A DNA stretch of 64,000 nt from Hamadaea tsunoensis DSM 44101 (GTDB lineage: Bacteria > Actinomycetota > Actinomycetes > Mycobacteriales > Micromonosporaceae), in assembly GCF_000428945.1 (NCBI RefSeq), contig NZ_AUAX01000002.1, forward strand, positions 62,001 to 126,000, written 5' to 3'. Shown one piece after another: positions 1-64,000 of this stretch. The first letter of the stretch is position 1. Every line of letters begins with the position of its first letter. Under the pieces are notes generated by a model, which was not told where the DNA came from, searched no databases, and saw only the letters and a program-made list of their open reading frames with translations. The position numbers were made by a program, and so were the translations under genes.

Positions 1-867
1 TCGGGCTGCGGTCTGGATCCGGCCGGCCAGGTCCACGAACCGGCTGGTGGCAGACCCCTCCCCGTCCTCCCACTGGTCCTTCCCGCTGTCGATCGTGACA
101 CCGTCGGGCCGCAGGTCCACCATCAACGGCAAGCCTGCGTCGTCGGCCAGGCCCGCGACAGCCGACGCGAGTTCACCCGCTCGGGCAGGCGAATCGGCGG
201 CGTAGAACGCCATCGCGCCGAACAGCACTTGCCAGTCGGCGGTCTCCGGCCCTTCCGACAGCATGTCACCGGGAACCAGATCGACCACGTTCCCGTCGTC
301 GTCGGCGAGCGCGACCCCGTACGCGCCGAACGGCTGCTGTCCGACCGCGGCCCTGACTGCTTCCACCGCGTCCGACGCGCGGACCACGTCGACATGGATC
401 CGATCGCGTAGCGGCCGGGGCCGGCTCTTGTGGAACGAGAACACGGGATCTCGTCGCGACGGATCCCCGATCCGGCTGGCACCGACGGGCTCGTAAGCGA
501 GCACAGTCTGCCAGAACGACACGAGCGACGGCTCGTTCCCGGACTCGATCACGAGCCGCACGGTCTGGAGTACCGACGGGTTCGCAGCCAAACCCAGGTC
601 GTTGGCTGCCGCCGAGATCGAACACGCGAGCTCAACCTCGGCTCGGGTCAGATCCCCCACCGGGGCGATCCGCACGCGTACCCCGCCGGGTCGCAGGTCC
701 AGGTCCGGCAGACCGGTGGTTGCCGTCAGCCCGGCGATGCGGCGGACGAGTGCTGCACCTGCGGTCATCGACGGCGCATCGAACCAGGCACTGGCGCCGG
801 TGTCCAGGACGCGCCAGTCCCCGACACCATCGGCTTGCTGGAACTCGGTCATTGTGACTCGATCCAT
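1..867 (-). CDS. Pterin-dehydratase-like / VOC-domain protein, partial (C-terminus off left edge)
   Basis: Open reading frame from an ATG at 867 that runs without a stop through the left edge (289 codons visible). The start has a GAAGGGA ribosome-binding site about 5 nt upstream; an in-frame ATG at 852 (MTEFQQADG) is the alternative. The N-terminal ~100 residues resemble the carbinolamine-dehydratase (PCD) fold of actinobacterial VOC fusion proteins (segment L-D-L-R-P-G-G-V-R-V-R), but the usual catalytic His-His pair is replaced by G-L-P-D. A glyoxalase-like middle part follows (about residues 110-200), then a third segment that again looks PCD-like. Probably a cytoplasmic small-molecule binding protein; its substrate is unknown and PCD activity is doubtful. 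Confidence 0.72.
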   Translation of the reverse strand, partial: MDRVTMTEFQQADGVGDWRVLDTGASAWFDAPSMTAGAALVRRIAGLTATTGLPDLDLRPGGVRVRIAPVGDLTRAEVELACSISAAANDLGLAANPSVLQTVRLVIESGNEPSLVSFWQTVLAYEPVGASRIGDPSRRDPVFSFHKSRPRPLRDRIHVDVVRASDAVEAVRAAVGQQPFGAYGVALADDDGNVVDLVPGDMLSEGPETADWQVLFGAMAFYAADSPARAGELASAVAGLADDAGLPLMVDLRPDGVTIDSGKDQWEDGEGSATSRFVDLAGRIQTAAR

Positions 868-1082
868 CGGCTTCCCTTCAACGTCCGGCCCGCGACACCA
901 GCACCGCCTCGCATCGCGATGCGCCGATCCGCGAGGTCGGCAACGGCGCCTCAGGCATCGAGGGTAAGCCCCGGCCGTCGATTCACAGACGTCCGTCTGT
1001 CGGCGTACGCGGATTCATGCGTGGCCGACGGCGTACGACCAGTGAGATCGTGAGCGTCCCAGCGCTCTGACCGGAGCCTCGC

Positions 1083-1118
1083 CCGATCGCCCGGCGCGTC
1101 ACAGCGCCGGGCGATCGG
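1083..1118. terminator. Perfect 15-bp inverted repeat; possible terminator in a gene-poor gap
   Basis: Two arms of 15 bp (CCGATCGCCCGGCGC and its complement) flank a 6-nt loop. There is no T-tract, so it may be a factor-independent terminator of the GC-rich actinomycete kind or an operator. It lies in the 868-1246 gap, where I see no convincing gene. A 34-codon minus-strand reading frame (ATG near 1203) ends inside the hairpin and could be the remnant of a longer gene. Confidence 0.4.
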
Positions 1119-1246
1119 CGGCCGGCTCGACGGGAAGGACGTGCCCGCGGGCCTGGGCATGGAGGATGGCCTTGGCGGTCGGCGCGAACGATCGGCTTCG
1201 CATCAGTGCCGCACACCCGCGATCAGGCGTCAACACATGTCAATGG

Positions 1247-1495
1247 CTATTCGGCGAGGTCCATGATGGCGCGCCGCTCGGGACCGAGCAGCCCGCAGGC
1301 GTTGAGCCAGCCGTAGACGAGCCGGCCCGGGATCGGCTGGTCGCCGCCTTCGACGGCCGCGATCTCGGCGGCAGTGATGCGCAGCCGGCCCGCGAGCTGG
1401 TCGGTGGACAGCTCTGCCTGCTCCCGCTGCTGCCGCAGCAGGGCGGCGAGCTCCCGCCGCGTCGCCTCGCTGCCGTGGCCTTCGGTGTCCCCCAT
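1247..1495 (-). CDS. Small XRE-type helix-turn-helix protein
   Basis: 82-aa protein starting MGDTEGHGSEATRRELAALL. The start at 1495 is chosen because a GAAGGG site lies just upstream and the longer in-frame extension does not look coding. Residues ~10-65 form a helix-turn-helix of XRE/Cro type (RREL-AALLRQQREQAELS-TDQLAGRL-RITAAEIAAVE), followed by a short C-terminal helix. Likely a DNA-binding regulator; its target is unknown. It stands alone, downstream of the tautomerase gene on the same strand but with a 224-nt gap and its own possible promoter. Confidence 0.7.
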   Translation of the reverse strand: MGDTEGHGSEATRRELAALLRQQREQAELSTDQLAGRLRITAAEIAAVEGGDQPIPGRLVYGWLNACGLLGPERRAIMDLAE

Positions 1496-1579
1496 GCCCT
1501 TCGCCCCCGTTGCCGTGCCCGTCCAGGACGCCCGGAGGAGCGGTTGCCTGCCACTGGGCGGCAATGCCCTTGGCGACAC

Positions 1580-1608
1580 ATAGTACCAACGTACGCCCGG
1601 CAATTCGA
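1580..1608 (-). promoter_or_regulatory. Possible promoter of the XRE gene
   Basis: On the minus strand a good -10 hexamer (TACTAT) is preceded, after 17 nt, by a weak -35 (TCGAAT). The local sequence is markedly AT-richer than its surroundings. It would start transcription about 75 nt upstream of the XRE start codon. Not experimentally supported. Confidence 0.3.
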
Positions 1609-1719
1609 CCATAACGACACTAACCATTAAGAAGCTCGCCCCGATCTCGGGCATGCCAGGCGAAGAGGGTACGCATCATCAGAAGGGCCCGGGATTCGTG
1701 TCGACGCTGCGGGCCGTAT

Positions 1720-1914
1720 CTACGAGGGGTCGGTATCCGACTGCAGGCGACCTCCGATCGCCCAGTTGTCCGTTGTGACGTCCCGCAGGACGATCCACAC
1801 CCCGGATCGGTCGCCACCGCAGGTCTCGAGGAACACATCGGTCAACTGGCGGACGAGCGCCTTCTTCTGCTCGTCGGTACGCCCGGCGCACATGTCAACG
1901 GTAATCATCGGCAT
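1720..1914 (-). CDS. 4-oxalocrotonate tautomerase family protein
   Basis: 64-aa protein beginning M-P-M-I-T-V-D-M. Tautomerases need Pro as residue 1 after Met removal, so the ATG at 1914 is preferred over the in-frame ATG 15 nt upstream; a GGAG site lies about 10 nt before it. The length matches the ~62-aa family norm, and the conserved hydrophobic helix with K-K-A-L-V-R-Q-L is present. It probably catalyses a keto-enol tautomerisation as an oligomer in the cytoplasm; the substrate is not known. It is divergent from a LysR gene 70 nt away, which likely controls it. Confidence 0.82.
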   Translation of the reverse strand: MPMITVDMCAGRTDEQKKALVRQLTDVFLETCGGDRSGVWIVLRDVTTDNWAIGGRLQSDTDPS

Positions 1915-1950
1915 GACCCCATGCTCCATCGAGCGATAGGAAAGGTCCAG

Positions 1951-1967
1951 TTGCAGTTACTTCGCAA
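1951..1967. promoter_or_regulatory. LysR-type operator candidate
   Basis: TTGC-N9-GCAA, a dyad in the 70-nt region between the divergent tautomerase and LysR genes. LysR regulators normally bind such interrupted palindromes upstream of a divergent target, and this one sits directly before the LysR start. Confidence 0.4.
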
Positions 1968-1984
1968 GATCGTAGGATTTGCTT

Positions 1985-2890
1985 ATGCTTGACCTACGGC
2001 GGCTTCGCCTCCTGCACGCCTTGTCGCGGTATCAGACGATCGCCGCGACGGCCCAGGCGCTGCACCTGACCGGGCCGGCGATCTCCCAGCAACTGGCCGC
2101 GCTCGAAAAGGAAGCGGGCGCACAGTTGCTCGCCCGCAACGGCCGGCGGCTGTATTTCACCGAGGCGGGCGCCGTCCTCCTCGCGCATGCCGAGATCATG
2201 CTGGACCAGATGGCCACGGCCGAAGCCGCCCTGGCCTCCCTCGGCGACGAGATCACCGGCACCGTCCGGGTCGGTATCTTCCCGTCCGCAGCGGTCGCAC
2301 TCCTGCCGACGGTGTGGGCCTCGGTACGCGCGAACCACGGAGAGCGCTTGCGTCTGCAGGTGACGGAGCTGGATCCCGGTGACAGCCTGCGTGCGCTCAC
2401 CCGTGGAACTGTCGAACTCGCGGTGGCTCACTCCTATGACCTGCTACCGCGTACGCTTCCCCCGAACTGTGTGGCCGAACAGCTGCTCACCGATCCTGTG
2501 CTCGTTGCAGTTCCCCAGACTCACGCGGCCGGCCCGATCGACCTCCTCGATCTCGCGGAACTGGACTGGATCACCACAACCGCCGGCTCGTCCTGCCACG
2601 AGATGATCCAACGGGCCTGCGGCGTCGCCGGTTTCGTCCCGAACATCACGGCGAGCTTCAGTGACTATCCGGCCATTCTCGCCATGGTCGGCGCCGGTGC
2701 CGGTGTCACGCTGCTGCCCCGCCTGGCCGCCGAGCACCTACCCGACGGCGTGTCGGTCCGCGTACTGCGTAACCCGGTGAACCGGAACATCTTCGCTGCG
2801 ATGCGTGCCAACGGCTACCACGCGCCTGCGGTCCGAGTGGTCCTGGACGAGTTCAAGGCGGCCTCTGCCGTACGAGATCAGTACCCGTGA
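1985..2890 (+). CDS. LysR-family transcriptional regulator
   Basis: 301-aa protein. The N-terminal ~60 residues form the winged HTH (L-R-R-L-R-L-L-H-A-L, then A-I-S-Q-Q-L-A-A-L-E), followed by a LysR-substrate domain (residues ~90-295) of the usual length. The ATG at 1985 has an AGGA site about 10 nt upstream; the TTG at 1979 is too close to that site. It is divergent from the tautomerase gene, so regulation of that enzyme, and autoregulation through the dyad at 1951-1967, is the simplest reading. The co-inducer is unknown. Confidence 0.9.
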   Translation: MLDLRRLRLLHALSRYQTIAATAQALHLTGPAISQQLAALEKEAGAQLLARNGRRLYFTEAGAVLLAHAEIMLDQMATAEAALASLGDEITGTVRVGIFPSAAVALLPTVWASVRANHGERLRLQVTELDPGDSLRALTRGTVELAVAHSYDLLPRTLPPNCVAEQLLTDPVLVAVPQTHAAGPIDLLDLAELDWITTTAGSSCHEMIQRACGVAGFVPNITASFSDYPAILAMVGAGAGVTLLPRLAAEHLPDGVSVRVLRNPVNRNIFAAMRANGYHAPAVRVVLDEFKAASAVRDQYP

Positions 2891-2923
2891 GCCATCCGCC
2901 GGGGTTCAGGATCAGCCGGTGCC

Positions 2924-3223
2924 TTATTGCACCGCATAGTGGATGACGACCGCACCGCCGGTGGCGTAGTTGGCGACATCGGCGGACACCTGCAGGCCCT
3001 GCGGAGACGCCCTCGCCGCGGTCATCGCCGCAGCGTCAGCGAACTCGGCTTCGAAGACCGCGAAGTACGGCGTCTGACCCTGCGCCGCCGTGACGTCGAA
3101 GCTGTAGCGCCACGCGAGCAGGCCGGGCAGGCGCGTGACCAGCGGGAGGTGATTGGTCACGTAGTAGTCGCGGAAGTGGTCGGGATCGACGGGTGTGGGA
3201 TACAGGACGACCAGCTTGTGCAT
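2924..3223 (-). CDS. EthD family protein
   Basis: 99-aa protein starting MHKLVVLYPTPVDPDHFRDY, with GGAGG 5-6 nt before the ATG at 3223. The segment D-P-D-H-F-R-D-Y-Y-x-x-N-H-L-P-L and the C-terminal F-E-A-E-F-A-D-A-A-A-M match the EthD/dimeric alpha-beta barrel family, whose members act as small ferredoxin-like-fold enzymes or accessory proteins in degradation pathways. It is divergent from an HxlR regulator 209 nt away, a common arrangement in which the regulator represses the enzyme gene. No substrate can be assigned. Confidence 0.82.
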   Translation of the reverse strand: MHKLVVLYPTPVDPDHFRDYYVTNHLPLVTRLPGLLAWRYSFDVTAAQGQTPYFAVFEAEFADAAAMTAARASPQGLQVSADVANYATGGAVVIHYAVQ

Positions 3224-3360
3224 GACAACCTCCGTTGAGGTGATCCAATGCCGAGAGTCGGCACTCGTTCGATTCCCTTGGACCACCACGATCGGCAGGT
3301 CAGTACCCATCCGGTCAGGCAGCGCAGTGCGTAGACGCCTCACAACGCCACCCCTGCCGC

Positions 3361-3373
3361 TTCGGAAATCGAA
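3361..3373. promoter_or_regulatory. HxlR-type operator candidate (site 1)
   Basis: TTCGG-AAA-TCGAA, one mismatch from a perfect palindrome, between the divergent EthD and HxlR genes. The same pattern recurs at 3803-3815 and 6889-6940. A second TCGA-rich element (ATCGAAGATCGAAG) lies about 25 nt downstream. Confidence 0.45.
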
Positions 3374-3432
3374 TCATCTCACCGGACGCTACTGTATCGA
3401 AGATCGAAGCATCAAGAGGGGTGGCACAGGCG

Positions 3433-3777
3433 ATGACGGTACCCAGGCCAGGACAGCCCGTACGCGGATCGAGTACCGGCCGGCCCCTCATGGCCGCCCT
3501 CGACCTCTTCGGCCGCCGCTGGAACCTGCGCGTCGTCTGGGAGCTGCAGCATGGGCCGGTCGGGTTCCGCGACCTGCGGCAGCGTTGCGACAACATGTCG
3601 TCCAGCGTCCTTCGGCAACGGCTGACCGAACTCCTTGACGCCCAGCTGGTTGTTCAGCAGCCCGACGCGGCCTACACGCTCACCGACCTGGGCCGCGGCG
3701 TCTACCAGGCATTGCGCCCGCTTGCCCGCTGGTCCGACGCGTGGGCCTCCGCCCTGGGCAAGGACGGTAAGGACTGA
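3433..3777 (+). CDS. HxlR-family transcriptional regulator
   Basis: 114-aa protein from ATG 3433, with a GAGGGG site about 11 nt upstream; a GTG at 3421 would add four residues but overlaps that site. Winged-helix HxlR hallmarks are visible: R-R-W-N-L-R-V-V-W-E-L, then G-F-R-D-L-R-Q-R-C-D-N-M-S-S-S-V-L-R-Q-R-L-T-E-L, and Y-T-L-T-D-L-G at the wing. It probably binds the palindromes at 3361 and 3803 as a dimer, controlling the EthD gene and the PhzF-like unit. The effector is unknown. Confidence 0.88.
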   Translation: MTVPRPGQPVRGSSTGRPLMAALDLFGRRWNLRVVWELQHGPVGFRDLRQRCDNMSSSVLRQRLTELLDAQLVVQQPDAAYTLTDLGRGVYQALRPLARWSDAWASALGKDGKD

Positions 3778-3802
3778 GCCCTGGAAGTGCCGCCCCTGGC
3801 GC

Positions 3803-3815
3803 TTCGGAAACCGAA
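3803..3815. promoter_or_regulatory. HxlR-type operator candidate (site 2)
   Basis: TTCGG-AAA-CCGAA, a perfect palindrome 55 nt upstream of the small ORF/PhzF-like unit. It is nearly identical to site 1, so both units may share one regulator. Confidence 0.45.
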
Positions 3816-3869
3816 CCGCTACGGTGCTTCTGATGTGCTTCTGAATCCGAACCGCCTGGAGGGATGGCC

Positions 3870-3980
3870 ATGGCTCGCATCCCAGCGCCCGAACCGCCGG
3901 CCACGGCGGACGTGGAGGTAACACTCGCCACGATGGACGCCCTGCACGACTCGTGCAACGTCGACGTCGCGGCCGCCTGA
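3870..3980 (+). CDS. 36-aa ORF translationally coupled to the PhzF-like gene
   Basis: ATG at 3870 preceded by GGAGGG with ideal 6-nt spacing. It encodes a 36-residue peptide rich in Pro and Ala at the start and ending D-S-C-N-V-D-V-A-A-A. The stop overlaps the next ATG as TGATG, which indicates translational coupling. No family is recognised. It could be a leader that sets PhzF-like expression, the truncated N-terminus of a former gene, or a genuine small protein. Confidence 0.42.
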   Translation: MARIPAPEPPATADVEVTLATMDALHDSCNVDVAAA

Positions 3981-4849
3981 TGGCCGGCCCACCGGTGGCA
4001 GTGGTGAACGCCTGCACCCGCGACGGGGAAGGCGGCAGCCCCACCGCGATCGTGATCGACGACGCCACGCTCACCGACGACGACCGTCACGCCATCGCCC
4101 GAGGATCCGGCACCTCCCACACCGCGTTCATCGACACCCGCACAGCCGACGCACCCATGGTGCGCTTCTTCACCAGCGCCGGGGAACTCACCAACTGCGG
4201 CCATGGCACCATCGCCGCGCAAGCCGTCCTGCTGCACCGCAGCGGCGCCGCCGAGCAGCACGGCAGCCTGCGCACTGCAGGCCGCACCTTCGCCACGACC
4301 GCCATCCGCCGCCACAACGGCATCGAAGTCTGGTTCGACCAAGGCGCCATCGTCTTGGCCGACCATGCCGAGGCCGCCACCGGCGGCATCATCGCGGCCC
4401 TCGACCTGCGACGAGCGGACATCGCCGCCGGCGTACGGGTCGCCTCGCCCGGCACGCCACGACTTCTCGTCCCCGTCCGGGACAACCTGACGCTGCTGTC
4501 CCTGCAGCCCGACTTCGAGCGGCTGGCAACCGAGTGCCGCCGACTCGGGTATCTCGGCTGCTTCGCCTACGCACTGTCACCGGACGCAAGGACGGCAGCG
4601 GCCCGCATGTTCGCCCCCGCGATCGGCGTCAACGAGGACATCGCGAACGCCAACAGTGCCGGCTGCCTTGCCGCCCACCTGCTCGACACCTCCGGCGACG
4701 GCCAAATCGAGATCCACCAGGGCGACACGCTCCGGAGGCCGTCAGCGATCTTCGCCGACGCGACACGCACGGGATCCAGCATCGTCGCCAGGATCGGCGG
4801 AATGGTCGACCCCGGCCCGTCCATCGATCTCAGCGCCCCAGAGCCGTAG
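3980..4849 (+). CDS. PhzF-family isomerase-like protein
   Basis: 289-aa protein with the two-lobed PhzF/diaminopimelate-epimerase fold: V-V-N-A-C near the N-terminus, F-F-T-S-A-G-E-L-T-N-C-G-H-G-T at residues ~57-71, and a second-lobe N-A-N-S-A-G-C-L-A-A-H. The start at 3980 follows from the TGATG coupling. The position of the family's catalytic Glu (S-E-T in classical PhzF) is His47 here (T-S-H-T-A-F), so the chemistry may differ from phenazine-type isomerisation. There are no other phenazine genes nearby; a shared HxlR-type operator lies upstream. Confidence 0.8.
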   Translation: MAGPPVAVVNACTRDGEGGSPTAIVIDDATLTDDDRHAIARGSGTSHTAFIDTRTADAPMVRFFTSAGELTNCGHGTIAAQAVLLHRSGAAEQHGSLRTAGRTFATTAIRRHNGIEVWFDQGAIVLADHAEAATGGIIAALDLRRADIAAGVRVASPGTPRLLVPVRDNLTLLSLQPDFERLATECRRLGYLGCFAYALSPDARTAAARMFAPAIGVNEDIANANSAGCLAAHLLDTSGDGQIEIHQGDTLRRPSAIFADATRTGSSIVARIGGMVDPGPSIDLSAPEP

Positions 4850-4895
4850 AGCCACCTTCCTTCCGCGATCGGCAGATCCGGGCCTGGATGCGATC

Positions 4896-5123
4896 ATGGG
4901 ACGCATGCGGGCCCATGTCGCTGTAGTGCACCCGGGCGTGCCGACGATGGTCGACATCGTGGCGGCTGGAGTACCACTCCGCGGCGAGTGGGTCGGCCCG
5001 CCGCCCAACGCAGGCGAGTTCGTCGAACTGCAGGACCAGGAGCTCCTGACGGTTCGGATGGCCGACGGGATTCCCCGTACCAGGTCTGGTTGCGGGATCA
5101 GACGATCCTGGTCCACATGGTGA
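4896..5123 (+). CDS. Doubtful small ORF
   Basis: 75-codon frame (or from ATG 4905) in the gap between the PhzF-like gene and the next minus-strand gene. The first ~60 codons have GC-rich third positions, as real genes here do. The last codons lose that bias and run antisense into the end of the 5098-5604 gene. No family is recognised. It may be a gene remnant. Confidence 0.22.
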   Translation: MGRMRAHVAVVHPGVPTMVDIVAAGVPLRGEWVGPPPNAGEFVELQDQELLTVRMADGIPRTRSGCGIRRSWSTW

Positions 5124-5604
5124 CCCAGTTGAGGTCGTCCCAGGTGGCGCCGCCGTCCCAGGAGAACCGTTGGGCCCACCGGACCTCGTCGGCGCTGAGC
5201 CGATCCCACTCGTAGCGTACGAGGATGGGCGTGCCGTCGAACTCGTCCGGGCCCTCGAAGATCCCGCGATCGCCCTCGAAACGGCCTTCGACCGGCGCAT
5301 CCAGGACTCCCGGCAGCCGTGACGACATCCACCAGATACGCCACGTACGCGTCGACGGGGTGAACAGGCGCAAGGTCGCCCCCTGCACGGTCTGCCCGCC
5401 GGGATGCATGACCGCGGTCTCGAAGTTGCCCAGTCCCGCCAGGATCGGGCCGCAGTCGCAGGTCGCCTCGAACTCGACCCACTCGGTGCAGTTACGGTCG
5501 GTGACGTCGGCGAGTTTGCGGATCGCGCCGTGCCACCGGCCGAAGAAGAAGTCGAAGTCGGCCCGGCCGTCGGCGCTCGGTTCCACGGTGATCTGTTCAG
5601 TCAT
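5098..5604 (-). CDS. Lipocalin-like (DUF1579-type) protein
   Basis: 168-aa cytoplasmic protein beginning MTEQITVEPSADG. Its F-F-F-G-R-W-H-G-A start of the barrel, the repeated W-x-I-W-W-M-S and the C-terminal W-D-G-G-A-T-W-D-D-L-N-W are typical of actinobacterial DUF1579/lipocalin-like proteins of unknown function. No signal peptide. It lies just downstream (20 nt) of the MFS gene on the same strand and may be co-transcribed with it. Confidence 0.7.
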   Translation of the reverse strand: MTEQITVEPSADGRADFDFFFGRWHGAIRKLADVTDRNCTEWVEFEATCDCGPILAGLGNFETAVMHPGGQTVQGATLRLFTPSTRTWRIWWMSSRLPGVLDAPVEGRFEGDRGIFEGPDEFDGTPILVRYEWDRLSADEVRWAQRFSWDGGATWDDLNWVTMWTRIV

Positions 5605-5623
5605 GCCCGGACGCTATCGCCGG

Positions 5624-6865
5624 TCAGCTGACATCTTCTGTCAGGAGACTGCGGCCGCCTTCCACCGCCGACAGCCGGGGCGAGACCGGACGGGTCGGGC
5701 GGATTGTCACCGTGACCACGGCAGCCACGACGATGGCGGCGGCGGTGATCGAGGTGGTCGCCGCCCAGCCGAACCACGCGACGGCCGCGGCGCCGAACAT
5801 CGTTCCGAGGCTACCGCCGACGAAGTAGGCGACCATGTAGGCGCTGTTGAGTCGCGCGGGCGCGGCCGGGTTGAGGGCCAGCACCGTGCTCTGGTTGGCG
5901 ACCTGGGCCGCGAAGAGTCCGGCGTCGAAGACCGCGAGGCATACCAGGGTGGCCACCGTGTTGTGGAGCACGAACCCGCTCAGCAATGCGGCGGTGCCGG
6001 CCAGCGCCAGCCCGGCCAGGATGACCTTCCGGGCACCGACCCGGTCGGTCCAGACCCCGGCGATCTGGGTGGCGGCGATGCCGGACAGGCCGGCCAAGGC
6101 GTACAGGCCGATGCGTTCTGCGGGATAGGAGTACGGCGGCTGGGACAGGGCGACCGCGAGGCCGGCCCAGACGGCGCAGAAGCCGAAGAACCACAGGGCG
6201 CCACGGAAGGCCGCCAGCCGGAGCGCGCGATAGCGGGCGAACAGGCCGGGAAGCGTACGCAGGCCGGCGAGGTAGCCGCCGGTCACCTGGCCGTGCGCGG
6301 TGGGAAGGACGGCGAGGCAGCATGCGGCAAGTACGCCGCAGGCGGCGGCGAAGACGAGGAGCATGGTACGCCAGCCCAGTTGGTCGGCCAGCCAGCCACC
6401 GACGATCCGGCCGGCCAGGATTCCGGCGGAGATGCCGGCCGTGACGATGCCGAGACTCGTCGCCCGCCGGTGTGCGGGGGCGAGCCGGCCCGCCATGGAG
6501 CTCATTCCGGCGCCCACCACCGAGCATGCGCCGATGAGGGCCGTCAGGACGGCCAGCGGGATCACGTGCCGGGCGGCGGCCGCGGCGGCCAGCGCGAGTG
6601 CCAGCACGGCGAACTGGCCCGCGAGTACGCGTGCCGGCGGCCACCGGTCGACCAGCGGGACCAGCGCCAGCAGGCCGAGCATGTAGCCGACCGGGCCGGC
6701 GGCGAAAGCGATGCCGACCAGGGCGACACGCGTGTGAGTGGATGCGGCGACGTCGGCGACCGAGGGCTGCAACAGGTAGATGGTCGACGTACCCAGCGCG
6801 GCGGCCACGGCCATGAACAGCACCACGGCGATGGGCAGCCCGGACTCGTTCCTGTGCTCGGTCAT
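5624..6865 (-). CDS. MFS transporter (drug:H+ antiporter-like)
   Basis: 413-aa membrane protein with about 12 hydrophobic helices. The start at 6865 (MTEHRNESG) is chosen for the GGAGGGA site and because upstream codons belong to the divergent promoter region. The loop motif D-R-W-P-P-A-R-V after helix 2 and the mid-protein D-R-V-G-A-R-K-V match MFS motif A. It probably exports a small molecule by proton exchange. It is divergent from an HxlR gene with operator-like palindromes between them, which suggests repression relieved by a toxic ligand. Confidence 0.9.
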   Translation of the reverse strand: MTEHRNESGLPIAVVLFMAVAAALGTSTIYLLQPSVADVAASTHTRVALVGIAFAAGPVGYMLGLLALVPLVDRWPPARVLAGQFAVLALALAAAAAARHVIPLAVLTALIGACSVVGAGMSSMAGRLAPAHRRATSLGIVTAGISAGILAGRIVGGWLADQLGWRTMLLVFAAACGVLAACCLAVLPTAHGQVTGGYLAGLRTLPGLFARYRALRLAAFRGALWFFGFCAVWAGLAVALSQPPYSYPAERIGLYALAGLSGIAATQIAGVWTDRVGARKVILAGLALAGTAALLSGFVLHNTVATLVCLAVFDAGLFAAQVANQSTVLALNPAAPARLNSAYMVAYFVGGSLGTMFGAAAVAWFGWAATTSITAAAIVVAAVVTVTIRPTRPVSPRLSAVEGGRSLLTEDVS

Positions 6866-6888
6866 CGTGTTCCCTCCGCTCAGTGAGG

Positions 6889-6940
6889 TTCGTTTTCCGA
6901 ACCCGAGTGACGCTACCATGGCTCGGGTCTGTTTTCCGAA
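6889..6940. promoter_or_regulatory. Two HxlR-type operator candidates (sites 3 and 4)
   Basis: TTCGTTTTCCGAA at 6889-6901 and TCTGTTTTCCGAA at 6928-6940, 39 nt apart, in the region between the divergent MFS and HxlR genes. They match the reverse complement of sites 1 and 2 with one or two changes. Confidence 0.5.
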
Positions 6941-6962
6941 CTCGGAGCTAGACTGGGGAACC

Positions 6963-7478
6963 ATGGCAGGCACGTACGAAGCGCAGAACTGCACGCTGGC
7001 CCGGGCGCTGGAGCTCATCGGCGAGCGCTGGACGCTGCTGATCATCCGCGACGCGTTCTACGGCGTCCGGCGCTTCAACCATTTCCGCGACCATCTCGAC
7101 ATCCCGCGGGCCGTTCTCGTCGAGCGCCTCGCGACGCTGGTCGACAACGGCCTCTTCGTCCGTGAGCAGGATCCCGACCACGCCGCGCGGCACCTCTACG
7201 ACCTGACGCCGCTGGGCCGCGACCTCTGGCCGGCGCTGCACGCCCTGCTGTCGTGGGGCACCCGCCTGGCCGGCCCCAACCAGCTGCGTTTCGTGCACGT
7301 CACCTGCGGCACCGAGATCGACGACCATGGCGACTGCCCGGCGTGTCACGTCAACCCTCCCCCGGCGGACATCGCCACCGAGCCTCGCGACGGCAAGGCC
7401 CGTGGGCGTACGGACGCGGTCGCCGTCGCGCTGCGCCAGCGGCATACGCTGCTTCAGCCGCTCGACGCCGTCCTGTGA
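6963..7478 (+). CDS. HxlR-family transcriptional regulator with C-terminal extension
   Basis: 171-aa protein from ATG 6963 (MAGTYEAQNCTLARALELIG). Residues ~8-100 are the HxlR winged helix (E-R-W-T-L-L-I-I-R-D, F-N-H-F-R-D-H-L-D-I-P-R-A-V-L-V-E-R-L). A ~65-residue tail carries three cysteines (H-V-T-C-G-T and C-P-A-C-H), perhaps a metal or redox site. It is divergent from the MFS gene, whose expression it likely controls. Confidence 0.88.
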   Translation: MAGTYEAQNCTLARALELIGERWTLLIIRDAFYGVRRFNHFRDHLDIPRAVLVERLATLVDNGLFVREQDPDHAARHLYDLTPLGRDLWPALHALLSWGTRLAGPNQLRFVHVTCGTEIDDHGDCPACHVNPPPADIATEPRDGKARGRTDAVAVALRQRHTLLQPLDAVL

Positions 7479-7556
7479 GCCCAGTTCCGCGACCATCCAC
7501 TGTGTCCTCACGCGAAGTCCGGCCGCCTGGGCCCGGCGCGGTGCGATGATGACCGC

Positions 7557-7994
7557 ATGCGCCGGATCAGTGCGACGACAGTGGTGGACGCCCCCGCGGC
7601 GGCCATCTTCGAACTGCTCGCCGACCCGGCGCAGCACCCGCTCATCGACGGTTCGGGGACGGTGCGGGCCGCCCGCCGAGCCCGCCGCCTCGAACTCGGG
7701 GCCTCCTTCGACATGGACATGCGCATCGGCGCCCGCTACAGGATCCGCAACACCGTCGTCGAGTACGAGGAGAACCGCCTGCTGGCCTGGCGCCACTTCA
7801 ACGGCCACCGCTGGCGCTGGCAGCTCGAACCGCTGGACGAATCGCGTACGCGGGTCACCGAGACGTTCGACTGGACGACCGCCCGGCATCCGTGGGCGAT
7901 CATCCTGCTCGGCTTCCCTCGGCGTAACCGGCGCGCGATCGACCGCTCACTCGCCCTGCTGACCGCCCACTTCGCACAGCCGTCGGACCGGTGA
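7557..7994 (+). CDS. SRPBCC / polyketide-cyclase-like ligand-binding protein
   Basis: 145-aa START-fold protein. The N-terminus (I-S-A-T-T-V-V-D-A-P-A-A-A-I-F-E-L-L-A-D-P) and C-terminal helix (R-R-N-R-R-A-I-D-R-S-L-A-L-L-T-A-H-F) are characteristic of the SRPBCC superfamily, which binds hydrophobic ligands. No catalytic residue can be inferred. It stands alone, 78 nt after the HxlR gene, and is convergent with the AI-2E-type transporter gene. Confidence 0.8.
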   Translation: MRRISATTVVDAPAAAIFELLADPAQHPLIDGSGTVRAARRARRLELGASFDMDMRIGARYRIRNTVVEYEENRLLAWRHFNGHRWRWQLEPLDESRTRVTETFDWTTARHPWAIILLGFPRRNRRAIDRSLALLTAHFAQPSDR

Positions 7995-8078
7995 GGGAGC
8001 GCTCCGAACCCGGTAGCGGTCCGCCGCCGAACGAGCCGGCACAGCAGGAGGCAGCTCCAGTCACCAGCTGGAATCGCG

Positions 8079-9410
8079 CTATGCGGTGTGTCCGGCGGTC
8101 GCCACGACCGGTGGACGATCGGTGTCGGGCGGCGCGTCCTGTGTGGCGGGTTCGACCTTGGCCTGGTCGTCGTCCGTGGGATCGGTACCCGGTGGTGGAC
8201 GGTCGGCCGTCGGCTCGCCGGACGGATGGGCGGCGAGGTACCGCACCGCCGTATTGGCCACCGCCAGCAGAGGTACGGCGACCAGGCCGCCGATGATGCC
8301 GGCGGTGACGACTCCCGTGGCGATCGCGAGGATCACCGCGAGCGGATGCAGGGCGACGGCGCGACCCATGATCAGTGGCTGAAGGACATGGCCCTCCAGT
8401 TGCTGGACGCCGATGACGACGCCCAGGACGATCAGTGCGGTCACGGGTCCCTGCGTGACGAGGGCCACGAGCACGGCCACGCCACCGGAGAGGGTGGCGC
8501 CGACGACGGGGATGAACGCTCCGAGGAAGACCAGGGCCGCCAGCGGCAGGGCCAGCGGTACGCGGAGCACGAAGAGGCCGATCCCGATCCCGACCGCGTC
8601 GACGAAGGCGACGAGGACGGTGGCGCGTACGTAGGAGCCGAGTGTGACCCACGAGTAGTGCCCGGCTCGTGCGACCGGTACCTGGGCGGCGCGGGGTAGG
8701 AGGCGGCAGAGGAAACGCCAGATCTGGCCGCCGTCGCGCAGGAAGAAGAACAGGGTGAAGAGCACGACGAAGAATCCGGCGACGACCTCGGTCACGGTGG
8801 CGGCGGTGCTCAGCGCCCCCGAGGCGAGCGCGCCCTGGTTCTTCGTCACCGCCTGCTGGATCTTGTCGACCTGCGCGTTGAGCTGGGCCTGGGACAGATG
8901 CAGCGGCCCCTGGGCGAGCCACGTCTGTATCTGGGTGATCGCCTGGCCCACCTGGGCGGACAGCGTGTCGAACTGGCTGATGAACGTCCGGACGATGAGG
9001 CCGAGGCCGCCGGCCACCACCAGCAGCCCGGTCACCAGCACGATGCCGGCGGCGAAGGACCGGTTCACCCCGCGTCTGCGCAGGGCCACCGCGGCCGGTT
9101 CGAACAATGCCGCCAGCAGCAGGGCGACGGCCACGGGAACGATGACCACGCTCAGGAGCGCGACGACCTTCAGCACCAGGTACGCGGCGACGGCGATCAG
9201 GATCAGACGCCAGGCCCAGGCGCCCGCGAGGCGTACGCCCCGGGGAATGTGGTCGTCGACGGTCGGCGCGGATTCGACCATGAGCACCGAACCCGTGGCC
9301 GTGTCGGCACCATCGGCGTCGTCGAGGGGCAGCGGCGGCAGCGGGCCGGCCTGCTGGGCGTTGATCAAGCGCGTCCGCGCCCGCTGGCGTACTTGGCTGA
9401 CCCAGTTCAT
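8079..9410 (-). CDS. AI-2E / PerM family transporter
   Basis: 443-aa membrane protein: ~65-residue cytoplasmic N-terminus, paired helices at ~68-125, a long amphipathic region (residues ~140-210, rich in Gln), then five more helices including F-F-V-V-L-F-T-L-F-F-F-L-R-D-G and the family-typical G-A-F-I-P-V-V-G-A and G-H-V-L-Q-P-L-I-M-G-R near residues 315 and 365. A Pro/Asp-rich cytoplasmic tail follows. The family includes the E. coli AI-2 exporter TqsA and sodium/proton antiporters, so the substrate is open. ATG 9410 has AAGGG about 9 nt upstream. Confidence 0.9.
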   Translation of the reverse strand: MNWVSQVRQRARTRLINAQQAGPLPPLPLDDADGADTATGSVLMVESAPTVDDHIPRGVRLAGAWAWRLILIAVAAYLVLKVVALLSVVIVPVAVALLLAALFEPAAVALRRRGVNRSFAAGIVLVTGLLVVAGGLGLIVRTFISQFDTLSAQVGQAITQIQTWLAQGPLHLSQAQLNAQVDKIQQAVTKNQGALASGALSTAATVTEVVAGFFVVLFTLFFFLRDGGQIWRFLCRLLPRAAQVPVARAGHYSWVTLGSYVRATVLVAFVDAVGIGIGLFVLRVPLALPLAALVFLGAFIPVVGATLSGGVAVLVALVTQGPVTALIVLGVVIGVQQLEGHVLQPLIMGRAVALHPLAVILAIATGVVTAGIIGGLVAVPLLAVANTAVRYLAAHPSGEPTADRPPPGTDPTDDDQAKVEPATQDAPPDTDRPPVVATAGHTA

Positions 9411-9943
9411 CGCAGCACCCTTGATCCCTCGGATCCGTTACATCGATCTCGTGTGGCGTACCCAGCGGGAGCGGCCGCCGGAAAAAGAGATCGCGGGGTC
9501 CGAGCGATCGTGAGGTGATGACACCTCGGGTTACACCGGCCGATTACCCCACGCTCAGCACGCAAAACGTCGCATCGACGGCCCCGACGCGATCGAGGAG
9601 CAGGCCGACGGGGGTACGCGTACGCCGATGAGGAAATGTCGGCTGTATGTGGTTAGTCGACCCGCGGGCGGGTATGACGACTTCTGTAAGCCCTGCTGTC
9701 GCCCGCAGCGACGGCCGACGCCCGGACCCGCGGCCACCGATCGGCGAAACACCGCGGCCGGTTCCTCGCCCCACGACCGATCGGTACGCGCGGTCACAGC
9801 GCCTCGGCGACCCGGGCTTCTCTCGATGCCGACGCCGATGCCGACGCGCCCGCGCGGCACCACTCTCGACGGCCGGCGCGTCCTCGCCGTCCGCGCCACT
9901 CAGGACAGACCTCCGCGCCACCCTCCAGACAGGACGGCCCAAC
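9411..9943. other. 533-nt intergenic region between divergent genes
   Basis: No convincing coding frame; open frames on both strands here are incidental to the GC content. It holds the upstream region of the AI-2E-type gene and the SigB-like promoter candidate at 9651-9675 for the plus-strand genes. Confidence 0.55.
9651..9675 (+). promoter_or_regulatory. SigB-like promoter candidate (site 1)
   Basis: GGTT-N15-GGGTAT, matching the Streptomyces stress sigma consensus (GNNT, 14-16 nt, GGGTA[C/T]). It lies about 270 nt upstream of the DUF3618-like gene. Related sites occur at 11004 and 14359. Confidence 0.35.
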
Positions 9944-10609
9944 ATGGCGGACATCTCCGCTCGTTCCACCGGCGACCCCGCCGGTTCCCCGACGCCCGGC
10001 ACCACCGTGCCGGGCACTCCCGTGACCGGCCCTCCCCTACCCCCCGAGCGCACCCCGACCGGGCGTACGCCTGTCGATCCGACGACGGAAACGCCGCCGT
10101 TCGCGACGGGTGCCCCGACGCCGGCCACGACCGACGCCACGGGACCGGACCCCGACGGCACCGCGGACGAGGGCGCCGAGCACGGCGTCCAGGAGCACGG
10201 CGGCGACCTGGCCACCGAGACCGGCCGCCAGGGCCGCACTCTCTACGAGGAGGCTCGCTCCCAGGTCGGCGAGCAGGTCGTCGCGCAGCAGAAGCGCCTC
10301 GTCCACGGCCTGTACGCGCTCAGCGGCGAGGTCGGCAAGATGGCCGAGGACGGCGGCCGGACCGGGCCCGCCGCGACGCACCTGGCCCGGCAGGCGTCGG
10401 ACCGGATCGCCGATACCGCCCGGTGGATCGACGATCGTGATCCGGGCCAGGTGGTCGAAGACGTCAAGGCGTACGCGCGACGCCGGCCGGCGATGTTCCT
10501 CACCGCCGCGGCCTTGCTGGGTGTGGTCGCCGGGCGGCTGGCCCGGAATCTCGGCGGCCGGTCGAAGAGCAAGAAGTCGGCTGGGCGTACCGGAGCCGAC
10601 CGCTCGTGA
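9944..10609 (+). CDS. DUF3618-like protein with single C-terminal membrane helix
   Basis: 221-aa protein from ATG 9944 (MADISARST). Residues 1-90 are a low-complexity Pro/Thr/Gly stretch. Residues ~95-175 are charged helical (Y-E-E-A-R-S-Q-V-G-E-Q-V-V-A-Q-Q-K), and a C-terminal helix near residues 185-205 (R-R-P-A-M-F-L-T-A-A-A-L-L-G-V-V) is followed by a basic tail. This layout is typical of actinobacterial DUF3618/phage-holin-neighbour proteins of stress loci; its role is unknown. Its stop overlaps the next start (GTGA). Confidence 0.65.
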   Translation: MADISARSTGDPAGSPTPGTTVPGTPVTGPPLPPERTPTGRTPVDPTTETPPFATGAPTPATTDATGPDPDGTADEGAEHGVQEHGGDLATETGRQGRTLYEEARSQVGEQVVAQQKRLVHGLYALSGEVGKMAEDGGRTGPAATHLARQASDRIADTARWIDDRDPGQVVEDVKAYARRRPAMFLTAAALLGVVAGRLARNLGGRSKSKKSAGRTGADRS

Positions 10610-11001
10610 CCGGGCCGGCCGTCGACGGGGGCACTTCGATGAATACCTGTCCCGATCAGGTGAGCGACGACCTCCGGCGTACGCCTGCCCATCTCAGCGG
10701 TGACATGGATGCCGTGGCGCACAAGACGAGTCCGGGCCGGGCGGTCCACGATCGCGTGAGCCGGACGCTGGGCCTCCTGTACGGTGCCCGCGACAGCGTG
10801 AAGGGCGGCGCCTCGGCGACGTCCGACCCGGCGTCCGAGTCCACCGACCCGGTACGCAGGACCGCGCCGGGCAACCCGATCGCCGCCTCGGGGGCCGGAC
10901 TGAACGCGAGCCCCGAACCGGCTCCCCGGAGCACCGTCCAGTCACGCGTCGCGGCACTTTCGGACGCGTTGTCCGGCGAATCCGGTGAATGTCTTCCTTG
11001 A
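10606..11001 (+). CDS. Hypothetical soluble protein coupled to the preceding gene
   Basis: 131 aa from GTG 10606, overlapping the previous stop by 4 nt (GTGA). ATG 10639 with a GGGGG site 7 nt upstream is a good alternative. No family is recognised. The sequence is hydrophilic, Ser/Pro/Ala-rich, without membrane or signal segments, and looks largely disordered apart from a short helix (V-H-D-R-V-S-R-T-L-G-L-L-Y). Codon bias supports translation. Confidence 0.5.
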   Translation: MTGPAVDGGTSMNTCPDQVSDDLRRTPAHLSGDMDAVAHKTSPGRAVHDRVSRTLGLLYGARDSVKGGASATSDPASESTDPVRRTAPGNPIAASGAGLNASPEPAPRSTVQSRVAALSDALSGESGECLP

Positions 11002-11003
11002 CT

Positions 11004-11029
11004 GTTTCCCCGTTGTTCGCTCCGGGTAG
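11004..11029 (+). promoter_or_regulatory. SigB-like promoter candidate (site 2)
   Basis: GTTT-N16-GGGTAG, about 88 nt upstream of the GAF-ANTAR start. It fits the stress-sigma consensus except for the last base. Confidence 0.4.
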
Positions 11030-11116
11030 AGGCTGAGGCACCTTCTCAGCTCCGTCGCCCTGGACCCCGGCGACACCAGGTGTCGGCGCAGTGTCGACCA
11101 AGCCGGAGTGTCCGAC

Positions 11117-11875
11117 ATGTCAGCTGTGGTCCCCGGCTCCAGCCGGCAACTCGCCGAGGTCCTGCTGGACTCCCTCGACACCCTGGTCGACGACTTCGAA
11201 CTCGCCGACTTCGCCCAGATGCTGACCGACCACATGACGGCCCTCGTCGGACCGGTGACGCTCGGAATCACCCTGGCCGGACCCGGCCGGCGGCTGCGGT
11301 TCATCGCCGCCCAGCACACGACCCTCGCCGTCCGGGGGCTCGGCGGCGCCCTGGAGTACCTTCAGATCGACTTCGGCGAGGGCCCGGGCCAGGACTGCTT
11401 TCGCACGGGCGCGGCGGTGGTGAACGTCGACCTGCGCACGGCGGCCCAGCGCTGGCCACGCTATGCACCACTGGCAGTCGCCGCCGGTCTCCTGACCGCG
11501 CATGCCTTTCCGCTACGGCTGCGACATGAGTCCATCGGTGCCGTCACCGCCGTCGGCGGCCGGAGCACGCGGCCCCTGCGGCTCGACGACGCGTACACGA
11601 TCCAGGCACTCGCGGACCTGGCGGTGCTGACCCTGCTGGGAGATCAACCCCATGCCGACCGGGCCCGGTCGCGGCAGCTGCGCGCGCGGCTGGGCCGCCG
11701 GGTGGTCGTCGAGCGGGCCACCGGCGTGGTCGCCGCACTCCTCCACCTGCCCGTCGACGAAGCCTTCATCCTCATCAGCCAAGCGGCCCGCCGTCGTGAT
11801 CGCCGTCTGTACGACCTCGCGAGCAGCCTCCTGGCCGACCGGTCCATGATCGACGACCTGACCTGGAACGCCTGA
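11117..11875 (+). CDS. GAF-ANTAR regulator (copy 1)
   Basis: 252-aa protein. GAF domain at ~15-170 ([11 protein letters not shown] at ~92-102) and ANTAR domain at ~190-245 ([13 protein letters not shown], then [17 protein letters not shown]). ANTAR domains bind paired hexaloop hairpins in nascent RNA and act as antiterminators; the GAF part would sense a small ligand. ATG 11117 is preferred because GGAG lies 8 nt upstream. Paralogue of 15320-16036: both start L-A-(E/D)-V-L and share T-L-V-D-D-F. Confidence 0.9.
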
Positions 11876-12072
11876 CCTCGTGCCCGCGGTCGCGAGCGGA
11901 TCTCCGTATCGATTCGGCGCTATGGCCTAGGGGAGGACTCCGAGCTGCGGCTAGACTGGCGGCAGGCCGTTGACGTATCCGCGGCCGACCGGATGACCGT
12001 CCGGCCCCTCGGGCCCAGCCTTCGCCCGCCATTGATGCATTCATGCTCAATCGAGCGGTTGGAGGACCAACT

Positions 12073-12588
12073 GTGTCCCAACCCGACCTTCAAGCGGCGC
12101 ATCCCGGTCTCGTGCGGATCGACGTCACACCGGTGGATGACGGATCCTCCCGCCCGCGCGTACGGGCGAGCGTCACTGGTGAGCTGGACATGTCGAATTC
12201 TTCCGTCCTGCAGGCATGCCTGCTCACGGTCCTGCGTGACAGCCGTCCCGAGGTTCTCGACCTCGACTTCGCCGGCGTGCGGTTCATGGACTGCGCCGCG
12301 GTCCGTGTGCTGGTGCGGGTCCAGACGGCCGCCGAGCTCGCCGACTGCCGTCTGCGCCTGATGCACCCCCGGCAGATCGTCGTCCGGGTACTCGTGGCCC
12401 TCGGCCTGTTCGAGACGTTCCACACGACGCCCACATTCGACGCTTCGTCGATCGACCTGTCGATAGACCTTGAAATGGACCTGTCGATAGACCTTGAGCA
12501 GCCTGATTCCCGGGTTGCCCGGCGCGCTTTGCGGCCCGAACAGGCGTACGGTGGAGGTATCCCGGAATCGACGACATCCCGCCCGTGA
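12073..12588 (+). CDS. STAS-domain protein (anti-sigma-factor antagonist-like) with repeat tail
   Basis: 171 aa from GTG 12073, with GGAGGA 6 nt upstream. The STAS fold spans ~15-115: V-T-G-E-L-D-M-S-N followed by V-L-D-L-D-F-A-G-V-R-F-M-D-C-A-A-V-R-V-L. The usual phosphorylatable Ser in D-S-S-G is Cys-Ala here (M-D-C-A-A), so regulation by a RsbW-type kinase is doubtful. An unusual acidic tail encoded by a 20-bp direct repeat (S-I-D-L-S-I-D-L-E-M-D-L) follows. Probably part of a sigma-factor partner-switch in this island. Confidence 0.82.
   Translation: MSQPDLQAAHPGLVRIDVTPVDDGSSRPRVRASVTGELDMSNSSVLQACLLTVLRDSRPEVLDLDFAGVRFMDCAAVRVLVRVQTAAELADCRLRLMHPRQIVVRVLVALGLFETFHTTPTFDASSIDLSIDLEMDLSIDLEQPDSRVARRALRPEQAYGGGIPESTTSRP
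12454..12497 (+). repeat. 20-bp direct repeat inside the STAS gene
   Basis: Two exact copies of a 20-nt unit starting GACCTGTCGATAGACC, at 12454-12473 and 12478-12497 (24-nt period, in frame). They encode the D-L-S-I-D-L-E repeat of the C-terminal tail and are more AT-rich than the rest of the gene, suggesting a recent in-frame duplication. Confidence 0.85.
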
Positions 12589-12627
12589 GGTGTCAGCCAC
12601 ACCGGCTACCGCTCAGAGCGGATCGTC

Positions 12628-13032
12628 ATGGCCCTTCTCCAGCGCCCGCCCAACCAGGCGCCCGGCTCCCATCGCCTTACATCGGCAGATACCAATGTCG
12701 ATGCCATTCCGGCGCGGGAGCGGCCCGCCCCGGCGCGGACTCGGACCGGGGCCACCTGGTTCGGCATCTGCGTCGCCGCTGCCACCCTCGTGGTACTCAT
12801 CGTCTTCATGCTGCAGAATACGCGCAGCGTCGAGATCAGCTTCCTGTGGCTGCACGGCAGCGTTCCGCTCGCCCTCGGCCTGCTGATCGCGGCGGTCGGA
12901 AGCGCGGTCGTGGTGACGGTGATCGGCACGGCCCGCATCACCCAGCTGCGCCGGCGCAGCCGCCGCCAGCAATTCGCGGTACGCCGGGACGACAGGCCCG
13001 AGTCCGGCTCGTACCTCGCGGATGGGAGCTGA
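12628..13032 (+). CDS. LapA-domain (DUF1049) membrane protein
   Basis: 134-aa protein: disordered basic N-terminus (residues 1-45), two membrane helices (~47-67 and ~75-100) with the family motif V-F-M-L-Q-N-T-R-S-V-E-I-S-F-L-W between them, and a basic cytoplasmic tail (R-R-R-S-R-R-Q-Q). LapA-domain proteins act in envelope assembly in Gram-negatives; the role in actinomycetes is unknown. Its stop lies 1 nt before the next start, so the two are probably co-translated. Confidence 0.85.
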   Translation: MALLQRPPNQAPGSHRLTSADTNVDAIPARERPAPARTRTGATWFGICVAAATLVVLIVFMLQNTRSVEISFLWLHGSVPLALGLLIAAVGSAVVVTVIGTARITQLRRRSRRQQFAVRRDDRPESGSYLADGS

Positions 13033-13033
13033 C

Positions 13034-13609
13034 ATGACGGCGACCATGAACGCGCATACCGTCGCCGCGGCGAGCACGCCGCCGTCGACGCCGCGACTGC
13101 AACTGGAGCCCACCGGCTCGCGGCTTTCCCTGCTGGACGGGGGATGGTGGCCCCGGTCGACCGATCCCGTCGCCGAGCTTCCCGGCCTGGTGCTGGCCAT
13201 AGACAAGCTGCGCGGCCTGGTGTCACGCCTCGTCCTGAACGCCGAATTCTGGGACAGCCGGCCCGGCCGGCTGCGGGTCGCGGACCGGGTTCTGCGCCTC
13301 GGCTACTTCGCCAGCCAGCCGGTCAGCCTGCTCACCGCGTTGTGTGACAACGGAGAGCGCGTGGATCTCCTGGTCGTCGCGCCCGGCACGGACCCCGGGG
13401 CCGCCCGCGCCGCCCTGCTCACCTCGGCCACCACCGGTAACCTCGTGCACGCGCAGAGCATCCTGGGCAGCCTGGTCCGCCCGGTCGGCCTCGACGCTCC
13501 CGCGAAGACCGACGACGAGGACGGCGTCTGGGAGGACGACGGTGGCCGGATGACCACAGCGAAGCCGGGCCAGCTGGTGGAACGGCTGGTTCCCATCAGA
13601 CGGCCGTGA
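13034..13609 (+). CDS. DUF5994-type protein
   Basis: 191-aa soluble protein. The ATG at 13034 has GGGAG 5 nt upstream and starts 1 nt after the LapA-like stop. The segments L-S-L-L-D-G-G-W-W-P-R-S-T-D-P, E-L-P-G-L-V-L-A-I-D and R-V-L-R-L-G-Y-F resemble the DUF5994 family of actinobacterial stress and signalling loci, which has no known activity. Its 3' end overlaps the convergent pyrophosphatase gene by 14 nt. Confidence 0.72.
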   Translation: MTATMNAHTVAAASTPPSTPRLQLEPTGSRLSLLDGGWWPRSTDPVAELPGLVLAIDKLRGLVSRLVLNAEFWDSRPGRLRVADRVLRLGYFASQPVSLLTALCDNGERVDLLVVAPGTDPGAARAALLTSATTGNLVHAQSILGSLVRPVGLDAPAKTDDEDGVWEDDGGRMTTAKPGQLVERLVPIRRP

Positions 13610-14117
13610 ATTCCGTTCCCGCGGTGGCCGTCCGCTGATGGCGCTGCAGAGAACGGCTGATCTCGGCCTCGGCGGCCGGCCGGCCGCTCCAGTGGCCCGC
13701 CGTGGTGTGAAGCCGCCGCTTGCCGGGTTCGAGGTCTGTGTAGATCTCGAAGAAGTGCTGGATCTCGAGGCGATGAAAATGTTCAAGATCGTCAATATCT
13801 CGGACGTGCGCCTGGCGGGGATCCGCCGACGGTACGCACATCACGGTCGGGTCGGGGCCGAATTCGTCGTCGATGAGGAACATGCCGATCGCGCGGCACC
13901 TGATCTGGCAGCCGGGGAACGTCGGCTCCCGGACGAGGACCAGGGCGTCGAGGGGATCGACGCCTTCGCCCAGGGTCTGCTCGATGAAGCCGAAGTCGGC
14001 GGGGTACTGCGTAGCTGTGAAGAGCATGCGGTCCAGCCGGAGCCGGCCACGGGCCCGGTCCATCACGTACTTGTTGCGAGTCCCTTGAGGACTTTCGACC
14101 GTCACGTCGAACTCCAT
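13596..14117 (-). CDS. Divergent inorganic-pyrophosphatase family protein
   Basis: 173-aa protein clearly of the soluble family I pyrophosphatase fold (M-E-F-D-V-T-V-E-S-P-Q-G, Y-P-A-D-F-G-F-I, D-P-L-D-A-L-V, H-F-F-E-I-Y). Compared with E. coli PPase, several catalytic positions differ: the first Asp of the D-x-D-P-x-D signature is Gly (E-G-V-D-P-L-D), Lys104 is Thr (D-P-T-V), Lys142 is Thr (Y-T-D-L-E) and Tyr55 is Phe. Hydrolysis of pyrophosphate is therefore doubtful; a sensor or altered-substrate role is possible. The genome's housekeeping PPase is presumably elsewhere. Confidence 0.85.
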   Translation of the reverse strand: MEFDVTVESPQGTRNKYVMDRARGRLRLDRMLFTATQYPADFGFIEQTLGEGVDPLDALVLVREPTFPGCQIRCRAIGMFLIDDEFGPDPTVMCVPSADPRQAHVRDIDDLEHFHRLEIQHFFEIYTDLEPGKRRLHTTAGHWSGRPAAEAEISRSLQRHQRTATAGTEFTAV

Positions 14118-14533
14118 GGCCTACCCCACTTCTCCTCCCCGGGCCGCCCGGCGGCGGCGGTCGCGCCGATCGGGCACGTGATCTGGTTCGGGGGTCCGTG
14201 AATCCCTGCGGGCGCCGGCCACGCCACCGGGGTCTCGGGTGACAAGGTCACCATACGCCGAGGCCAGCCGGTCCGACCAAGTCCGCACGCTCCTCGTCCG
14301 GCGTCACGTGGCCTCGGGCGACTCGGAGGCGCCGCCGGAGGGAAAGAGCCCGCGCTACGGTTCGGCGACCTCGGCAAGGGGTACGCTCCTCGGATAAGCC
14401 GCCTGGGAGACGGCCTTCGACTCGGTTCCGCCCGATGGCGGCAGTCAATTGCGGCCTCACGGACCGTGAAGGTATCGGAGGCGTTCGTCGTGCGTACGAG
14501 ATCCGCCGATCGTCACGTGGCCAGGTGTGTCCG
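14118..14533. other. 416-nt intergenic region
   Basis: No convincing gene on either strand. It separates the divergent pyrophosphatase-like and GAF-ANTAR genes and contains the SigB-like site at 14359-14384. Confidence 0.5.
14359..14384 (+). promoter_or_regulatory. SigB-like promoter candidate (site 3)
   Basis: GGTT-N16-GGGTAC, a full match to the Streptomyces stress-sigma consensus, about 150 nt upstream of the second GAF-ANTAR start codon. Confidence 0.42.
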
Positions 14534-15256
14534 ATGACCGCGCAGCGCCGCATACGTCTGTGGACCCGGGTCGTCGAGGTGGCCGATGGCGGGCGGGTGA
14601 CCCTCGGCACCGTGTGCACCGCGCTGATCGAGGCGGCCGGCGTGGACGGCGCCTGGGCCAGCGTGCTGCTGCCCGCGAACCTCCGCGAGACGGTGTACGC
14701 CAGCGATGCGGTCGCCGAACGCCTCTCGGACCTCGCGCTGACCCTGGGCGAGGGGCCCGGCGTGGACGCCTCGGGTGGGACACCCGCCCTCGCCGCTGAT
14801 CTCCTCGACATCGATTCCCAGGCCCGCTGGCCGGTGTTCGCTCCCGCCGCGGTGCAGGTCGGCGCGCGAGCCCTGTTCGCCCTGCCGCTGCAGGTCGGCA
14901 CGATCCAGGTGGGCGTTCTCGACCTCTACCGGGCCGCCCCCGGCAGCCTCGACGACGACCAGCTTGCCGACGCCCTGCTGCTCGCGGACACCGCCTGCGC
15001 CATCCTGCTGGACGCCGGGGGCATGGATATCGGATCCGCCTCCCGTCCGCACCTCGACGCGCACCATCCCGAGGTACACCAGGCCACCGGAATGCTGATC
15101 GTCCAGCTGCGGGTCACTGCCTCGGTCGCTCTGGTCCGCCTTCGCGCGTACGCGTACGCCCACGACCTTCCGCTGCGCGACGTGGCACGCAGCGTGGTGG
15201 CACGACGCCTGCGGTTCTCCCCGGACCCCGACATCGGGGACGGTGGGCTGCAGTGA
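14534..15256 (+). CDS. GAF-ANTAR regulator (copy 2)
   Basis: 240-aa protein from ATG 14534 (MTAQRRIRLWTRVVEVADGG). GAF domain at ~25-165 with L-G-E-G-P-G-V-D-A-S at ~75; C-terminal ANTAR-like helices at ~180-230 (H-P-E-V-H-Q-A-T-G-M-L-I-V-Q-L). It differs from the other two copies: its GAF pocket lacks the C-F-R-T-G segment. A ligand-responsive RNA-binding antiterminator is the family role. The ribosome-binding site is weak, so the start is less certain. Confidence 0.85.
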   Translation: MTAQRRIRLWTRVVEVADGGRVTLGTVCTALIEAAGVDGAWASVLLPANLRETVYASDAVAERLSDLALTLGEGPGVDASGGTPALAADLLDIDSQARWPVFAPAAVQVGARALFALPLQVGTIQVGVLDLYRAAPGSLDDDQLADALLLADTACAILLDAGGMDIGSASRPHLDAHHPEVHQATGMLIVQLRVTASVALVRLRAYAYAHDLPLRDVARSVVARRLRFSPDPDIGDGGLQ

Positions 15257-15319
15257 AGCTGATCTGCTACTTCCAGCCGTACGCTCGGCGGGACTACTGT
15301 TGGGTGAAGGGTGAGTGAG

Positions 15320-16036
15320 ATGGCCGAGCTCCAGCTAGCCGACGTGTTGGTGGAAATGGCCGATACGCTCGTCGACGACTTCGATGTGATCGACTTCCTG
15401 CACGTGCTGACCGAGCGCAGCGTGCAGCTTCTCGGCGTGTCCGCCGCGGGCCTGCTGCTCACCGACGGGCGGGACACGTTGCAACTGGTGGCCGCGTCCT
15501 CGGAGCGGACCCGCCTGCTCGAACTGTTCCAGCTGCAGTCCGATGAAGGCCCGTGCGTGGACTGCTTCCGCACCGGGCGGCCGGTGTCGGTCGCGAACCT
15601 CGCCACCGCGACGCGATGGCCCCGTTTCACGGAGGCCGCAGCGGCCGTGGGCTTCGCCGCCGTGCACGCCGTGCCGATGCGGCTGCGTACGCAGGTGATC
15701 GGGGCGCTCAACTTCTTCGACACCGCACCGGGTTCACTGGACCCCGACAAGCTGCGCAGCGGCCAGGCACTGGCTGACGTGGCGACCATCGGACTGCTGC
15801 AAGAGCGGGCCATCCGCCGCCGGGACGTGCTCACCGAGCAGCTGCAGGCCGCGCTCAACAGCCGTATCGTGATCGAACAGGCCAAGGGCGTGCTCGCCGA
15901 GCGCTGGCATGTCGACATGGATGAGGCGTTCGGCCTGTTACGCAGGCACTCCCGGAGCGGAAACCGCCGGCTGTCGGAACTCGCACGCGCCATAGTGGAC
16001 GGCACCGAGCAGATGCCGAGCCCGGCCGTTCCGTAG
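15320..16036 (+). CDS. GAF-ANTAR regulator (copy 3)
   Basis: 238-aa protein. GAF domain at ~15-160 (D-E-G-P-C-V-D-C-F-R-T-G-R-P-V-S-V) and a well-conserved ANTAR domain at ~172-225 (R-I-V-I-E-Q-A-K-G-V-L-A-E-R, then M-D-E-A-F-G-L-L-R-R-H-S-R). This is the most canonical of the three copies and the likeliest true antiterminator. ATG 15320 is chosen since AAGG lies ~9 nt upstream; the in-frame GTG at 15311 abuts that site. Confidence 0.92.
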   Translation: MAELQLADVLVEMADTLVDDFDVIDFLHVLTERSVQLLGVSAAGLLLTDGRDTLQLVAASSERTRLLELFQLQSDEGPCVDCFRTGRPVSVANLATATRWPRFTEAAAAVGFAAVHAVPMRLRTQVIGALNFFDTAPGSLDPDKLRSGQALADVATIGLLQERAIRRRDVLTEQLQAALNSRIVIEQAKGVLAERWHVDMDEAFGLLRRHSRSGNRRLSELARAIVDGTEQMPSPAVP

Positions 16037-16176
16037 ACCGCTTCCCCGGAACCGCCGCGCATGGCGGGTTTGCCTATGTTGCGGGTGACCGTGGTCCGAT
16101 CGCTCCTACGACGTGGCCGCACCACGATTCCGGATGAACCATTTTTCGGATTCCGATGGGACTATCGTGGGTGAGC

Positions 16177-17091
16177 ATGGCCGTACCCACAGCCGACGCC
16201 GCCGCGATCAGCGACTGGTGCGCCGAGCACCTCGGCAGTCCGCTGAGCGAGACGCTGTTCGTCACCTCCCACCTGTCGCAGGTGGTGGGAGTCCGACTGG
16301 CGGACGGCCGCGACGTGGTGGTGAAGGTACGCGCCTGGCGGCCGGAGCTCGGCTCCTGCGCAGACATCCACGAGAGCCTCTGGGCCGCGGGGTTCCCCTG
16401 CCCGCGCCTGCTGACCGGACTGAACCCGCTGGCCGGCGGCTTCGCCAGCGCCGAGGAGCTGATGGACGCCGGGGAGATCCTCGCCCCGAGCGCCGACGAT
16501 GCCCCCGCGCAGTACGCCGCGCTCCTCGCCGACCTCGTCCGCCTCGCCCCGCCGGCGGACACGATCGAACCCTTTCCGCCGCCGCCGTGGGTCCACTGGA
16601 ACCATCCGTCCGACGACCTGTGGCCCCCGCCCGACGACGTCGACACCGACCTCAACGCGGACGCCGAGCCCGCCTGGATCGACCCGGTCGCCCGCAGCGT
16701 ACGCGCGCGCCTCGCCGGGCTCACGCTGCCGCTCGTCGTCGGCCACGCCGACTGGGAGGCCCGGAACCTGCGCTGGCGCGACGGGCGCCCCGCGGCGGTC
16801 CACGACTGGGACAGCGCCGCCGTCCTGCCGGAGGCCGCCCTGGCCGGGCACGCGGCGGCGGTGTGGACGGCCGGAACCGAGGAGGGCGAACCGGACATCG
16901 ACCGGTCGGCCGCCTTCCTCGACGCGTACCAGCGGGCGGCGGGGCGGGCGTTCAGCACGGAGGAGGTCGAGGTCTCCTGGGCGGCCGGGCTGTGGACCCG
17001 GGCCTTCAACCTCAAGAAATGGCACCGCGACGGGTACGCCGGCCTGAGCCCTGCGGAAGCCGCCGAACGCCTCCGCAGGGCAGGCTGCTGA
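16177..17091 (+). CDS. APH-type phosphotransferase
   Basis: 304-aa protein of the aminoglycoside phosphotransferase/choline-kinase fold. Catalytic loop V-V-G-H-A-D-W-E-A-R-N (residues ~188-198, H-x-D-x-x-x-x-N) and metal-binding V-H-D-W-D-S (~209-214) are both intact, and V-V-V-K-V near residue 50 supplies the ATP-binding Lys. The substrate is unknown; such genes cover antibiotic and small-metabolite kinases. ATG 16177 is used; an in-frame ATG at 16156 is possible. Confidence 0.85.
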   Translation: MAVPTADAAAISDWCAEHLGSPLSETLFVTSHLSQVVGVRLADGRDVVVKVRAWRPELGSCADIHESLWAAGFPCPRLLTGLNPLAGGFASAEELMDAGEILAPSADDAPAQYAALLADLVRLAPPADTIEPFPPPPWVHWNHPSDDLWPPPDDVDTDLNADAEPAWIDPVARSVRARLAGLTLPLVVGHADWEARNLRWRDGRPAAVHDWDSAAVLPEAALAGHAAAVWTAGTEEGEPDIDRSAAFLDAYQRAAGRAFSTEEVEVSWAAGLWTRAFNLKKWHRDGYAGLSPAEAAERLRRAGC

Positions 17092-17236
17092 CCGGCCGCT
17101 GCGCACCCTGACCGGCCGCGGCGGACGTCATCTGCTGGACGGCCGGGGAGACCTCCCGGTGGCGTACGCGCCGAGGCCAAGGGCTTGCGCTCCTCGGGGG
17201 ATCTTGGACCGGCGCAGCCTGAGCGATGATGGACGG

Positions 17237-19471
17237 ATGGAGGCGTCGGGTTCATTCGCGGGAATGCTGCGCAGCCAGCGCCATCGGGTCGGCTTGACGC
17301 TCGAGGAACTGGCCGAGGCGTCCGGGGTCAGTACGCGGGCGCTGAGCGACATGGAGCGCGGGCGGGCGCTGGGGCCGCAGCGGCGTACGGTTCTGCTGAT
17401 CGCCGACGCGCTGAAGCTGGAAGCGGCCGGCCGGGCGGAGTTCGTGGCGCTGGCCAAGGCGGGCCGGGCACGGTCGGCTTATCTGGCGGCGGCGCCGGGG
17501 TTGTGTGAGCTACCCGGGTCGATCGGGGACTTCACCGGGCGGGCGGCGGAACTCGCGTGGCTCTACCGCCTGGCCGAGGAGCCGGTCGACGGGCCTCATG
17601 TCGCGATCGTCTCGGGCGGAGCCGGGCTGGGCAAGACGACGTTGGTCGTCCGGGCGGCGCACGGGTTGCGTGACCGGTTCCCGGGCGGCGTGTTGTTCGT
17701 CGACGCGCTGGGCATGAGCCGGCGGCCGGTCGCCAGCGATGAGCTGCTCTCCCGGCTGTTGCGGGCGCTCGGCGTGCGGACGCAGCACATCCCTGATGAC
17801 GCCGCCGAGAAGGCGGGACGATACCGCCGCCTGCTGAGCGAGCGGCAGGTTCTGGTGATCGTCGACGACGCCCAGTCGGAAGCGCAGGTACGCCCGCTGC
17901 TGCCCGGAGACGGCCGGAGCCTGCTGCTGGTCGGCAGCCGCCGGCTCCTGTCGGGGCTGGAGGCCGCGCGGCGGCTGCATCTGGATCCGATGCCCGTTCC
18001 GGACGCGCAGGATCTGCTCGGCCGGATCGTCGCGGAGCGGTTCGATCCACGCGATGAGGATCTGACCGGGCTGGTGGAGCTGCTGGGCGGGCTGCCGCTG
18101 GCGCTGCGGATCGTCGGCAACCGGCTGATTTCCCGGCCGGGCTGGAGCGCGGCGGACCTGGTGGACCGGTTGTCGGCGGCCGAGCGGCGGCTGGAGCAGC
18201 TCAGCGCCGGTGATCTGAAGGTGGCGGCCGCCTTCGGGATGTCGTACGAGCAGCTGCCGGCGGCTACCCGGCAGATGTTTCGCCGGGTATCGCTGGTCGC
18301 GGGGCCGGACTTCGGTACCGCGCTGGCGGCGGTGGTCGGTGATGTCGGCGTCCACGACGCCGAGGATCAGCTCGACGACCTGGTTGACCTGAGCTTGATG
18401 GGCACCGCTGAAGGCGGCCGTTACCGGTTCCACGACCTTGTCCGTCTCTATGCCCACCAGCGCCTGGAGGTGGACGAGCCGTCCGGGACGGTGACCGCCG
18501 TGCGGGACCGGATGGTCGCCTGGCTGCTGGAGACGATGACCGCGGCGGGACTGTGGTTCGAGCCGGACGGCGCGCAGTCCCGGTTCGCGTCTGCCGAGGA
18601 GGCTGATCAGTGGCTGCGCGTGGAGTCCGAGCACTGGCTGCCGGCGCTGGGTGCGGCGGCCCTCGCCGGTCGTCATGACGCGGTCGTACGGGCGACCAGT
18701 GCGCTGCACTGGTACTCCGACCGCTGGGTGGACTGGCCGCGCTGGGCGGAGGTGTTCATGCTCGGCCACGACTCGGCCGAGCGCCTCGGTGATCCCGGCC
18801 GGCAGGCAGAGTTCCTTAACTATGTCGCCTGGACGCATACCCTTCCGTGGCGCGACAAACGCAACGTCCTGCCGTACGCCGAGCGGGCACTGGCCTTGGC
18901 CCGCGCCGCCGGCGACCTGCTCCAGGAGGCGTGGGCGCTGGCTTACACGGCGCGGGCGCTGGGCCCGCTCGGTGAGGCCGCCGCCGCGATGACGGCGGTA
19001 CTGCAAGCGGCGGACCTGTTCGAGCAGGCCGGCGACGTCGACGCCAGCTGTCAGGCGTGGATCGAGCGCGGCGACCTGCAGCTGCGCCTGGGCGACCCGG
19101 ACGCGGCCCTGGCCAGTTTCCGCCGGGCGCAGCAGACGGTCGACGACCCGGCGTCGGGCATGACCACGACGATCGCCGACTACACCCGGCCCCACGTGCT
19201 GATCTACCTGGGCAAGGCACTGGGCGTGTCCGGTCAGGCCGAAGCGGGCCGGGCGATGATGCAGCAGGCGCTGGACATCCTCGAACGCGAGCAGCAGCCG
19301 CTGGAGTACGCGGTCGCGCTGCAGGCGCTGGCCGCCCTGTACGACGACGGCGCCGTCGAGGCCCGCGACAACCTGCTGCGCGCCGCCGAACTGTACGACA
19401 ACGCCGGCCTGCCCGACGCCGCGGCGCGGATGCGGGCCGCGGCCGCCGAACACGGCCCGGCGCCACGGTAG
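17237..19471 (+). CDS. AfsR-like regulator: XRE HTH + NB-ARC ATPase + TPR
   Basis: 744-aa protein. XRE helix-turn-helix at ~8-65 (L-T-L-E-E-L-A-E-A-S-G-V-S-T-R-A-L-S-D-M-E-R-G), NB-ARC ATPase from ~95 with P-loop S-G-G-A-G-L-G-K-T-T (Lys132), Walker B L-V-I-V-D-D and G-G-L-P-L-A-L-R-I near residue 290, then C-terminal TPR-type helices (~430-740). This STAND architecture switches with ATP binding and often controls adjacent or antibiotic genes. Three 16-bp repeats overlapping its stop codon, just before the hydrolase genes, could be its binding sites. Confidence 0.9.
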   Translation: MEASGSFAGMLRSQRHRVGLTLEELAEASGVSTRALSDMERGRALGPQRRTVLLIADALKLEAAGRAEFVALAKAGRARSAYLAAAPGLCELPGSIGDFTGRAAELAWLYRLAEEPVDGPHVAIVSGGAGLGKTTLVVRAAHGLRDRFPGGVLFVDALGMSRRPVASDELLSRLLRALGVRTQHIPDDAAEKAGRYRRLLSERQVLVIVDDAQSEAQVRPLLPGDGRSLLLVGSRRLLSGLEAARRLHLDPMPVPDAQDLLGRIVAERFDPRDEDLTGLVELLGGLPLALRIVGNRLISRPGWSAADLVDRLSAAERRLEQLSAGDLKVAAAFGMSYEQLPAATRQMFRRVSLVAGPDFGTALAAVVGDVGVHDAEDQLDDLVDLSLMGTAEGGRYRFHDLVRLYAHQRLEVDEPSGTVTAVRDRMVAWLLETMTAAGLWFEPDGAQSRFASAEEADQWLRVESEHWLPALGAAALAGRHDAVVRATSALHWYSDRWVDWPRWAEVFMLGHDSAERLGDPGRQAEFLNYVAWTHTLPWRDKRNVLPYAERALALARAAGDLLQEAWALAYTARALGPLGEAAAAMTAVLQAADLFEQAGDVDASCQAWIERGDLQLRLGDPDAALASFRRAQQTVDDPASGMTTTIADYTRPHVLIYLGKALGVSGQAEAGRAMMQQALDILEREQQPLEYAVALQALAALYDDGAVEARDNLLRAAELYDNAGLPDAAARMRAAAAEHGPAPR

Positions 19472-19515
19472 TTCCGCGCAACCGCAGTTCTGCGCAACCG
19501 TAGTTCTGCATGGTG
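19468..19515 (+). repeat. Three tandem 16-bp repeats (operator-like)
   Basis: GTAGTTCCGCGCAACC, GCAGTTCTGCGCAACC and GTAGTTCTGCATGGTG lie head to tail at a 16-nt period, spanning the AfsR-like stop codon and ending ~90 nt before the first hydrolase start. The third copy is degenerate in its second half. Spaced direct repeats are typical regulator binding sites. Confidence 0.7.
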
Positions 19516-19607
19516 TTCTGCCTGGGACCGAACGGCGTACGGCGATTGCATGGAGTGCGAAGCGGCAGGTGAACGGCCTGCCGCCCGGCGCTGGAGGAGA
19601 GCACTCC

Positions 19608-20294
19608 ATGATTCGCAATGTCGTGCTGGTCCACGGCGGGTTCGTCGACGGATCGGGCTGGCTGGGCGTACACCGGCTGCTGACCGCCGACGGGTTCACC
19701 GTCAAGATCGTGCAGAACCCCACCCTGTCGCTCGCCGGGGACGCGGCCGCGACCCGGTTCGTCCTCGACGCCCTCGACGGGCCGGCCGTCCTGGTCGGCC
19801 ACTCCTACGGCGGCGCGGTCATCAGCGAGGCCGGTACCCACGGCAACGTGGCGGCGCTGGTCTATGTCGCCGCGTTCGCGCCGGACAAGGGCGAGTCGGT
19901 CGACACCCTGATCGCCGACCCCTCCCCCGGTGACCCGGTGCCGCCGATCCTGGCGCCCCGCGACGGGTTCCTGTTCCTGGACCGCGACAAGTTCCACGGC
20001 TCGTTCGCCGCCGACCTGCCCGCCGACGAGGCCGCGTTCCTCGCCGACTCGCAGGTGCCGTGGGGCGTCGAGGCGCTCGCCGGCACCGTCACCGAACCCG
20101 CCTGGCGTACCCGGCCGGCCTGGTATCTCGTGTCCACACAGGACCGCATGATCCCGCCGCACGCCCAGCGGGCCATGGCCGCCCGCGCCGGCGCGGTCAC
20201 CGTCGAGGCGATCGGCAGCCACGCCGTCTACGCCTCCCAGCCCGGCGCCGTCGCCGACCTCATCCGCCAGGCCGCCGGATCCGCCGACCACTGA
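19608..20294 (+). CDS. Alpha/beta hydrolase (cytoplasmic)
   Basis: 228-aa protein starting MIRNVVLVHGGFVDGSGW, with GGAGGAG upstream of ATG 19608. The nucleophile elbow G-H-S-Y-G-G (Ser ~66), the oxyanion H-G-G-F and a late catalytic His (I-G-S-H-A-V-Y) are all present. It probably hydrolyses an ester or related bond. It shares ancestry with the next gene, 14 nt downstream: both carry H-G-G-(F/Y)-x-D-x-S and similar C-termini, so the pair likely arose by duplication. Both follow the 16-bp repeats. Confidence 0.88.
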   Translation: MIRNVVLVHGGFVDGSGWLGVHRLLTADGFTVKIVQNPTLSLAGDAAATRFVLDALDGPAVLVGHSYGGAVISEAGTHGNVAALVYVAAFAPDKGESVDTLIADPSPGDPVPPILAPRDGFLFLDRDKFHGSFAADLPADEAAFLADSQVPWGVEALAGTVTEPAWRTRPAWYLVSTQDRMIPPHAQRAMAARAGAVTVEAIGSHAVYASQPGAVADLIRQAAGSADH

Positions 20295-20308
20295 CCTTGG
20301 AGCAGACC

Positions 20309-21139
20309 ATGAACCCGTCGCTTTCCCGGCGTACCCTCGTCGCCGGTATCGGTGCCGCCGCCGCTGCCACCACTGCAGGCATCGCCCTGGGCAGCCCCGC
20401 CAGTGCCGCCGACAGCTCGCCGGCGGCCAAGCCGACCATCGTGCTCGTGCACGGCGGCTACGCCGACTCGTCGTGCTGGAACGACACCATCGCCCTGCTG
20501 CAGAACCGGGGCTACACCACGATCTGCGCCGCGAACCCGCTGCGCGGCATCCCGACCGACGCACCCTACGTCGCCAGCCTGCTGGACTCCATCCCCGGAC
20601 CGGTAGTGCTCGTCGCGCACTCCATGGGCGGAACGGTCATCACCAACGCCGCCGCCGGCAAGAGCAACGTCAAGGCGCTGGTCTACATCGCGGCGTTCGT
20701 GCCCGAGGTGGGCGAGACGCAGGGCGAGCTGATCGGCAGGTTCCCCGGCAGCGAGGTCGGCCCGGTCAGCGTCGGGGTCCCGTACACCAAGGCCGACGGC
20801 ACGACCGGTATCGACCTGTACCTGAGCAAGGACGGCCAGGCGGCCTTCGCCGCCGACATCTCCACCAGCGCCTTCCGAGTCCTGCAAGCCACGCAGCGCC
20901 CGTTCGACGCCGAGTCGTTCATCTTCCCGACCACGGCCGCCGCCTGGAAGACCATCCCGACCTGGGGCCTGGTCGCCGGTCAGGACAAGGCCATCCCGCC
21001 CGCGTGCGAGCGCTGGATGTACAGCCGCGCCCACGCGCGCAAGGTCGTCGAGGTACCGAACTCGTCGCACGTCGTCATGCTCAGCCACCCCCGGATCGTC
21101 GCCGACCTCATCACCGACGCCGCCAGGGTCGCCTGCTGA
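20309..21139 (+). CDS. Secreted alpha/beta hydrolase (Tat signal)
   Basis: 276-aa protein with a twin-arginine signal: S-R-R-T-L-V-A-G-I-G, an Ala-rich hydrophobic core and an A-S-A-A cleavage region near residue 34. The mature part has H-G-G-Y-A-D-S-S-C-W, elbow A-H-S-M-G-G (Ser ~104) and C-terminal N-S-S-H-V-V-M. It is the exported paralogue of the previous gene and is probably co-transcribed with it (14-nt gap). A GC-rich hairpin follows the stop codon. Confidence 0.9.
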   Translation: MNPSLSRRTLVAGIGAAAAATTAGIALGSPASAADSSPAAKPTIVLVHGGYADSSCWNDTIALLQNRGYTTICAANPLRGIPTDAPYVASLLDSIPGPVVLVAHSMGGTVITNAAAGKSNVKALVYIAAFVPEVGETQGELIGRFPGSEVGPVSVGVPYTKADGTTGIDLYLSKDGQAAFAADISTSAFRVLQATQRPFDAESFIFPTTAAAWKTIPTWGLVAGQDKAIPPACERWMYSRAHARKVVEVPNSSHVVMLSHPRIVADLITDAARVAC

Positions 21140-21147
21140 CACTCCCG

Positions 21148-21179
21148 GCGCCCCGGTCCGTCACCGCGTACCGGGGCGC
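21148..21179 (+). terminator. Hairpin terminator after the hydrolase pair
   Basis: GCGCCCCGGT and ACCGGGGCGC form a perfect 10-bp stem around a 12-nt loop, 9 nt after the hydrolase stop. There is no clear U-tract, which is usual for actinomycete hairpin terminators. Confidence 0.6.
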
Positions 21180-21285
21180 GCGCTTCGTGTCCCCCCGCTC
21201 CCCACATCATGGGGTACGCCGATCCGATCGGGTCGCGCCCGTCAAGGACGGCCGAAACCATGAGATACCGGTCGGGGAGGCCGCG

Positions 21286-21945
21286 ATGGATGTCTACGAG
21301 GCGGTACGCACACGACAGTCGATCCGACGATTCACCGATCAGCCCGTGCCGCACGACATGCTCGTGCGAGTCCTGACGGCCGCGGCCGACGCGCCTTCGG
21401 GGAGCAACCTTCAGCCCTGGCACATATACGTGCTGTCCGGTGAGACGCTGCGACAACTGAAGCGTCGGATTGCCCAGCGGGTGAGCGCCGGTGATCGCGA
21501 CGATCCCGAGTTCGCGATCTACCCCGCCGAGATCCGATCCCCCTACCTCGAACGCATGGCCGTCCTGGGAGAACATCGATACGGCGCGCTCGGTATCAAC
21601 CCCGGCGACGCGGCGGCGCGGGCCAGCGTACGCGCCGAGAACTGGAACTGCTTCGGTGCCGGCACGGCCCTGTTCTGCTATCTCGACCGGGACATGCCCG
21701 CACCGCAGTGGGCCGACGCGGGCATCTATCTGCAGACGGTCATGCTGCTGTTGCGCGCCGAAGGACTGCACAGCTGCACCCAGATCGCCTGGACGGAATA
21801 CCATCGCAGCGTCGCCGAGCAGATCCCGGCACCGCCTCGGCAGGTGTTGTTCTGCGGCATGTCGATCGGCTTCGCCGACCCGGCCACGACGCATCCGCGT
21901 ATCCCCCGCGCCCCTTTGTCGGAAACCGTGACCTTCCTCGGCTGA
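21286..21945 (+). CDS. Nitroreductase family FMN protein
   Basis: 219-aa protein: M-D-V-Y-E-A-V-R-T-R-Q-S-I-R-R-F at the N-terminus (FMN phosphate binding), D-A-P-S-G-S-N-L-Q-P-W-H at ~40-51, and a C-terminal G-M-S-I-G-F-A-D-P. GGGGAGG precedes ATG 21286. It probably reduces nitro compounds, quinones or enones with NAD(P)H as a homodimer. It is convergent with the MFS gene and shows no evident operon partner. Confidence 0.92.
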   Translation: MDVYEAVRTRQSIRRFTDQPVPHDMLVRVLTAAADAPSGSNLQPWHIYVLSGETLRQLKRRIAQRVSAGDRDDPEFAIYPAEIRSPYLERMAVLGEHRYGALGINPGDAAARASVRAENWNCFGAGTALFCYLDRDMPAPQWADAGIYLQTVMLLLRAEGLHSCTQIAWTEYHRSVAEQIPAPPRQVLFCGMSIGFADPATTHPRIPRAPLSETVTFLG

Positions 21946-21971
21946 TCAGACCAAGAATGTGACGACATATT

Positions 21972-23252
21972 TCAGCCGGCGGCGAGGCGGAGCCCCCACC
22001 GATCGGCGCTTTCGGTGACTTTGCCTACCACCAGCGGAATCACCGAGATCGCCATGATGACGGCAGCGACGGTCAACATCGGCCGGCTGCCCAGCACGGC
22101 GCCGCCGTATCCACCGACGATGCCGCCCAGTGGGATCGATGCGTAGACGAGAAACCGCCGTGCGGCGTTGACCCGACCGAGCATGTCCCGGGGCGTCGCC
22201 AATTGACGCATGGTCAACTGGCCGACGGCGTACACCGCGCCGGAAAAACCGCCCACGAGCTGCCCCACCCCCACCGAGACAGCGGGCGCCACACCGAACG
22301 GCGCCGCCAGGAGCGCGATCGCCACCGCGCTCGCCAGATTGGCCGCCATGACCGAACGGCCGAACCCGAAACGAGTCGTCGCCCGATCCGCGAGCAAGCC
22401 GCCCGCGATACCGCCCACGCCGGCCAGCATGGCCAGGAGCCCGACCAGCGTCGCCGAGAAGCGCAACTCACGCACAAGCGCCAGGACCAGCGACGCATCC
22501 CGTATCGCCACCGCGAACGCACCGACGCCGGACGAAAGACACAAGGCAACCAGTACGCGGTCCGTGCGGACGTAGACCAGGCCGCTCTTGATGTCACGGA
22601 GCATTCCCCGCCGGCCCGTGATCGATGCGGCGACGAGCTCCGGCGCTCGCAGGAAGAACAGGAGAACACCCGACAGGACATGGGAGACGGCGTCGACGGC
22701 GACGGCGGAGACAGCTCCGACGAACTGGACCAGGCCACCACCCAGTCCATTGCCGACGATCCCGGCGACCGAGCTGTTGACGGAGATCGCACTGTTGCCG
22801 GCCGCGAGCATCCCGGCCGGCAACACCTTCGGAATGACGGAGGTGGAAGCCAGGTCGTTCACCACTGTCTGCGCCTGCACAAGGAAAACGACGCAGTACA
22901 GGACGGGCATGGACAACAGATCGAGCATGCCGAGGACCGGCACGATGCCCAGACAGATCGCCCGGCCGAAGTCCGTCACGATCAGCACGGGACGCTGAGG
23001 CAGCCGGTCGACGAGTACACCGGCCACGAGGCCGAGCAGCACATGCGGTACCGCGCTCACCGCGGTCAGGATGCCGACCGCCGTCGGCGAAGCGCCCAGG
23101 ACGACCGCCGCCAGCAGCGGAATGGCAAGTCCGGTCACACCCGAGCCCAGAGTGGAGACCAGATGGGCACCCCACAGATGCCGGAAGTCCGATGAACCAC
23201 GCAGCGCCGAAACCCACCGTGGCCCGTTCACCTCACCGCACAACCTCTCCAC
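21972..23252 (-). CDS. MFS exporter (EntS-like)
   Basis: 426-aa, about 12 helices. F-R-H-L-W-G-A-H-L-V-S-T-L-G-S-G near the N-terminus and D-R-L-P-Q-R-P-V-L-I-V-T-D in the loop after helix 2 are typical of the MFS_3/EntS-like exporters that secrete siderophores or antibiotics. GTG 23252 gives the longest form; GTG 23231 with an upstream GGAGAGG (12 nt) is an alternative. Substrate unknown. An inverted repeat lies ~70 nt upstream. Confidence 0.9.
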   Translation of the reverse strand: MERLCGEVNGPRWVSALRGSSDFRHLWGAHLVSTLGSGVTGLAIPLLAAVVLGASPTAVGILTAVSAVPHVLLGLVAGVLVDRLPQRPVLIVTDFGRAICLGIVPVLGMLDLLSMPVLYCVVFLVQAQTVVNDLASTSVIPKVLPAGMLAAGNSAISVNSSVAGIVGNGLGGGLVQFVGAVSAVAVDAVSHVLSGVLLFFLRAPELVAASITGRRGMLRDIKSGLVYVRTDRVLVALCLSSGVGAFAVAIRDASLVLALVRELRFSATLVGLLAMLAGVGGIAGGLLADRATTRFGFGRSVMAANLASAVAIALLAAPFGVAPAVSVGVGQLVGGFSGAVYAVGQLTMRQLATPRDMLGRVNAARRFLVYASIPLGGIVGGYGGAVLGSRPMLTVAAVIMAISVIPLVVGKVTESADRWGLRLAAG

Positions 23253-23322
23253 ATACGATCAGCCCGACTGATCCGCCGACCTTACAAGGGAAACCGGCCG
23301 CCGGGCCAAGCCAACAGCGGTG

Positions 23323-23368
23323 ACGACGATCCTCGGGCACCTCCGGCGGGCACCCAAGGGATCGTCGT
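23323..23368. terminator. 10-bp inverted repeat between two minus-strand genes
   Basis: ACGACGATCC and GGATCGTCGT flank a 26-nt loop. On the minus strand it lies after the DUF membrane gene and before the MFS gene, so it could terminate the former or act as an operator for the latter. Confidence 0.35.
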
Positions 23369-23392
23369 TCTGATGGTGCAGCGGCAAGTAGG

Positions 23393-23992
23393 TCAGACCG
23401 GATCGGGTACGCGCCACAGCCCCACCGCGAGCCAGACGCACCCGGCGAGCATCAGGACGCCGTGGCCGATCCGGACGGCCTCGCCGGTGAAGAACTGCGG
23501 AAGGAACAGCGCGAACCCGGCACCGAACAGAACCCCCGACAACCTCGGCAGTACGCCGCGCCGCCAGACCGCGACCGCGGCCCAGACCGCGCCCACACCG
23601 AGGAGCACCAGGCCGACGGCGAAGGTGGCGATCGCGACCGGGTGGTAGCGGATGCTGTCGGAGAGGTCCAGCAGGTCCAGCTGCCGGCCGTCATTGATCT
23701 TGCCAGCCAGCGTGTTGAGAGCGAAGTCCTCCGCGCCGTAGTACGGCAAGGTCAGGCCCGCGCCGATCCACATGATCGCGGCGGCGACCTTGTCGACCCG
23801 GAAGAGCGCGAGCGGCACCAGGATGAAGCCGATCATCGCGAACAGGTGGGTCGCCACCCACCACGGCGATCCCATCGCATGGAGGGCGCCGGCGGCGGTG
23901 GACTCGTCCGCCCACGGCCGCAGGGCCGGATAGAGGAAGAAAAGTACACCGGAAACGGCGAGGGTCAGCGCGGCGAGGCGGTTGCGGGACAT
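23393..23992 (-). CDS. Multi-pass membrane protein (about six helices)
   Basis: 199-aa protein from ATG 23992 (MSRNRLAALTLAVSG), with GGAG upstream and a TGATG overlap with the TetR stop. Hydrophobic segments at ~8-25, 40-60, 65-85, 115-140, 150-170 and 175-195. No family with known function is recognised; it resembles small actinobacterial DUF membrane proteins paired with TetR genes. It is co-translated with, and presumably controlled by, the TetR regulator. Confidence 0.8.
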   Translation of the reverse strand: MSRNRLAALTLAVSGVLFFLYPALRPWADESTAAGALHAMGSPWWVATHLFAMIGFILVPLALFRVDKVAAAIMWIGAGLTLPYYGAEDFALNTLAGKINDGRQLDLLDLSDSIRYHPVAIATFAVGLVLLGVGAVWAAVAVWRRGVLPRLSGVLFGAGFALFLPQFFTGEAVRIGHGVLMLAGCVWLAVGLWRVPDPV

Positions 23993-24567
23993 CAGGACTC
24001 CTGAGCAGCGTGCGTGAGGGGAAGAGAGGTCAGGTACATCTGGATGAGAAGTTCGTAGGACTCGTCGAGGTCTTCGGGCAGGCCGAATCCGCCGGCGGAC
24101 TCCAGGGAGGCGAAGCCGTGCGTGATCACCCTGGCGGCCCGCATGGTGTGAACCATCTGGGCGTCGGACAGCCGCCAAGGCCGCAACGCCGCCCGCATCA
24201 CGTCGAGCAACCGCTGTCCGGCCGCGGCGTACTCCGGCTGGTGCAGCGGGTCGACCGGCATCGCGGCATAGCGGGCGGGGTGGGCGACCGCGTAGTCGCG
24301 ATACGCCCGCATCACCGAACCGACCGCGTCCGGACCGCTGCGCCCCATGGCGGCGGCCGCGAGCCGGTCGGTCATCTCCGCCAGCACGCGTACGCCGACG
24401 AGTGTGCGTAGATCCGCGAGGTTGCTCACGTGCTTGTAGAGCGACGGGGCGGCGACGCCGCAGCGTTCGGCGACGGCGGCCAGCGTCAGCGCATCGAGCC
24501 CGCGGTCGTCGACCAGGGAGATCGCGGCGTCGACGACCCGATCGGGCGTCAGACCGGCCCTAGGCAT
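23992..24567 (-). CDS. TetR-family transcriptional regulator
   Basis: 191-aa protein. HTH at ~8-55 (R-V-V-D-A-A-I-S-L-V-D-D-R-G-L-D-A-L-T-L, then A-P-S-L-Y-K-H-V), with a C-terminal ligand domain of the WHG type (R-V-I-T-H-G-F-A-S-L-E). First gene of a two-gene unit with the membrane protein. It likely autoregulates through the AT-rich palindrome at 24610-24623. Confidence 0.92.
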   Translation of the reverse strand: MPRAGLTPDRVVDAAISLVDDRGLDALTLAAVAERCGVAAPSLYKHVSNLADLRTLVGVRVLAEMTDRLAAAAMGRSGPDAVGSVMRAYRDYAVAHPARYAAMPVDPLHQPEYAAAGQRLLDVMRAALRPWRLSDAQMVHTMRAARVITHGFASLESAGGFGLPEDLDESYELLIQMYLTSLPLTHAAQES

Positions 24568-24609
24568 CGGAACCGTCCGCTCGGCCCGCCAGGCTTTGGC
24601 TATCTATCA

Positions 24610-24623
24610 TAGCTAGAAAGCTA
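24610..24623. promoter_or_regulatory. TetR operator candidate
   Basis: TAGCT-N4-AGCTA dyad in a conspicuously AT-rich stretch (24598-24640) 43 nt upstream of the TetR start. It is the natural place for an autoregulatory operator and promoter. Confidence 0.45.
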
Positions 24624-24723
24624 ATACACGTAGCCAGATCATGTCAAGATCGCCGAGGGTGGCGACTCCAACATTCCGAAATGAGCTGGGCAGCCACCGC
24701 CCGCCCAGCTAACCTCAGCGATC

Positions 24724-25260
24724 ATGGCGGCGTTCGACCCAGAGAAGGACGACGGAAGCGACCCCGCGTTCCGGCTGATGTCCAACACGTTCGTGACGCT
24801 GTTCTGGCGTCCCGAGCTTCTCGACCAGACCACTGCCCGGCTGTCCGAAGCCGGCTACCAGGTCACGCGCATGGACGCCGCCGGCTGGGCAACCGAACAC
24901 GACCTGCACCGTGAGATCGCCCAGGCACTCGACTTCCCCGACTACTACGGGCGCAACCTCGACGCGCTCAACGACTGGATGCGTGACGTCGTCGCCGGAG
25001 ATTACGGCTGGGCCGCCGCCGACACTACCGGTCTTGCCCTGGTCTTCACCCGCTACGACAAGTTCACGCGCCACTGCCCGCGCGCGGCGCAGATCGTGCT
25101 CGACATCATGGCTGACCAGGCCAGACGTGCCCTTCTGTTCGGCCGGCGGATGATGTGCCTGGTGCAGTCCGACGACCCGCAGATTCGGTTCGAGCCGGTC
25201 GGCGCGATGCCGGTGATGTGGAACGACGCGGAGTGGCTGGACGCGAGGCGACGGCCATGA
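24724..25260 (+). CDS. Barstar-like protein
   Basis: 178-aa protein. The central part (D-L-H-R-E-I-A-Q-A-L-D-F-P-D-Y-Y-G-R-N-L-D-A-L-N-D-W) is the barstar hallmark, the helix-loop that plugs barnase-type RNases. No barnase-type toxin is visible beside it, so it is either an orphan immunity protein or a regulator. Its stop overlaps the next start (ATGA), so the two genes are coupled. Confidence 0.88.
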   Translation: MAAFDPEKDDGSDPAFRLMSNTFVTLFWRPELLDQTTARLSEAGYQVTRMDAAGWATEHDLHREIAQALDFPDYYGRNLDALNDWMRDVVAGDYGWAAADTTGLALVFTRYDKFTRHCPRAAQIVLDIMADQARRALLFGRRMMCLVQSDDPQIRFEPVGAMPVMWNDAEWLDARRRP

Positions 25261-26263
25261 CCGCGAGTCGATCAGATCAACTCGACCGTGTCATCAACGC
25301 GGTCGGCAAACGGTTCGGCCCGCAGGCCGACATCGAAGAGATCCTCGGGTACCTGCGGTCCGAAGGGCTGACGATCATCGACTCGATCAGAGCGGTGATG
25401 CAGCTCCGTAGCATGGGACTCGATAAGGCCAAGCGTCTGGTCCATGTCAGTCAGGCCTACGCCGACCAGCGCGCCGCACATGAGGCGTTCCACAATGACC
25501 TTGCCGAGGCGGTGTCTCCCGCGCGTATCGCCGAGCTTGATCTGCGCGAGGCCATTGAGCACGCGTACGCCGTGTTCGGCTCCCATCGCCGGCCCGACAA
25601 GATCGAGTTCTGCGACCATTGCGTCAGTGCTGAGGAGAACTCGATCCTGCTGTCGGTTCGCCTGCACGCACTGACCGGCCGGCAGTTGGAGCGATACGCG
25701 TGGAAGGCCATGACCACGTGGGGAACCGAAGCCGACTTCAAGCACTTCCTGCCGAGGCTGTTGGAACTGCTGGTACATGGACTCTACGAGGACAACTCCG
25801 CGCTGCCGCAGAGCCTCATCCGTAGAGTCAGCTGTCACAGCGCGGACTGGTCGCGCGAGGAGCGGGATGCCGTATCGGCCGTGTTCCTCGCGTGGTGGCA
25901 GAACACACTCGCCCGGTATCCGGCCGCGCACGACGCAGCCACCGTACTGGACGCGCTCTCCGAGACCGGCGCCGACGGCAATATCTACTTGTCGGCTTGG
26001 TGGCACGGATGTGGCGAGCCTGCCGCTCAGCACCTCGCCGACGTCCTCGACGACTGGATGATGAGCGCCGGCACTGGTGATACCTGGTGCCAGGCCGTTG
26101 ACGACTGGATGACCAGCACCACGCCGGGCGACGTACTCGAGACCGCGACGCTCGCCGCAAGCACGCCCGAGATCGCGATCCGCCTCTCGAAAGCATTACG
26201 AGTCGGCAGTTGCCATCCGGCGCAGTCCAGATCATCCAGAGTCAGACGGGCAACCGGCGCTGA
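25257..26263 (+). CDS. Hypothetical protein with L7/L12-like segment; probable frameshift near its 3' end
   Basis: Starts at ATG 25257, coupled to the barstar-like gene. Residues ~20-65 (I-R-A-V-M-Q-L-R-S-M-G-L-D-K-A-K-R-L-V) resemble the ribosomal L7/L12 C-terminal motif; the rest is helical and unrecognised. The frame has no stop where the gene should end and would continue for 2.1 kb antisense to the next gene. Around 26185-26205 the good codon bias moves to the -1 frame, which reads L-P-S-G-A-V-Q-I-I-Q-S-Q-T-G-N-R-R and stops at 26261-26263, just 10 nt before the convergent gene. I infer a single-base deletion or sequencing error, giving a native protein of ~335 aa. Confidence 0.65.
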
Positions 26264-26273
26264 AACTCTAGGC

Positions 26274-28733
26274 TCAGGGCGCGTACCGGTAGAGCCGCCC
26301 GCCGAGGTAGTCGTAGTAGTAGAGATTGCCGTAGCCGTCGACGGCCAGACCGTCGACGGTGCTGCCGGTCATCAGGTTCGTCTTGACACCCGCCGGGTCC
26401 AGGGCGAACAGCGCGTCGCCGACGGCACCGAAGAGGACGCCGGGGTCCTGCGGGTCGGTGACCAGCTCGGCGTCGTGCCAGGCGGCGGTCGCGGTACCGA
26501 GTGTGTTCACGTCGTAGAGCTTGCGTACCAGCGTAGGTTTCACCGCGCCGGGTTCCAGCGTGAACAGGTAGCCTTCGGCGATGCCCCAGAGCTTGCCCTG
26601 AAACACCGCGAGCGCGGTGATCGACCACCACACCTTGCCCACGACGGCGGGCAGGTGGTACGCCGCGAGCTGCGCGCCGGTGGACGCGTCGTACGCGTAG
26701 AGCGTGGCGTCCCGGGCGGGCGGGTTGGCCGGCGCGGCCGAACCGAGCCCGCCGCGCAGCGAGGTTCCGGCGTAGAGCACCCCGTCCCGGTACGCGAGCG
26801 CGGTCACGGATTGGTCGACCGACCAGGTGACCGGGGTCGCACCGGGGCGCCACATGGTGACCGATCCGTCGTAGCGGCCGTACGGCGCGACCGTGCCCAT
26901 GAAGACCGCCCCGTCGTCCGCGCCGGCCAGTGCCATCGGGCGGTCCTGGCCTGGCGCGGCGGCGAGCAGCTTCGGTGCCCAGGTTCCGGCGGGGTCCTGT
27001 TCATAGAGGGAGGCGTTCGGGTACGTGGCGAAGTAGACCTTGCCGTTGGCGGCCAGGATCCGGTCGGCCTGATGCAGTCCGGGCTGGAAGGCCGAGATCC
27101 CGTTCATCGGGTCGTACTGCGCCACGCCGCCGGTGACCATCCCGCCGGTGTACACCGCGCCGTCCGGATCAGCGCCGACCGCGCTCACCTGCACCGGCTG
27201 CTCGGGCGTTCCGATCACCTCGCGGTCGCGGAACGCGCCGGTCGCCGGGGCGTACTTCAGGGTGTGCGTGCGGTTGTCCAGCCCGCCGACGACCACCAGG
27301 GTCTCGGCGGTCGACGGGAACGTGGTGTCGCCGCTCAACGTCACCCAGCCGAGGCGGGTGGGTGCGAGAGCCATCGCCACGCCGGTCGAGGTGACCGTAC
27401 GCGTGGCGATGTCGTAACGCTTCAGCTCACCACCGGCGACCAGGTAGACCGCGCCGCCCCGCGCGTCGGAGATCGGGAACGCCACGCCGGGTATCGTCGC
27501 CTCCTTGGTGGCCACGCCGGTCGCGGTGACGGCGTACACCAGCAGGGTGCCGTTGATGTTGGCGAACAGCCGGCCGCCGGTCCAGGTGAGCCCGCCGACG
27601 GTGGTGCCGAGCGCTTTGTCCTGACTGGACAGCAGATCGACGGTCGCGACGGCACCCGTGTTGTCGTAGCGCAGCAGCCGCGCCTGGTCGGTGCCCAGAC
27701 CGAGGTAGGTCACGTTGGCCACGGGATCGTTGGCGATGGCGCGCACGTACTGGGCACCGGGCGCGGCCGGCTTCGGCCCGATGGTGGTGAAGCTCCCGCC
27801 GTCGTACTTGAAATAGCCCGCCTGATTGGACGTACCGCCGTAGACCTTCTTGTTCGCGCCGGCGGCCAGACACCACACGTAGTTCTCGCCCGCGATCGGC
27901 TGTCCGAGGTCGGTGACCGTGCCGGCGGCGTACCGGAACAGCTGCCCCGAGGCGTAGGTGCCCAGATACACCGCGCCGTCGGTGGCGGTGGTCGCCGCCC
28001 AGCCGCCGAGCGCGCCGGGCAGCGGGTCGGTCTCCACCACCGCGTCCGTGTTCGCATCGATCACGGCGAGGCGGGGTGCGGCGGTGGCGGTCCCGGCGTA
28101 CACCCCGAAGATCTTGTTCTGGTCCGCGCCGACGCCGAACGTGGTCGCGTTCGGCGCGGAGTTCGTCGGTTGATATCCGAGGTCGGTCACCCCGGCGACG
28201 GTGATCAGGATGTCGTCCCAGTACGCGGTGCCGGTGCTCGCGACCCCGGAGTACAGCAGGGCGGTGACGCGGGTCGTCGCCGCGGGCGCGGTGGCCTTGA
28301 CGGCGATCCTCCTCCAGCCGGCGGCCGGAGCGGACAGCAGCGTGTGCTGGCTGCCGAGGATGGTGCCCGTCGAGTCGCTGAAACGCAGGTAGAAATCGGC
28401 CGTGCCGGACTCCAGCCAGACTGAGGCGTACGCCCGGTATCCAGTGCCAGCGGTCGCGGCGATCGGCGCCGACTCCAGCCCGACCGGGGTCGTGGTACTG
28501 GCGTCGTCCAGCCGCGCGCTGGCGACGCCGCGGTGGGCGTGCACGGCGCTCGCGCTGATCCCGCCTGTGCCGTGGGACTGATGCCAGCCCGTGAGCCCGG
28601 CCTCGAAGCCGTTGTTGCCGAACACTTTGTCGGCAGCGCGGGCCGGATCGGGGGCCACCAGCGTACCGGCCAGCAGGATACCGGCGAGGAGTGCGGCGGC
28701 CGTACTGAATCTTCCGAACTCGCGACGCTGCAC
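26274..28733 (-). CDS. Secreted beta-propeller-like repeat protein
   Basis: 819-aa exported protein. GTG 28733 is preferred: GGAGG lies 5 nt upstream and it yields a clean signal peptide (Q-R-R-E-F-G-R-F, Ala/Leu core, A-R-A-A-D near residue 31). A jelly-roll, carbohydrate-binding-like domain follows (~35-170: N-N-G-F-E-A-G-L-T-G-W). Then come many ~50-residue blades with the pattern G-A-V-Y-(L/T)-G-x-Y/M and L-x-R-Y-D, ending D-G-L-A-V-D-G-Y-G-N-L-Y-Y-Y-D. Likely extracellular ligand or polysaccharide binding; no catalytic residues are identified. ATG 28790 would give a longer, poorer signal. Confidence 0.85.
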   Translation of the reverse strand: MQRREFGRFSTAAALLAGILLAGTLVAPDPARAADKVFGNNGFEAGLTGWHQSHGTGGISASAVHAHRGVASARLDDASTTTPVGLESAPIAATAGTGYRAYASVWLESGTADFYLRFSDSTGTILGSQHTLLSAPAAGWRRIAVKATAPAATTRVTALLYSGVASTGTAYWDDILITVAGVTDLGYQPTNSAPNATTFGVGADQNKIFGVYAGTATAAPRLAVIDANTDAVVETDPLPGALGGWAATTATDGAVYLGTYASGQLFRYAAGTVTDLGQPIAGENYVWCLAAGANKKVYGGTSNQAGYFKYDGGSFTTIGPKPAAPGAQYVRAIANDPVANVTYLGLGTDQARLLRYDNTGAVATVDLLSSQDKALGTTVGGLTWTGGRLFANINGTLLVYAVTATGVATKEATIPGVAFPISDARGGAVYLVAGGELKRYDIATRTVTSTGVAMALAPTRLGWVTLSGDTTFPSTAETLVVVGGLDNRTHTLKYAPATGAFRDREVIGTPEQPVQVSAVGADPDGAVYTGGMVTGGVAQYDPMNGISAFQPGLHQADRILAANGKVYFATYPNASLYEQDPAGTWAPKLLAAAPGQDRPMALAGADDGAVFMGTVAPYGRYDGSVTMWRPGATPVTWSVDQSVTALAYRDGVLYAGTSLRGGLGSAAPANPPARDATLYAYDASTGAQLAAYHLPAVVGKVWWSITALAVFQGKLWGIAEGYLFTLEPGAVKPTLVRKLYDVNTLGTATAAWHDAELVTDPQDPGVLFGAVGDALFALDPAGVKTNLMTGSTVDGLAVDGYGNLYYYDYLGGRLYRYAP

Positions 28734-29022
28734 GACCGCCTCCGGTCCGATGGCTGGGAACGGTCGTGACCATATTTTGACCGTCCACATTGAGTCAAGA
28801 TCTCCACGCGCCGGCGCGGCGGGCCGGTCGGTGCGGCGCGACGACTCGGCGTGGCCGACCTCGGATGGTCGACGCTTGTCGTCAGCGGACAGCCACGATG
28901 CGAACAGCCACCGATGTGATGGAGGTCGACTGGAGACACGGTCATGGGGTGGGATCGTGCGCGTACGCCGGTCGGCGAACGACCCTGTTGGTTCCAGCCG
29001 ATCCCACACCCGGCCGCTCCGG

Positions 29023-30504
29023 TCAGCAGGTCACGGCGAACGGCACCCACACCCGCCAGGCGCCGCTGACCACCTCCGGAGTGACGACGACCGTGAGCCG
29101 GTTGCCGGTCGACGGCGGCATGGCGAACGTCACGTAACTCACCGTTTTCTCGCTGTCGTAATCCCACCTGGTCAACGTCAATGCCGGTTTGCCGTTCGCC
29201 GTGACATGCAGCGTTCCCGGAGTCTGCATACTCCAGCAGACACCCACGCTGTCGTCCAGCACCCCCGGCCACTCCGCCGTGACGGACACCGGCGCGCCCG
29301 GGTCTCCAGGGATCGACTCGATGACCACCCCGGTGAAGCGCTCCGCGATCGCGGGCAGCCCTCGCAAGACCGCCGGCCGCGCCGGGAACGGATAACTCGC
29401 CCACGCCACCGGCTCGGTAAAGGCCAACGCCACCTGAGTACCGGGCGGCACCGCGGGCCTACGCGGACGGGAATCAAGCGGTTCGTCATCGGTCTCCCCC
29501 GTAAGTCGTAGCACGACGGAGATGGCTCCATCCGCGGGAATCCCGTACGTCGCGCGATACGCGGCGGGGAGGACCATGCCCGCCTCCGTGTCCCCGCTGC
29601 CGTTGAGCGTGAGCGGCGTCGCGGCGCCGTTGAACGTCATCACTACAACTACCCCGCTGTGCGCGGGGACGCTGAACCTCACGTGCATGTGGACATCGCC
29701 CGGCGGGATCTTCCACACCAACGACGCCTGCCGGCTCTCGCTCGACAGCAGTGCCGTCGAGCTGAAATGCAGGCCGTCGCCGTAGTCCCCGAACGCCTGG
29801 CTCGTAGGTGACGGCGACGGCGTCTGCGCGGGGGTCGGCGCGTGACGGGAGGTCGTGCTCAACGCGTACGCGAGAAGGAGAGCCATAACGACGGCGCACG
29901 CACCGGCCACGGCGATCCGCCGACGGCGGCGCTGCTCGACCCGCTGACGGACGGCGACGACCCGCGAGCCGCCGGCCGGAGGCTCGACGTCGGCGCCGAA
30001 CGCCGCGGCGGCGATGTCGGGGTCGACGCGGAGGCTGGCCATCGCCTTGTGCGCGTGGCTCTTCACCGTTCCCGGCGAGATGCCGAGCGTGTCGGCGATC
30101 TCCGCCTCGGACAGGTCCTCGTAGTAGCGCAGCACCAGTACCGCGCGCTGCTGTCTGGGCAGTCGGCCCAGCGCGCGCATCATGAGGTCGCGGTCCTCCA
30201 GTGTCCCGGCCTGCTCCGCCGCGCTCTCAGGCAGACTCTCCGACGGCCGCTCGTGCAGCCACCGCTGCCGCCACCAGCGCGAGTAGGTGTTGACGAGGAC
30301 GCGCCGCACGTACGGCTCCGGGTCGCCCTCGACCCGCCGCCACGCCGACCAGGACTTCGCGAGCGAGGTCTGCAGCAGATCCTCCGCCAGCGCCCAGTCC
30401 CGCGTCAGCAGGTACGCCAGGTGCAGCAACCGGGCCGACCGGCTGGCGACGAACTCGGCGAACGTCGCGTCGTCGGTGACCGGGTGGTCCTTGAGCAGGC
30501 TCAC
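29023..30504 (-). CDS. SigE-family sigma factor fused to a membrane-anchored extracytoplasmic domain
   Basis: 493-aa protein. Residues ~10-170 are a complete ECF sigma factor of the SigE family: region 2 (A-Y-L-L-T-R-D-W-A-L-A-E-D-L-L-Q) and region 4 (L-P-R-Q-Q-R-A-V-L-V-L-R-Y-Y-E-D-L-S-E-A-E-I-A). A basic linker leads to one membrane helix (~198-216), a Thr/Pro/Ser stretch and a ~270-residue beta-rich outer domain. This may be a self-tethered sigma factor released by proteolysis. GTG 30504 has AAGGAG; GTG 30480 has AAGGA and is an alternative. Monocistronic. Confidence 0.88.
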   Translation of the reverse strand: MSLLKDHPVTDDATFAEFVASRSARLLHLAYLLTRDWALAEDLLQTSLAKSWSAWRRVEGDPEPYVRRVLVNTYSRWWRQRWLHERPSESLPESAAEQAGTLEDRDLMMRALGRLPRQQRAVLVLRYYEDLSEAEIADTLGISPGTVKSHAHKAMASLRVDPDIAAAAFGADVEPPAGGSRVVAVRQRVEQRRRRRIAVAGACAVVMALLLAYALSTTSRHAPTPAQTPSPSPTSQAFGDYGDGLHFSSTALLSSESRQASLVWKIPPGDVHMHVRFSVPAHSGVVVVMTFNGAATPLTLNGSGDTEAGMVLPAAYRATYGIPADGAISVVLRLTGETDDEPLDSRPRRPAVPPGTQVALAFTEPVAWASYPFPARPAVLRGLPAIAERFTGVVIESIPGDPGAPVSVTAEWPGVLDDSVGVCWSMQTPGTLHVTANGKPALTLTRWDYDSEKTVSYVTFAMPPSTGNRLTVVVTPEVVSGAWRVWVPFAVTC

Positions 30505-30702
30505 GCTCGACGGCTCCTTGGGAATAGGGTCGGGGTACCACTATCGACTCAGTAGCCTCGCCCTGGGTGCACCTGCCGTCGAAGAATTTTTGAGCTTGCC
30601 GAACCGTTCCGCGCCGAAGCGATCATCTTGAGCATCGTGGCGCCATCTTGAGGATCGTGGCGTGACGGTGACGGCGACCGCCTCGGCGGTGTCGGGGCGG
30701 CG

Positions 30703-31683
30703 TCATACCGTCACGATGATCTTGCCAGCTGGCGTTCCCTTCTCCAGGTAGCGATGCGCTTCGACGATCTCCTCCAGGCCGAACACCCTGTCGATCGTGG
30801 GCCGCAGTACGCCGGTACGTACGCCCGCGGCCAGGAAGGCGGCGACGCGCGTGACGGTCTGCGGATCGGCCATGTCCGCGAATGACATGTAGCGGTGGAT
30901 GGTCAGCGACGGGTTCGCCGGGAAGGAGGCCGGCCTCGGGTCCAGCCAGCCCACGACGGCCAGAGTGCCGCCGAGCCGGGCGGCCAGGGACAGTTCGGCC
31001 AGGCCCGGGCCCATGACGGCGTCCAGGATGATGTCGGCGCCTGCCCCGGCGGTGTGCCGCCGGGTGGCCTCGGCCACGTCCTCGCGGTCGGTGGCGATGG
31101 CCGCGGCGGCACCGGCGGCGATCAGGCTCTGAAGTTTCGAGGTGTGCCGGGTGACCGCGATCGGAACGGCACCGACCTGGTTGGCTATCTGGATCGCGGC
31201 TCGGCCGACACCGCCCGACGCCGCGGTGATCAGCACATGGTCACCAGGCCGCATCCCGGCCCGCTCGACAAGCGCGCCGTACGCGGTGAAGTACGTGACC
31301 CAGAACGCGGCCGCGTCGGCGACGGACAGTCCGGCGGGCCGGGGTATCACCTGGTTCGCCGATACCGTGACGTACTCGGCGTAGGCGCCCCTGGTCGCGA
31401 AGTCGGGAAGAGCGGCGAGGATGACAGGATCGCCGACCGACAGCCCGGTGACGCCGGGACCCAGCGCGTCGATGACACCGGTTCCCTCGATACCCAGCCG
31501 GGCGCGCGGCAGCTGCACCGGCCGCGGGGACTGGCCCGCGCGGACCATCTGGTCGAGCGGGTTGACGGCGAAGGCCTCGATCCGGACGAGTACCTCGCCC
31601 GCAGCGGGTTCGACGACCGGCTCCTCGACGATGCGCAGGACTTCCGGACCGCCGGTCTCATCGAACACGACTACCCGTGGCAT
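30703..31683 (-). CDS. Zinc-independent NADP-dependent oxidoreductase (quinone-reductase type MDR)
   Basis: 326-aa protein: GroES-like N-terminus (E-V-L-V-R-I-E-A-F-A-V-N-P-L-D), nucleotide-binding A-A-S-G-G-V-G-R-A-A at ~148-157, and the C-terminal E-A-H-R-Y-L-E-K-G-T-P-A-G-K-I-I-V. Structural zinc cysteines are absent, as in quinone reductases. It probably reduces an alpha,beta-unsaturated carbonyl or quinone. It is divergent from an HxlR gene 80 nt away that probably senses the same stress. Confidence 0.92.
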   Translation of the reverse strand: MPRVVVFDETGGPEVLRIVEEPVVEPAAGEVLVRIEAFAVNPLDQMVRAGQSPRPVQLPRARLGIEGTGVIDALGPGVTGLSVGDPVILAALPDFATRGAYAEYVTVSANQVIPRPAGLSVADAAAFWVTYFTAYGALVERAGMRPGDHVLITAASGGVGRAAIQIANQVGAVPIAVTRHTSKLQSLIAAGAAAAIATDREDVAEATRRHTAGAGADIILDAVMGPGLAELSLAARLGGTLAVVGWLDPRPASFPANPSLTIHRYMSFADMADPQTVTRVAAFLAAGVRTGVLRPTIDRVFGLEEIVEAHRYLEKGTPAGKIIVTV

Positions 31684-31763
31684 GGCTGGCTCCTTCTGCT
31701 TCCAGTGGGGTTCGAAAGCAACGCTACGGAGCCGATAGGAACCTGCTGGTAACTTTTGACCTT

Positions 31764-32123
31764 GTGCACAACACCCCTGGACAGGTCTTCCTCGCCGACT
31801 GCCCCACCCGCCTGGCAGTCGAGATCATCGCCGAGAAATGGGTGGTGATCGTGCTGTTCGCGCTCAGCCTCGAACCGCAACGGCCGAGCGATCTGGCCGA
31901 ACTCATCGGTGGCATCTCCCGCAAGGTCCTCACCCAGACGCTGCGCCGGCTGCAGAACTACGGCCTGGTCGAACGACACGCGTACGCCGAAGCGCCGCCC
32001 CGGGTCGAGTACAGCCTCACCGAACTCGGCACCACCCTGGTCGAGCCGATCAAGGTGCTCACCGACTGGGCACGGGACAACGGCGAGGCGATCGTCGACT
32101 TCCAGGAGAACAACCAGATCTGA
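31764..32123 (+). CDS. HxlR-family transcriptional regulator
   Basis: 119-aa protein from GTG 31764. E-I-I-A-E-K-W-V-V-I-V-L-F-A-L, then R-P-S-D-L-A-E-L-I-G-G-I-S-R-K-V-L-T-Q-T-L and Y-S-L-T-E-L-G at the wing, are HxlR hallmarks. There is no good ribosome-binding site, so it may be leaderless. It is divergent from the oxidoreductase it likely represses. Confidence 0.88.
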   Translation: MHNTPGQVFLADCPTRLAVEIIAEKWVVIVLFALSLEPQRPSDLAELIGGISRKVLTQTLRRLQNYGLVERHAYAEAPPRVEYSLTELGTTLVEPIKVLTDWARDNGEAIVDFQENNQI

Positions 32124-32138
32124 TTGCTGGTGGCGCGG

Positions 32139-32789
32139 TCAGGTGACCAGACCCCGGCGGTACGCGTACACCACGGCCTGGACCCGGTCGCGCAGGTCCA
32201 GCTTGGTGAGGATCCGCGAGACGTACGTCTTGACCGTCTCGTGGCTGATCACCAGGGTCGCCGCGATCTCGCTATTGGACAGGCCGTTCGCGATGAGGCA
32301 CAGCACCTCCAGTTCGCGTGCGCTCAACGGCATGTCGTCGGGGGTGTTCGCGGTCGGGCGGATCCGGGCCGCGTACCGGCCGACGAGCTGGCGGGTGACC
32401 TCGGGGGCGAGCAGCGCCGCACCGGCCGCCACGGTGCGGATGCCGTGCAGCAACTGCGCCGGCGGGGCGTCCTTGAGCAGGAAGCCGCTGGCACCGGCCC
32501 GTAGCGACTCGTAGACGTACTCGTCGAGGTTGAACGTCGTCACGACCAGCACCTTGACCGGATGCGGTACGCCTGCGCCGGCCAGCTGGGCGGTGGCCTC
32601 GATGCCGCCCAGGCCCGGCATGCGCAGGTCCATCACCACCACGTCCGGTTCGAGTTCGCGGGCGAGCGCGACCGCGGTGTGGCCGTCGCCGCAGTCGCCG
32701 ACCACCGCCATGTCCGGCTGGGCGTCGATGATCGTGGCGAAGCCGGTCCGGATCAACGGCTGATCGTCACAGACCAGCACCCGGATCAC
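32139..32789 (-). CDS. NarL/LuxR-family response regulator
   Basis: 216-aa protein. Receiver domain 1-120 (L-V-C-D-D-Q, phospho-acceptor Asp in V-V-M-D-L-R-M-P-G, Lys in L-L-K-D-A-P) and LuxR HTH at ~150-210 (L-S-A-R-E-L-E-V-L-C-L-I-A-N-G-L-S-N-S-E-I-A). Last gene of the CAAX protease-kinase-regulator operon; it overlaps the kinase stop by 4 nt (ATGA) and is its cognate partner. Confidence 0.95.
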   Translation of the reverse strand: MIRVLVCDDQPLIRTGFATIIDAQPDMAVVGDCGDGHTAVALARELEPDVVVMDLRMPGLGGIEATAQLAGAGVPHPVKVLVVTTFNLDEYVYESLRAGASGFLLKDAPPAQLLHGIRTVAAGAALLAPEVTRQLVGRYAARIRPTANTPDDMPLSARELEVLCLIANGLSNSEIAATLVISHETVKTYVSRILTKLDLRDRVQAVVYAYRRGLVT

Positions 32790-33916
32790 GCGCCCACCCC
32801 GACCGGGATCCGTGCGGTGACCAGGAAACCGCCCTCGGCCCGCGGGCCCGCGGTGAAGTCGCCGCCCAGCGTACCGACGCGCTCACGCAACCCGGCCAGG
32901 CCGCGGCCGCTTCCACCGGGTGACGCCGTACCCGACCCTGATCCGTCCGTGCTGACCCACACGTCGATCTCCCCCACCCCGTAGCGCACCGTGACGCTGG
33001 TCCGCGCGCCGTAGTCGTACTTGAGGGCGTTCGTCAAAGCCTCCCGCGCGACGCGGTAGACGGTGGCGTCCGTGCCGCCTTGGGTGTCCGGCGACCTGCC
33101 CTGCTCCACCAACTCCACCGGCTGCCCGGCCCGGCGGGTCTGCTCGACCAGCGCCCGCAGCTCATCGCCATGAACGGGGTTGAGCAGGTCGAGCAGGTGC
33201 CGCAGGTCGGCGATCGCGTACCGGCCGGTGTCCGACACCGCGGTCAGCGCCTCGTCAAGCCGCTCCGGTGCCGCGGTCAGGTACCGCGCCGCCTCGGCCT
33301 GCACCACCATCGCGGTCACATGGTGGGTCACCACGTCGTGCAGTTCCCGCGCGATCCGCGTACGTTCGGCGGCCCGCGCCGCCTCCGCCACATGCCGGCG
33401 GTGCTCCATCTCGGCCAGCCGGTTGCGCCGCAACCCGGCCCCCACCGCCCACATCGAGGCCAGCACCGCGTAGAACAGCAGCGCCGAGTCGAAACCGAGT
33501 TGCCCCATGCGAGCCAGTACGCCAGCCAACGCGAGGTAGCCGACCGACGCCGCGATCACCGTCGCCCGACGGTGGTGCGCCAGGTGGATGCCCGCACTGA
33601 ACAGCGCGAGCGACAGGGCGGTGCCGCCGAGCGTGTTCCAACCGCAGAGCTGGTCGGCCGTGAAGCCGGTGAACACCAGGACCAGACTGGTCATCGGGCG
33701 TTTGCGGCGCATCGCCAGCGGCAGGCATTCGACGGTGATCGCCAGCACGCCCCAGCCGTCGAACGGCCGGGCCGGCACCAGGTCGGCGAGCTGGGTGCCG
33801 TGCCCGTGCCAGACCGGGACCAGGGCCACTGCGGTGAGCAGGAGCGCGAGGGGGAGGTCTTGGACGGTGACGTCAAGACGGCGCCACCGGTCCCGTAGAT
33901 CGGCGAGGCTGGTCAC
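32786..33916 (-). CDS. Sensor histidine kinase (HisKA_3 type)
   Basis: 376-aa membrane kinase: hydrophobic helices at ~20-150, then the dimerisation/phosphoacceptor helix E-R-T-R-I-A-R-E-L-H-D-V-V-T-H-H (His ~193). A HATPase domain follows (N-A-L-K-Y near residue 291, G-R-G-L-A-G-L-R-E-R-V near 343). It has almost no extracellular loops, so it probably senses membrane state. GTG 33916 overlaps the CAAX protease stop (GTGA). Confidence 0.93.
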   Translation of the reverse strand: MTSLADLRDRWRRLDVTVQDLPLALLLTAVALVPVWHGHGTQLADLVPARPFDGWGVLAITVECLPLAMRRKRPMTSLVLVFTGFTADQLCGWNTLGGTALSLALFSAGIHLAHHRRATVIAASVGYLALAGVLARMGQLGFDSALLFYAVLASMWAVGAGLRRNRLAEMEHRRHVAEAARAAERTRIARELHDVVTHHVTAMVVQAEAARYLTAAPERLDEALTAVSDTGRYAIADLRHLLDLLNPVHGDELRALVEQTRRAGQPVELVEQGRSPDTQGGTDATVYRVAREALTNALKYDYGARTSVTVRYGVGEIDVWVSTDGSGSGTASPGGSGRGLAGLRERVGTLGGDFTAGPRAEGGFLVTARIPVGVGA

Positions 33917-34770
33917 TGGGCGAGTTTAGAGGCAGGCTCGGCGGGCCGGCCCAGCCCGGTGGGCCCGGCTTTGCGACGCATCGGCACCAGGTTGCCGCGC
34001 CGGCGGGCCAGCCACAGGAACGCCGCCGTGGCCAGAACGCCGGCCAGCACGGTGAAGATGCTCGCCTCCGGTCCGAACTGGCCACCGCTGATGAGCGCGT
34101 TACCGGTCGACTGCGAATCCAGGATCGCTTGCTGTGCGCCACTTCCGGAGACCTCGGAGCCGAAGATCGCGGACTGCGCGTAGTTCCAGCCGAAATGCAG
34201 GCCGATCGGCAGCCACAGGCTGCGGGTGGCGACGTACGAGGAGGTCAGCAAGCCGCCACCGGCGATCGCGACGCAGAGCGCGCCCCACAACGTGGCGTCC
34301 TTGTTGACCAGGTGCAGGCCGCCGAACACCAGCGCGGACGCCAGAAGAGCCACCCAGGTACCGGTGAGCTTCTCCAGATGCCGGAACAGCACGCCCCGGA
34401 AGACCAGCTCCTCGGTCGTCGCGGCCACCGCCATCAACCCGATCAGGCCCACCGCGTTGAACGGGTCGTCGCCGAGCCCGACGATCCGGTAGCCGCCGCT
34501 GACCGCGATCACTCCGATCACCGCCGCGAAGATCGCGACGCCCAGCAGCGTGCCTTTGATCAGCCCGGACGCTGCCTCCCGACCGGACGCCTCGGTCACC
34601 TGACGTTTCTCGGTGGCCCTGACCACGCCGTAGTAGGCCGCCATCGCAAGGCACGCGACGACCACACCTACCGCCAGCGAAAGCCAGACACTGCCGTCCG
34701 CCAGACGGACCGCCTGACCGGCCAGGAACGAGGCCACGACCACCGTGACGAGCTGGAGAAAGAACCGCAT
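33913..34770 (-). CDS. CPBP (CAAX protease) family intramembrane metalloprotease
   Basis: 285-aa protein with about eight helices. All three ABI/CPBP motifs are intact: E-E-L-V-F-R near residue 143, F-G-G-L-H, and H-F-G-W-N near 206. ATG 34770 has AAGG 8 nt upstream. First gene of an operon with the kinase and response regulator, so it may process or tune the membrane signal they read, or serve peptide maturation/immunity. A 26-bp palindrome lies ~95 nt upstream. Confidence 0.9.
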   Translation of the reverse strand: MRFFLQLVTVVVASFLAGQAVRLADGSVWLSLAVGVVVACLAMAAYYGVVRATEKRQVTEASGREAASGLIKGTLLGVAIFAAVIGVIAVSGGYRIVGLGDDPFNAVGLIGLMAVAATTEELVFRGVLFRHLEKLTGTWVALLASALVFGGLHLVNKDATLWGALCVAIAGGGLLTSSYVATRSLWLPIGLHFGWNYAQSAIFGSEVSGSGAQQAILDSQSTGNALISGGQFGPEASIFTVLAGVLATAAFLWLARRRGNLVPMRRKAGPTGLGRPAEPASKLAQ

Positions 34771-35344
34771 GACACACCCTTCGCAGAACCGCGGCACGCC
34801 GCCGCGGCTGAGAAGAAAACTACGGATCTTCACGACGGAAAACGTCACCGCTGGGCGGACACTTGCGTGTAGCTCGGCCGAGCTACACGCGGCGCATATC
34901 TGTCCATTCAGGACATCTGGCCCACGGCCACTCGACCGCCCTCGGCCGATCGATTGCTTGATCTATCAGACATTCACCGGCAGTCGGCGAAACCGATGGC
35001 CACGGCGGCTGAACCTCTACACAATCCCCTCAGACACGTCTCATGTGGAGGGTCAGTGGCGAGCAGTAACGGGCACGGAGTTGGAACAGCAGGACTCCGG
35101 AGCCGACACCTTCACCACGATGGCGTACTCGTGCTCGCTCGACCCGTCGACCACCACGAAGCTCAAACTCACCCGGGTCAAGGCGTGAAGCCGCTCCCCG
35201 ACCGTGGCAGTCCGGCCGGGAGAAGGCCACAGGATATGTGCCAACCGTCCCGCAGCCCTTCCCGATAACGGAGTAAAGGCACACAAAGCCTCCCGCCGTC
35301 GTAGATTGTCTCCGAGGAGCGCATGAGCATCGACGGGGGTCGCC
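34771..35344. other. 574-nt intergenic region with unresolved ORFs
   Basis: No gene can be called with confidence. A 47-codon plus-strand frame (GTG 35045 to stop 35188, ending L-T-R-V-K-A) and a 97-codon minus-strand frame (ATG 35346 to stop 35053) overlap. Both show GC-rich third positions only in the shared part. One of them may be the degraded end of a former gene. Confidence 0.35.
34865..34890. promoter_or_regulatory. Perfect 26-bp palindrome
   Basis: Half-site GCGTGTAGCTCGG followed at once by its exact complement, with no spacer. It lies upstream of the CAAX protease-kinase-regulator operon. The lack of a loop favours a protein-binding operator over a terminator; the response regulator itself is a candidate binder. 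Confidence 0.55.
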
Positions 35345-35761
35345 ATGGGAGCGCTACGAGGCAGGTCCACGGCGTTGCTGTGCGCCCTGGTGGGCACGGC
35401 GATGCTGGTCGTGGGCTGCGGCGGAAGCTCGGACACCGGCGGCAGCGGCGGAAATACGCCGGCCACCTCGGCCTCGGTGGCCGGGACGAAGGTGACGGCG
35501 ACCGAGAAGGAGTACTCCATCAGTCTGTCCACGATGACGTTCGCTCCGGGCGTGTACACGTTCGAGGCGCAGAACGCCGGAACGATGCCGCACGACCTGA
35601 CGATCGCCGGACCCGGTGTGACCCAGCAGTCGACGCCGACCCTGCAGCCCGGGGACACCGCCCCGCTCACGGCGACCCTGCAGCCGGGCACCTACGAGCT
35701 GTGGTGCTCCATCCCCGGCCACAAGGAGCTGGGGATGGACGTGAAGATCCAGGTCAGTTGA
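35345..35761 (+). CDS. Cupredoxin-domain lipoprotein
   Basis: 138-aa protein. Lipobox L-V-V-G-C (Cys25) after a short signal peptide, a Gly/Ser linker, then a plastocyanin-like fold. The four type-1 copper ligands are visible: His83 (M-P-H-D-L), Cys121 (L-W-C-S-I-P), His126 (G-H-K) and Met131 (L-G-M). It is probably a membrane-anchored electron carrier or copper-binding protein on the outer face. Ends before a hairpin terminator. Confidence 0.92.
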   Translation: MGALRGRSTALLCALVGTAMLVVGCGGSSDTGGSGGNTPATSASVAGTKVTATEKEYSISLSTMTFAPGVYTFEAQNAGTMPHDLTIAGPGVTQQSTPTLQPGDTAPLTATLQPGTYELWCSIPGHKELGMDVKIQVS

Positions 35762-35801
35762 GCGTCATGACCGTCGCCGGTTCGGGTCGAGTGCCTGTGT
35801 G

Positions 35802-35827
35802 AAGGGCGGACCGCTTGATCCGCCCTT
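35802..35827. terminator. Bidirectional hairpin terminator
   Basis: AAGGGCGGA and TCCGCCCTT form a 9-bp stem around 8 nt, followed by TCG on the plus strand. It lies between the convergent cupredoxin and PEBP genes and can serve both. Confidence 0.7.
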
Positions 35828-35847
35828 TCGTGCATGGGGAGTGATCC

Positions 35848-36390
35848 TCAGGCGGGCGTCTCGGCGGTGGCCACGATGGTGGCGCGGCCGAGCGTGTGGC
35901 CCTCCATGATGACGGTGAAGACGGCGGGAGTGCCTTCGGTGGACACGCCGATGTCCTCGACATCGAGGGCGTGCACGGTGATGAAGTAACGGTGCCGCCC
36001 GTGGCCGGCGGGCGGGGCCGCGCCGATGTACTGCGGCAGGCGGGCGTCGTTCGGCAGTTGGATCGCCCCCTGCGGCAATCCTGATCCTGCGGCGTCGCCG
36101 GCTCCTGCGGGCAGTGCCGTCACGGTGGCGGGGATGTTGGCGACGGCCCAGTGCCAGAAGCCCGACATCGACGGGGCGTCGGCGTCGAAGACGGTCACCG
36201 CGAAGCTCCTGGTGCCGTCGGGCGCGCCGGACCAGGTCAGGTCCGGGGAGATGTCCCGGCCGCCGGGGATGCCGAAAGCACCGGACATCTGCGGCAGGAG
36301 CAGGGGCCGGCCGTCGGCGACCGCGGTGCTCTCGACCTCGAAGCTCGGCACCTGCGCGAGACGGGCGAACGGGTTGTTGGCGGCAGTCAT
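35848..36390 (-). CDS. YbhB/YbcL-type PEBP family protein
   Basis: 180-aa protein from ATG 36390, with GAGGAG 9 nt upstream. Family motifs: V-F-D-A-D-A-P-S with F-W-H-W-A-V-A-N-I-P at ~67-90, and G-H-G-R-H-R-Y-F at ~135. These Raf-kinase-inhibitor-like proteins bind anionic ligands; bacterial function is unclear. No signal peptide. It is divergent from the MmyB-like regulator, which may control it. Confidence 0.93.
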   Translation of the reverse strand: MTAANNPFARLAQVPSFEVESTAVADGRPLLLPQMSGAFGIPGGRDISPDLTWSGAPDGTRSFAVTVFDADAPSMSGFWHWAVANIPATVTALPAGAGDAAGSGLPQGAIQLPNDARLPQYIGAAPPAGHGRHRYFITVHALDVEDIGVSTEGTPAVFTVIMEGHTLGRATIVATAETPA

Positions 36391-36538
36391 GGCGATTGCG
36401 CTCCTCGAATGGGTGGACTGCGAACGCCGGTAAGCCTGCGACCCGCGACAGCGGGCAGGGAGATCCTGGGCATCCTGGTGCTCGCAGTGCCACCTTCCAT
36501 GGTCGACGCGCGGCAACGCCACGTAGCAGACTGGGACG

Positions 36539-37384
36539 GTGCCAGCGCCCAGAGCCACGAACCGGCCCGAACTGTCCGCGTTCCTGCGGGCGATGCGGTC
36601 GCGCGTGCGACCGGCGGACGTGGGCCTCCCGGACATCGGCCGCCGCCGGACGCCGGGCCTGCGGCGCCAGGAGGTCGCGCAGCTCGCGGCCGTCAGCATC
36701 GACTGGTACATCCGGTTGGAGCAGGGCCGGGTCGGCGTCCCCGGCACCGCCGTCCTGGACGCGGTGGGCCAGGCTCTGAAGCTGTCCGCGGCCGAACGCC
36801 ACCATCTGCACCTGATCGCCCGGGGCGAAGCGCCGCCTCCCCCGCACGTGTCGGCCCCGGCGAGCCAGTCCCTGCGGGCGCTGCTGCACAGCATGCCGAC
36901 GACCCCCGCCTGGATCCTGGACTTCCGGTTCGACGTCCTCGCGTACAACGCGGCGGCGGTGGCCCTGTTCGGCCCGGGCTTCGCGGTGGGGACGAATACC
37001 GCGGAACCGCTCTTCCTCGATCCCGCCGCCCGCGACTTCCAGCTGGATTGGACCCGGATCGCCCGCGAGTACGTGGGCAATCTGCGAGCCAACCTGACCC
37101 GGCACCCGGACGATCCGCGGCTGCGGGCCCTGATCGGCGAACTACGCCGCAGGAGCACCGAATTCGCCACCTGGTGGGACGACCAGACCGTGGAGAAGCG
37201 TACGAACGGGACCAAACGCGTCCTGCATCCCACCGCCGGGATCATGACCCTGCGCTACGACGTGCTGGCCGTCCAGGATGGATCCGATCAGCGGCTCTCG
37301 GTCATCACTCCGGCGGACACCGACGCGGAGAACGCATTGCGCTCGCTCATCTTCCAGCGGAACGGCCTGCGCGCGGTGAAGTGA
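36539..37384 (+). CDS. MmyB-like XRE regulator
   Basis: 281-aa protein from GTG 36539. XRE HTH at ~30-90 (R-R-T-P-G-L-R-R-Q-E-V-A-Q-L-A-A-V-S-I-D-W-Y-I-R-L-E-Q-G-R) and C-terminal MmyB ligand domain from ~105 (T-P-A-W-I-L-D-F-R-F-D-V-L-A-Y-N-A-A-A). This class usually represses a divergent gene; here that is the PEBP gene. No clear ribosome-binding site. Confidence 0.93.
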   Translation: MPAPRATNRPELSAFLRAMRSRVRPADVGLPDIGRRRTPGLRRQEVAQLAAVSIDWYIRLEQGRVGVPGTAVLDAVGQALKLSAAERHHLHLIARGEAPPPPHVSAPASQSLRALLHSMPTTPAWILDFRFDVLAYNAAAVALFGPGFAVGTNTAEPLFLDPAARDFQLDWTRIAREYVGNLRANLTRHPDDPRLRALIGELRRRSTEFATWWDDQTVEKRTNGTKRVLHPTAGIMTLRYDVLAVQDGSDQRLSVITPADTDAENALRSLIFQRNGLRAVK

Positions 37385-37458
37385 AACCAGCTGCCCGCCG
37401 AGGGCCGACCAGCCGTCGCGGCTTCCCTGACGGCGGACACCACACCGCTGTATGTGCT

Positions 37459-38280
37459 TCAGAGAAGGTCGTCGGCGCCGAGCCGTCGTGCCCGGCGGTC
37501 CTGGCGGGCCAGCAGGAGGATCGCCACGACCGCCCACGCTCCTCCGACGAGTACCTCCAGTGCCGCGTCGCCCAGCCACGGCCGGCCGTCGACGACTGCG
37601 CGTACGGCGAGAAGTCCGTTGGTGAGCGGGAGGAACCGCGGCAGGTTGATGCCGCCGACGGTGAACACGGTGGTCGGCGCGGCCACGCCGCAGAGCAGGA
37701 GCATGGCGTAGGTGGCGAAGTTGACGATGAGGACGTCGGCCCGGTAGGACAGCGCGAACGATCCGACCGCGAGCCCGAACGCGCTGGTGGTCAGGGCGAG
37801 CAGGGCGACCAGCGGGGTCGCCGCGAGCAGGTGCAGCAGCAGGTGGGTGCCGCCGAACGGGACGGCCAGCACGAGGATCGCGGTCATCGACGCGCCGAAG
37901 CCCTCCGCCGCGTAGACCAGCCAGCGGGCGGCGATCGTGCCGGGAACGGCGAGGACGCCGAGCCGGACCCGGTACATGGTGCCGTGGACGCGCTCGTCGA
38001 GGATCGCGTCGGCCCCCTTGGCGACGGTGGCCGTCGTCATGATCTGGCAGGCGGCGCCGATGAAGGCGAAGGTACGCCCCGGTACGCCTGCCGCGTAGTA
38101 GCCGAGGTACGCGACGAACGCGGTCTGCAGCAGGACGCGCGGGACGATGGTGAGCAGCATGATGCTCGGCGGGTAGAGGCTCGCGTAGTTGCGCACCGAG
38201 ATGAGGGCGGCGAAGCCGTAGCCGGCCACCCGGGCCCGGCGGCGGTCAGTAAAGCTCGAGGGTGCCGTCTCGGCGGACAC
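37459..38280 (-). CDS. ABC-2 type exporter permease (second)
   Basis: 273-aa with about six membrane helices. The hydrophilic start (S-S-F-T-D-R-R-R-A-R-V-A-G) leads into F-A-A-L-I-S-V-R-N-Y, followed by the ABC-2 core. It overlaps the first permease by 35 nt from GTG 38280; GTG 38229 would remove the overlap. Together with the next two genes it forms a daunorubicin-exporter-like heterodimeric transporter, and its position next to MbtH suggests export of, or resistance to, the NRPS product. Confidence 0.87.
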   Translation of the reverse strand: MSAETAPSSFTDRRRARVAGYGFAALISVRNYASLYPPSIMLLTIVPRVLLQTAFVAYLGYYAAGVPGRTFAFIGAACQIMTTATVAKGADAILDERVHGTMYRVRLGVLAVPGTIAARWLVYAAEGFGASMTAILVLAVPFGGTHLLLHLLAATPLVALLALTTSAFGLAVGSFALSYRADVLIVNFATYAMLLLCGVAAPTTVFTVGGINLPRFLPLTNGLLAVRAVVDGRPWLGDAALEVLVGGAWAVVAILLLARQDRRARRLGADDLL

Positions 38281-39016
38281 GGTTCACCATCCGTTCGAAG
38301 AGCCAGGCGGCCAGTACGCCGTAGGCGGCGGTGGTCGCGGCGAGCATCGGCCACGCGTTGGCGGGCACGGCGGTGCCGGCCGCGGCGGCGCGCAGCAGTT
38401 CGGCTCCCCAGTGCAGCGAGACGATCCACGAGATCGGGTGCAGCCAGTCCGGCAGCAGGGACGGCGGGACGACCAGGCCGCCGAGGATGAACACCGGGTA
38501 CGCGGCCGCCTCGGCGATCCGGTACGCGGCGCGGGTCAGCACGAACAGGCAGCTGACGAGCAGGCCGAAGACGGCCGCGCTGACCAGGACCGCGAGGGCG
38601 GCGGCGACCAGGGCGAGCGGGTCCTTCACGGGCACCGGTTCGCGGGAGACGAGCATCGCCACGACGATCGTCGGCACGACGAACAGGGCCGAGCGGATCG
38701 TCGACGCGGCCGCTTTGCCGGCGAGCACCGCGCCGAGGCTCGCCGGGCGGGACAGGACCGGGGCGAGGGTGCCCTCGGACTGCTCGCCGCGCAGGACGAA
38801 ACCGGTCTGCCAGATCGTGGCGCCCCAGAGCCCGACGACGCAGATGCCCAGCGCCAGCGCGGCCGGCTGGACCTGGCTGGCGGGGCCGCGGGCCAGCAGC
38901 GTCACGGCGAGGAACACCGCGGGCTGCACGATGCCGATGATGACCAGGACCAGTGAGCGCTGCGTACGCAGCTGGACGACGGCGGAGGCGAAGAAGACGC
39001 GGAGGGCGGCGGTCAT
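38246..39016 (-). CDS. ABC-2 type exporter permease (first)
   Basis: 256-aa with about six helices. ATG 39016 (MTAALRVFFASAVVQLRTQR) overlaps the ATPase stop as ATGA, which fixes the start. The sequence F-I-L-G-G-L-V-V-P-P-S-L-L-P-D-W-L-H near residue 195 is typical of ABC-2 permeases. Partner of the 37459-38280 permease. Confidence 0.9.
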   Translation of the reverse strand: MTAALRVFFASAVVQLRTQRSLVLVIIGIVQPAVFLAVTLLARGPASQVQPAALALGICVVGLWGATIWQTGFVLRGEQSEGTLAPVLSRPASLGAVLAGKAAASTIRSALFVVPTIVVAMLVSREPVPVKDPLALVAAALAVLVSAAVFGLLVSCLFVLTRAAYRIAEAAAYPVFILGGLVVPPSLLPDWLHPISWIVSLHWGAELLRAAAAGTAVPANAWPMLAATTAAYGVLAAWLFERMVNRVRRDGTLELY

Positions 39017-39951
39017 CGGGTCAGCTGCGCGAAGACGCGCTCCAGGTTGGCCGGCAGGACGCGTACGTCGCCGACTTCGGCCTGCGGCCACAGATCGGCC
39101 AGCGCGCGCAGGGACGCCGGGGACCAGTCGCGTACCTCGAAGGTCACGTTCCAGCCGCCGTCCAGCGGGCCGCTGCGCACGACCCGGACGCCGTCCATGA
39201 CCTCCCCGTTGGTCAGCGGCGGGACGCCCGCCCCCGACACGTTGACCTCGGCGGCCGAGGTGGCCTGTTCGAGGAGGCGTTCGAGCGGCAGGTCGTGGGT
39301 GAGCTGACCGGCCTGCAGGATGACGACCCGGCGGGCGAGCCGCTCGATGTCGACCATGTAGTGGCTGGTCAGCAGGATCGTCACGCCGCTGTCGCGCAGC
39401 TGCGCGACGGCCTCGCGGACGTGCTCGGCTTCGATGGGGTCCAGGCCCACCGTCGGCTCGTCCAGCATGAGCAGCTTGGGCGTGGTCAGCAGGCCGCTGG
39501 CGATGTGCAGGCGCTGCTTCATGCCCTTGGAGTAGGTCTCGACGGCCCGGTCGGCGACCTCCGTCAGGCCGACCTGCGCCAGCACCTGCTCGCCGCGGGC
39601 CGCGGCGGCCCGGTGCGACAGGCCACTGAGGATGCCGAAGTAGCGGATGTTGTCGCGGGCGCTGAGCCGGCCGTAGAAGCCGCGTTCGCCGCCGAGCACC
39701 ACCGACAGCTGCCGCCGGGCTTCGCGCGTCTGTTTCACGACGTCGACGCCGGCGACCCGGACCGTGCCGGAGGTGGGCAGCAGCAGGGTGGAGATCACCT
39801 TCAGCAGCGTGGTCTTCCCAGCCCCGTTGACGCCCAGCAGTCCGACGGTCTCGCCGGGCTCCAGTGTCAGATCGACGTTCTTCAGCGCTTGGACGGCCTT
39901 GTCGCCACGGCCGAACGAGCGCGAGACGTCGACAATCTCCAGTGCAACCAC
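39013..39951 (-). CDS. ABC exporter ATP-binding protein (DrrA-like)
   Basis: 312-aa: Walker A G-V-N-G-A-G-K-T-T (~41-49), signature Y-S-K-G-M-K-Q-R (~143), Walker B L-L-M-L-D-E-P and switch His (L-T-S-H-Y). The ~90-residue C-terminal extension is typical of drug-exporting DrrA-type ATPases. First gene of the three-gene exporter, 60 nt downstream of MbtH on the same strand, so probably co-transcribed with it. Confidence 0.93.
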   Translation of the reverse strand: MVALEIVDVSRSFGRGDKAVQALKNVDLTLEPGETVGLLGVNGAGKTTLLKVISTLLLPTSGTVRVAGVDVVKQTREARRQLSVVLGGERGFYGRLSARDNIRYFGILSGLSHRAAAARGEQVLAQVGLTEVADRAVETYSKGMKQRLHIASGLLTTPKLLMLDEPTVGLDPIEAEHVREAVAQLRDSGVTILLTSHYMVDIERLARRVVILQAGQLTHDLPLERLLEQATSAAEVNVSGAGVPPLTNGEVMDGVRVVRSGPLDGGWNVTFEVRDWSPASLRALADLWPQAEVGDVRVLPANLERVFAQLTR

Positions 39952-40011
39952 GGCAGCAGTCTTGCCACCAGGTCGCGGCCTGTCAATACGAGAGCCGCGG
40001 CGCGTACCCGC

Positions 40012-40230
40012 TCACGCCTCGCCCATCTTGCGGCGCAGACTGAGCGGGCGCATGTCCGTCCACACTCGCTCGATGTGGTCCAGGCAGAGCTGCTTTCCTT
40101 GCGGTACGCCGACCGTGGCCCAGCCGGCGGGCGGCGCCTGCTCGGCGGGCCAGACCGAATACTGCTCTTCCGCATTCATGACAACGAAATAAAGCAGCTC
40201 TTCATCCTCGTCGATACGTCGATCCGGCAT
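40012..40230 (-). CDS. MbtH-family NRPS accessory protein
   Basis: 72-aa protein, the normal family size. N-A-E-E-Q-Y-S-V-W-P, P-P-A-G-W, and C-L-D-H-I-E-R-V-W-T-D-M-R-P-L-S-L-R cover the MbtH signature. It binds and stabilises adenylation domains; the clients are likely the A domains at 47-52 kb and 61 kb. ATG 40230 has AAGGGG/GGAG just upstream. It is divergent from the NRPS operon. Confidence 0.95.
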   Translation of the reverse strand: MPDRRIDEDEELLYFVVMNAEEQYSVWPAEQAPPAGWATVGVPQGKQLCLDHIERVWTDMRPLSLRRKMGEA

Positions 40231-40253
40231 GGCTCCGCCCCTTCCCGAACGCC

Positions 40254-40282
40254 TTGACTCCATTCGATGCGTCCCATAGTGT
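40254..40282 (+). promoter_or_regulatory. Promoter candidate for the NRPS operon
   Basis: TTGACT, 17-nt spacer, TAGTGT: a good vegetative-type promoter ~60 nt upstream of GTG 40341, in the MbtH/aminotransferase divergent region. No other strong promoter is evident before the operon's closely packed genes, so most of the 24 kb may depend on it. Confidence 0.5.
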
Positions 40283-40340
40283 AGCGACGGTGATCACGAG
40301 GCCGCGAGCCTCACCTCTGTAGGAACGGAGGGGTTGTCGG

Positions 40341-41735
40341 GTGACGTCAGAGCCGATCCTGCGAGGCCCTCGCGTTGGCGGTCCGTTGCCCGGCCCCCGG
40401 TCGGCTGCCCTGCTGGAGCGACAGCGGCGCCATGAGTCCAACGCCCGCAGCTATCCGCGCCGACTGCCGGTCGCATTGCGCCGCGGTCAGGGATCCTATG
40501 TGGAGGACGTGGACGGCAACGTCTTCATCGACTTCCTCACGGCCGCGGGAGTACTGCCGCTCGGGCACACGCATCCCGACGTCGTCGCGGCCACCAAGGC
40601 CCAGCTCGACCTCCTCGTCACCGGCCTGGACTTCCCCACCCAGGTGAAGTACGACTTCGTGGACGCGCACCTGGCCCTGCTGCCCCCCGAGATGCGCGAG
40701 CACGTGCGGTTCCAGTTCTGCGGGCCGGCCGGCGCCGACGCGGTCGACGCGGCCCTGAAGCTCTGCAAGACGGCCACCGGCCGCGGCACCGTCCTCGCCT
40801 TCCACGGCGCGTTCCACGGCAGCACGCACAGCGCCCTGGCCCTGACGGGATTCGTCGCGCCGAAGGAGCCGCTGGCCAATCTGATGCCCGGCGTGCACTT
40901 CCTGCCTTTTCCGTACGCGTACCGGTGCCCGCTGGGGGCCGAGCCGAGCGAGTGCGGGCAGCGCTGCATCGATTACGTCGAGCGCGTCCTGCGCGATCCG
41001 GCCAGCGGCATCCCCCGCCCGGCGGCGGTGATCATCGAGGCCGTCCAGGGTGAGGGCGGCGTCATCCCGGCGTCGGTCGAGTTCCTGCGCGGCCTGCGCC
41101 GGGTCACCGCGGAGCTCGACATCCCGCTCATCGTCGACGAGATCCAGACCGGCTACGGCCGTACCGGGCACTGGTTCGCCTTCGAGGCCGCCGGCATCAC
41201 CCCCGACGTGGTGCTGATGTCCAAGGCGGCCGGGGGCATCGGCCTGCCCACCGCGCTGATCGCGTACCACGAGAAGCTCGACCGGTGGGCGCCGGCCGCG
41301 CACACCGGGACGTTCCGCGGCAACCAGCTGGCCTTCGCCGCCGGGCTGACCGCGATCAACGTCATGCGGGAGACCGACATCCTGGAGAACGTCGTCGCCC
41401 AGGGCAAGCACGCGATGGAGCGGCTCGGCGCGCTGGCCGACGAGGTCCCCGAGGTCGGCGACGTCCGCGGCCGCGGCCTGATGCTCGGTGTCGAGGTGAT
41501 CGAGCCCGGCTCCGGCCGGCCCGACGGCGACCTCGGCCGCCGCATCCAGCGCCGGGCCCTGGAGAACGGGCTGATGCTCGAGGTCGGCGGGCGGGGCGGC
41601 GAGGTCGTCCGGCTGCTGCCGCCGCTCAACATCGACCGGCCGACGCTGGATCTCGCCCTCGACATCCTCAGCGACGCCGTGCTGCACTCCGTATCCACGG
41701 GCGGTCCCGGGGCGAGCCGGCCGGACGAACGATGA
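40341..41735 (+). CDS. Class III aminotransferase (diaminobutyrate-type)
   Basis: 464-aa PLP enzyme. PLP Lys295 lies in M-S-K-A-A-G-G-I-G-L-P; F-H-G-A-F-H-G-S-T-H and the D-E-I-Q-T-G-Y-G-R-T-G block are conserved. The closest family is L-2,4-diaminobutyrate:2-oxoglutarate aminotransferase, which makes Dab from aspartate semialdehyde; an ornithine- or other omega-amine role cannot be excluded. GTG 40341 has GGAGGGG ~8 nt upstream. First gene of the NRPS operon; its stop overlaps the next start (ATGA). Likely supplies a precursor. Confidence 0.88.
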   Translation: MTSEPILRGPRVGGPLPGPRSAALLERQRRHESNARSYPRRLPVALRRGQGSYVEDVDGNVFIDFLTAAGVLPLGHTHPDVVAATKAQLDLLVTGLDFPTQVKYDFVDAHLALLPPEMREHVRFQFCGPAGADAVDAALKLCKTATGRGTVLAFHGAFHGSTHSALALTGFVAPKEPLANLMPGVHFLPFPYAYRCPLGAEPSECGQRCIDYVERVLRDPASGIPRPAAVIIEAVQGEGGVIPASVEFLRGLRRVTAELDIPLIVDEIQTGYGRTGHWFAFEAAGITPDVVLMSKAAGGIGLPTALIAYHEKLDRWAPAAHTGTFRGNQLAFAAGLTAINVMRETDILENVVAQGKHAMERLGALADEVPEVGDVRGRGLMLGVEVIEPGSGRPDGDLGRRIQRRALENGLMLEVGGRGGEVVRLLPPLNIDRPTLDLALDILSDAVLHSVSTGGPGASRPDER

Positions 41736-42925
41736 GCCGGCGGACGATCGCCCTCGACCCGCCGGTCCCCGCAGCGCTCGCCGATGAACTGGCCAAGCGG
41801 GTCTACTTCGTCTCCGACACCATCGTCGACTTCGCGCTCGTCCGGTCCGGTCAGGACGTCGTGGCCGTCGACGTCGAGCTGTCGGCCGGCGCCGACGGCA
41901 CCGAACTCGACCGCAAGCTGCGCTGGGTGGTCGCCAACGACGTGCTGCCCCAGCAGGCGACGCCCGCCCGCGAACTGTGGCGGGCCCCGCGGACGGCCGC
42001 CTTCCACGACACCGCCTTCGATCAGCTCGTCGCGAGCGGCGCCGTGTTCGAGGCCGGCGAGGGGCAGCTCGCGGTCGGCGAGCCGGTGCTCGGCCTGATG
42101 GACGCGCTGGACGCCCTCGTGCTCGACATCGCCGCCACCGAGTTCGGCGCGGTGCAGTACCGCTACCCGACGCTGCTGCCGCTGTCGGTCCTGGAGCGGT
42201 CGGGCTACCTGAAGTCGTTCCCGCAGCAGCTGATGTTCATGGCCCGCCTGCACTCCGATGTGGACGGCTATCGGTCCTTCATGGACCAGGCCGCGGGCGG
42301 CGACCGGCTCGACATCCTGGCCCACTGCGCCGGCAGCGAGTACTTCCTGCCGCCGACCATGTGCCTGCACACCTACCACCAACTGCGCGACGCGCCACTG
42401 GCCTCACCCTCGCTCGTCGTCACCTCGCGCGGCAAGTCGTTCCGGTTCGAGACCCGCTATCGGCGTACGCTGGAACGGTTGTGGGACTTCACGATCCGCG
42501 AGATCGTCTTCGTCGGCGACCGCGAGTTCGTGCTCGACTGCCGCCAGCGGTTCCTGTCCGCGGCGATCGCCCTCGTCGAACGGCTGGGCCTGCAGGGTTT
42601 CTGCGAAGTCGCGAACGACCCCTTCTTCCTCGGCCGCAGCGCCGACCACATCTGGTCGCAGCGCCTGCTCGAGCTGAAGTACGAACTGCGCCTGAACGTC
42701 ACCGAGGACGACACGATCGCCGTCGGCTCGTTCAACTTCCACGAGCGGTTCTTCGCCGACGCCTTCGGGATCGCCGCGCCGGGGCCGGGCCGGGTCCACA
42801 CCGGCTGCGTCGGCTTCGGGCTGGAGCGCCTCGCGTACGCCTTCCTGTGCCAGCACGGGATCGACCCCGCCCACTGGCCGGACCTCGCGCCCCGCCGCAC
42901 GCAGCCGGCGCAGCCGCGGGGATGA
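41732..42925 (+). CDS. Class II aaRS-like amino acid:carrier-protein ligase
   Basis: 397-aa homologue of the catalytic core of class II (atypical Ser-type) tRNA synthetases, without a tRNA-binding arm. Motif 2 F-R-F-E (residues 237-240) and motif 3 G-C-V-G-F-G-L-E-R-L-A-Y-A (358-370) are clear. Cys211 (P-P-T-M-C-L-H-T-Y), Glu240 and Cys359 fit the Cys/Glu/Cys zinc site of the rhizobial aa:CP ligases, which charge a carrier protein's phosphopantetheine instead of tRNA. A free PCP is encoded in the same operon at 53630. It probably loads an amino acid onto that PCP; the amino acid is unknown. Confidence 0.85.
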   Translation: MSRRTIALDPPVPAALADELAKRVYFVSDTIVDFALVRSGQDVVAVDVELSAGADGTELDRKLRWVVANDVLPQQATPARELWRAPRTAAFHDTAFDQLVASGAVFEAGEGQLAVGEPVLGLMDALDALVLDIAATEFGAVQYRYPTLLPLSVLERSGYLKSFPQQLMFMARLHSDVDGYRSFMDQAAGGDRLDILAHCAGSEYFLPPTMCLHTYHQLRDAPLASPSLVVTSRGKSFRFETRYRRTLERLWDFTIREIVFVGDREFVLDCRQRFLSAAIALVERLGLQGFCEVANDPFFLGRSADHIWSQRLLELKYELRLNVTEDDTIAVGSFNFHERFFADAFGIAAPGPGRVHTGCVGFGLERLAYAFLCQHGIDPAHWPDLAPRRTQPAQPRG

Positions 42926-43923
42926 CGGCCGTGTCCAGCCGGGACGACACGCTGCGGCGGCGGGCCGAGGCCGTCCTGAGCCGTCACACGCCGACCGAGG
43001 TCGTCCGGCTGCCCCACGCCCGCCTGCAGCTGTTCGCGAAGCTGGAGTCGGCGAACGTGACGGGCAGCGCCAAGGACCGGTCGGCGATCTGGATCCTCGG
43101 CGACGCGGTCCGCACCGGCGCCATCCGCGCCGGGACGACGGTGGTGGAGTCCTCGTCGGGCAACTTCGCCCTGTCGCTGGCCACCTACTGCCACGAACTG
43201 CGCCTGGACTTCGTGCCCGTCATCGACCCGAACATCAACGACATGACCGAGCGGACCCTGCGGCGGATGTGCCGGCGGGTGGAGAAGGTGACCGAGCGCG
43301 ATCCGACCGGCGGCTTCCTGCTCAGCCGGCTGGCCCGGGTCGGCGAGCTGGTCCGCGAGATCGAGGACGCGTACTGGACCGACCAGTACTCCAACCCGGC
43401 CGGCGCCCGCGGGCACTACGAGCTCACCGGGACCGAGATCGTCGCGCAGCTGGAGCGCATCGACTACCTCTTCGTCGGGGTCGGCACCGGCGCGACCATC
43501 AACGGCCTGTCGCGCCGGGTGAAGGAGGCCAACCCGGACGTCGTCGTGGTCGCCGTCGACGTCGCCGGGTCGGCCATCTTCGGCGCGGAGCCGCACCGGC
43601 GCCTGATCCCGGGCATCGGGTCGAGCATCCGGCCGCCGCTCGTCGAGGACGCGGTCATCTCCGAGATCGTGACGGTCTCCGAGTTGGAGGAGGTCGCCGG
43701 CTGCCGCCGCCTGGTACGCGACCACGGCGTCTACGCGGGCGGTTCGACGGGCGCGGTCTACTCCGCGATCGAGTGCTACTTCGAGGGCTTCAGCGGACCG
43801 CCGCCGGTGGTGGCGTTCCTGTGCATGGACCGCGGCGACCCCTACAGCATGACCGTCTACGACGACGCGTGGGTCGCCGCGAACTTCGCACCGTCCCTGG
43901 TCACCACCACAGGTCAGTGGTAG
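42922..43923 (+). CDS. SbnA-like PLP enzyme (diaminopropionate pathway)
   Basis: 333-aa beta-family PLP enzyme of the cysteine-synthase fold. Lys51 in T-G-S-A-K-D-R-S-A, substrate loop S-S-S-G-N-F-A-L-S-L-A and phosphate loop G-V-G-T-G-A-T-I-N-G-L are intact. It matches SbnA/N-(2-amino-2-carboxyethyl)-glutamate synthases, which join O-phosphoserine and glutamate on the way to L-2,3-diaminopropionate. The SbnB-type dehydrogenase that completes the pathway is not in the window. ATG 42922 overlaps the previous stop (ATGA). Confidence 0.87.
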   Translation: MTAVSSRDDTLRRRAEAVLSRHTPTEVVRLPHARLQLFAKLESANVTGSAKDRSAIWILGDAVRTGAIRAGTTVVESSSGNFALSLATYCHELRLDFVPVIDPNINDMTERTLRRMCRRVEKVTERDPTGGFLLSRLARVGELVREIEDAYWTDQYSNPAGARGHYELTGTEIVAQLERIDYLFVGVGTGATINGLSRRVKEANPDVVVVAVDVAGSAIFGAEPHRRLIPGIGSSIRPPLVEDAVISEIVTVSELEEVAGCRRLVRDHGVYAGGSTGAVYSAIECYFEGFSGPPPVVAFLCMDRGDPYSMTVYDDAWVAANFAPSLVTTTGQW

Positions 43924-43926
43924 GCC

Positions 43927-46900
43927 ATGACGACCGACCTGTTCACGCGCCTCACCGCGCACGCCGCCGCCGACCCGGCGCGCCCGGCGCTGACGTTCCT
44001 CACCGGCCCGGCCCGGGTCGAGCTCGGCTACGGCGAACTCGTCGCCCGCGTCGGTGATCTCGCCGGGCGGCTCGCGTACCGCTTCGGCCGCGGGGAGCGG
44101 ATCCTGCTCGTCCTGCCCGCCGGCGCGGACTTCGCCGTCGCCTTCCTGGCCTGCGTCTCGGCCGGGCTGATCGCGGTACCGCTGCCCGTCCCGACGACGG
44201 CATCGGCCCGCCGCCGGCTCTTCGCGGCGGCCGCCGACAGCCGCCCCGCCGCGGTCCTCTCGCTTGCGGCCGTCCGCGACACCGTCACGAAGTCCGCCGA
44301 GGAGCACCCGCTCCGCGACGTCGCGTGGCTGCTCACCGACGCCGACGCCGAGGACACGACCGACCGCCGGCCACTCCCGGCCGCTCAGCCCGACGAACTC
44401 GCGTTCCTCCAGTACACCTCCGGCTCGACGGCCGCGCCGCGCGGCGTCATGGTGTCGCACGGCGCGCTGCTGGCCAACGAGGCGGCCATCCGGACCGCGT
44501 TCGGCGTGACCGCGGACTCCACGATCGTCAGCTGGCTGCCGCCGCACCACGACATGGGCCTCATCGGCGGCCTGCTCCAGCCGCTGTACGCCGGGGCCCG
44601 CGGCGTCATCCTCGACCCGCTGGCCTTCCTGCGCCGCCCGGCCCGGTGGCTGCAGGTGATCTCCGACGAGCGGGCCGACATCAGCGGCGCCCCCAACTTC
44701 GCCTACGACCTGTGCGTACGCACCATCGACGAGGAGGAGAAGCAGGGCCTGGACCTGAGCCGCTGGCGGGTGGCGTTCAACGGCGCCGCCCCGGTGCATC
44801 CGCAGACGCTGCGGGCCTTCTCGGCCGCCTTCGCCGGTGCGGGATTCCGGGCTTCGGCACACGTCCCGTGTTACGGCCTGGCCGAGGCGACCCTGCTGGT
44901 GGCCCGCGGCAGCGGGACGGCGACCACGTTCTCGGCCGCCGCGCTGGAGCAGGGCCGCGCCATGGCCGATCCCGCCGGCGACCGCGACCTGATCGCCTAC
45001 GATCCACCGCCCCACGCCCAGGTACGCGTCGTCGACCCCGCCACCGCCGCACCGGCCGGCGACGGGGAGGTCGGCGAGATCGTGGTGGCGGGACCGAGCA
45101 ACGGCACCGGCTACTGGGGCGACCCCGAGCGCACCGCCGGCACCTTCGGGCTCGTCCTCGACGGCGCCGGGCCCTTCGTGCGTACCGGCGACCTCGGCTT
45201 CGTCCACGATGGACGGCTGTACGTCAGCGGCCGCCACAAGGACGTCATCATCCATCGTGGACGCAACCTGCACCCCGAGGACCTCGAGGTGGAGCTGGCC
45301 GACAGCGACCCGGCCGTGCGTACCGGGCGGGCGGCGATCTTCTCCGTGTCCTCCGGTGGTGACGAAGCCGTCGTCGCCGTCCAGGAGCTCCGCCCCGGAA
45401 CTCCCGCCGAGCGCCACGCCGTGATCGCGGGCGCCATCCGGGCCGCGGTGGCCCGGGCCCATGATGTCGCCGTACGTACCGTGGTGTTGTCGGGGCCCAA
45501 CAGCGTCGCGATGACCACGAGCGGCAAGGTCGAGCGGCACACGGTCCGGCGCCGTTTCCTCGCCGGGGAACTGCGGCCGCTGTTCGTCAGCGAACTGGCA
45601 GCGCCCCAGGCGGCCGTGACGAGGTTGGCGGACCGGCTCACCGGGCACTCCCTGCCGCCGGACACCGAGGCCGTCGCGGTCGCACTCGCGGAGCACCTGC
45701 GCGACGTGCTCGGCCTGCCCGAGGTCCCCGCAACCGGCGTGGCGCCCGCGTCGCTCGGTGTCGACTCGCTGCTCGCGGTGCAGCTGCACAACGAGTTGGC
45801 CGAGGCGCTCGGCGTCGCGCTGCGCCCGACGCTGATGCTGCGCTCCGGGTCGATCATGGAGATCGCCGAGACCGCCTGCCGCGCCCGCACCGCCGAGGGA
45901 CGGCCGGAGGCGCCGCAGCCGGACGGCACGCATCTCGGCGACGGCGTCCGGCATCCAGAGTATGGCGACCCGCGGAGCCATGACACGGCCTACGAGCTGA
46001 CCGAGACCCAGCGGGCGCTGTGGTTCCTGCAGCGCGCCTACCCGGACAACTACAGCTACAACGTGACCCGCGCCTTCCGCCTCACCGGGGCCGTCGATCC
46101 CGATCGCGTCGCCGCCGCGCTCGACGCCGTCACCGCCCGGCACCCGAGCCTCCGGCTGGCCGTGCACAGCGTGGACGGCGGGCCACGGGCGACGGTCGCG
46201 CCCACCCTGCGGGTCGCGCTGCACCACGTCGACGGCTCCGATGTGGACTCCGACCGGTGGGTGGACACCTTCGCCACCACGCCGTTCGACCTCGAACACG
46301 ACCCGGTCCTGCGCGCCGCGCTGGTACGCCGCCCGGCGGACTGGCTGCTCGTCCTGTCGCTGCACCACATCGCCTGCGACGTCGCCTCGCTGACCGTCCT
46401 CCTGGCCGACTTCCTGCGCGCGTACGCCGGTGACGTCCTCGGGCCCTCGGTCGCCGCGCCGGCCGCCCGGGAGCGGCGCATCCTGGACGACGACGGGGAG
46501 CGGCTCTCGGCGTACTGGAAGGAACTGCTGGCCGGGGAACTGCCCTCGCTGGCGTTGCCGCGCCTGGGCGGCCAGCCGCAGGCCGCCGGGCAGCACCGGG
46601 GTGCGGGGGCCGCGCTGGCGGCGACCGTGCCGGGCGAGGTGAGCGCGGCGCTGTCGCGCTGGGCCCGCGAGCGCGGCCTGACGCTGCACAACGTGCTGCT
46701 GGCGGCCTACCAGGTGCTGCTGCACCGGCTCACCGGCCAGAGCGACCTGCTGGTCGGCGTCCCGACGATGGGCCGCGACGACCGGCGGACCGAGTCCTGG
46801 GTCGGCTACCTGGTCAACGCCGTGCCGGTACGGTCGCGCTACCGGCCCGGGTGCGGCTTCGAGGAGTTCGCGCAGCAGACGCAGCGTTCCGTGCTCGACG

Positions 46901-49900
46901 CGCTCGACCACCGGGACCTGCCGTTGTCGGCGATCACCCGGCTGGCCGCCGCGGAGCGCCCGGACGCCGCCTCGACGCTGTTCCAGGCGATGTTCGAGTA
47001 CTACACGACCGCGCTGCCGGGCGGAGCGGGCGCGGCGGCGGCCGTCCTCGGCGACACCGGCACCGAGCTGCCGTTGGGCGCCGCCGTGCTGAGCGGCCAC
47101 CCGCTGCCGGAACGCACGGCGCAGTCGGATCTGTCGATGAACGTCGCCGTCGTCGGCGACCGGGTCGAGCTGCGGATGCAGTACAGCACCGAGAAGGTGA
47201 CGGCGGAGCAGGCCGGGCAGGTGCTGTCCACTTTCGACACACTGCTGCGGGCGGTCGCCGAGCAACCCCGCCGGGCGCTGCGCAGCCTGCCGGTCAGCTC
47301 CGCGGCCGAGCTGCGCCGGTCGGTGGCGCTCGGCACCGGCGCGGTGATCGAGCGCACCGAGCACTACGTGCAGTCGTTCGAGCGGTACGCGGACACCGCC
47401 CCGGACGTGGTGGCGGTCGACGACGGGACGACCCGGCTGACCTACGCGCAGCTCGACCGGCGGGCCAACCACGTCGCCGAGCGGCTGCGCGCGTACGGCG
47501 TCGGCACGGACCGCACGGTCGTCGTCTGCGCGGCCCGGTCGGCGGCCTACGTCACCGCGCTGGTCGGCATCCACAAGGCCGACGGGGCCTACGTTCCGAT
47601 CAGCCCCACCGAGGCGCCCCGCCGGGCCGAGGCGATGGTCCGCGCCGTCCGGCCCGCCGTGTGCATCGTCGACGAGACCGGCCGCGACCTGCTGAGCGCC
47701 GCGCTGCCCGAGGACCTGCCGGCGTTGGTGGACTTCGCGGAGCTCACCGGCGGCGAGACGGCCGTGCGACCGGGGCACGACTGCTTCGACGAGGCAGCCG
47801 GGTTCGTCATCCACACCTCGGGCTCGACCGGCACGCCGAAGTCCGTGGTCGTGACCAACCTCGGCATGACCAACCACATCTGGCAGATGATGGAGCACTT
47901 CGGCGCCGGTCCGGGCGACTGCCTGGCCCAGACCGCGCCGGTCTCGTTCGACATCTCGGTGTGGCAGCTGCTCGCCCCGCTCGCGGTCGGCGGCCGCATC
48001 CGGGTCGTGACGGAGCCCTCGTCGCTGTCCCCGGCGGCCCTGCTGCGCGCCGTACGCGACGGCGGCGTCACGATCCTCGAACTGGTCCCCTCCATGATCA
48101 TCGCGCTCCTCGACGCGGGTCTCGCGGCCGATCCGGGCGTCCTTCGGGTCATGATCTCCACCGGCGACTCGCTCACCGACGACGTCGCCGACCGTTGGCG
48201 TACCGAGCTGCCGGAGGTTCCGCTGTTCAACGCGTACGGGCCGGCGGAGTGCAGTGACGACGTCACCATGGGACTGTGCGCGCACGGTACGCGTGCCCCG
48301 ATCTCCCCGTCGATCGGCCGCCCCCTGGCCAACACGTCCGTGCTGGTCCTCGACGACCGGCACGTGCCGGTGCCCGCCGGTGTCGTCGGCACCCTGTGCG
48401 TCGGCGGGATCGCCGTCGGGCGCGGATATCTCGGCGACCCCCGGCGTACCGCGGAAGTGTTCGTGCCCGACCCCTGGTCGGCGACCCCCGGCGCGCGGAT
48501 GTACGTGACCGGCGACCTGGGGCGGGTGGCGCCGGAGGGCGACCTGGCGTTCCTCGGCCGCGCCGACACGCAGATCAAGCTGCGCGGCATCCGGATCGAG
48601 GCCGGGGAGGTCGAGGCCGCGCTGCGCGCCGCGCCCGGCGTCGGCGACGCGGTGGTCAAAGTGGAGCGTGGCGCGTCCGGGCCCGTCCTGGTCGGCTACA
48701 TCGTGATCGGCGCCGAGGAGCCCGGAACGGGACCGGGCGAGACCCGGCTGCTGGACCCGGCCGAGGAGACCGCGATCCGGACCGGTCTCGCGCAGCGCCT
48801 GCCCCGCCAGATGATCCCGACCGTCCTCGTCCGCGTCGCCCGCCTGCCCCGCTCGGCCAACGGCAAGCTCGACTACGGCGCGCTCACCCACGCCATGGCC
48901 GCCCCGCCCCGCGACGGCGACGACCGCGGATTCGACGACCCGCTGTCGGCGACGGTCCGCTCGATCTGGGCCGACGTGCTCCAGGCGCCCGACCTCGGCT
49001 GGCAGGACAGCTTCTTCCACCTCGGCGGGCACTCGCTGCTGGCGCTCACGATGCTCGACACGGTCGGCCGGGCGCTCGGCGTGGACCTGGTCGTGGACAC
49101 CGTCTTCGCCCATCCGCGGCTCGGCGACTTCGTCACCGCGGTCCGTTCGGCGCAACGCTCGGGGCCGCCGGCCGTGGCCGCGAGCGGTGCGGGCCCGGCG
49201 GACGACGTGCCCGCCAGCGCAGCGCAGCTGCGCTTCTGGTACCTGCACGAGCTCGACCCCGACCAGCCGACCTACAACATGCCCGGCGTGCTGCGGTTGC
49301 GCGGCGACCTCGACGAGGACGCCCTGCAGGCGGCACTGCGGCACGTCCTGCGCGGCCACCCCGTTCTGACGGCCCGGTTCGGCACCGCCGGCGGCGGTCT
49401 GACCTGGACGGCGACCGAGCCCGAGGACCCGCCCGCCACACCGCTCGACCTGCGGGGCCTGCTCGCCGAACTGGGCGACGAGGCGTTCGACCGGTACCTG
49501 GAGGGGGAAGCCCTGCGCCCCTTCGACCTGCGCCGCGAACGTCCCCTGCGCGCGGTCCTGGCCCGGCTGGCCGAGGACGACTGGGCGCTGATCATCACCA
49601 TCGACCACATCGCCTGCGACGGCGTCTCGCTGTCGGTGTTCCTGGGCGACCTCGCGGACGCGTACAACCGGCTCGTGCGGGGGCTGCCACCGGCGCAGCC
49701 GACGGCCCGGTACACGTTCGCCGACTTCTGCCGCGAGGAGCGGCGGTGGCTCGACGCCCGCGACCCGGCCGAACCCTCGCCGTGGGCCGAGCTCGCGGCC
49801 GGACCGGTCACCCGCTCCCCGCTGCCCCCGGGCACACCCGACGAAGGCAGCGGCCAGCACGTCTGGACCCTGGACTCCGGCGTCTCCCGCGGCGTACGCG

Positions 49901-50505
49901 ACCTCGCCGGGCGTACCGGGACGACACCGTTCCTCGTCTTCGCCTCGGCCCTGTCCGCGCTGATGCACAGCCGCGGCGGCGGACGCGAGACGATCATGCT
50001 CGGCACCCTGGTCGCGCAACGGGACCGCGCCGAATGGCAGCACGTCGTCGGGCCGCTGCTCAACGTCTCCGTCGTCGCCTCGCGACTGTCCCTGTCGGAC
50101 ACCGTGGGCGAGGCCCTGCGGCGCGTACGCGACGGCGCGCTGCTGGCGTACCGGCAGCGGCACCTGCCGTTCCAGGACCTCACCGCCCAGCTGCGCACGG
50201 TGGCCGACGAGACCGGGGCGCCGTTCGACGTCATGCTCGTGATGCAGCCGCCCACCGAGATCCCGTCGTTCACCGGGCTGGCGGCCGGCCTGACCGAGCT
50301 GGAGCCGTCCGGCGCGCCCTATCCGCTGACCGTGGACGTCGAGCCGGGCGAGGACGCGTACCGGGTCTCGCTGCGCTACGACCGCGCCCGGTACGCCGAC
50401 CAGGACGTCAAGGACCTGGCCGCCCGGCTGGCGGACGTGCTCGCCGCGTTCGTCCGGGCACCGGCCGCCGCACTGGAGACGATCGTGCCGACGGGGGTGG
50501 CGTGA
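43927..50505 (+). CDS. NRPS 1: FAAL-ACP-C-A-PCP-C
   Basis: 2192-aa loading enzyme. Fatty acyl-AMP ligase at 1-~575 (Y-T-S-G-S-T-A-A-P-R-G from 163), ACP with Ser614 (G-V-D-S-L), C domain ~690-1120 with H-H-I-A-C-D-V at 813-819 (final Gly replaced by Val), A domain ~1150-1655 (H-T-S-G-S-T-G from 1296; Lys1647), PCP with Ser1703 (G-G-H-S-L), and a terminal C domain from ~1760 with D-H-I-A-C-D-G at 1893-1899. The A-pocket reads D-I-W-E-I-T-A-D-D-K by my alignment to GrsA, suggesting a cationic substrate such as Dap or Dab. It starts 3 nt after the previous stop. Confidence 0.93.
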   Translation: MTTDLFTRLTAHAAADPARPALTFLTGPARVELGYGELVARVGDLAGRLAYRFGRGERILLVLPAGADFAVAFLACVSAGLIAVPLPVPTTASARRRLFAAAADSRPAAVLSLAAVRDTVTKSAEEHPLRDVAWLLTDADAEDTTDRRPLPAAQPDELAFLQYTSGSTAAPRGVMVSHGALLANEAAIRTAFGVTADSTIVSWLPPHHDMGLIGGLLQPLYAGARGVILDPLAFLRRPARWLQVISDERADISGAPNFAYDLCVRTIDEEEKQGLDLSRWRVAFNGAAPVHPQTLRAFSAAFAGAGFRASAHVPCYGLAEATLLVARGSGTATTFSAAALEQGRAMADPAGDRDLIAYDPPPHAQVRVVDPATAAPAGDGEVGEIVVAGPSNGTGYWGDPERTAGTFGLVLDGAGPFVRTGDLGFVHDGRLYVSGRHKDVIIHRGRNLHPEDLEVELADSDPAVRTGRAAIFSVSSGGDEAVVAVQELRPGTPAERHAVIAGAIRAAVARAHDVAVRTVVLSGPNSVAMTTSGKVERHTVRRRFLAGELRPLFVSELAAPQAAVTRLADRLTGHSLPPDTEAVAVALAEHLRDVLGLPEVPATGVAPASLGVDSLLAVQLHNELAEALGVALRPTLMLRSGSIMEIAETACRARTAEGRPEAPQPDGTHLGDGVRHPEYGDPRSHDTAYELTETQRALWFLQRAYPDNYSYNVTRAFRLTGAVDPDRVAAALDAVTARHPSLRLAVHSVDGGPRATVAPTLRVALHHVDGSDVDSDRWVDTFATTPFDLEHDPVLRAALVRRPADWLLVLSLHHIACDVASLTVLLADFLRAYAGDVLGPSVAAPAARERRILDDDGERLSAYWKELLAGELPSLALPRLGGQPQAAGQHRGAGAALAATVPGEVSAALSRWARERGLTLHNVLLAAYQVLLHRLTGQSDLLVGVPTMGRDDRRTESWVGYLVNAVPVRSRYRPGCGFEEFAQQTQRSVLDALDHRDLPLSAITRLAAAERPDAASTLFQAMFEYYTTALPGGAGAAAAVLGDTGTELPLGAAVLSGHPLPERTAQSDLSMNVAVVGDRVELRMQYSTEKVTAEQAGQVLSTFDTLLRAVAEQPRRALRSLPVSSAAELRRSVALGTGAVIERTEHYVQSFERYADTAPDVVAVDDGTTRLTYAQLDRRANHVAERLRAYGVGTDRTVVVCAARSAAYVTALVGIHKADGAYVPISPTEAPRRAEAMVRAVRPAVCIVDETGRDLLSAALPEDLPALVDFAELTGGETAVRPGHDCFDEAAGFVIHTSGSTGTPKSVVVTNLGMTNHIWQMMEHFGAGPGDCLAQTAPVSFDISVWQLLAPLAVGGRIRVVTEPSSLSPAALLRAVRDGGVTILELVPSMIIALLDAGLAADPGVLRVMISTGDSLTDDVADRWRTELPEVPLFNAYGPAECSDDVTMGLCAHGTRAPISPSIGRPLANTSVLVLDDRHVPVPAGVVGTLCVGGIAVGRGYLGDPRRTAEVFVPDPWSATPGARMYVTGDLGRVAPEGDLAFLGRADTQIKLRGIRIEAGEVEAALRAAPGVGDAVVKVERGASGPVLVGYIVIGAEEPGTGPGETRLLDPAEETAIRTGLAQRLPRQMIPTVLVRVARLPRSANGKLDYGALTHAMAAPPRDGDDRGFDDPLSATVRSIWADVLQAPDLGWQDSFFHLGGHSLLALTMLDTVGRALGVDLVVDTVFAHPRLGDFVTAVRSAQRSGPPAVAASGAGPADDVPASAAQLRFWYLHELDPDQPTYNMPGVLRLRGDLDEDALQAALRHVLRGHPVLTARFGTAGGGLTWTATEPEDPPATPLDLRGLLAELGDEAFDRYLEGEALRPFDLRRERPLRAVLARLAEDDWALIITIDHIACDGVSLSVFLGDLADAYNRLVRGLPPAQPTARYTFADFCREERRWLDARDPAEPSPWAELAAGPVTRSPLPPGTPDEGSGQHVWTLDSGVSRGVRDLAGRTGTTPFLVFASALSALMHSRGGGRETIMLGTLVAQRDRAEWQHVVGPLLNVSVVASRLSLSDTVGEALRRVRDGALLAYRQRHLPFQDLTAQLRTVADETGAPFDVMLVMQPPTEIPSFTGLAAGLTELEPSGAPYPLTVDVEPGEDAYRVSLRYDRARYADQDVKDLAARLADVLAAFVRAPAAALETIVPTGVA

Positions 50506-53500
50506 TGACCGCAGCGCGCAACGTGCTGGTGTGCTTCGACGAGCAGTGCGCCCGCCGGCCGGACGCGATCGCGGTCGTGGACGCCGACGCGTCCCGGACC
50601 TACGCGCAGCTCGACGCCGAGTCGGCCGCGTACGCCGCGGCGCTGCGGACCGCCGGGGCCCGACCGGAGACGGTCGTGCCGGTCGTCGCCGCCCGCAGCG
50701 GTCGCTACGTCGCGATGGTGCTCGGCGTGCTGCGGGCCGGTGCCGCGTTCCTGCCCGTCGACCCGGAGACGCCGGCGCGCCGCGCCCGGGAGATGTCCAC
50801 GGCCGTCGGCGCGTCCGTCGTGTTCGCCGAGCCCGGCCGTGAAACCTATGCCGCGCAACTGCATCCGAACGTCGTCACGACTGTGCCCGAGCACGGTGGT
50901 GCGGGGCAGGGATCGGTTCACCGCGAGGACGCGGGTCTGGCCTACGTCATCTTCACCTCCGGATCCACCGGTACGCCCAAGGGCGCCATGGTCACCGACG
51001 GCGGACTGGCCAACCACACGGCCGCCAAGGTGATCGATCTGGATCTGGGCCCGGACGACGCGGTGGCCTTCACCGCCGCGCTGTCGTTCGACATCTCCGT
51101 GTGGCAGGTGCTCACCGCGCTGAGCGTCGGCGCCCGGGTCGTGGTCGCGTCGCCGGTCGACGTCTCCGAGCCGTTCGAGCTGCTGGGCTGGGTACGCCGC
51201 CACGGCGTCACCGTGCTGGAACTCGTCCCGTCCTACATGGCCGTCCTCCTCGACGAGGTGGAGCTGGACGGCGGCCTGGTCCGGTCCCTGGCGACGCTGC
51301 GGTTCCTCATCGCCACCGGCGAGGCGCTCCCGCTGGCCCTGGCCCGCCGCTGGCAGGCGCATCTTCCGCAGATCGCGCTGGTGAACGCGTACGGGCCGAC
51401 CGAATGCTCCGACGACGTCACGCATCACATCGTCACCCGGGCGGAATGCGACGCGGGCCGGCCGCCCTCGATCGGCCGCGAGATCGTCCACACGCGCATC
51501 TACCTGGTGGACACCGAAGCCGACGGCCCCGCCAGCGGTGCCGCCCTGCCGCCGGGCATGGACGGCGAGATGCTCGTCGGCGGCGACGGAGTCGGCCGCG
51601 GGTACATCGGCGACCCCGTCCGGACCGCGCTGGCGTTCGTCCCCGATCACCTGTCCGGCGTACCGGGAGCGCGGCTCTACCGCACGGGTGACCGTGCGCG
51701 GCGCGCGGCGGACGGCACCATCGACTTCCTCGGCCGCCGCGACCGCCAGATCAAGCTGCGCGGGCAGCGGGTGGAACTCGGCGAGGTCGAGGCCGAACTC
51801 GCCCGCGTGCCCGCCGTGACGGCGGCCGCGGCGGTGTTCGTCCGGCAGCGGCTGCACGCCTTCGTCACCGGCGCCGTGGACGCCGACGCCGTCCTGCGGG
51901 CTATGCGCGCCTCCGCGCCCGGCTTCCTCATCCCCCACGACGTCACCGTGCTGGACCGGCTGCCGACCAACGCGAACGGCAAGGTCGACCACGGCGCCCT
52001 GGAACGCACCCTCGCACCGCCGGAGTCCGCACAGGACAGTGCTCCGGCGGGGCCGGCCGAGGTCAGTCTGGACGGCGTACGCGCCGCCGTGGCCGAGGTC
52101 CTCGACGCCCCGCAGGTCGGACCCGACGACGACTTCTTCGCCGCCGGCGGTGACTCCCTGCTCGCGATGCGGCTGCTGTCGCTGGCCCGGGAACGCTTCG
52201 ACGCCCAGGACGTCCCCCTGCGCGGCTTCCTGGCCGAGCCGACGCCCCGCCGGCTGCTCGGCCTGCTGTCCGAGGCCCGCGCCGACGCGCACGCTCCCGA
52301 CCTCGCCGGCGAGGCGACGTCGAGCGCGCTGTCGTCCGGCCAGGAACGCCTGTGGTTCCTCGAACAGCTGCACCCGTCCCGCTACGTCCAGCTCATCCGG
52401 TTGCGCCTGGATCTGCGCGGCGACCTCGACCAGGGCGCCCTGGAGCACGCCCTCGGCGCCGTCGTCGAACGCCACGAACCGCTGCGCACGACGATCGCCA
52501 ACGACCGCGGCAAGCCGTCCGCCGTCATCGCGCCGCACGCCAAGGTGCACATCGAGGTCGTCGACGGCAGCGACCGGGACCTGTCCGGCCCCGTCGACGC
52601 GCAGGGGCTGTCGTCGCGTACGCAGACGCCGCCGCTCATGCGGGTCGAACTCGTCCGGCTGGCCCCCGACCACCACGTTCTCAGCCTGGTCATGCACCAT
52701 CTCGTCGCGGACGGCTTCTCCATCGGCGTGCTCGCCGCCGAGATCGGGGCGTTCTACCGCGCGTACCGCGAGGGTGGTCCGGACCTGCCCGCGCCCGCCT
52801 CGACCTACTCCCGCTACGTCGCCGCCGAACGCCGGTGGCTCGACGGCCCGGAGGCCGCCGCCACCGAGCAGTTCTGGCGCGACACCCTGGCCGGCGCCCC
52901 CGAGCTGGCCCTGCCGTTCACTCACCCCCACCCGGCCAGCCCCACCTTCCAGGCAGACCATGTCGTACGCGTCCTGACGCCGACCGAGACCGCGAACGTC
53001 CGCGAGGCCGCGCGGGCCGGCCGGGCGACTCCGATCATGGCGGTGACCGCCGCGCTCGCGGCCGTGCTGCGGCAGTTGAGCGGCCGCGACGACCTCGTCC
53101 TCGGCCTCGACTCCGCCAACCGGTCCTGGCCCGGCACCGAGGACCTGATCGGCACCTTCGTCAACCAGTTGCCGCTGCGCCTGCGGTGCGAGCCCGGCGA
53201 GCAGTCGTTCGCCGGCCTGCTGGACCTCGTACGCCGGCAGAGCTTCGCCGCGTACGCCCAGGACCGGCTGCCCTTCCACAAGATCGTAGCGGCGGTGAAC
53301 CCGCAGCGGCGCGCGGGCCGGTTCCCGCTGTTCCAGGTGAAGATCACCCACCAGGGCGGGTGGCGGGACACGCTGACGCTGCCGGGGCTGACGGTGACCG
53401 CGGACATGCACTCCGAACCGGTCACCGACCTCGACCTGATGCTGGACGTGTCGGGCGAGGCCGACCGGCTGCGGCTGGAGCTGGTCTACCGGCCGGAGGT

Positions 53501-53633
53501 GCTCGACCGTGCGGTCGCGGACACCTGGCTGGACGCCGTCGTCGACGTACTGCGGACGGGCTGCGCCGATCCGGCCGCCCCGATCGCACCGCAGCCGGCC
53601 GGGCCCGGCCACGAGGAAGGGAGACCGCAGTGA
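50505..53633 (+). CDS. NRPS 2: A-PCP-C
   Basis: 1042-aa enzyme. A domain 1-~505 (F-T-S-G-S-T-G-T-P-K-G from 150, Asp196 = GrsA 235, Lys493), PCP with Ser551 (G-G-D-S-L), C domain ~605-1030 with intact H-H-L-V-A-D-G at 731-737. Its A-pocket reads D-I-W-E-I-T-A-D-D-K, identical to NRPS 1, so two equal residues are expected. Since NRPS 1 ends in C and this protein begins with A, the two must dock. ATG 50505 overlaps the previous stop as TGATG. Confidence 0.93.
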   Translation: MTAARNVLVCFDEQCARRPDAIAVVDADASRTYAQLDAESAAYAAALRTAGARPETVVPVVAARSGRYVAMVLGVLRAGAAFLPVDPETPARRAREMSTAVGASVVFAEPGRETYAAQLHPNVVTTVPEHGGAGQGSVHREDAGLAYVIFTSGSTGTPKGAMVTDGGLANHTAAKVIDLDLGPDDAVAFTAALSFDISVWQVLTALSVGARVVVASPVDVSEPFELLGWVRRHGVTVLELVPSYMAVLLDEVELDGGLVRSLATLRFLIATGEALPLALARRWQAHLPQIALVNAYGPTECSDDVTHHIVTRAECDAGRPPSIGREIVHTRIYLVDTEADGPASGAALPPGMDGEMLVGGDGVGRGYIGDPVRTALAFVPDHLSGVPGARLYRTGDRARRAADGTIDFLGRRDRQIKLRGQRVELGEVEAELARVPAVTAAAAVFVRQRLHAFVTGAVDADAVLRAMRASAPGFLIPHDVTVLDRLPTNANGKVDHGALERTLAPPESAQDSAPAGPAEVSLDGVRAAVAEVLDAPQVGPDDDFFAAGGDSLLAMRLLSLARERFDAQDVPLRGFLAEPTPRRLLGLLSEARADAHAPDLAGEATSSALSSGQERLWFLEQLHPSRYVQLIRLRLDLRGDLDQGALEHALGAVVERHEPLRTTIANDRGKPSAVIAPHAKVHIEVVDGSDRDLSGPVDAQGLSSRTQTPPLMRVELVRLAPDHHVLSLVMHHLVADGFSIGVLAAEIGAFYRAYREGGPDLPAPASTYSRYVAAERRWLDGPEAAATEQFWRDTLAGAPELALPFTHPHPASPTFQADHVVRVLTPTETANVREAARAGRATPIMAVTAALAAVLRQLSGRDDLVLGLDSANRSWPGTEDLIGTFVNQLPLRLRCEPGEQSFAGLLDLVRRQSFAAYAQDRLPFHKIVAAVNPQRRAGRFPLFQVKITHQGGWRDTLTLPGLTVTADMHSEPVTDLDLMLDVSGEADRLRLELVYRPEVLDRAVADTWLDAVVDVLRTGCADPAAPIAPQPAGPGHEEGRPQ

Positions 53634-53911
53634 CGACTCCTGTCACGCCCACCGAGGCGCTCGTCGCGGAGGTGCTGTGCAAGATGCTGGAGGTCGACTC
53701 GGTCGATGTCTCCCAGGACTTCTTCGAGCTGGGCGGCCATTCGCTGCTCGCCGTCCAGGTCGTGCACGAGCTGTCCGAGCGGACCCGGCTCGACCTGGAC
53801 CTGGAGTCGTTCTTCGACCTGGCCACGGTGGACCGCATCGCCGCCGAGATCGACCGGCGGCGCGAGCTCGCCGACGCTGCGCCCGCGTACGCCGACGAGG
53901 GGGAGCTGTGA
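53630..53911 (+). CDS. Stand-alone peptidyl carrier protein
   Basis: 93-aa free PCP. F-F-E-L-G-G-H-S-L-L-A-V-Q-V-V carries the phosphopantetheine Ser38. GTG 53630 overlaps the NRPS 2 stop and its own stop overlaps the NRPS 3 start, so it lies exactly where a module's carrier is expected between two C domains. No A domain is attached. The class II ligase at 41732 is the best candidate to charge it. Confidence 0.93.
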   Translation: MTTPVTPTEALVAEVLCKMLEVDSVDVSQDFFELGGHSLLAVQVVHELSERTRLDLDLESFFDLATVDRIAAEIDRRRELADAAPAYADEGEL

Positions 53912-56900
53912 CCGGCAGCGAGCTGCTGGCCCGGCTGGACGAGTTGGGTGTCGAGCTGACGCTGGCCGGCGACCGGATCCGGTACCGCAGCCGCGCCGGC
54001 ACCGTGCCGCCGGAGCTGCTCGCGCAGATCCGGGAGCACCGCGACGAACTCGGCGCGGTGCTGGCGCGCCGCGAGCGTCTCCTGTGGCCGCCGGCCGGAG
54101 ACCCGGCCAGGAGCGGCGACCGGTCCGGTCCGCTGACCGAGTCCCAGCGCACCCTGTGGGCCACCAACCATCTCGTCGACGACGGCACGTTCAACCTGTG
54201 CGGCGCGCTGCGGCTGCGCGGGCCGCTGGACCGGGCCGCGTTCACGGCGGCGCTGGCCGACCTGGTCGAGCGGCACGCGTCCCTGCGGACGGTGTTCCCG
54301 GTCGAGCACGGTGAACCACGGCAACGCATCCTCGCCACGGCGGCCACCGCGCCGGTCGATCACGACCTGAGCGACCTGCCGGCCGACGCCGCGTACGCCG
54401 AATGCCTGCGGCAGTGCGCCGACCTGGCCGACCGGCTGCTGCCGCTGGACCCCGACCCGCCGGTACGCCTGCACCTGTTCCGCCTCGCCGACGACGATCA
54501 CGTGTTCTTCGTCGTCCTGCACCACGTCGTCGCCGACGGCGTCTCCTTCGGGATCCTCATCGACGACCTGGCGCGCTGCTACAACGCCCGGCTCGACGGT
54601 GCGGCCGCGCCGGCCCGCCCGCACGACACCGACATGATCGACTACGCGGTGTGGGAAGAGGAGTTCCAGCGCTACGGCAACCTCGCGGCACCCCGGCACT
54701 ACTGGAGCGAAGCGCTGGCCGGCGCCCCGCCGCCGCCCGTGCCGATCCCCGCCCCCGGCGCCGGATCGGCCCGCGCCCGCGGTGCCGCCCGCCAGATCGT
54801 CGTCGACCCCGACACCACCGCCGCGGTACGCGCGCTGGCCGCCACCGGACGGGCGAGCGCGTTCCTGGTCGTCGCCGCGGCCGTGGCGACCGTGCTCAGC
54901 TCGGTCACCGGACGTGACGACCTCGTCGTCGGCATGCCGGTCGCCCGGCGGGACCAGGACGGCCTGGCCGACCTGGTCGGCCTGCTCCTCGACACCGTCC
55001 CCGTACGCCTGGACCTGACGTCGGCGCCGGCCTTCCTCGAACTGGTGCACCAGGCGCGCAGATCGGTCCTCGGCGCCCTGACCCACCGCTTCGCCCCACA
55101 GGCCACCGGACCGGGTACGCGCGGCGGCCCGAAACCGGCGGAACGCGGGCTGTTCAACATTCTCGTGACCGACGCCGGGAAGCCCCTGGAGGCCGCCAGC
55201 TTCACCGGCCTGGCCGTGTCCGAAGTGGAGGTCCAGCAGATCGGGGCGAAGTTCGACCTGAACTTCCTCGTCCGCGACCTCGGCGGCACGCTGCGCGTCG
55301 ACGTCGAGTTCGACCGCGAGACGGTCGGCGACCAGGTCATCGCGGCGCTGGCGGCCGGGATCGCGACCGTCCTCGCCCGGGCCTGCGCCGACCCGTCGCT
55401 GAGCGTGGCCGCCCTCGCCGCGGAGGTGCGCCCCGAGCAGCCGGCCGCCGCGGCCACGGCGACCGCCGACGCGGCCGGCGCCCAGGAGCCGCCGGCGGAT
55501 TCCCGTGCCGTCGCGGCACTCCACGACCTCTATCGGGAAGTCCTGCGCGACGGGGCCACGCCGACCGGGCCGGACCCGCTCGACCGCGCCGACGACTCGG
55601 TGGACTTCTTCGACCTCGGCGGCGACTCGATGCGGGCCATCAAGCTCGTCAGCCTCGCCCGGGAGCGCGGCCTCGACTTCTCGCTGCGCGACGTCTACGA
55701 GCGGCCGGTGCTGCGCGATCTCGCGACACGGGCCGTCCTGCAGGAGGACGCCCCGGACCCCGGTCCTTCGGCGGCGGACCGCTTCGGTCTGCTGCCGCCC
55801 GGCAGCGCCGCCTCGTTCGGGCCGCAGGTGCAGGACGCGTACCCGATGACCGCGCTCCAGGTGGGCATGGTGTACCACCAGGAGATCGCTCCGCAGTCGC
55901 GCGTCTACCACAACCTGCTCAGCGTCCGGGTCGGCGGCATCATGCGGCCGGCCGCCTTCCGGGCCGCCGTGCAGGCCGTCGTCGCCCGCCACCCGGTGCT
56001 GCGGACCAGTTTCGAACTCGGGCACGTCGCCGGCCCGGTGCAGCGCGTCCACACCGCCGTCGAGGTGCCGGTACGGTTCGAGGACCTCACCGGCCTCGAC
56101 GCCGCGCGGCAGAGCCGCCGGATCGACGAGGTGCTCGCGGCCGAGCGGGCCACCGACTTCGACCTGGAAACCGCTCCCCTGCTGCGTTTCGTCGTGCTGT
56201 CCCTGACCGCGGACGAGTACCAGCTCGTCTTCAGCCACCACCACATCCTGCTGGACGGGTGGTCGGTCAACATCCTGTTCGACGACCTGCACCGCGCGTA
56301 CCGGCAGCAGCTCGACGGCGCGGCCGACACCGGGGAACCGCTGCGCGGGCGGCTGGCCGACTACGTCGCCCGCGAGCAGGCCGCACTGTCCGATCCGGAC
56401 GAAGAGGCGTACTGGCGGCAGCGGGCCACCACCACCGCTCCCCTGCTGACCCCGCCGACCGCCACGCCACCGGCGATGCGCCGCCTCAGCATCGACTTCG
56501 CGCCCGGCACGATCGCCGACCTGCGGCCCGCGGCCACGGCGGCCGGCGTACCGCTGAAGGCCCTGCTGCTCGCCGCGCACGTACGCGTCCTGGCCTGGCT
56601 GCTCGGCGCCGACGACATCGTCACCGGCCTCGTGCTCACCTGCCGCCCGGAGGGCCCGGACGCCGACCGGCTGCTCGGCCTGTTCCTCAACGAACTGCCG
56701 ATGTGCACCCGGCTCGGCGACCCGACCTGGGCGCAGCTGGCCCGCCAGGTGCACGCCGAGGAACTGTCCATGCTGGAGCATCGCTGGTACCCGCACGCCG
56801 CCGTGCTCAAGCAGCGGGACCAGGGACCGCTGTTCGACTCGTACTTCAACTTCACCGACTTCCACACCACCAAGCGGATGCTGGAAGAGGACCTGCGGCT

Positions 56901-58824
56901 GCTCGACGCGCTGGAACTGGAGTTCACGCACTACGCGCTCGGCGTCAACTTCACCGTCGACCTGCGCAGCCACGAACTGCGCCTCATCCTCGAATACGAC
57001 ACGGTCCGCCTGGACTCCTCGACGGCACGGCTGGCCGCCGAGGCGTACCGGCGGGTGGTGGCCGCGATCGTCGCCGACCTGACCGCCCCGGTACGCCGGG
57101 CGGCGCTGCCGGGGGTACTGGACCAGGCACGCCTGCTGCACGCCTTCGACGAGGAGGACGACCAGCGCAACGTCGGCGAGGTTCCCGTGGTGGCCGAACC
57201 GGCTCCGGTGCCCGCCGTCGACGATTCCGCGGCACCGTCGCCGCTGGAGGACAGCGTCCGGCGGACCTGGATCGAGGTGCTCGGGCCCGGGGAGTACCCG
57301 GCCGACCGTGACTTCTTCAGCGCCGGCGGCGACTCGCTGACCGCGATGCGCGTCGTCAGCCGCCTGCGCGCCCAGCACGGCGCCTTCTCGATGCGCACGT
57401 TCACCGAGGCGCCGACGATCGCCGCGACCGCCCGGGCGCTCCTCGCCAACGACACCGCCGACGACACCGCCGGCGAGGCCATCACCGCTACCGTCTCCGG
57501 TGAAGGCGAAGGCGGCGATACCCGCTGGCCCGTGACGACCGGACAGCACCAGCTGTGGCAGCTCGCCACGCGGCTACCGCAGGTGCCGCTGTTCGGCGTA
57601 CCGGCGACGTTCCGCATGGACGGTCCGGTCGACCTCGACGTGCTCCGGAAGGCTTTCGCCGCGCTGGTCGCCCGCCACGACGCCCTGCGGACCCGGTTCG
57701 TGCCGACACCGACCGGCGTCGAGCAGATCGTCGAGGCCCACGCCGAGCTGCCGATCACCGTCACCGACCTCACCGGCCACGCCGAGCCGCTCGTGGAGAG
57801 CGAGCGGCTGATGGTCGAGGCGGCCCGCGTGCCGTTCGCCCTCGACCGCGCGCCGCTCATGCGGGTGGCGGTCTACCGGGTCGCCGACGAGTCGTTCGTC
57901 GTCTACCTCAGCCTGCACCACATCATCTGCGACGGCTGGTCGATGGCCCTCATGCAGCGCGAGCTGACCGGCTTCTACCAGCAACTGTCGACCGGCGGAC
58001 CGGCTGCCCGGCCCACCGTACCGGGCGCCGGCGCCGTCGCGGCCGGCCGGATCGCGTGGTCGCGCAGCCCGGCCGCCGACGAGCAGCGCCGCTACTGGTC
58101 CCGGCAGCTGGCCGCGCCGCGACCGGCGCTGTCCGACCCCGCGGTGAGCCGCGTCCGGCCCACCGGGCCGGTGTCCCTCATGGACAGTTTCGCCTTCCGG
58201 TACGCCCGCCGCCTCGTCGACGCCGGGCCGGCCGAGGCGCTGCGCAAGGCCGGCACCGCCCGCGGCCACACCGAGTTCATGCTCCTCGTCGCCGCGTACG
58301 CCGCCGGCCTGGCGTCGATCAGCGGCCAGCCCGACATACGGATCGCGACGATGGTCGCCAACCGCGGCGAGCCCGGCACCGAGGACGTGCTGGGCCTGCT
58401 CGCCAACACCGTCGTCCTGCGGCTGCGGGTGGACCCCGGTGCCGATCCGGTAGCACTGACCCGCCAGGCGCACCAGGTCTGCGCGGAGGCGTACGGCCGC
58501 CAGGAACTGCCCTTCGAGGACGTGCTGGAGTCGCTGGCCGCCCCGGACGCCGGACCGCTCTACGAGGTCATGCTGCTGCAACAGGACGAGCTGACCGGCG
58601 TGACCGTGGACGGCGTCGAGCTGTCGCCGTTCCGGCCGCGGCACACGATCCTCGCCACCACCCTCGCCCCCTCGACGAACACCATGACGCTGGTCGCGCG
58701 TACGGGCCACAGTGGAATCGAGCTCGGCCTGCAGTACAAGCCGGCCGCGGTCGCGCCCGAGGTCGCCGAGGACCTGCTCGACGCCGTCGCGGCCTGGCTG
58801 ACCGACGTCGCGCGGGCCCTATGA
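53908..58824 (+). CDS. NRPS 3: docking-C-PCP-C-PCP-C, no adenylation domain
   Basis: 1638-aa protein. N-terminal TubC-type docking domain (1-~55: G-S-E-L-L-A-R-L-D-E-L-G-V-E-L), C1 ~70-510 (H-H-V-V-A-D-G at 205-211), PCP1 Ser574 (G-G-D-S-M), C2 ~640-1070 (H-H-I-L-L-D-G at 778-784), PCP2 Ser1143 (G-G-D-S-L), C3 ~1200-1630 (H-H-I-I-C-D-G at 1337-1343). All condensation motifs are intact, but there is no A domain, so both PCPs must be loaded in trans. The last C domain needs a further acceptor, perhaps the A-PCP at 61178. GTG 53908 overlaps the previous stop (GTGA). Confidence 0.93.
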   Translation: MTGSELLARLDELGVELTLAGDRIRYRSRAGTVPPELLAQIREHRDELGAVLARRERLLWPPAGDPARSGDRSGPLTESQRTLWATNHLVDDGTFNLCGALRLRGPLDRAAFTAALADLVERHASLRTVFPVEHGEPRQRILATAATAPVDHDLSDLPADAAYAECLRQCADLADRLLPLDPDPPVRLHLFRLADDDHVFFVVLHHVVADGVSFGILIDDLARCYNARLDGAAAPARPHDTDMIDYAVWEEEFQRYGNLAAPRHYWSEALAGAPPPPVPIPAPGAGSARARGAARQIVVDPDTTAAVRALAATGRASAFLVVAAAVATVLSSVTGRDDLVVGMPVARRDQDGLADLVGLLLDTVPVRLDLTSAPAFLELVHQARRSVLGALTHRFAPQATGPGTRGGPKPAERGLFNILVTDAGKPLEAASFTGLAVSEVEVQQIGAKFDLNFLVRDLGGTLRVDVEFDRETVGDQVIAALAAGIATVLARACADPSLSVAALAAEVRPEQPAAAATATADAAGAQEPPADSRAVAALHDLYREVLRDGATPTGPDPLDRADDSVDFFDLGGDSMRAIKLVSLARERGLDFSLRDVYERPVLRDLATRAVLQEDAPDPGPSAADRFGLLPPGSAASFGPQVQDAYPMTALQVGMVYHQEIAPQSRVYHNLLSVRVGGIMRPAAFRAAVQAVVARHPVLRTSFELGHVAGPVQRVHTAVEVPVRFEDLTGLDAARQSRRIDEVLAAERATDFDLETAPLLRFVVLSLTADEYQLVFSHHHILLDGWSVNILFDDLHRAYRQQLDGAADTGEPLRGRLADYVAREQAALSDPDEEAYWRQRATTTAPLLTPPTATPPAMRRLSIDFAPGTIADLRPAATAAGVPLKALLLAAHVRVLAWLLGADDIVTGLVLTCRPEGPDADRLLGLFLNELPMCTRLGDPTWAQLARQVHAEELSMLEHRWYPHAAVLKQRDQGPLFDSYFNFTDFHTTKRMLEEDLRLLDALELEFTHYALGVNFTVDLRSHELRLILEYDTVRLDSSTARLAAEAYRRVVAAIVADLTAPVRRAALPGVLDQARLLHAFDEEDDQRNVGEVPVVAEPAPVPAVDDSAAPSPLEDSVRRTWIEVLGPGEYPADRDFFSAGGDSLTAMRVVSRLRAQHGAFSMRTFTEAPTIAATARALLANDTADDTAGEAITATVSGEGEGGDTRWPVTTGQHQLWQLATRLPQVPLFGVPATFRMDGPVDLDVLRKAFAALVARHDALRTRFVPTPTGVEQIVEAHAELPITVTDLTGHAEPLVESERLMVEAARVPFALDRAPLMRVAVYRVADESFVVYLSLHHIICDGWSMALMQRELTGFYQQLSTGGPAARPTVPGAGAVAAGRIAWSRSPAADEQRRYWSRQLAAPRPALSDPAVSRVRPTGPVSLMDSFAFRYARRLVDAGPAEALRKAGTARGHTEFMLLVAAYAAGLASISGQPDIRIATMVANRGEPGTEDVLGLLANTVVLRLRVDPGADPVALTRQAHQVCAEAYGRQELPFEDVLESLAAPDAGPLYEVMLLQQDELTGVTVDGVELSPFRPRHTILATTLAPSTNTMTLVARTGHSGIELGLQYKPAAVAPEVAEDLLDAVAAWLTDVARAL

Positions 58825-61181
58825 GCACTGGCGGGAGCGTGACGACGGGCCGGCCGCGGTACGAACGGCTGGGCCGTCTGCCGACCCCGCGCACGGTCTC
58901 GATCGCCGGCGCCGCCACCGTCGCCGCGGCTGCCGGGCTGGCGCTCGCCGGGCCGGCCTGGTCGGCACCGGTCGCGGTGGTGGCCGGCGGCGCCGCGATC
59001 GCCGCCTACCTGCGCCGCCACCGCCACCGGTTCGCCGTCGAACGGCACCTGATCCGGTCCCTCGTCCAGTCCGCGCGGGCCACATCGGCCGCGGGGCCGC
59101 GGGCCGGCACGACGGGGACGGCAGACGACGGCGTGACCCGGATCCGCGCGGACTCCTGGCTCGACGCCGTCCGCGCGACCGGATTCGCTATGGCCCGCGA
59201 TCGCGGCTTCCAGCTGGACCTGCTGCGCCGCCTGGCCGCCGGCCGGCTCGCGGAGGTGCTCGGCAAGGCCGCCGTGCCCAGCGACGAGCACTACCGCACG
59301 GCCGGGCTGGCGACGGCGGCGAAGTCGGCCGCGGCCGCGCTGGAGGCACCGGAACGCGACCTGCTGACCGCCTTCGCCGCCGGGGTCAACGCGGCGCTGG
59401 CCGAGTTCGGGCCGCCGTTCGAGTGCCGCTTCCTGTCCTACCGGCCGCAGCCGTGGACGGTCGAGGACAGCGTCCTGCTGAGCCTGTTCATGTTCCACAC
59501 CCTGTCCTTCGACGTACGCCAGAAGCGCGCCGACGCGGTGATCCGCCACGCGTTCCCCGAAGCGGTCGCCCGCTTCCTCCTCACCGCCGACGCGAACGGC
59601 GACCCGCCGCAGATTCCCGACGACCTCGCGAAATTCCACACCGCGACCGACGTCGTGGAGGACGTCATCGGGGTCGACCGCCCCATCGCCGGCTCGAACT
59701 GCTGGGTGGCGGACGGCCCGGACGGTCCCCTGCTCGCCTGCGACCCGCACCTGGCGCTGACCCTGCCGAACGTCCTGTACGAAGTGGACTTGAGCTGGCC
59801 CGGCGGCAGCCTGCGCGGCCTGGCGCCGGCCGGCGTACCGGTCGTGCTCACCGGCACCAACGGCCGCATCGCCTGGGGGGTCACCGATCTGTCGGCGGAC
59901 GTCGTCGACCTCGTACCCGTGGACGACGACGGTCCGGCGCTCCGTGAGCGTACCGAGCACATCCGCGTACGCGGCGGCGCGGAGCACCAGGTCACCGTCG
60001 TCAGCGAGGGCACGGTGCCGGTCGCCCGGCAGACCCTGCTCGGCAAGCGGACCGCCCTGCGGTGGACCGGCTACGACCCCCGGTGCGCCGACCTGAAGTT
60101 CCAGCGGCTCGCCCACGCCGCCGACGTCGCCGACGCGATGCGGGTGCTGGACGAGGCGCAGGGAGCGGCCCTCAACGTGCTGGTCACGGACACCGCAGGC
60201 CGGATGGCGCACCTGGCGACAGGACTGCTTCCCCGCCGACCGGCCGCCGACGCGGGCCCGCCCGACGGCTTTCTCGACGGCCCGCAACGGCCCCGCATCG
60301 TCGACCCGCCGTCGCGCATCCTGGTCTCCGCCAACGACGCGGCGCTGCCGGAGGACGAGTACCGGATCAGCTACGACGCCGACCCCGGCCACCGGGCCCG
60401 CCGGATCAGCGAGGTCCTGGCCGCCCTGCCTCCGGGCGAGCGGACGGCCGACGCGATGCGGGCACTCCAGCACGACACGGTGGCCGCGTTGTACGCCCGC
60501 TACCGCGATCTCGCCGTAGCGGCGCTCGGCACCCGCGACGACGGCCCGAGCCGGGCTGTCGCTTCGCTGCTGGCGGAGTGGGACGGCACCGCCGCCGTGG
60601 ACTCCCGCGCTTTCGCCGTCCTGGTGCAGCTGCGCGTACTGCTGGCGCGGCGGGTGCTCGCGCCGCTGCTGACCGTGGGACGCGAGCATGACCCGGAATT
60701 CGTCTACGCGCCCAACGCCGTCGACCGGCCGCTGCTGGCGATCGTCGACTCCGGCGACCCGGACCTGCTGCCGCCGGATGCCCGTGACCGCGGTTGGCCG
60801 CATTTCGTGGCGGGCTGCGTCGACGACGCCGTCCAGGAGCTCAAGCACCCTCACCTGCCGCGCTGGGGCGACCTCAACGCCGTCGGGCTGACGCATCCGC
60901 TGACCCTGCTGGCGCCGTGGGCGGGCCCCCTCCTCGACATCGCGGCTGTGGCCCAGCCGGGCGCGCTGCACAGCGTCCGGGTGTGCGTACCCGGGTTCGG
61001 GGCGGCCGGGCGGGCGGTGCTGTCCCCCGACGGCCGCACGGCCGCGTTCGACGTGCCGGGCGGGCAGTCCGGCCACCCGCTCAGCCGCCACTACCGCGAC
61101 CGGCACACACCATGGACGAGTACGCCGGCCGCGTACCGCACGACCATCCGACGCGACGACAGCCACCAGGACGAACGATGA
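58821..61181 (+). CDS. Penicillin-acylase-family Ntn-hydrolase with N-terminal membrane segments
   Basis: 786-aa member of the penicillin acylase/PvdQ family. Self-processing should occur at G291-Ser292 (I-A-G-S-N-C-W), making Ser292 the N-terminal nucleophile; oxyanion Asn505 lies in V-S-A-N-D. The N-terminus has two hydrophobic stretches (~25-46 and 48-64) rather than a plain signal peptide. Paired with the FAAL that starts the chain, it most likely removes the fatty acyl group from a finished or membrane-bound precursor, as PvdQ does for pyoverdine. Start/stop overlaps on both sides tie it to the NRPS operon. Confidence 0.9.
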   Translation: MSTGGSVTTGRPRYERLGRLPTPRTVSIAGAATVAAAAGLALAGPAWSAPVAVVAGGAAIAAYLRRHRHRFAVERHLIRSLVQSARATSAAGPRAGTTGTADDGVTRIRADSWLDAVRATGFAMARDRGFQLDLLRRLAAGRLAEVLGKAAVPSDEHYRTAGLATAAKSAAAALEAPERDLLTAFAAGVNAALAEFGPPFECRFLSYRPQPWTVEDSVLLSLFMFHTLSFDVRQKRADAVIRHAFPEAVARFLLTADANGDPPQIPDDLAKFHTATDVVEDVIGVDRPIAGSNCWVADGPDGPLLACDPHLALTLPNVLYEVDLSWPGGSLRGLAPAGVPVVLTGTNGRIAWGVTDLSADVVDLVPVDDDGPALRERTEHIRVRGGAEHQVTVVSEGTVPVARQTLLGKRTALRWTGYDPRCADLKFQRLAHAADVADAMRVLDEAQGAALNVLVTDTAGRMAHLATGLLPRRPAADAGPPDGFLDGPQRPRIVDPPSRILVSANDAALPEDEYRISYDADPGHRARRISEVLAALPPGERTADAMRALQHDTVAALYARYRDLAVAALGTRDDGPSRAVASLLAEWDGTAAVDSRAFAVLVQLRVLLARRVLAPLLTVGREHDPEFVYAPNAVDRPLLAIVDSGDPDLLPPDARDRGWPHFVAGCVDDAVQELKHPHLPRWGDLNAVGLTHPLTLLAPWAGPLLDIAAVAQPGALHSVRVCVPGFGAAGRAVLSPDGRTAAFDVPGGQSGHPLSRHYRDRHTPWTSTPAAYRTTIRRDDSHQDER

Positions 61182-62944
61182 CACCGTGGGACCACACCAT
61201 TCCGGAGCTGTTCACGCGGCAGGCTCGGCAGGCACCCGACGCGGTGGCCGTCTCCTGCGCCGGTTCGCAGCTCACCTACGCCGAACTCGACGAGCAGTCC
61301 GGCCGGATCGCGAGCTGGCTGTGCGCGCACGGCGTCGGCGTCGAGGACGTGGTGGCCGTCCGGCTGCCCCGCGGGATCGACCTGGTGGCGACGGTGCTCG
61401 GCATCGTCAAGGCCGGCGCGGTCTACCTCGCGGTCGAGGCGGAGGCGCCCCCGGCCCGCGCGGCCGAACTGATCGCCGCCGCGGGTGCGCGGGCGCTCGT
61501 GACCGACACCGAGGCCGACGACTCCCCCCTGCCCGAACTGGTCCTCCCCGGCGGCCTGGCCGAAGCCGCAGCGGTCCCGCTGCCGGACGTCCACCCGGAG
61601 AACCTGGCCTACATCGCCTTCACCTCCGGCTCGACCGGCGCGCCCAAAGGGGTCGGCGTACCGCACCGGGCCGTGGCCCGCCTCGTGCTCGGCGACGCGG
61701 CGGACTTCGGCCCCGGGCACGTCTTCCTCCTCCTGGCGCCGGTGTCGTTCGACGCGTCCACTCTGGAGATCTGGGGCCCCCTGCTCACCGGCGGCCGGCT
61801 CGCCGTCCACCCGCCCGGCCCGGTCGACCTCGACGGCCTCGCCCGGGTCCTCGACCAGGAGGGCGTCACCAGCCTGTGGCTGACGGCCGGCCTCTTCCAC
61901 CGCATGGTCGACCACCGCCCCGACGCCCTCGGGCGCCTCCATCAACTGCTCGCCGGCGGCGACGTCCTCGACCCCGCCCGCGCCGCCGCCCTCCTCGCGC
62001 GCCACCCCCACGTCAGGCTCGTCAACGGCTACGGCCCCACCGAGAACACCACCTTCGCCACCTGCAACACCATCACCTCTCCTGTACGCGACCACGTGCC
62101 GATCGGCCGCCCCATCGCCGGTACGCGCCTCTACGTGCTCGACCCCGCCCTGCGCCCGGTCGAACCCGGCGACCGCGGCGAACTGTGGATCGCCGGAGCC
62201 GGACTCAGCCGGGGCTACGTGACGGACGCGGCGGCCACCGCCGACCGGTTCCGGCCCGATCCCTTCGCCGCCGAACCGGGCGCCCGGATGTACCGCACCG
62301 GCGATCTCGTCCGCGCGGTCGGTGACGGCGAGCTCGAATTCCTCGGCCGGGCCGACCGGCAGGTGAAGATCCGCGGCTTCCGGGTCGAGCCGGGCGAGAT
62401 CGAACGGACGATGACGTCGCTGCCCGGCGTACGCGAAGCCGTCGTCCTCAGCGCCGGCACCGGCAGCCACGACACGCACCTGGTCGCGTACGTGTGCACA
62501 CAGGACGGAGCCCCGGCCGAGCACCTGTCGACCTGGATGCGGCGGGAACTGCGCCGGCTCGTGCCGCCCTACCTGATCCCGTCGGCGTTCATCGCGGTGG
62601 ACGAGCTGCCCCTGACCGCCAACGGAAAGGTCGACCGGGCCCGGCTGGCACCGCCCGAGCGCGCCGAACGCGACAGCGACGCCGATTTCGTCGCCGCGTC
62701 CTCGCCCACGGAGCAGCTGGTCTGCGACATGTGGGCCGAAGCGCTGGGGATCGACCGGGTCGGCGTACTGGACGAGTTCTTCGAGCTCGGCGGCAACTCG
62801 CTGCTGGCGATGGACCTGGTCAGCCGCACCGAGGCGGTCGCCGGGCTGCCGCTGCCCTACCGCGTGCTGCTGGAGAACCCCACCGTGCACGAGTTCGCCA
62901 CCGCCGTCGACGCCCTCCTCGGGCAGGGAAGCGAGAAGCAGTGA
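61178..62944 (+). CDS. NRPS 4: stand-alone A-PCP didomain
   Basis: 588-aa. A domain 1-~495 (F-T-S-G-S-T-G-A-P-K-G from 148, Asp192 = GrsA 235, Lys484) and PCP with Ser541 (G-G-N-S-L). The pocket reads D-A-L-W-L-G-G-T-F-K by my alignment, close to the classical Val code, so valine or a similar branched residue is expected. A-PCP genes followed directly by a P450 usually form a side unit where the tethered amino acid is beta-hydroxylated (NovH/NovI type). Overlaps the acylase stop (ATGA). Confidence 0.92.
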   Translation: MTPWDHTIPELFTRQARQAPDAVAVSCAGSQLTYAELDEQSGRIASWLCAHGVGVEDVVAVRLPRGIDLVATVLGIVKAGAVYLAVEAEAPPARAAELIAAAGARALVTDTEADDSPLPELVLPGGLAEAAAVPLPDVHPENLAYIAFTSGSTGAPKGVGVPHRAVARLVLGDAADFGPGHVFLLLAPVSFDASTLEIWGPLLTGGRLAVHPPGPVDLDGLARVLDQEGVTSLWLTAGLFHRMVDHRPDALGRLHQLLAGGDVLDPARAAALLARHPHVRLVNGYGPTENTTFATCNTITSPVRDHVPIGRPIAGTRLYVLDPALRPVEPGDRGELWIAGAGLSRGYVTDAAATADRFRPDPFAAEPGARMYRTGDLVRAVGDGELEFLGRADRQVKIRGFRVEPGEIERTMTSLPGVREAVVLSAGTGSHDTHLVAYVCTQDGAPAEHLSTWMRRELRRLVPPYLIPSAFIAVDELPLTANGKVDRARLAPPERAERDSDADFVAASSPTEQLVCDMWAEALGIDRVGVLDEFFELGGNSLLAMDLVSRTEAVAGLPLPYRVLLENPTVHEFATAVDALLGQGSEKQ

Positions 62945-64000
62945 GGATCACCGCACCGGCGCCGTCGGACCGCGTGGACCCGGCCGGCATCGACCTCTAC
63001 GACCCGCGCTTGTACGCGTACGGCGATGCTCATCTGGCCTGGCAGACCCTGCGCCGCGAGGAGCCGGTGTTCTGGCAGGACCTGCCGGACGGCCGGGGCT
63101 TCTGGTCGGTGACCAAGTACGACGACGTCCGCCGGGTGCTGTCCGACCACGAGGCGTTCACCTCGCAGCGCGGCGCGATCCTGAAGATGCTCGGCACGGA
63201 GGACCCGGCCGGCGGCCACCAGATGGCGGTGACGGACCCGCCCCGCCACACGCACGTCCGCCGCCCGCTGGAGGCGATGATGACCCCGGCCGCCCTGCGG
63301 CCGTTCGTCCCGCGGATCCGGGCAGGAATCCAGGGGCTGCTGGCCGGGATGTGCGACGGTGAGCCGTGGGACCTCGGCGTCGCGATGACCGCGCTGCCGA
63401 TGATCGTGTCGGGCGCGCTGATGGGCCTGCCCGAGGAGGACTTCCCCGAACTGGTCCGCCTCGGCCTGATGACCGTCGCCCCCGACGACGAGGAGTTCCA
63501 GGTCGGCACCGGCTCCACCACGACGCTGCGGGCGGCCCACACCGGCCTGTTCTCGTACTTCGCCGAGCAGGTCCGCGCCCGCCGCCGCGCCGCGCCGCCC
63601 GACCTCGGCGATCGCGACCTCATCGGCCGCCTGATGACGATGGAGGTCGAGGGCTCGCCGATGACCGACGGCGAGATCGTGTCGAACTGCTACTCGATGC
63701 TGCTCGGCGCGAACGTCAACACCGGTCACGTGATCTCCGCGGCCGTCCTCGAACTGTTCGACGACTTCGAGCAGTACGACCGCTGGTCCCGCGACGAGGC
63801 CGGGCTCAAGACCGGGCTGACCGAGGCGCTGCGCTGGTCGTCGCCGGTCCTGCACTTCCTGCGGTACGCCGTCGACGACGTGGAGATCGGCGGCCGCAAA
63901 ATCCAGGCCCGGCAGGGCGTCGTGGCGTGGATCGCCTCGGCCAACCGGGACGAGGACGTCTTCGACGACCCGTTCCGCTTCGACACGCGGCGGCGGCCCA
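62941..64000 (+). CDS. Cytochrome P450, partial (C-terminus off right edge)
   Basis: 353 codons visible from GTG 62941, which overlaps the A-PCP stop (GTGA). The E-A-L-R of the K-helix (E-x-x-R) is present; the heme-Cys region lies beyond the window. The I-helix reads L-L-G-A-N-V-N-T-G-H, so the usual acid of the acid-alcohol pair (A-G-x-[DE]-T) is Asn. Context suggests hydroxylation of the aminoacyl group on the adjacent A-PCP. Soluble, actinomycete-type P450 that needs a ferredoxin, not encoded here. Confidence 0.92.
   Translation, partial: MRITAPAPSDRVDPAGIDLYDPRLYAYGDAHLAWQTLRREEPVFWQDLPDGRGFWSVTKYDDVRRVLSDHEAFTSQRGAILKMLGTEDPAGGHQMAVTDPPRHTHVRRPLEAMMTPAALRPFVPRIRAGIQGLLAGMCDGEPWDLGVAMTALPMIVSGALMGLPEEDFPELVRLGLMTVAPDDEEFQVGTGSTTTLRAAHTGLFSYFAEQVRARRRAAPPDLGDRDLIGRLMTMEVEGSPMTDGEIVSNCYSMLLGANVNTGHVISAAVLELFDDFEQYDRWSRDEAGLKTGLTEALRWSSPVLHFLRYAVDDVEIGGRKIQARQGVVAWIASANRDEDVFDDPFRFDTRRRP

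Follow-up and report, generated by a model that had tools for sequence, protein, structure and literature searches.

Known amino acid:carrier-protein ligases use small free carriers, and the modules of nonribosomal peptide synthetases (NRPSs) that lack an adenylation (A) domain can be loaded in trans by stand-alone A domains. The loading of carrier proteins by SerRS homologues was reportedly discovered in 2010 by Mocibob and colleagues, who are said to have suggested a connection with nonribosomal synthesis. The note in proof to PMC2922099 points, from gene neighbourhoods, to placement of the amino acid on a cell-surface sugar instead, a restatement of the 2010 proposal appears in PMC4849084, and the sections of a 2022 review that name the ligase family (PMC9437257) contain no NRPS case. 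Among the publications listed by text searches of literature mostly outside subscription journals, none was seen to describe an NRPS module loaded by a SerRS-like ligase. For the zwittermicin system, the text available describes ZmaJ as the seryl-AMP synthetase domain of an aminomalonyl-ACP set (PMC6395733). The gene described here lies in a stretch of 64,000 nucleotides (the window), within an NRPS operon, and its product (LIG) is by sequence a class II, SerRS-derived relative of the amino acid:carrier-protein ligases.

Organization of the operon

The genes from 40341 to 62944 all lie on the + strand and either overlap or are separated by short gaps, with a gene on the - strand (40012..40230) whose product we take, from a family name assigned by sequence, to be an MbtH-like protein. 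LIG (41732..42925, 397 aa) is situated between a member of the diaminobutyrate aminotransferase family (40341..41735; TIGR00709, above cut-off) and an SbnA-type 2,3-diaminopropionate synthase (42922..43923; TIGR03945, above cut-off), and an SbnB-like gene is present at 75190-76161. The assembly line has the order FAAL-T-C-A-T-C / A-T-C / free PCP / C-T-C-T-C, and is encoded by NRPS1 (43927..50505; FAAL-T0-C1-A1-T1-C2), NRPS2 (50505..53633; A2-T2-C3), a 93 aa free PCP (T3, 53630..53911; Pfam PP-binding, 51 bits) and NRPS3 (53908..58824; TubC_N docking domain-C4-T4-C5-T5-C6). The free PCP was confirmed, as originally predicted, in the same operon as LIG between the condensation domain ending NRPS2 and that opening NRPS3. 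Downstream lie a penicillin-acylase family protein (58821..61181), used as the marker to locate sister clusters, and a separate A-T protein (61178..62944) with the code DALWLGGTFK, presumably Val-like.

A1 and A2 carry the identical code DIWEITADDK, with acidic residues, and likely take the diamino acid; a literature text search found no publication for two diamino-acid codes. NRPS3 comprises two C-T modules without an A domain, so that three carriers in all, the free PCP included, lack a cognate A domain, and a genome-wide A-domain search returned, between window coordinates 36000 and 80000, only A1, A2, the FAAL and the 61178 A-T protein. Within NRPS3, C4 (54130..55398) is joined by a short linker (55399..55575), the site of domain A4 in sister lines, to T4 (55576..55731), which is most likely the LIG acceptor, while T5 (57247..57441) belongs to the second A-less module, which is also A-less in ligase-less sisters.

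Family and active site of the ligase relative

Among NCBIfam models, LIG scored best against NF005479, for amino acid--[ACP] ligase (155 bits, E 2e-45), a score far under the curated equivalog cut-off of 357, given which LIG was classed as a family relative and not as an equivalog. Archaeal SerRS was the second-ranked NCBIfam match, a Pfam match had an E-value of 0.044, and the closest PDB sequence match was amino acid:[ACP] ligase 1, i.e. Bll0957 (4h2w, E 1.7e-32; 3mey, E 1.8e-32). Profile, PDB-sequence and Foldseek comparisons revealed a SerRS-type class II core in which the two motifs named in the original prediction were both found: motif 2 as F237-R238-x-E240 (R238-F-E240 at 42443..42451) and motif 3 as G361-F-G-L-E-R366, encoded together with C359 at 42806..42829.

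The proposed zinc set of C211, E240 and C359 held for the two cysteines, whereas the glutamate required correction. When LIG was compared with the ligase structures through its best sequence match, residues C151/E196/C299 of the Bll0957 chain (C131/E176/C279 in what we take to be native numbering, after a 20-residue tag) aligned to C211 (42362..42364), E257 (42500..42502) and C359; because E196 pairs with E257, the latter is by alignment the zinc glutamate, and E240 is the motif-2 glutamate. C211, E257 (within TIRE) and C359 are each invariant in 37/37 aligned homologues, and all active-site residues examined are retained in the alignment. S333 and N335 (invariant in 37/37) and F298 (kept in 36/37) were considered as discriminators of serine and glycine ligases and set aside as uninformative, being conserved across the homologues. 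F205 is unique to the window LIG, the position being occupied by cysteine in 18/18 close relatives.

An N-terminal extension of ~80 aa lies outside the Bll0957 alignment. The N-terminal 86 residues, predicted alone with a mean pLDDT of 88, matched no PDB fold at E <= 0.001, and the 50 fold matches listed include no synthetase; neither sequence nor fold searches recognized a tRNA-binding domain in this region. The presence of such a domain would have told against the original prediction, and the fold check covered these modelled residues. SerRS profile alignments extend back to residue 37, and part of the N-terminal domain may be remotely related to SerRS. The full-length prediction, built on a 3-sequence alignment, weak in its core (mean pLDDT 63, pTM 0.61) and used for fold class only, had archaeal SerRS (3w3s, 2cim) as its top Foldseek matches, with alignments spanning 380-395 columns. 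The extension was rejected as a hallmark of the close clade, as the region is also 77-97 residues long in 7/18 distant relatives; the N-terminal regions of those relatives score no more than 8.9 bits against the close-clade profile.

Sister lines with domain A4

An orthologous line was found in genomes G735 and G535, with NRPS1-3, the PCP and the acylase 50-58% identical to those of the window. There was no ligase match in either genome, one being present in 58/354 family genomes. In both sisters the free PCP is retained and module C5-T5 is likewise A-less, and in NRPS3 of both, an adenylation domain absent from the window, A4 (476 aa by HMM in G735), lies between C4 and T4, the gap between these domain matches being 59 residues in the window versus 536 and 610 in the sisters. 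A search of the window genome with A4 (32 matches) found no orthologue elsewhere, the best-scoring match being the 61178 A-T protein at 40% identity, with long matches never above 41%. Given that the sisters have A4 and no ligase match, and that this genome has no A4 orthologue, LIG would most likely charge T4 in trans. The fuller reading, in which LIG takes over from A4 and loads T4 with a small amino acid, the best candidate being L-serine, is judged just probable.

This is a comparison of a single lineage, as the sisters are related to each other (75-83% identical over seven proteins), and the presence of LIG and the absence of A4 thus amount to one correlated difference, which could reflect either loss or gain of A4. 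Further A proteins, missing from the window, are also encoded in the sisters. The search for a second ligase-less pair used a marker from the line of G681, which matches 10/354 genomes, four of them LIG loci already in the set; with the G487 match left out of the neighbourhood comparison, the five new neighbourhoods comprised a broken LIG in G595 and four belonging to different lines, and no such pair was present among the neighbourhoods examined. The A4 code, DVYSLALVHK, is presumably not a serine code, and the incorporated residue may therefore have changed; PDB matches leave the specificity of A4 unsettled.

Candidate acceptor carriers

The original prediction pointed to the free PCP (53630-53911) as the carrier that is loaded, its residue then being delivered between C3 and C4. 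This now appears rather unlikely, even though the PCP stands alone and lacks a cognate A domain, known ligases load small free carriers (the ligase-carrier complex 4h2s is among the Foldseek matches) and 15/18 distant relatives examined have a carrier-sized gene no more than three genes away that matches a T profile at E < 0.01. Orthologous free PCPs (58 and 55% identity) occupy the same place in the two sister lines without a ligase match, for which reason the PCP was demoted as acceptor, the difference between the lines being A4. Moreover, it is similar in sequence to T domains loaded by A domains in the ordinary way (when compared with 240 others, every one of the 10 closest was A-T) and has no match to NF005480/PRK07081 at E <= 0.01, a family matched by the two discrete ACPs tested, both under its cut-off. 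No small carrier gene was found within three genes of LIG, and this PCP, the closest of the free carriers, lies four genes downstream at a distance of 10.7 kb. Its C-terminal EGEL, kept in one of the two sisters, may dock to TubC_N. The broader prediction, that a synthetase relative charges an NRPS unit instead of an A domain, is probably correct, with support from the sister lines and from the enrichment of A-less modules given below.

A reading in which LIG loads all three orphans (T3, T4 and T5) with one amino acid is also unlikely, as T3 and T5 have no A domain of their own in the ligase-less sisters either. In its favour are the three carriers without A domains in a region where the A-domain search placed only those named above, and the pairing of LIG with two tandem A-less modules in Nonomuraea L007 and G612. 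In a T-domain tree, the A-less T domains of G681/G747/G717 grouped with the window T4 (support 0.70), whereas T5 fell with the free PCPs of G438/G456 and A-less carriers of G204/G677 (support 0.82); the tree was not accepted as proof, the joint T4/T5 clade having a support of 0.16 and the neighbours of T4 becoming mixed once the 40 control loci were added. Against T4 as the acceptor, only 3 of its 10 nearest T domains are A-less.

Gene neighbourhoods and likely substrate

Ligase searches, counting the window itself, gave 65 matches in 58 of 354 genomes in the family set, where the neighbourhoods of 15 close relatives, 11 distant ones and G595 were examined, and 12 matches in 9/396 genomes in a phylum sample, where those of the close relatives G128 and G204 (the latter also in the family set) and of seven distant loci were examined; a GTDB scan added at least two loci, both with neighbourhoods examined. 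In 11/18 close relatives the neighbouring genes form an aminomalonyl-ACP-type set that includes a dehydrogenase of the 3HCDH type and an ACP encoded separately (protein families confirmed for L007 and G438 only), and the window LIG retains 84/85 residues invariant among those 11. On these grounds, serine is the likeliest LIG substrate. Charging of Dap (or Dab) instead is quite improbable: Dap is close to serine in size, the SbnB-like gene lies downstream and SbnA-type genes occur within the examined stretch at 7/19 LIG loci (window, G612, G681, G747, G717, G598 and G569), but the diamino acid is likely taken by A1 and A2, with the acidic residues of their code, and the aminomalonyl-type relatives require serine.

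Aminomalonyl-ACP synthesis at the window itself was rejected, as no pair of 3HCDH and discrete ACP was found near LIG and the one ACP match in the rest of the genome adjoins its own A domain; the six 3HCDH matches in the genome are on contigs C9, C18, C38 and C14. The lack of this pair, together with the position of the nearest relatives, G438 and G456, in aminomalonyl-type operons, could suggest that LIG is a relic of such an operon, inactive or unrelated to the line. This is very improbable given that all active-site residues examined are retained and that LIG is co-linear with the operon. Further, the LIG tree requires a minimum of three switches into or out of a context with the dehydrogenase set, indicating that use without this set recurs or persists.

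A-less modules around the ligase clade

Independently of the sister comparison, A-less C-T modules were enriched near LIG (16/35, 19 loci, up to ±20 kb) relative to 40 control NRPS loci (8/102; Fisher p 2.7e-6), with the caveat that some control loci are mutual neighbours and several LIG stretches end at contig ends, which limits the independence of the tests and makes them uneven in size. At ±10 kb, the count near LIG was 12/25. The controls, of 10-20 kb each from 16 of the same genomes, were hand-picked among the best C-domain matches listed, each being either on a different contig from LIG or separated from it by about 90 kb or more. A-less modules occur without LIG in 5/40 control loci and, as C5-T5, in both sisters, and 7/19 LIG loci showed no such C-T module over the stretch examined.

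Proposed mechanism and implications

In the preferred reading, LIG would use a zinc-dependent active site of the SerRS type to adenylate a small amino acid, L-serine being the likeliest, and transfer it in trans onto the phosphopantetheine of T4 in NRPS3, thereby taking the place of the A4 that module 4 has in the sister lines, after which C4 would couple the T4-bound residue to the peptide delivered by the free PCP. The chances appear even that the SerRS-derived clade more generally comprises trans adenylating enzymes for NRPSs, one of which here replaced an in-line A domain and charges an embedded carrier without tRNA. If so, the locus would be evidence for the proposed but disputed link between aminoacyl-tRNA synthetases and NRPSs, and the LIG clade genomic evidence that some SerRS-derived ligases serve NRPS lines. 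A non-ANL adenylating enzyme would be added to NRPS prediction and engineering, and seemingly inactive A-less modules might be charged by a ligase nearly invisible to Pfam. The paired clusters, with either A4 or LIG, are available for testing the replacement of an A domain by a ligase.

Comparison with known systems

LIG shares with the Bll0957/PRK07080 ligases (3mey, 4h2s) a SerRS-derived class II core, the aligned zinc triad and motifs 2 and 3, and sequence and fold searches recognized no tRNA-binding domain in it. It is 26-29% identical to them (Foldseek), carries the additional N-terminal domain and, with no dedicated small carrier beside it, belongs to an NRPS operon that includes A-less modules. 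The catalytic core and zinc site are likewise shared with archaeal-type SerRS (3w3s, 2cim), whereas the N-terminal domain of LIG has no significant PDB fold match or sequence match. LIG relatives adjoin the same kinds of gene as in the zwittermicin ZmaJ set (3HCDH, acyl-CoA dehydrogenase and discrete ACP), in which, by analogy, they would replace ZmaJ as the serine-loading enzyme; however, ZmaJ is described as a seryl-AMP synthetase domain and LIG derives from an aminoacyl-tRNA synthetase, and the window is without the dehydrogenases and discrete ACP. Finally, LIG would resemble trans-acting stand-alone A domains in loading an A-less module from outside, while differing from them in both fold and ancestry.

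The assembly line and its orphan carriers

Downstream of LIG, the 397-aa SerRS-derived relative of amino acid:carrier-protein ligases encoded at 41732-42925, lie the genes for NRPS1 (43927-50505; FAAL-T-C-A-T-C), NRPS2 (50505-53633; A-T-C), a free PCP of 93 aa (T3, 53630-53911) between NRPS2 and NRPS3, and NRPS3 itself (53908-58824; a TubC_N docking domain, then C-T-C-T-C), all on the forward strand. In a genome-wide search, the only A domains located at window coordinates 36000-80000 were A1, A2, the FAAL and an A-T protein, and three carriers are without an A domain: the free PCP, T4 and T5. T5 (57247-57441) belongs to an A-less C-T module and is an orphan in each of the three orthologous lines (sisters: L157, L160-L161), and no enzyme explaining its loading was found in these three lines. 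A1 and A2 have the common code DIWEITADDK, and its acidic residues would suit a diamino acid. Genes for SbnA and a diaminobutyrate aminotransferase lie inside the operon, and an SbnB-like gene beyond the window (75190-76161) scores 204 bits against a cut-off of 327. An FGE-sulfatase family gene at 73082-73867 (L021:13082-13867) has 60% identity to genes within both sister clusters, and the cluster therefore continues past the window's end. A called ORF of 51 aa adjoining P450 genes (69754-69909; L021:9754-9909) may represent either a precursor peptide or an ORF that arose by chance.

Sister lines with an A domain and no ligase match

Sister lines were traced via the penicillin-acylase gene at 58821, which at E <= 1e-60 matched 5 of 354 genomes: the window genome, two genomes with unlike clusters (36% identity), and finally G735 (57%) and G535 (59%), both of which carry an orthologous assembly line. 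Identity to the window is 55-58% for NRPS1, NRPS2, PCP and acylase, 50% for NRPS3, 59-60% for SbnA and merely 39-41% for the aminotransferase. The ligase search, which matched 58 of the 354 genomes, gave no match in G735 or G535. Both sisters have the free PCP in the equivalent position and an A-less C5-T5, and in both, module 4 of NRPS3 has an A domain, A4, which in G735 scores 280 bits with Pfam AMP-binding; 536 residues separate the matches to C4 and T4 in G735 and 610 in G535, versus a short linker of 59 in the window. The best-scoring match to A4 in the window genome was the A-T protein at 61178, with 40% identity, and no long match there exceeded 41%. The A4 code, DVYSLALVHK, indicates no particular substrate. 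Further A proteins of the sisters are absent from the window.

Because the ligase-less sisters have A4 while the window has LIG and the short linker, LIG and A4 are complementary, and because the same sisters keep the free PCP and the A-less C5-T5, these carriers are independent of LIG. Together, these sequence comparisons suggest by parsimony that LIG serves T4, rather than the free PCP favoured in the original prediction, on the basis of a single evolutionary difference viewed from one side only, with A4 loss and LIG gain undated. The residue may have been changed by LIG from that of A4.

The ligase and its relatives

Among PDB sequences, LIG matched the aa:[ACP] ligase Bll0957 (3mey) at E 1.8e-32, and a search of the window genome returned LIG alone. 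In profile searches, all 19 of 19 close members matched the NCBIfam aa--[ACP] ligase model and archaeal SerRS models. Alignment places the zinc site at C211, E257 and C359, kept in 37/37 homologues; E240, previously assigned as the zinc Glu, is instead the Glu of motif 2. A Cys kept in the 18 close relatives is F205 in LIG.

Searches with the N-terminal extension found no counterpart among PDB sequences (best E 0.08) and no common hit in Pfam. Its 86 aa (41732-41989), modelled alone, form strand-helix-strand-strand-helix at mean pLDDT 88, with no significant PDB fold match and no synthetase among the 50 matches listed, so that no tRNA-binding domain was recognised in this model. However, the SerRS profile alignment extends back to residue 37, which counts against a clean absence of such a domain. 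The full-length model was weak (mean pLDDT 63, pTM 0.61), and Foldseek matched it to archaeal SerRS first and Bll0957 next. A stretch of similar length is present in 7/18 distant relatives and missing in 11/18, and a possible role of the modelled domain is binding of the carrier or of the NRPS.

Ligase searches gave 65 matches in 354 genomes of the family and 12 in 396 genomes of the phylum; the GTDB scan for the ligase gave at least two loci. Nineteen sequences, LIG among them, make up a full-length group at 41-56% identity to LIG (P0001), which a branch with support 93/96 separates from the others. For 11/18 close relatives, the same stretch contains a 3HCDH-type dehydrogenase together with a discrete ACP, 9 of these 11 also having an acyl-CoA dehydrogenase; gene families were checked for L007 and G438 proteins. 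These eleven aminomalonyl-ACP-type sets lie in L064 (15749-19161), L066, L070, L072, L074, L080, L085, L024, L027, L007 and L008, and no KS was found in the examined stretch of four (L007, L008, G598, G569). The two discrete ACPs tested matched NF005480/PRK07081 at E 1e-11 and 1e-5, both scoring below its cut-off; neighbouring names would make this model the carrier of PRK07080. Contexts without dehydrogenase and ACP are those of the window, G612, G681/G747/G717, G611/G703 and G587, and five context changes are needed on the tree, of which branches with good support impose three or more. In G595 (L168:12276-13103), the ligase gene is shortened, with a TGA within the match, and adjoins SbnA/SbnB and a C-T-C-A NRPS.

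A-less modules near the ligase

Modules were counted as a C domain followed by A, or directly by T, within one protein, and the controls were 40 NRPS stretches from 16 of the genomes also holding LIG loci. Within 20 kb of LIG, 16/35 modules were A-less, in 12/19 loci (17 with any counted module), and within 10 kb 12/25, in 9/19 loci (15 with any), compared with 8/102 in 5/40 control loci. Fisher p was 2.7e-6 (20 kb) and 1.2e-5 (10 kb) for modules, and 3e-5 (12/17 vs 5/40) and 8e-4 (9/15 vs 5/40) for loci; leaving out the near-duplicates G747 and G204 gave 14/32 (p 1.3e-5). The excess was found both with the dehydrogenase set (6/13) and without it (10/22), and the examined stretch of 7/19 LIG loci had no A-less module.

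Comparison with known systems

The enzyme family is already known, and no report of a LIG-type ligase replacing an A domain was found among the open-access papers searched. Further genes in the G204 and G677 sets resemble amidinotransferase and carbamoyltransferase, as in guadinomine. LIG has 84/85 residues invariant among the eleven aminomalonyl-type relatives, and 85/85 to 85/91 when each is omitted in turn. A link between the family and NRPSs, put forward in 2010, was questioned within that year in the note in proof of PMC2922099. In aminomalonyl-ACP formation for zwittermicin, as outlined in PMC6395733, the seryl-AMP synthetase is ZmaJ. The same kinds of genes surround the eleven close relatives, in whose sets a SerRS-derived ligase appears, by analogy, to take the place of this seryl A domain; LIG would thus occupy ZmaJ's position, which points to serine as its substrate.
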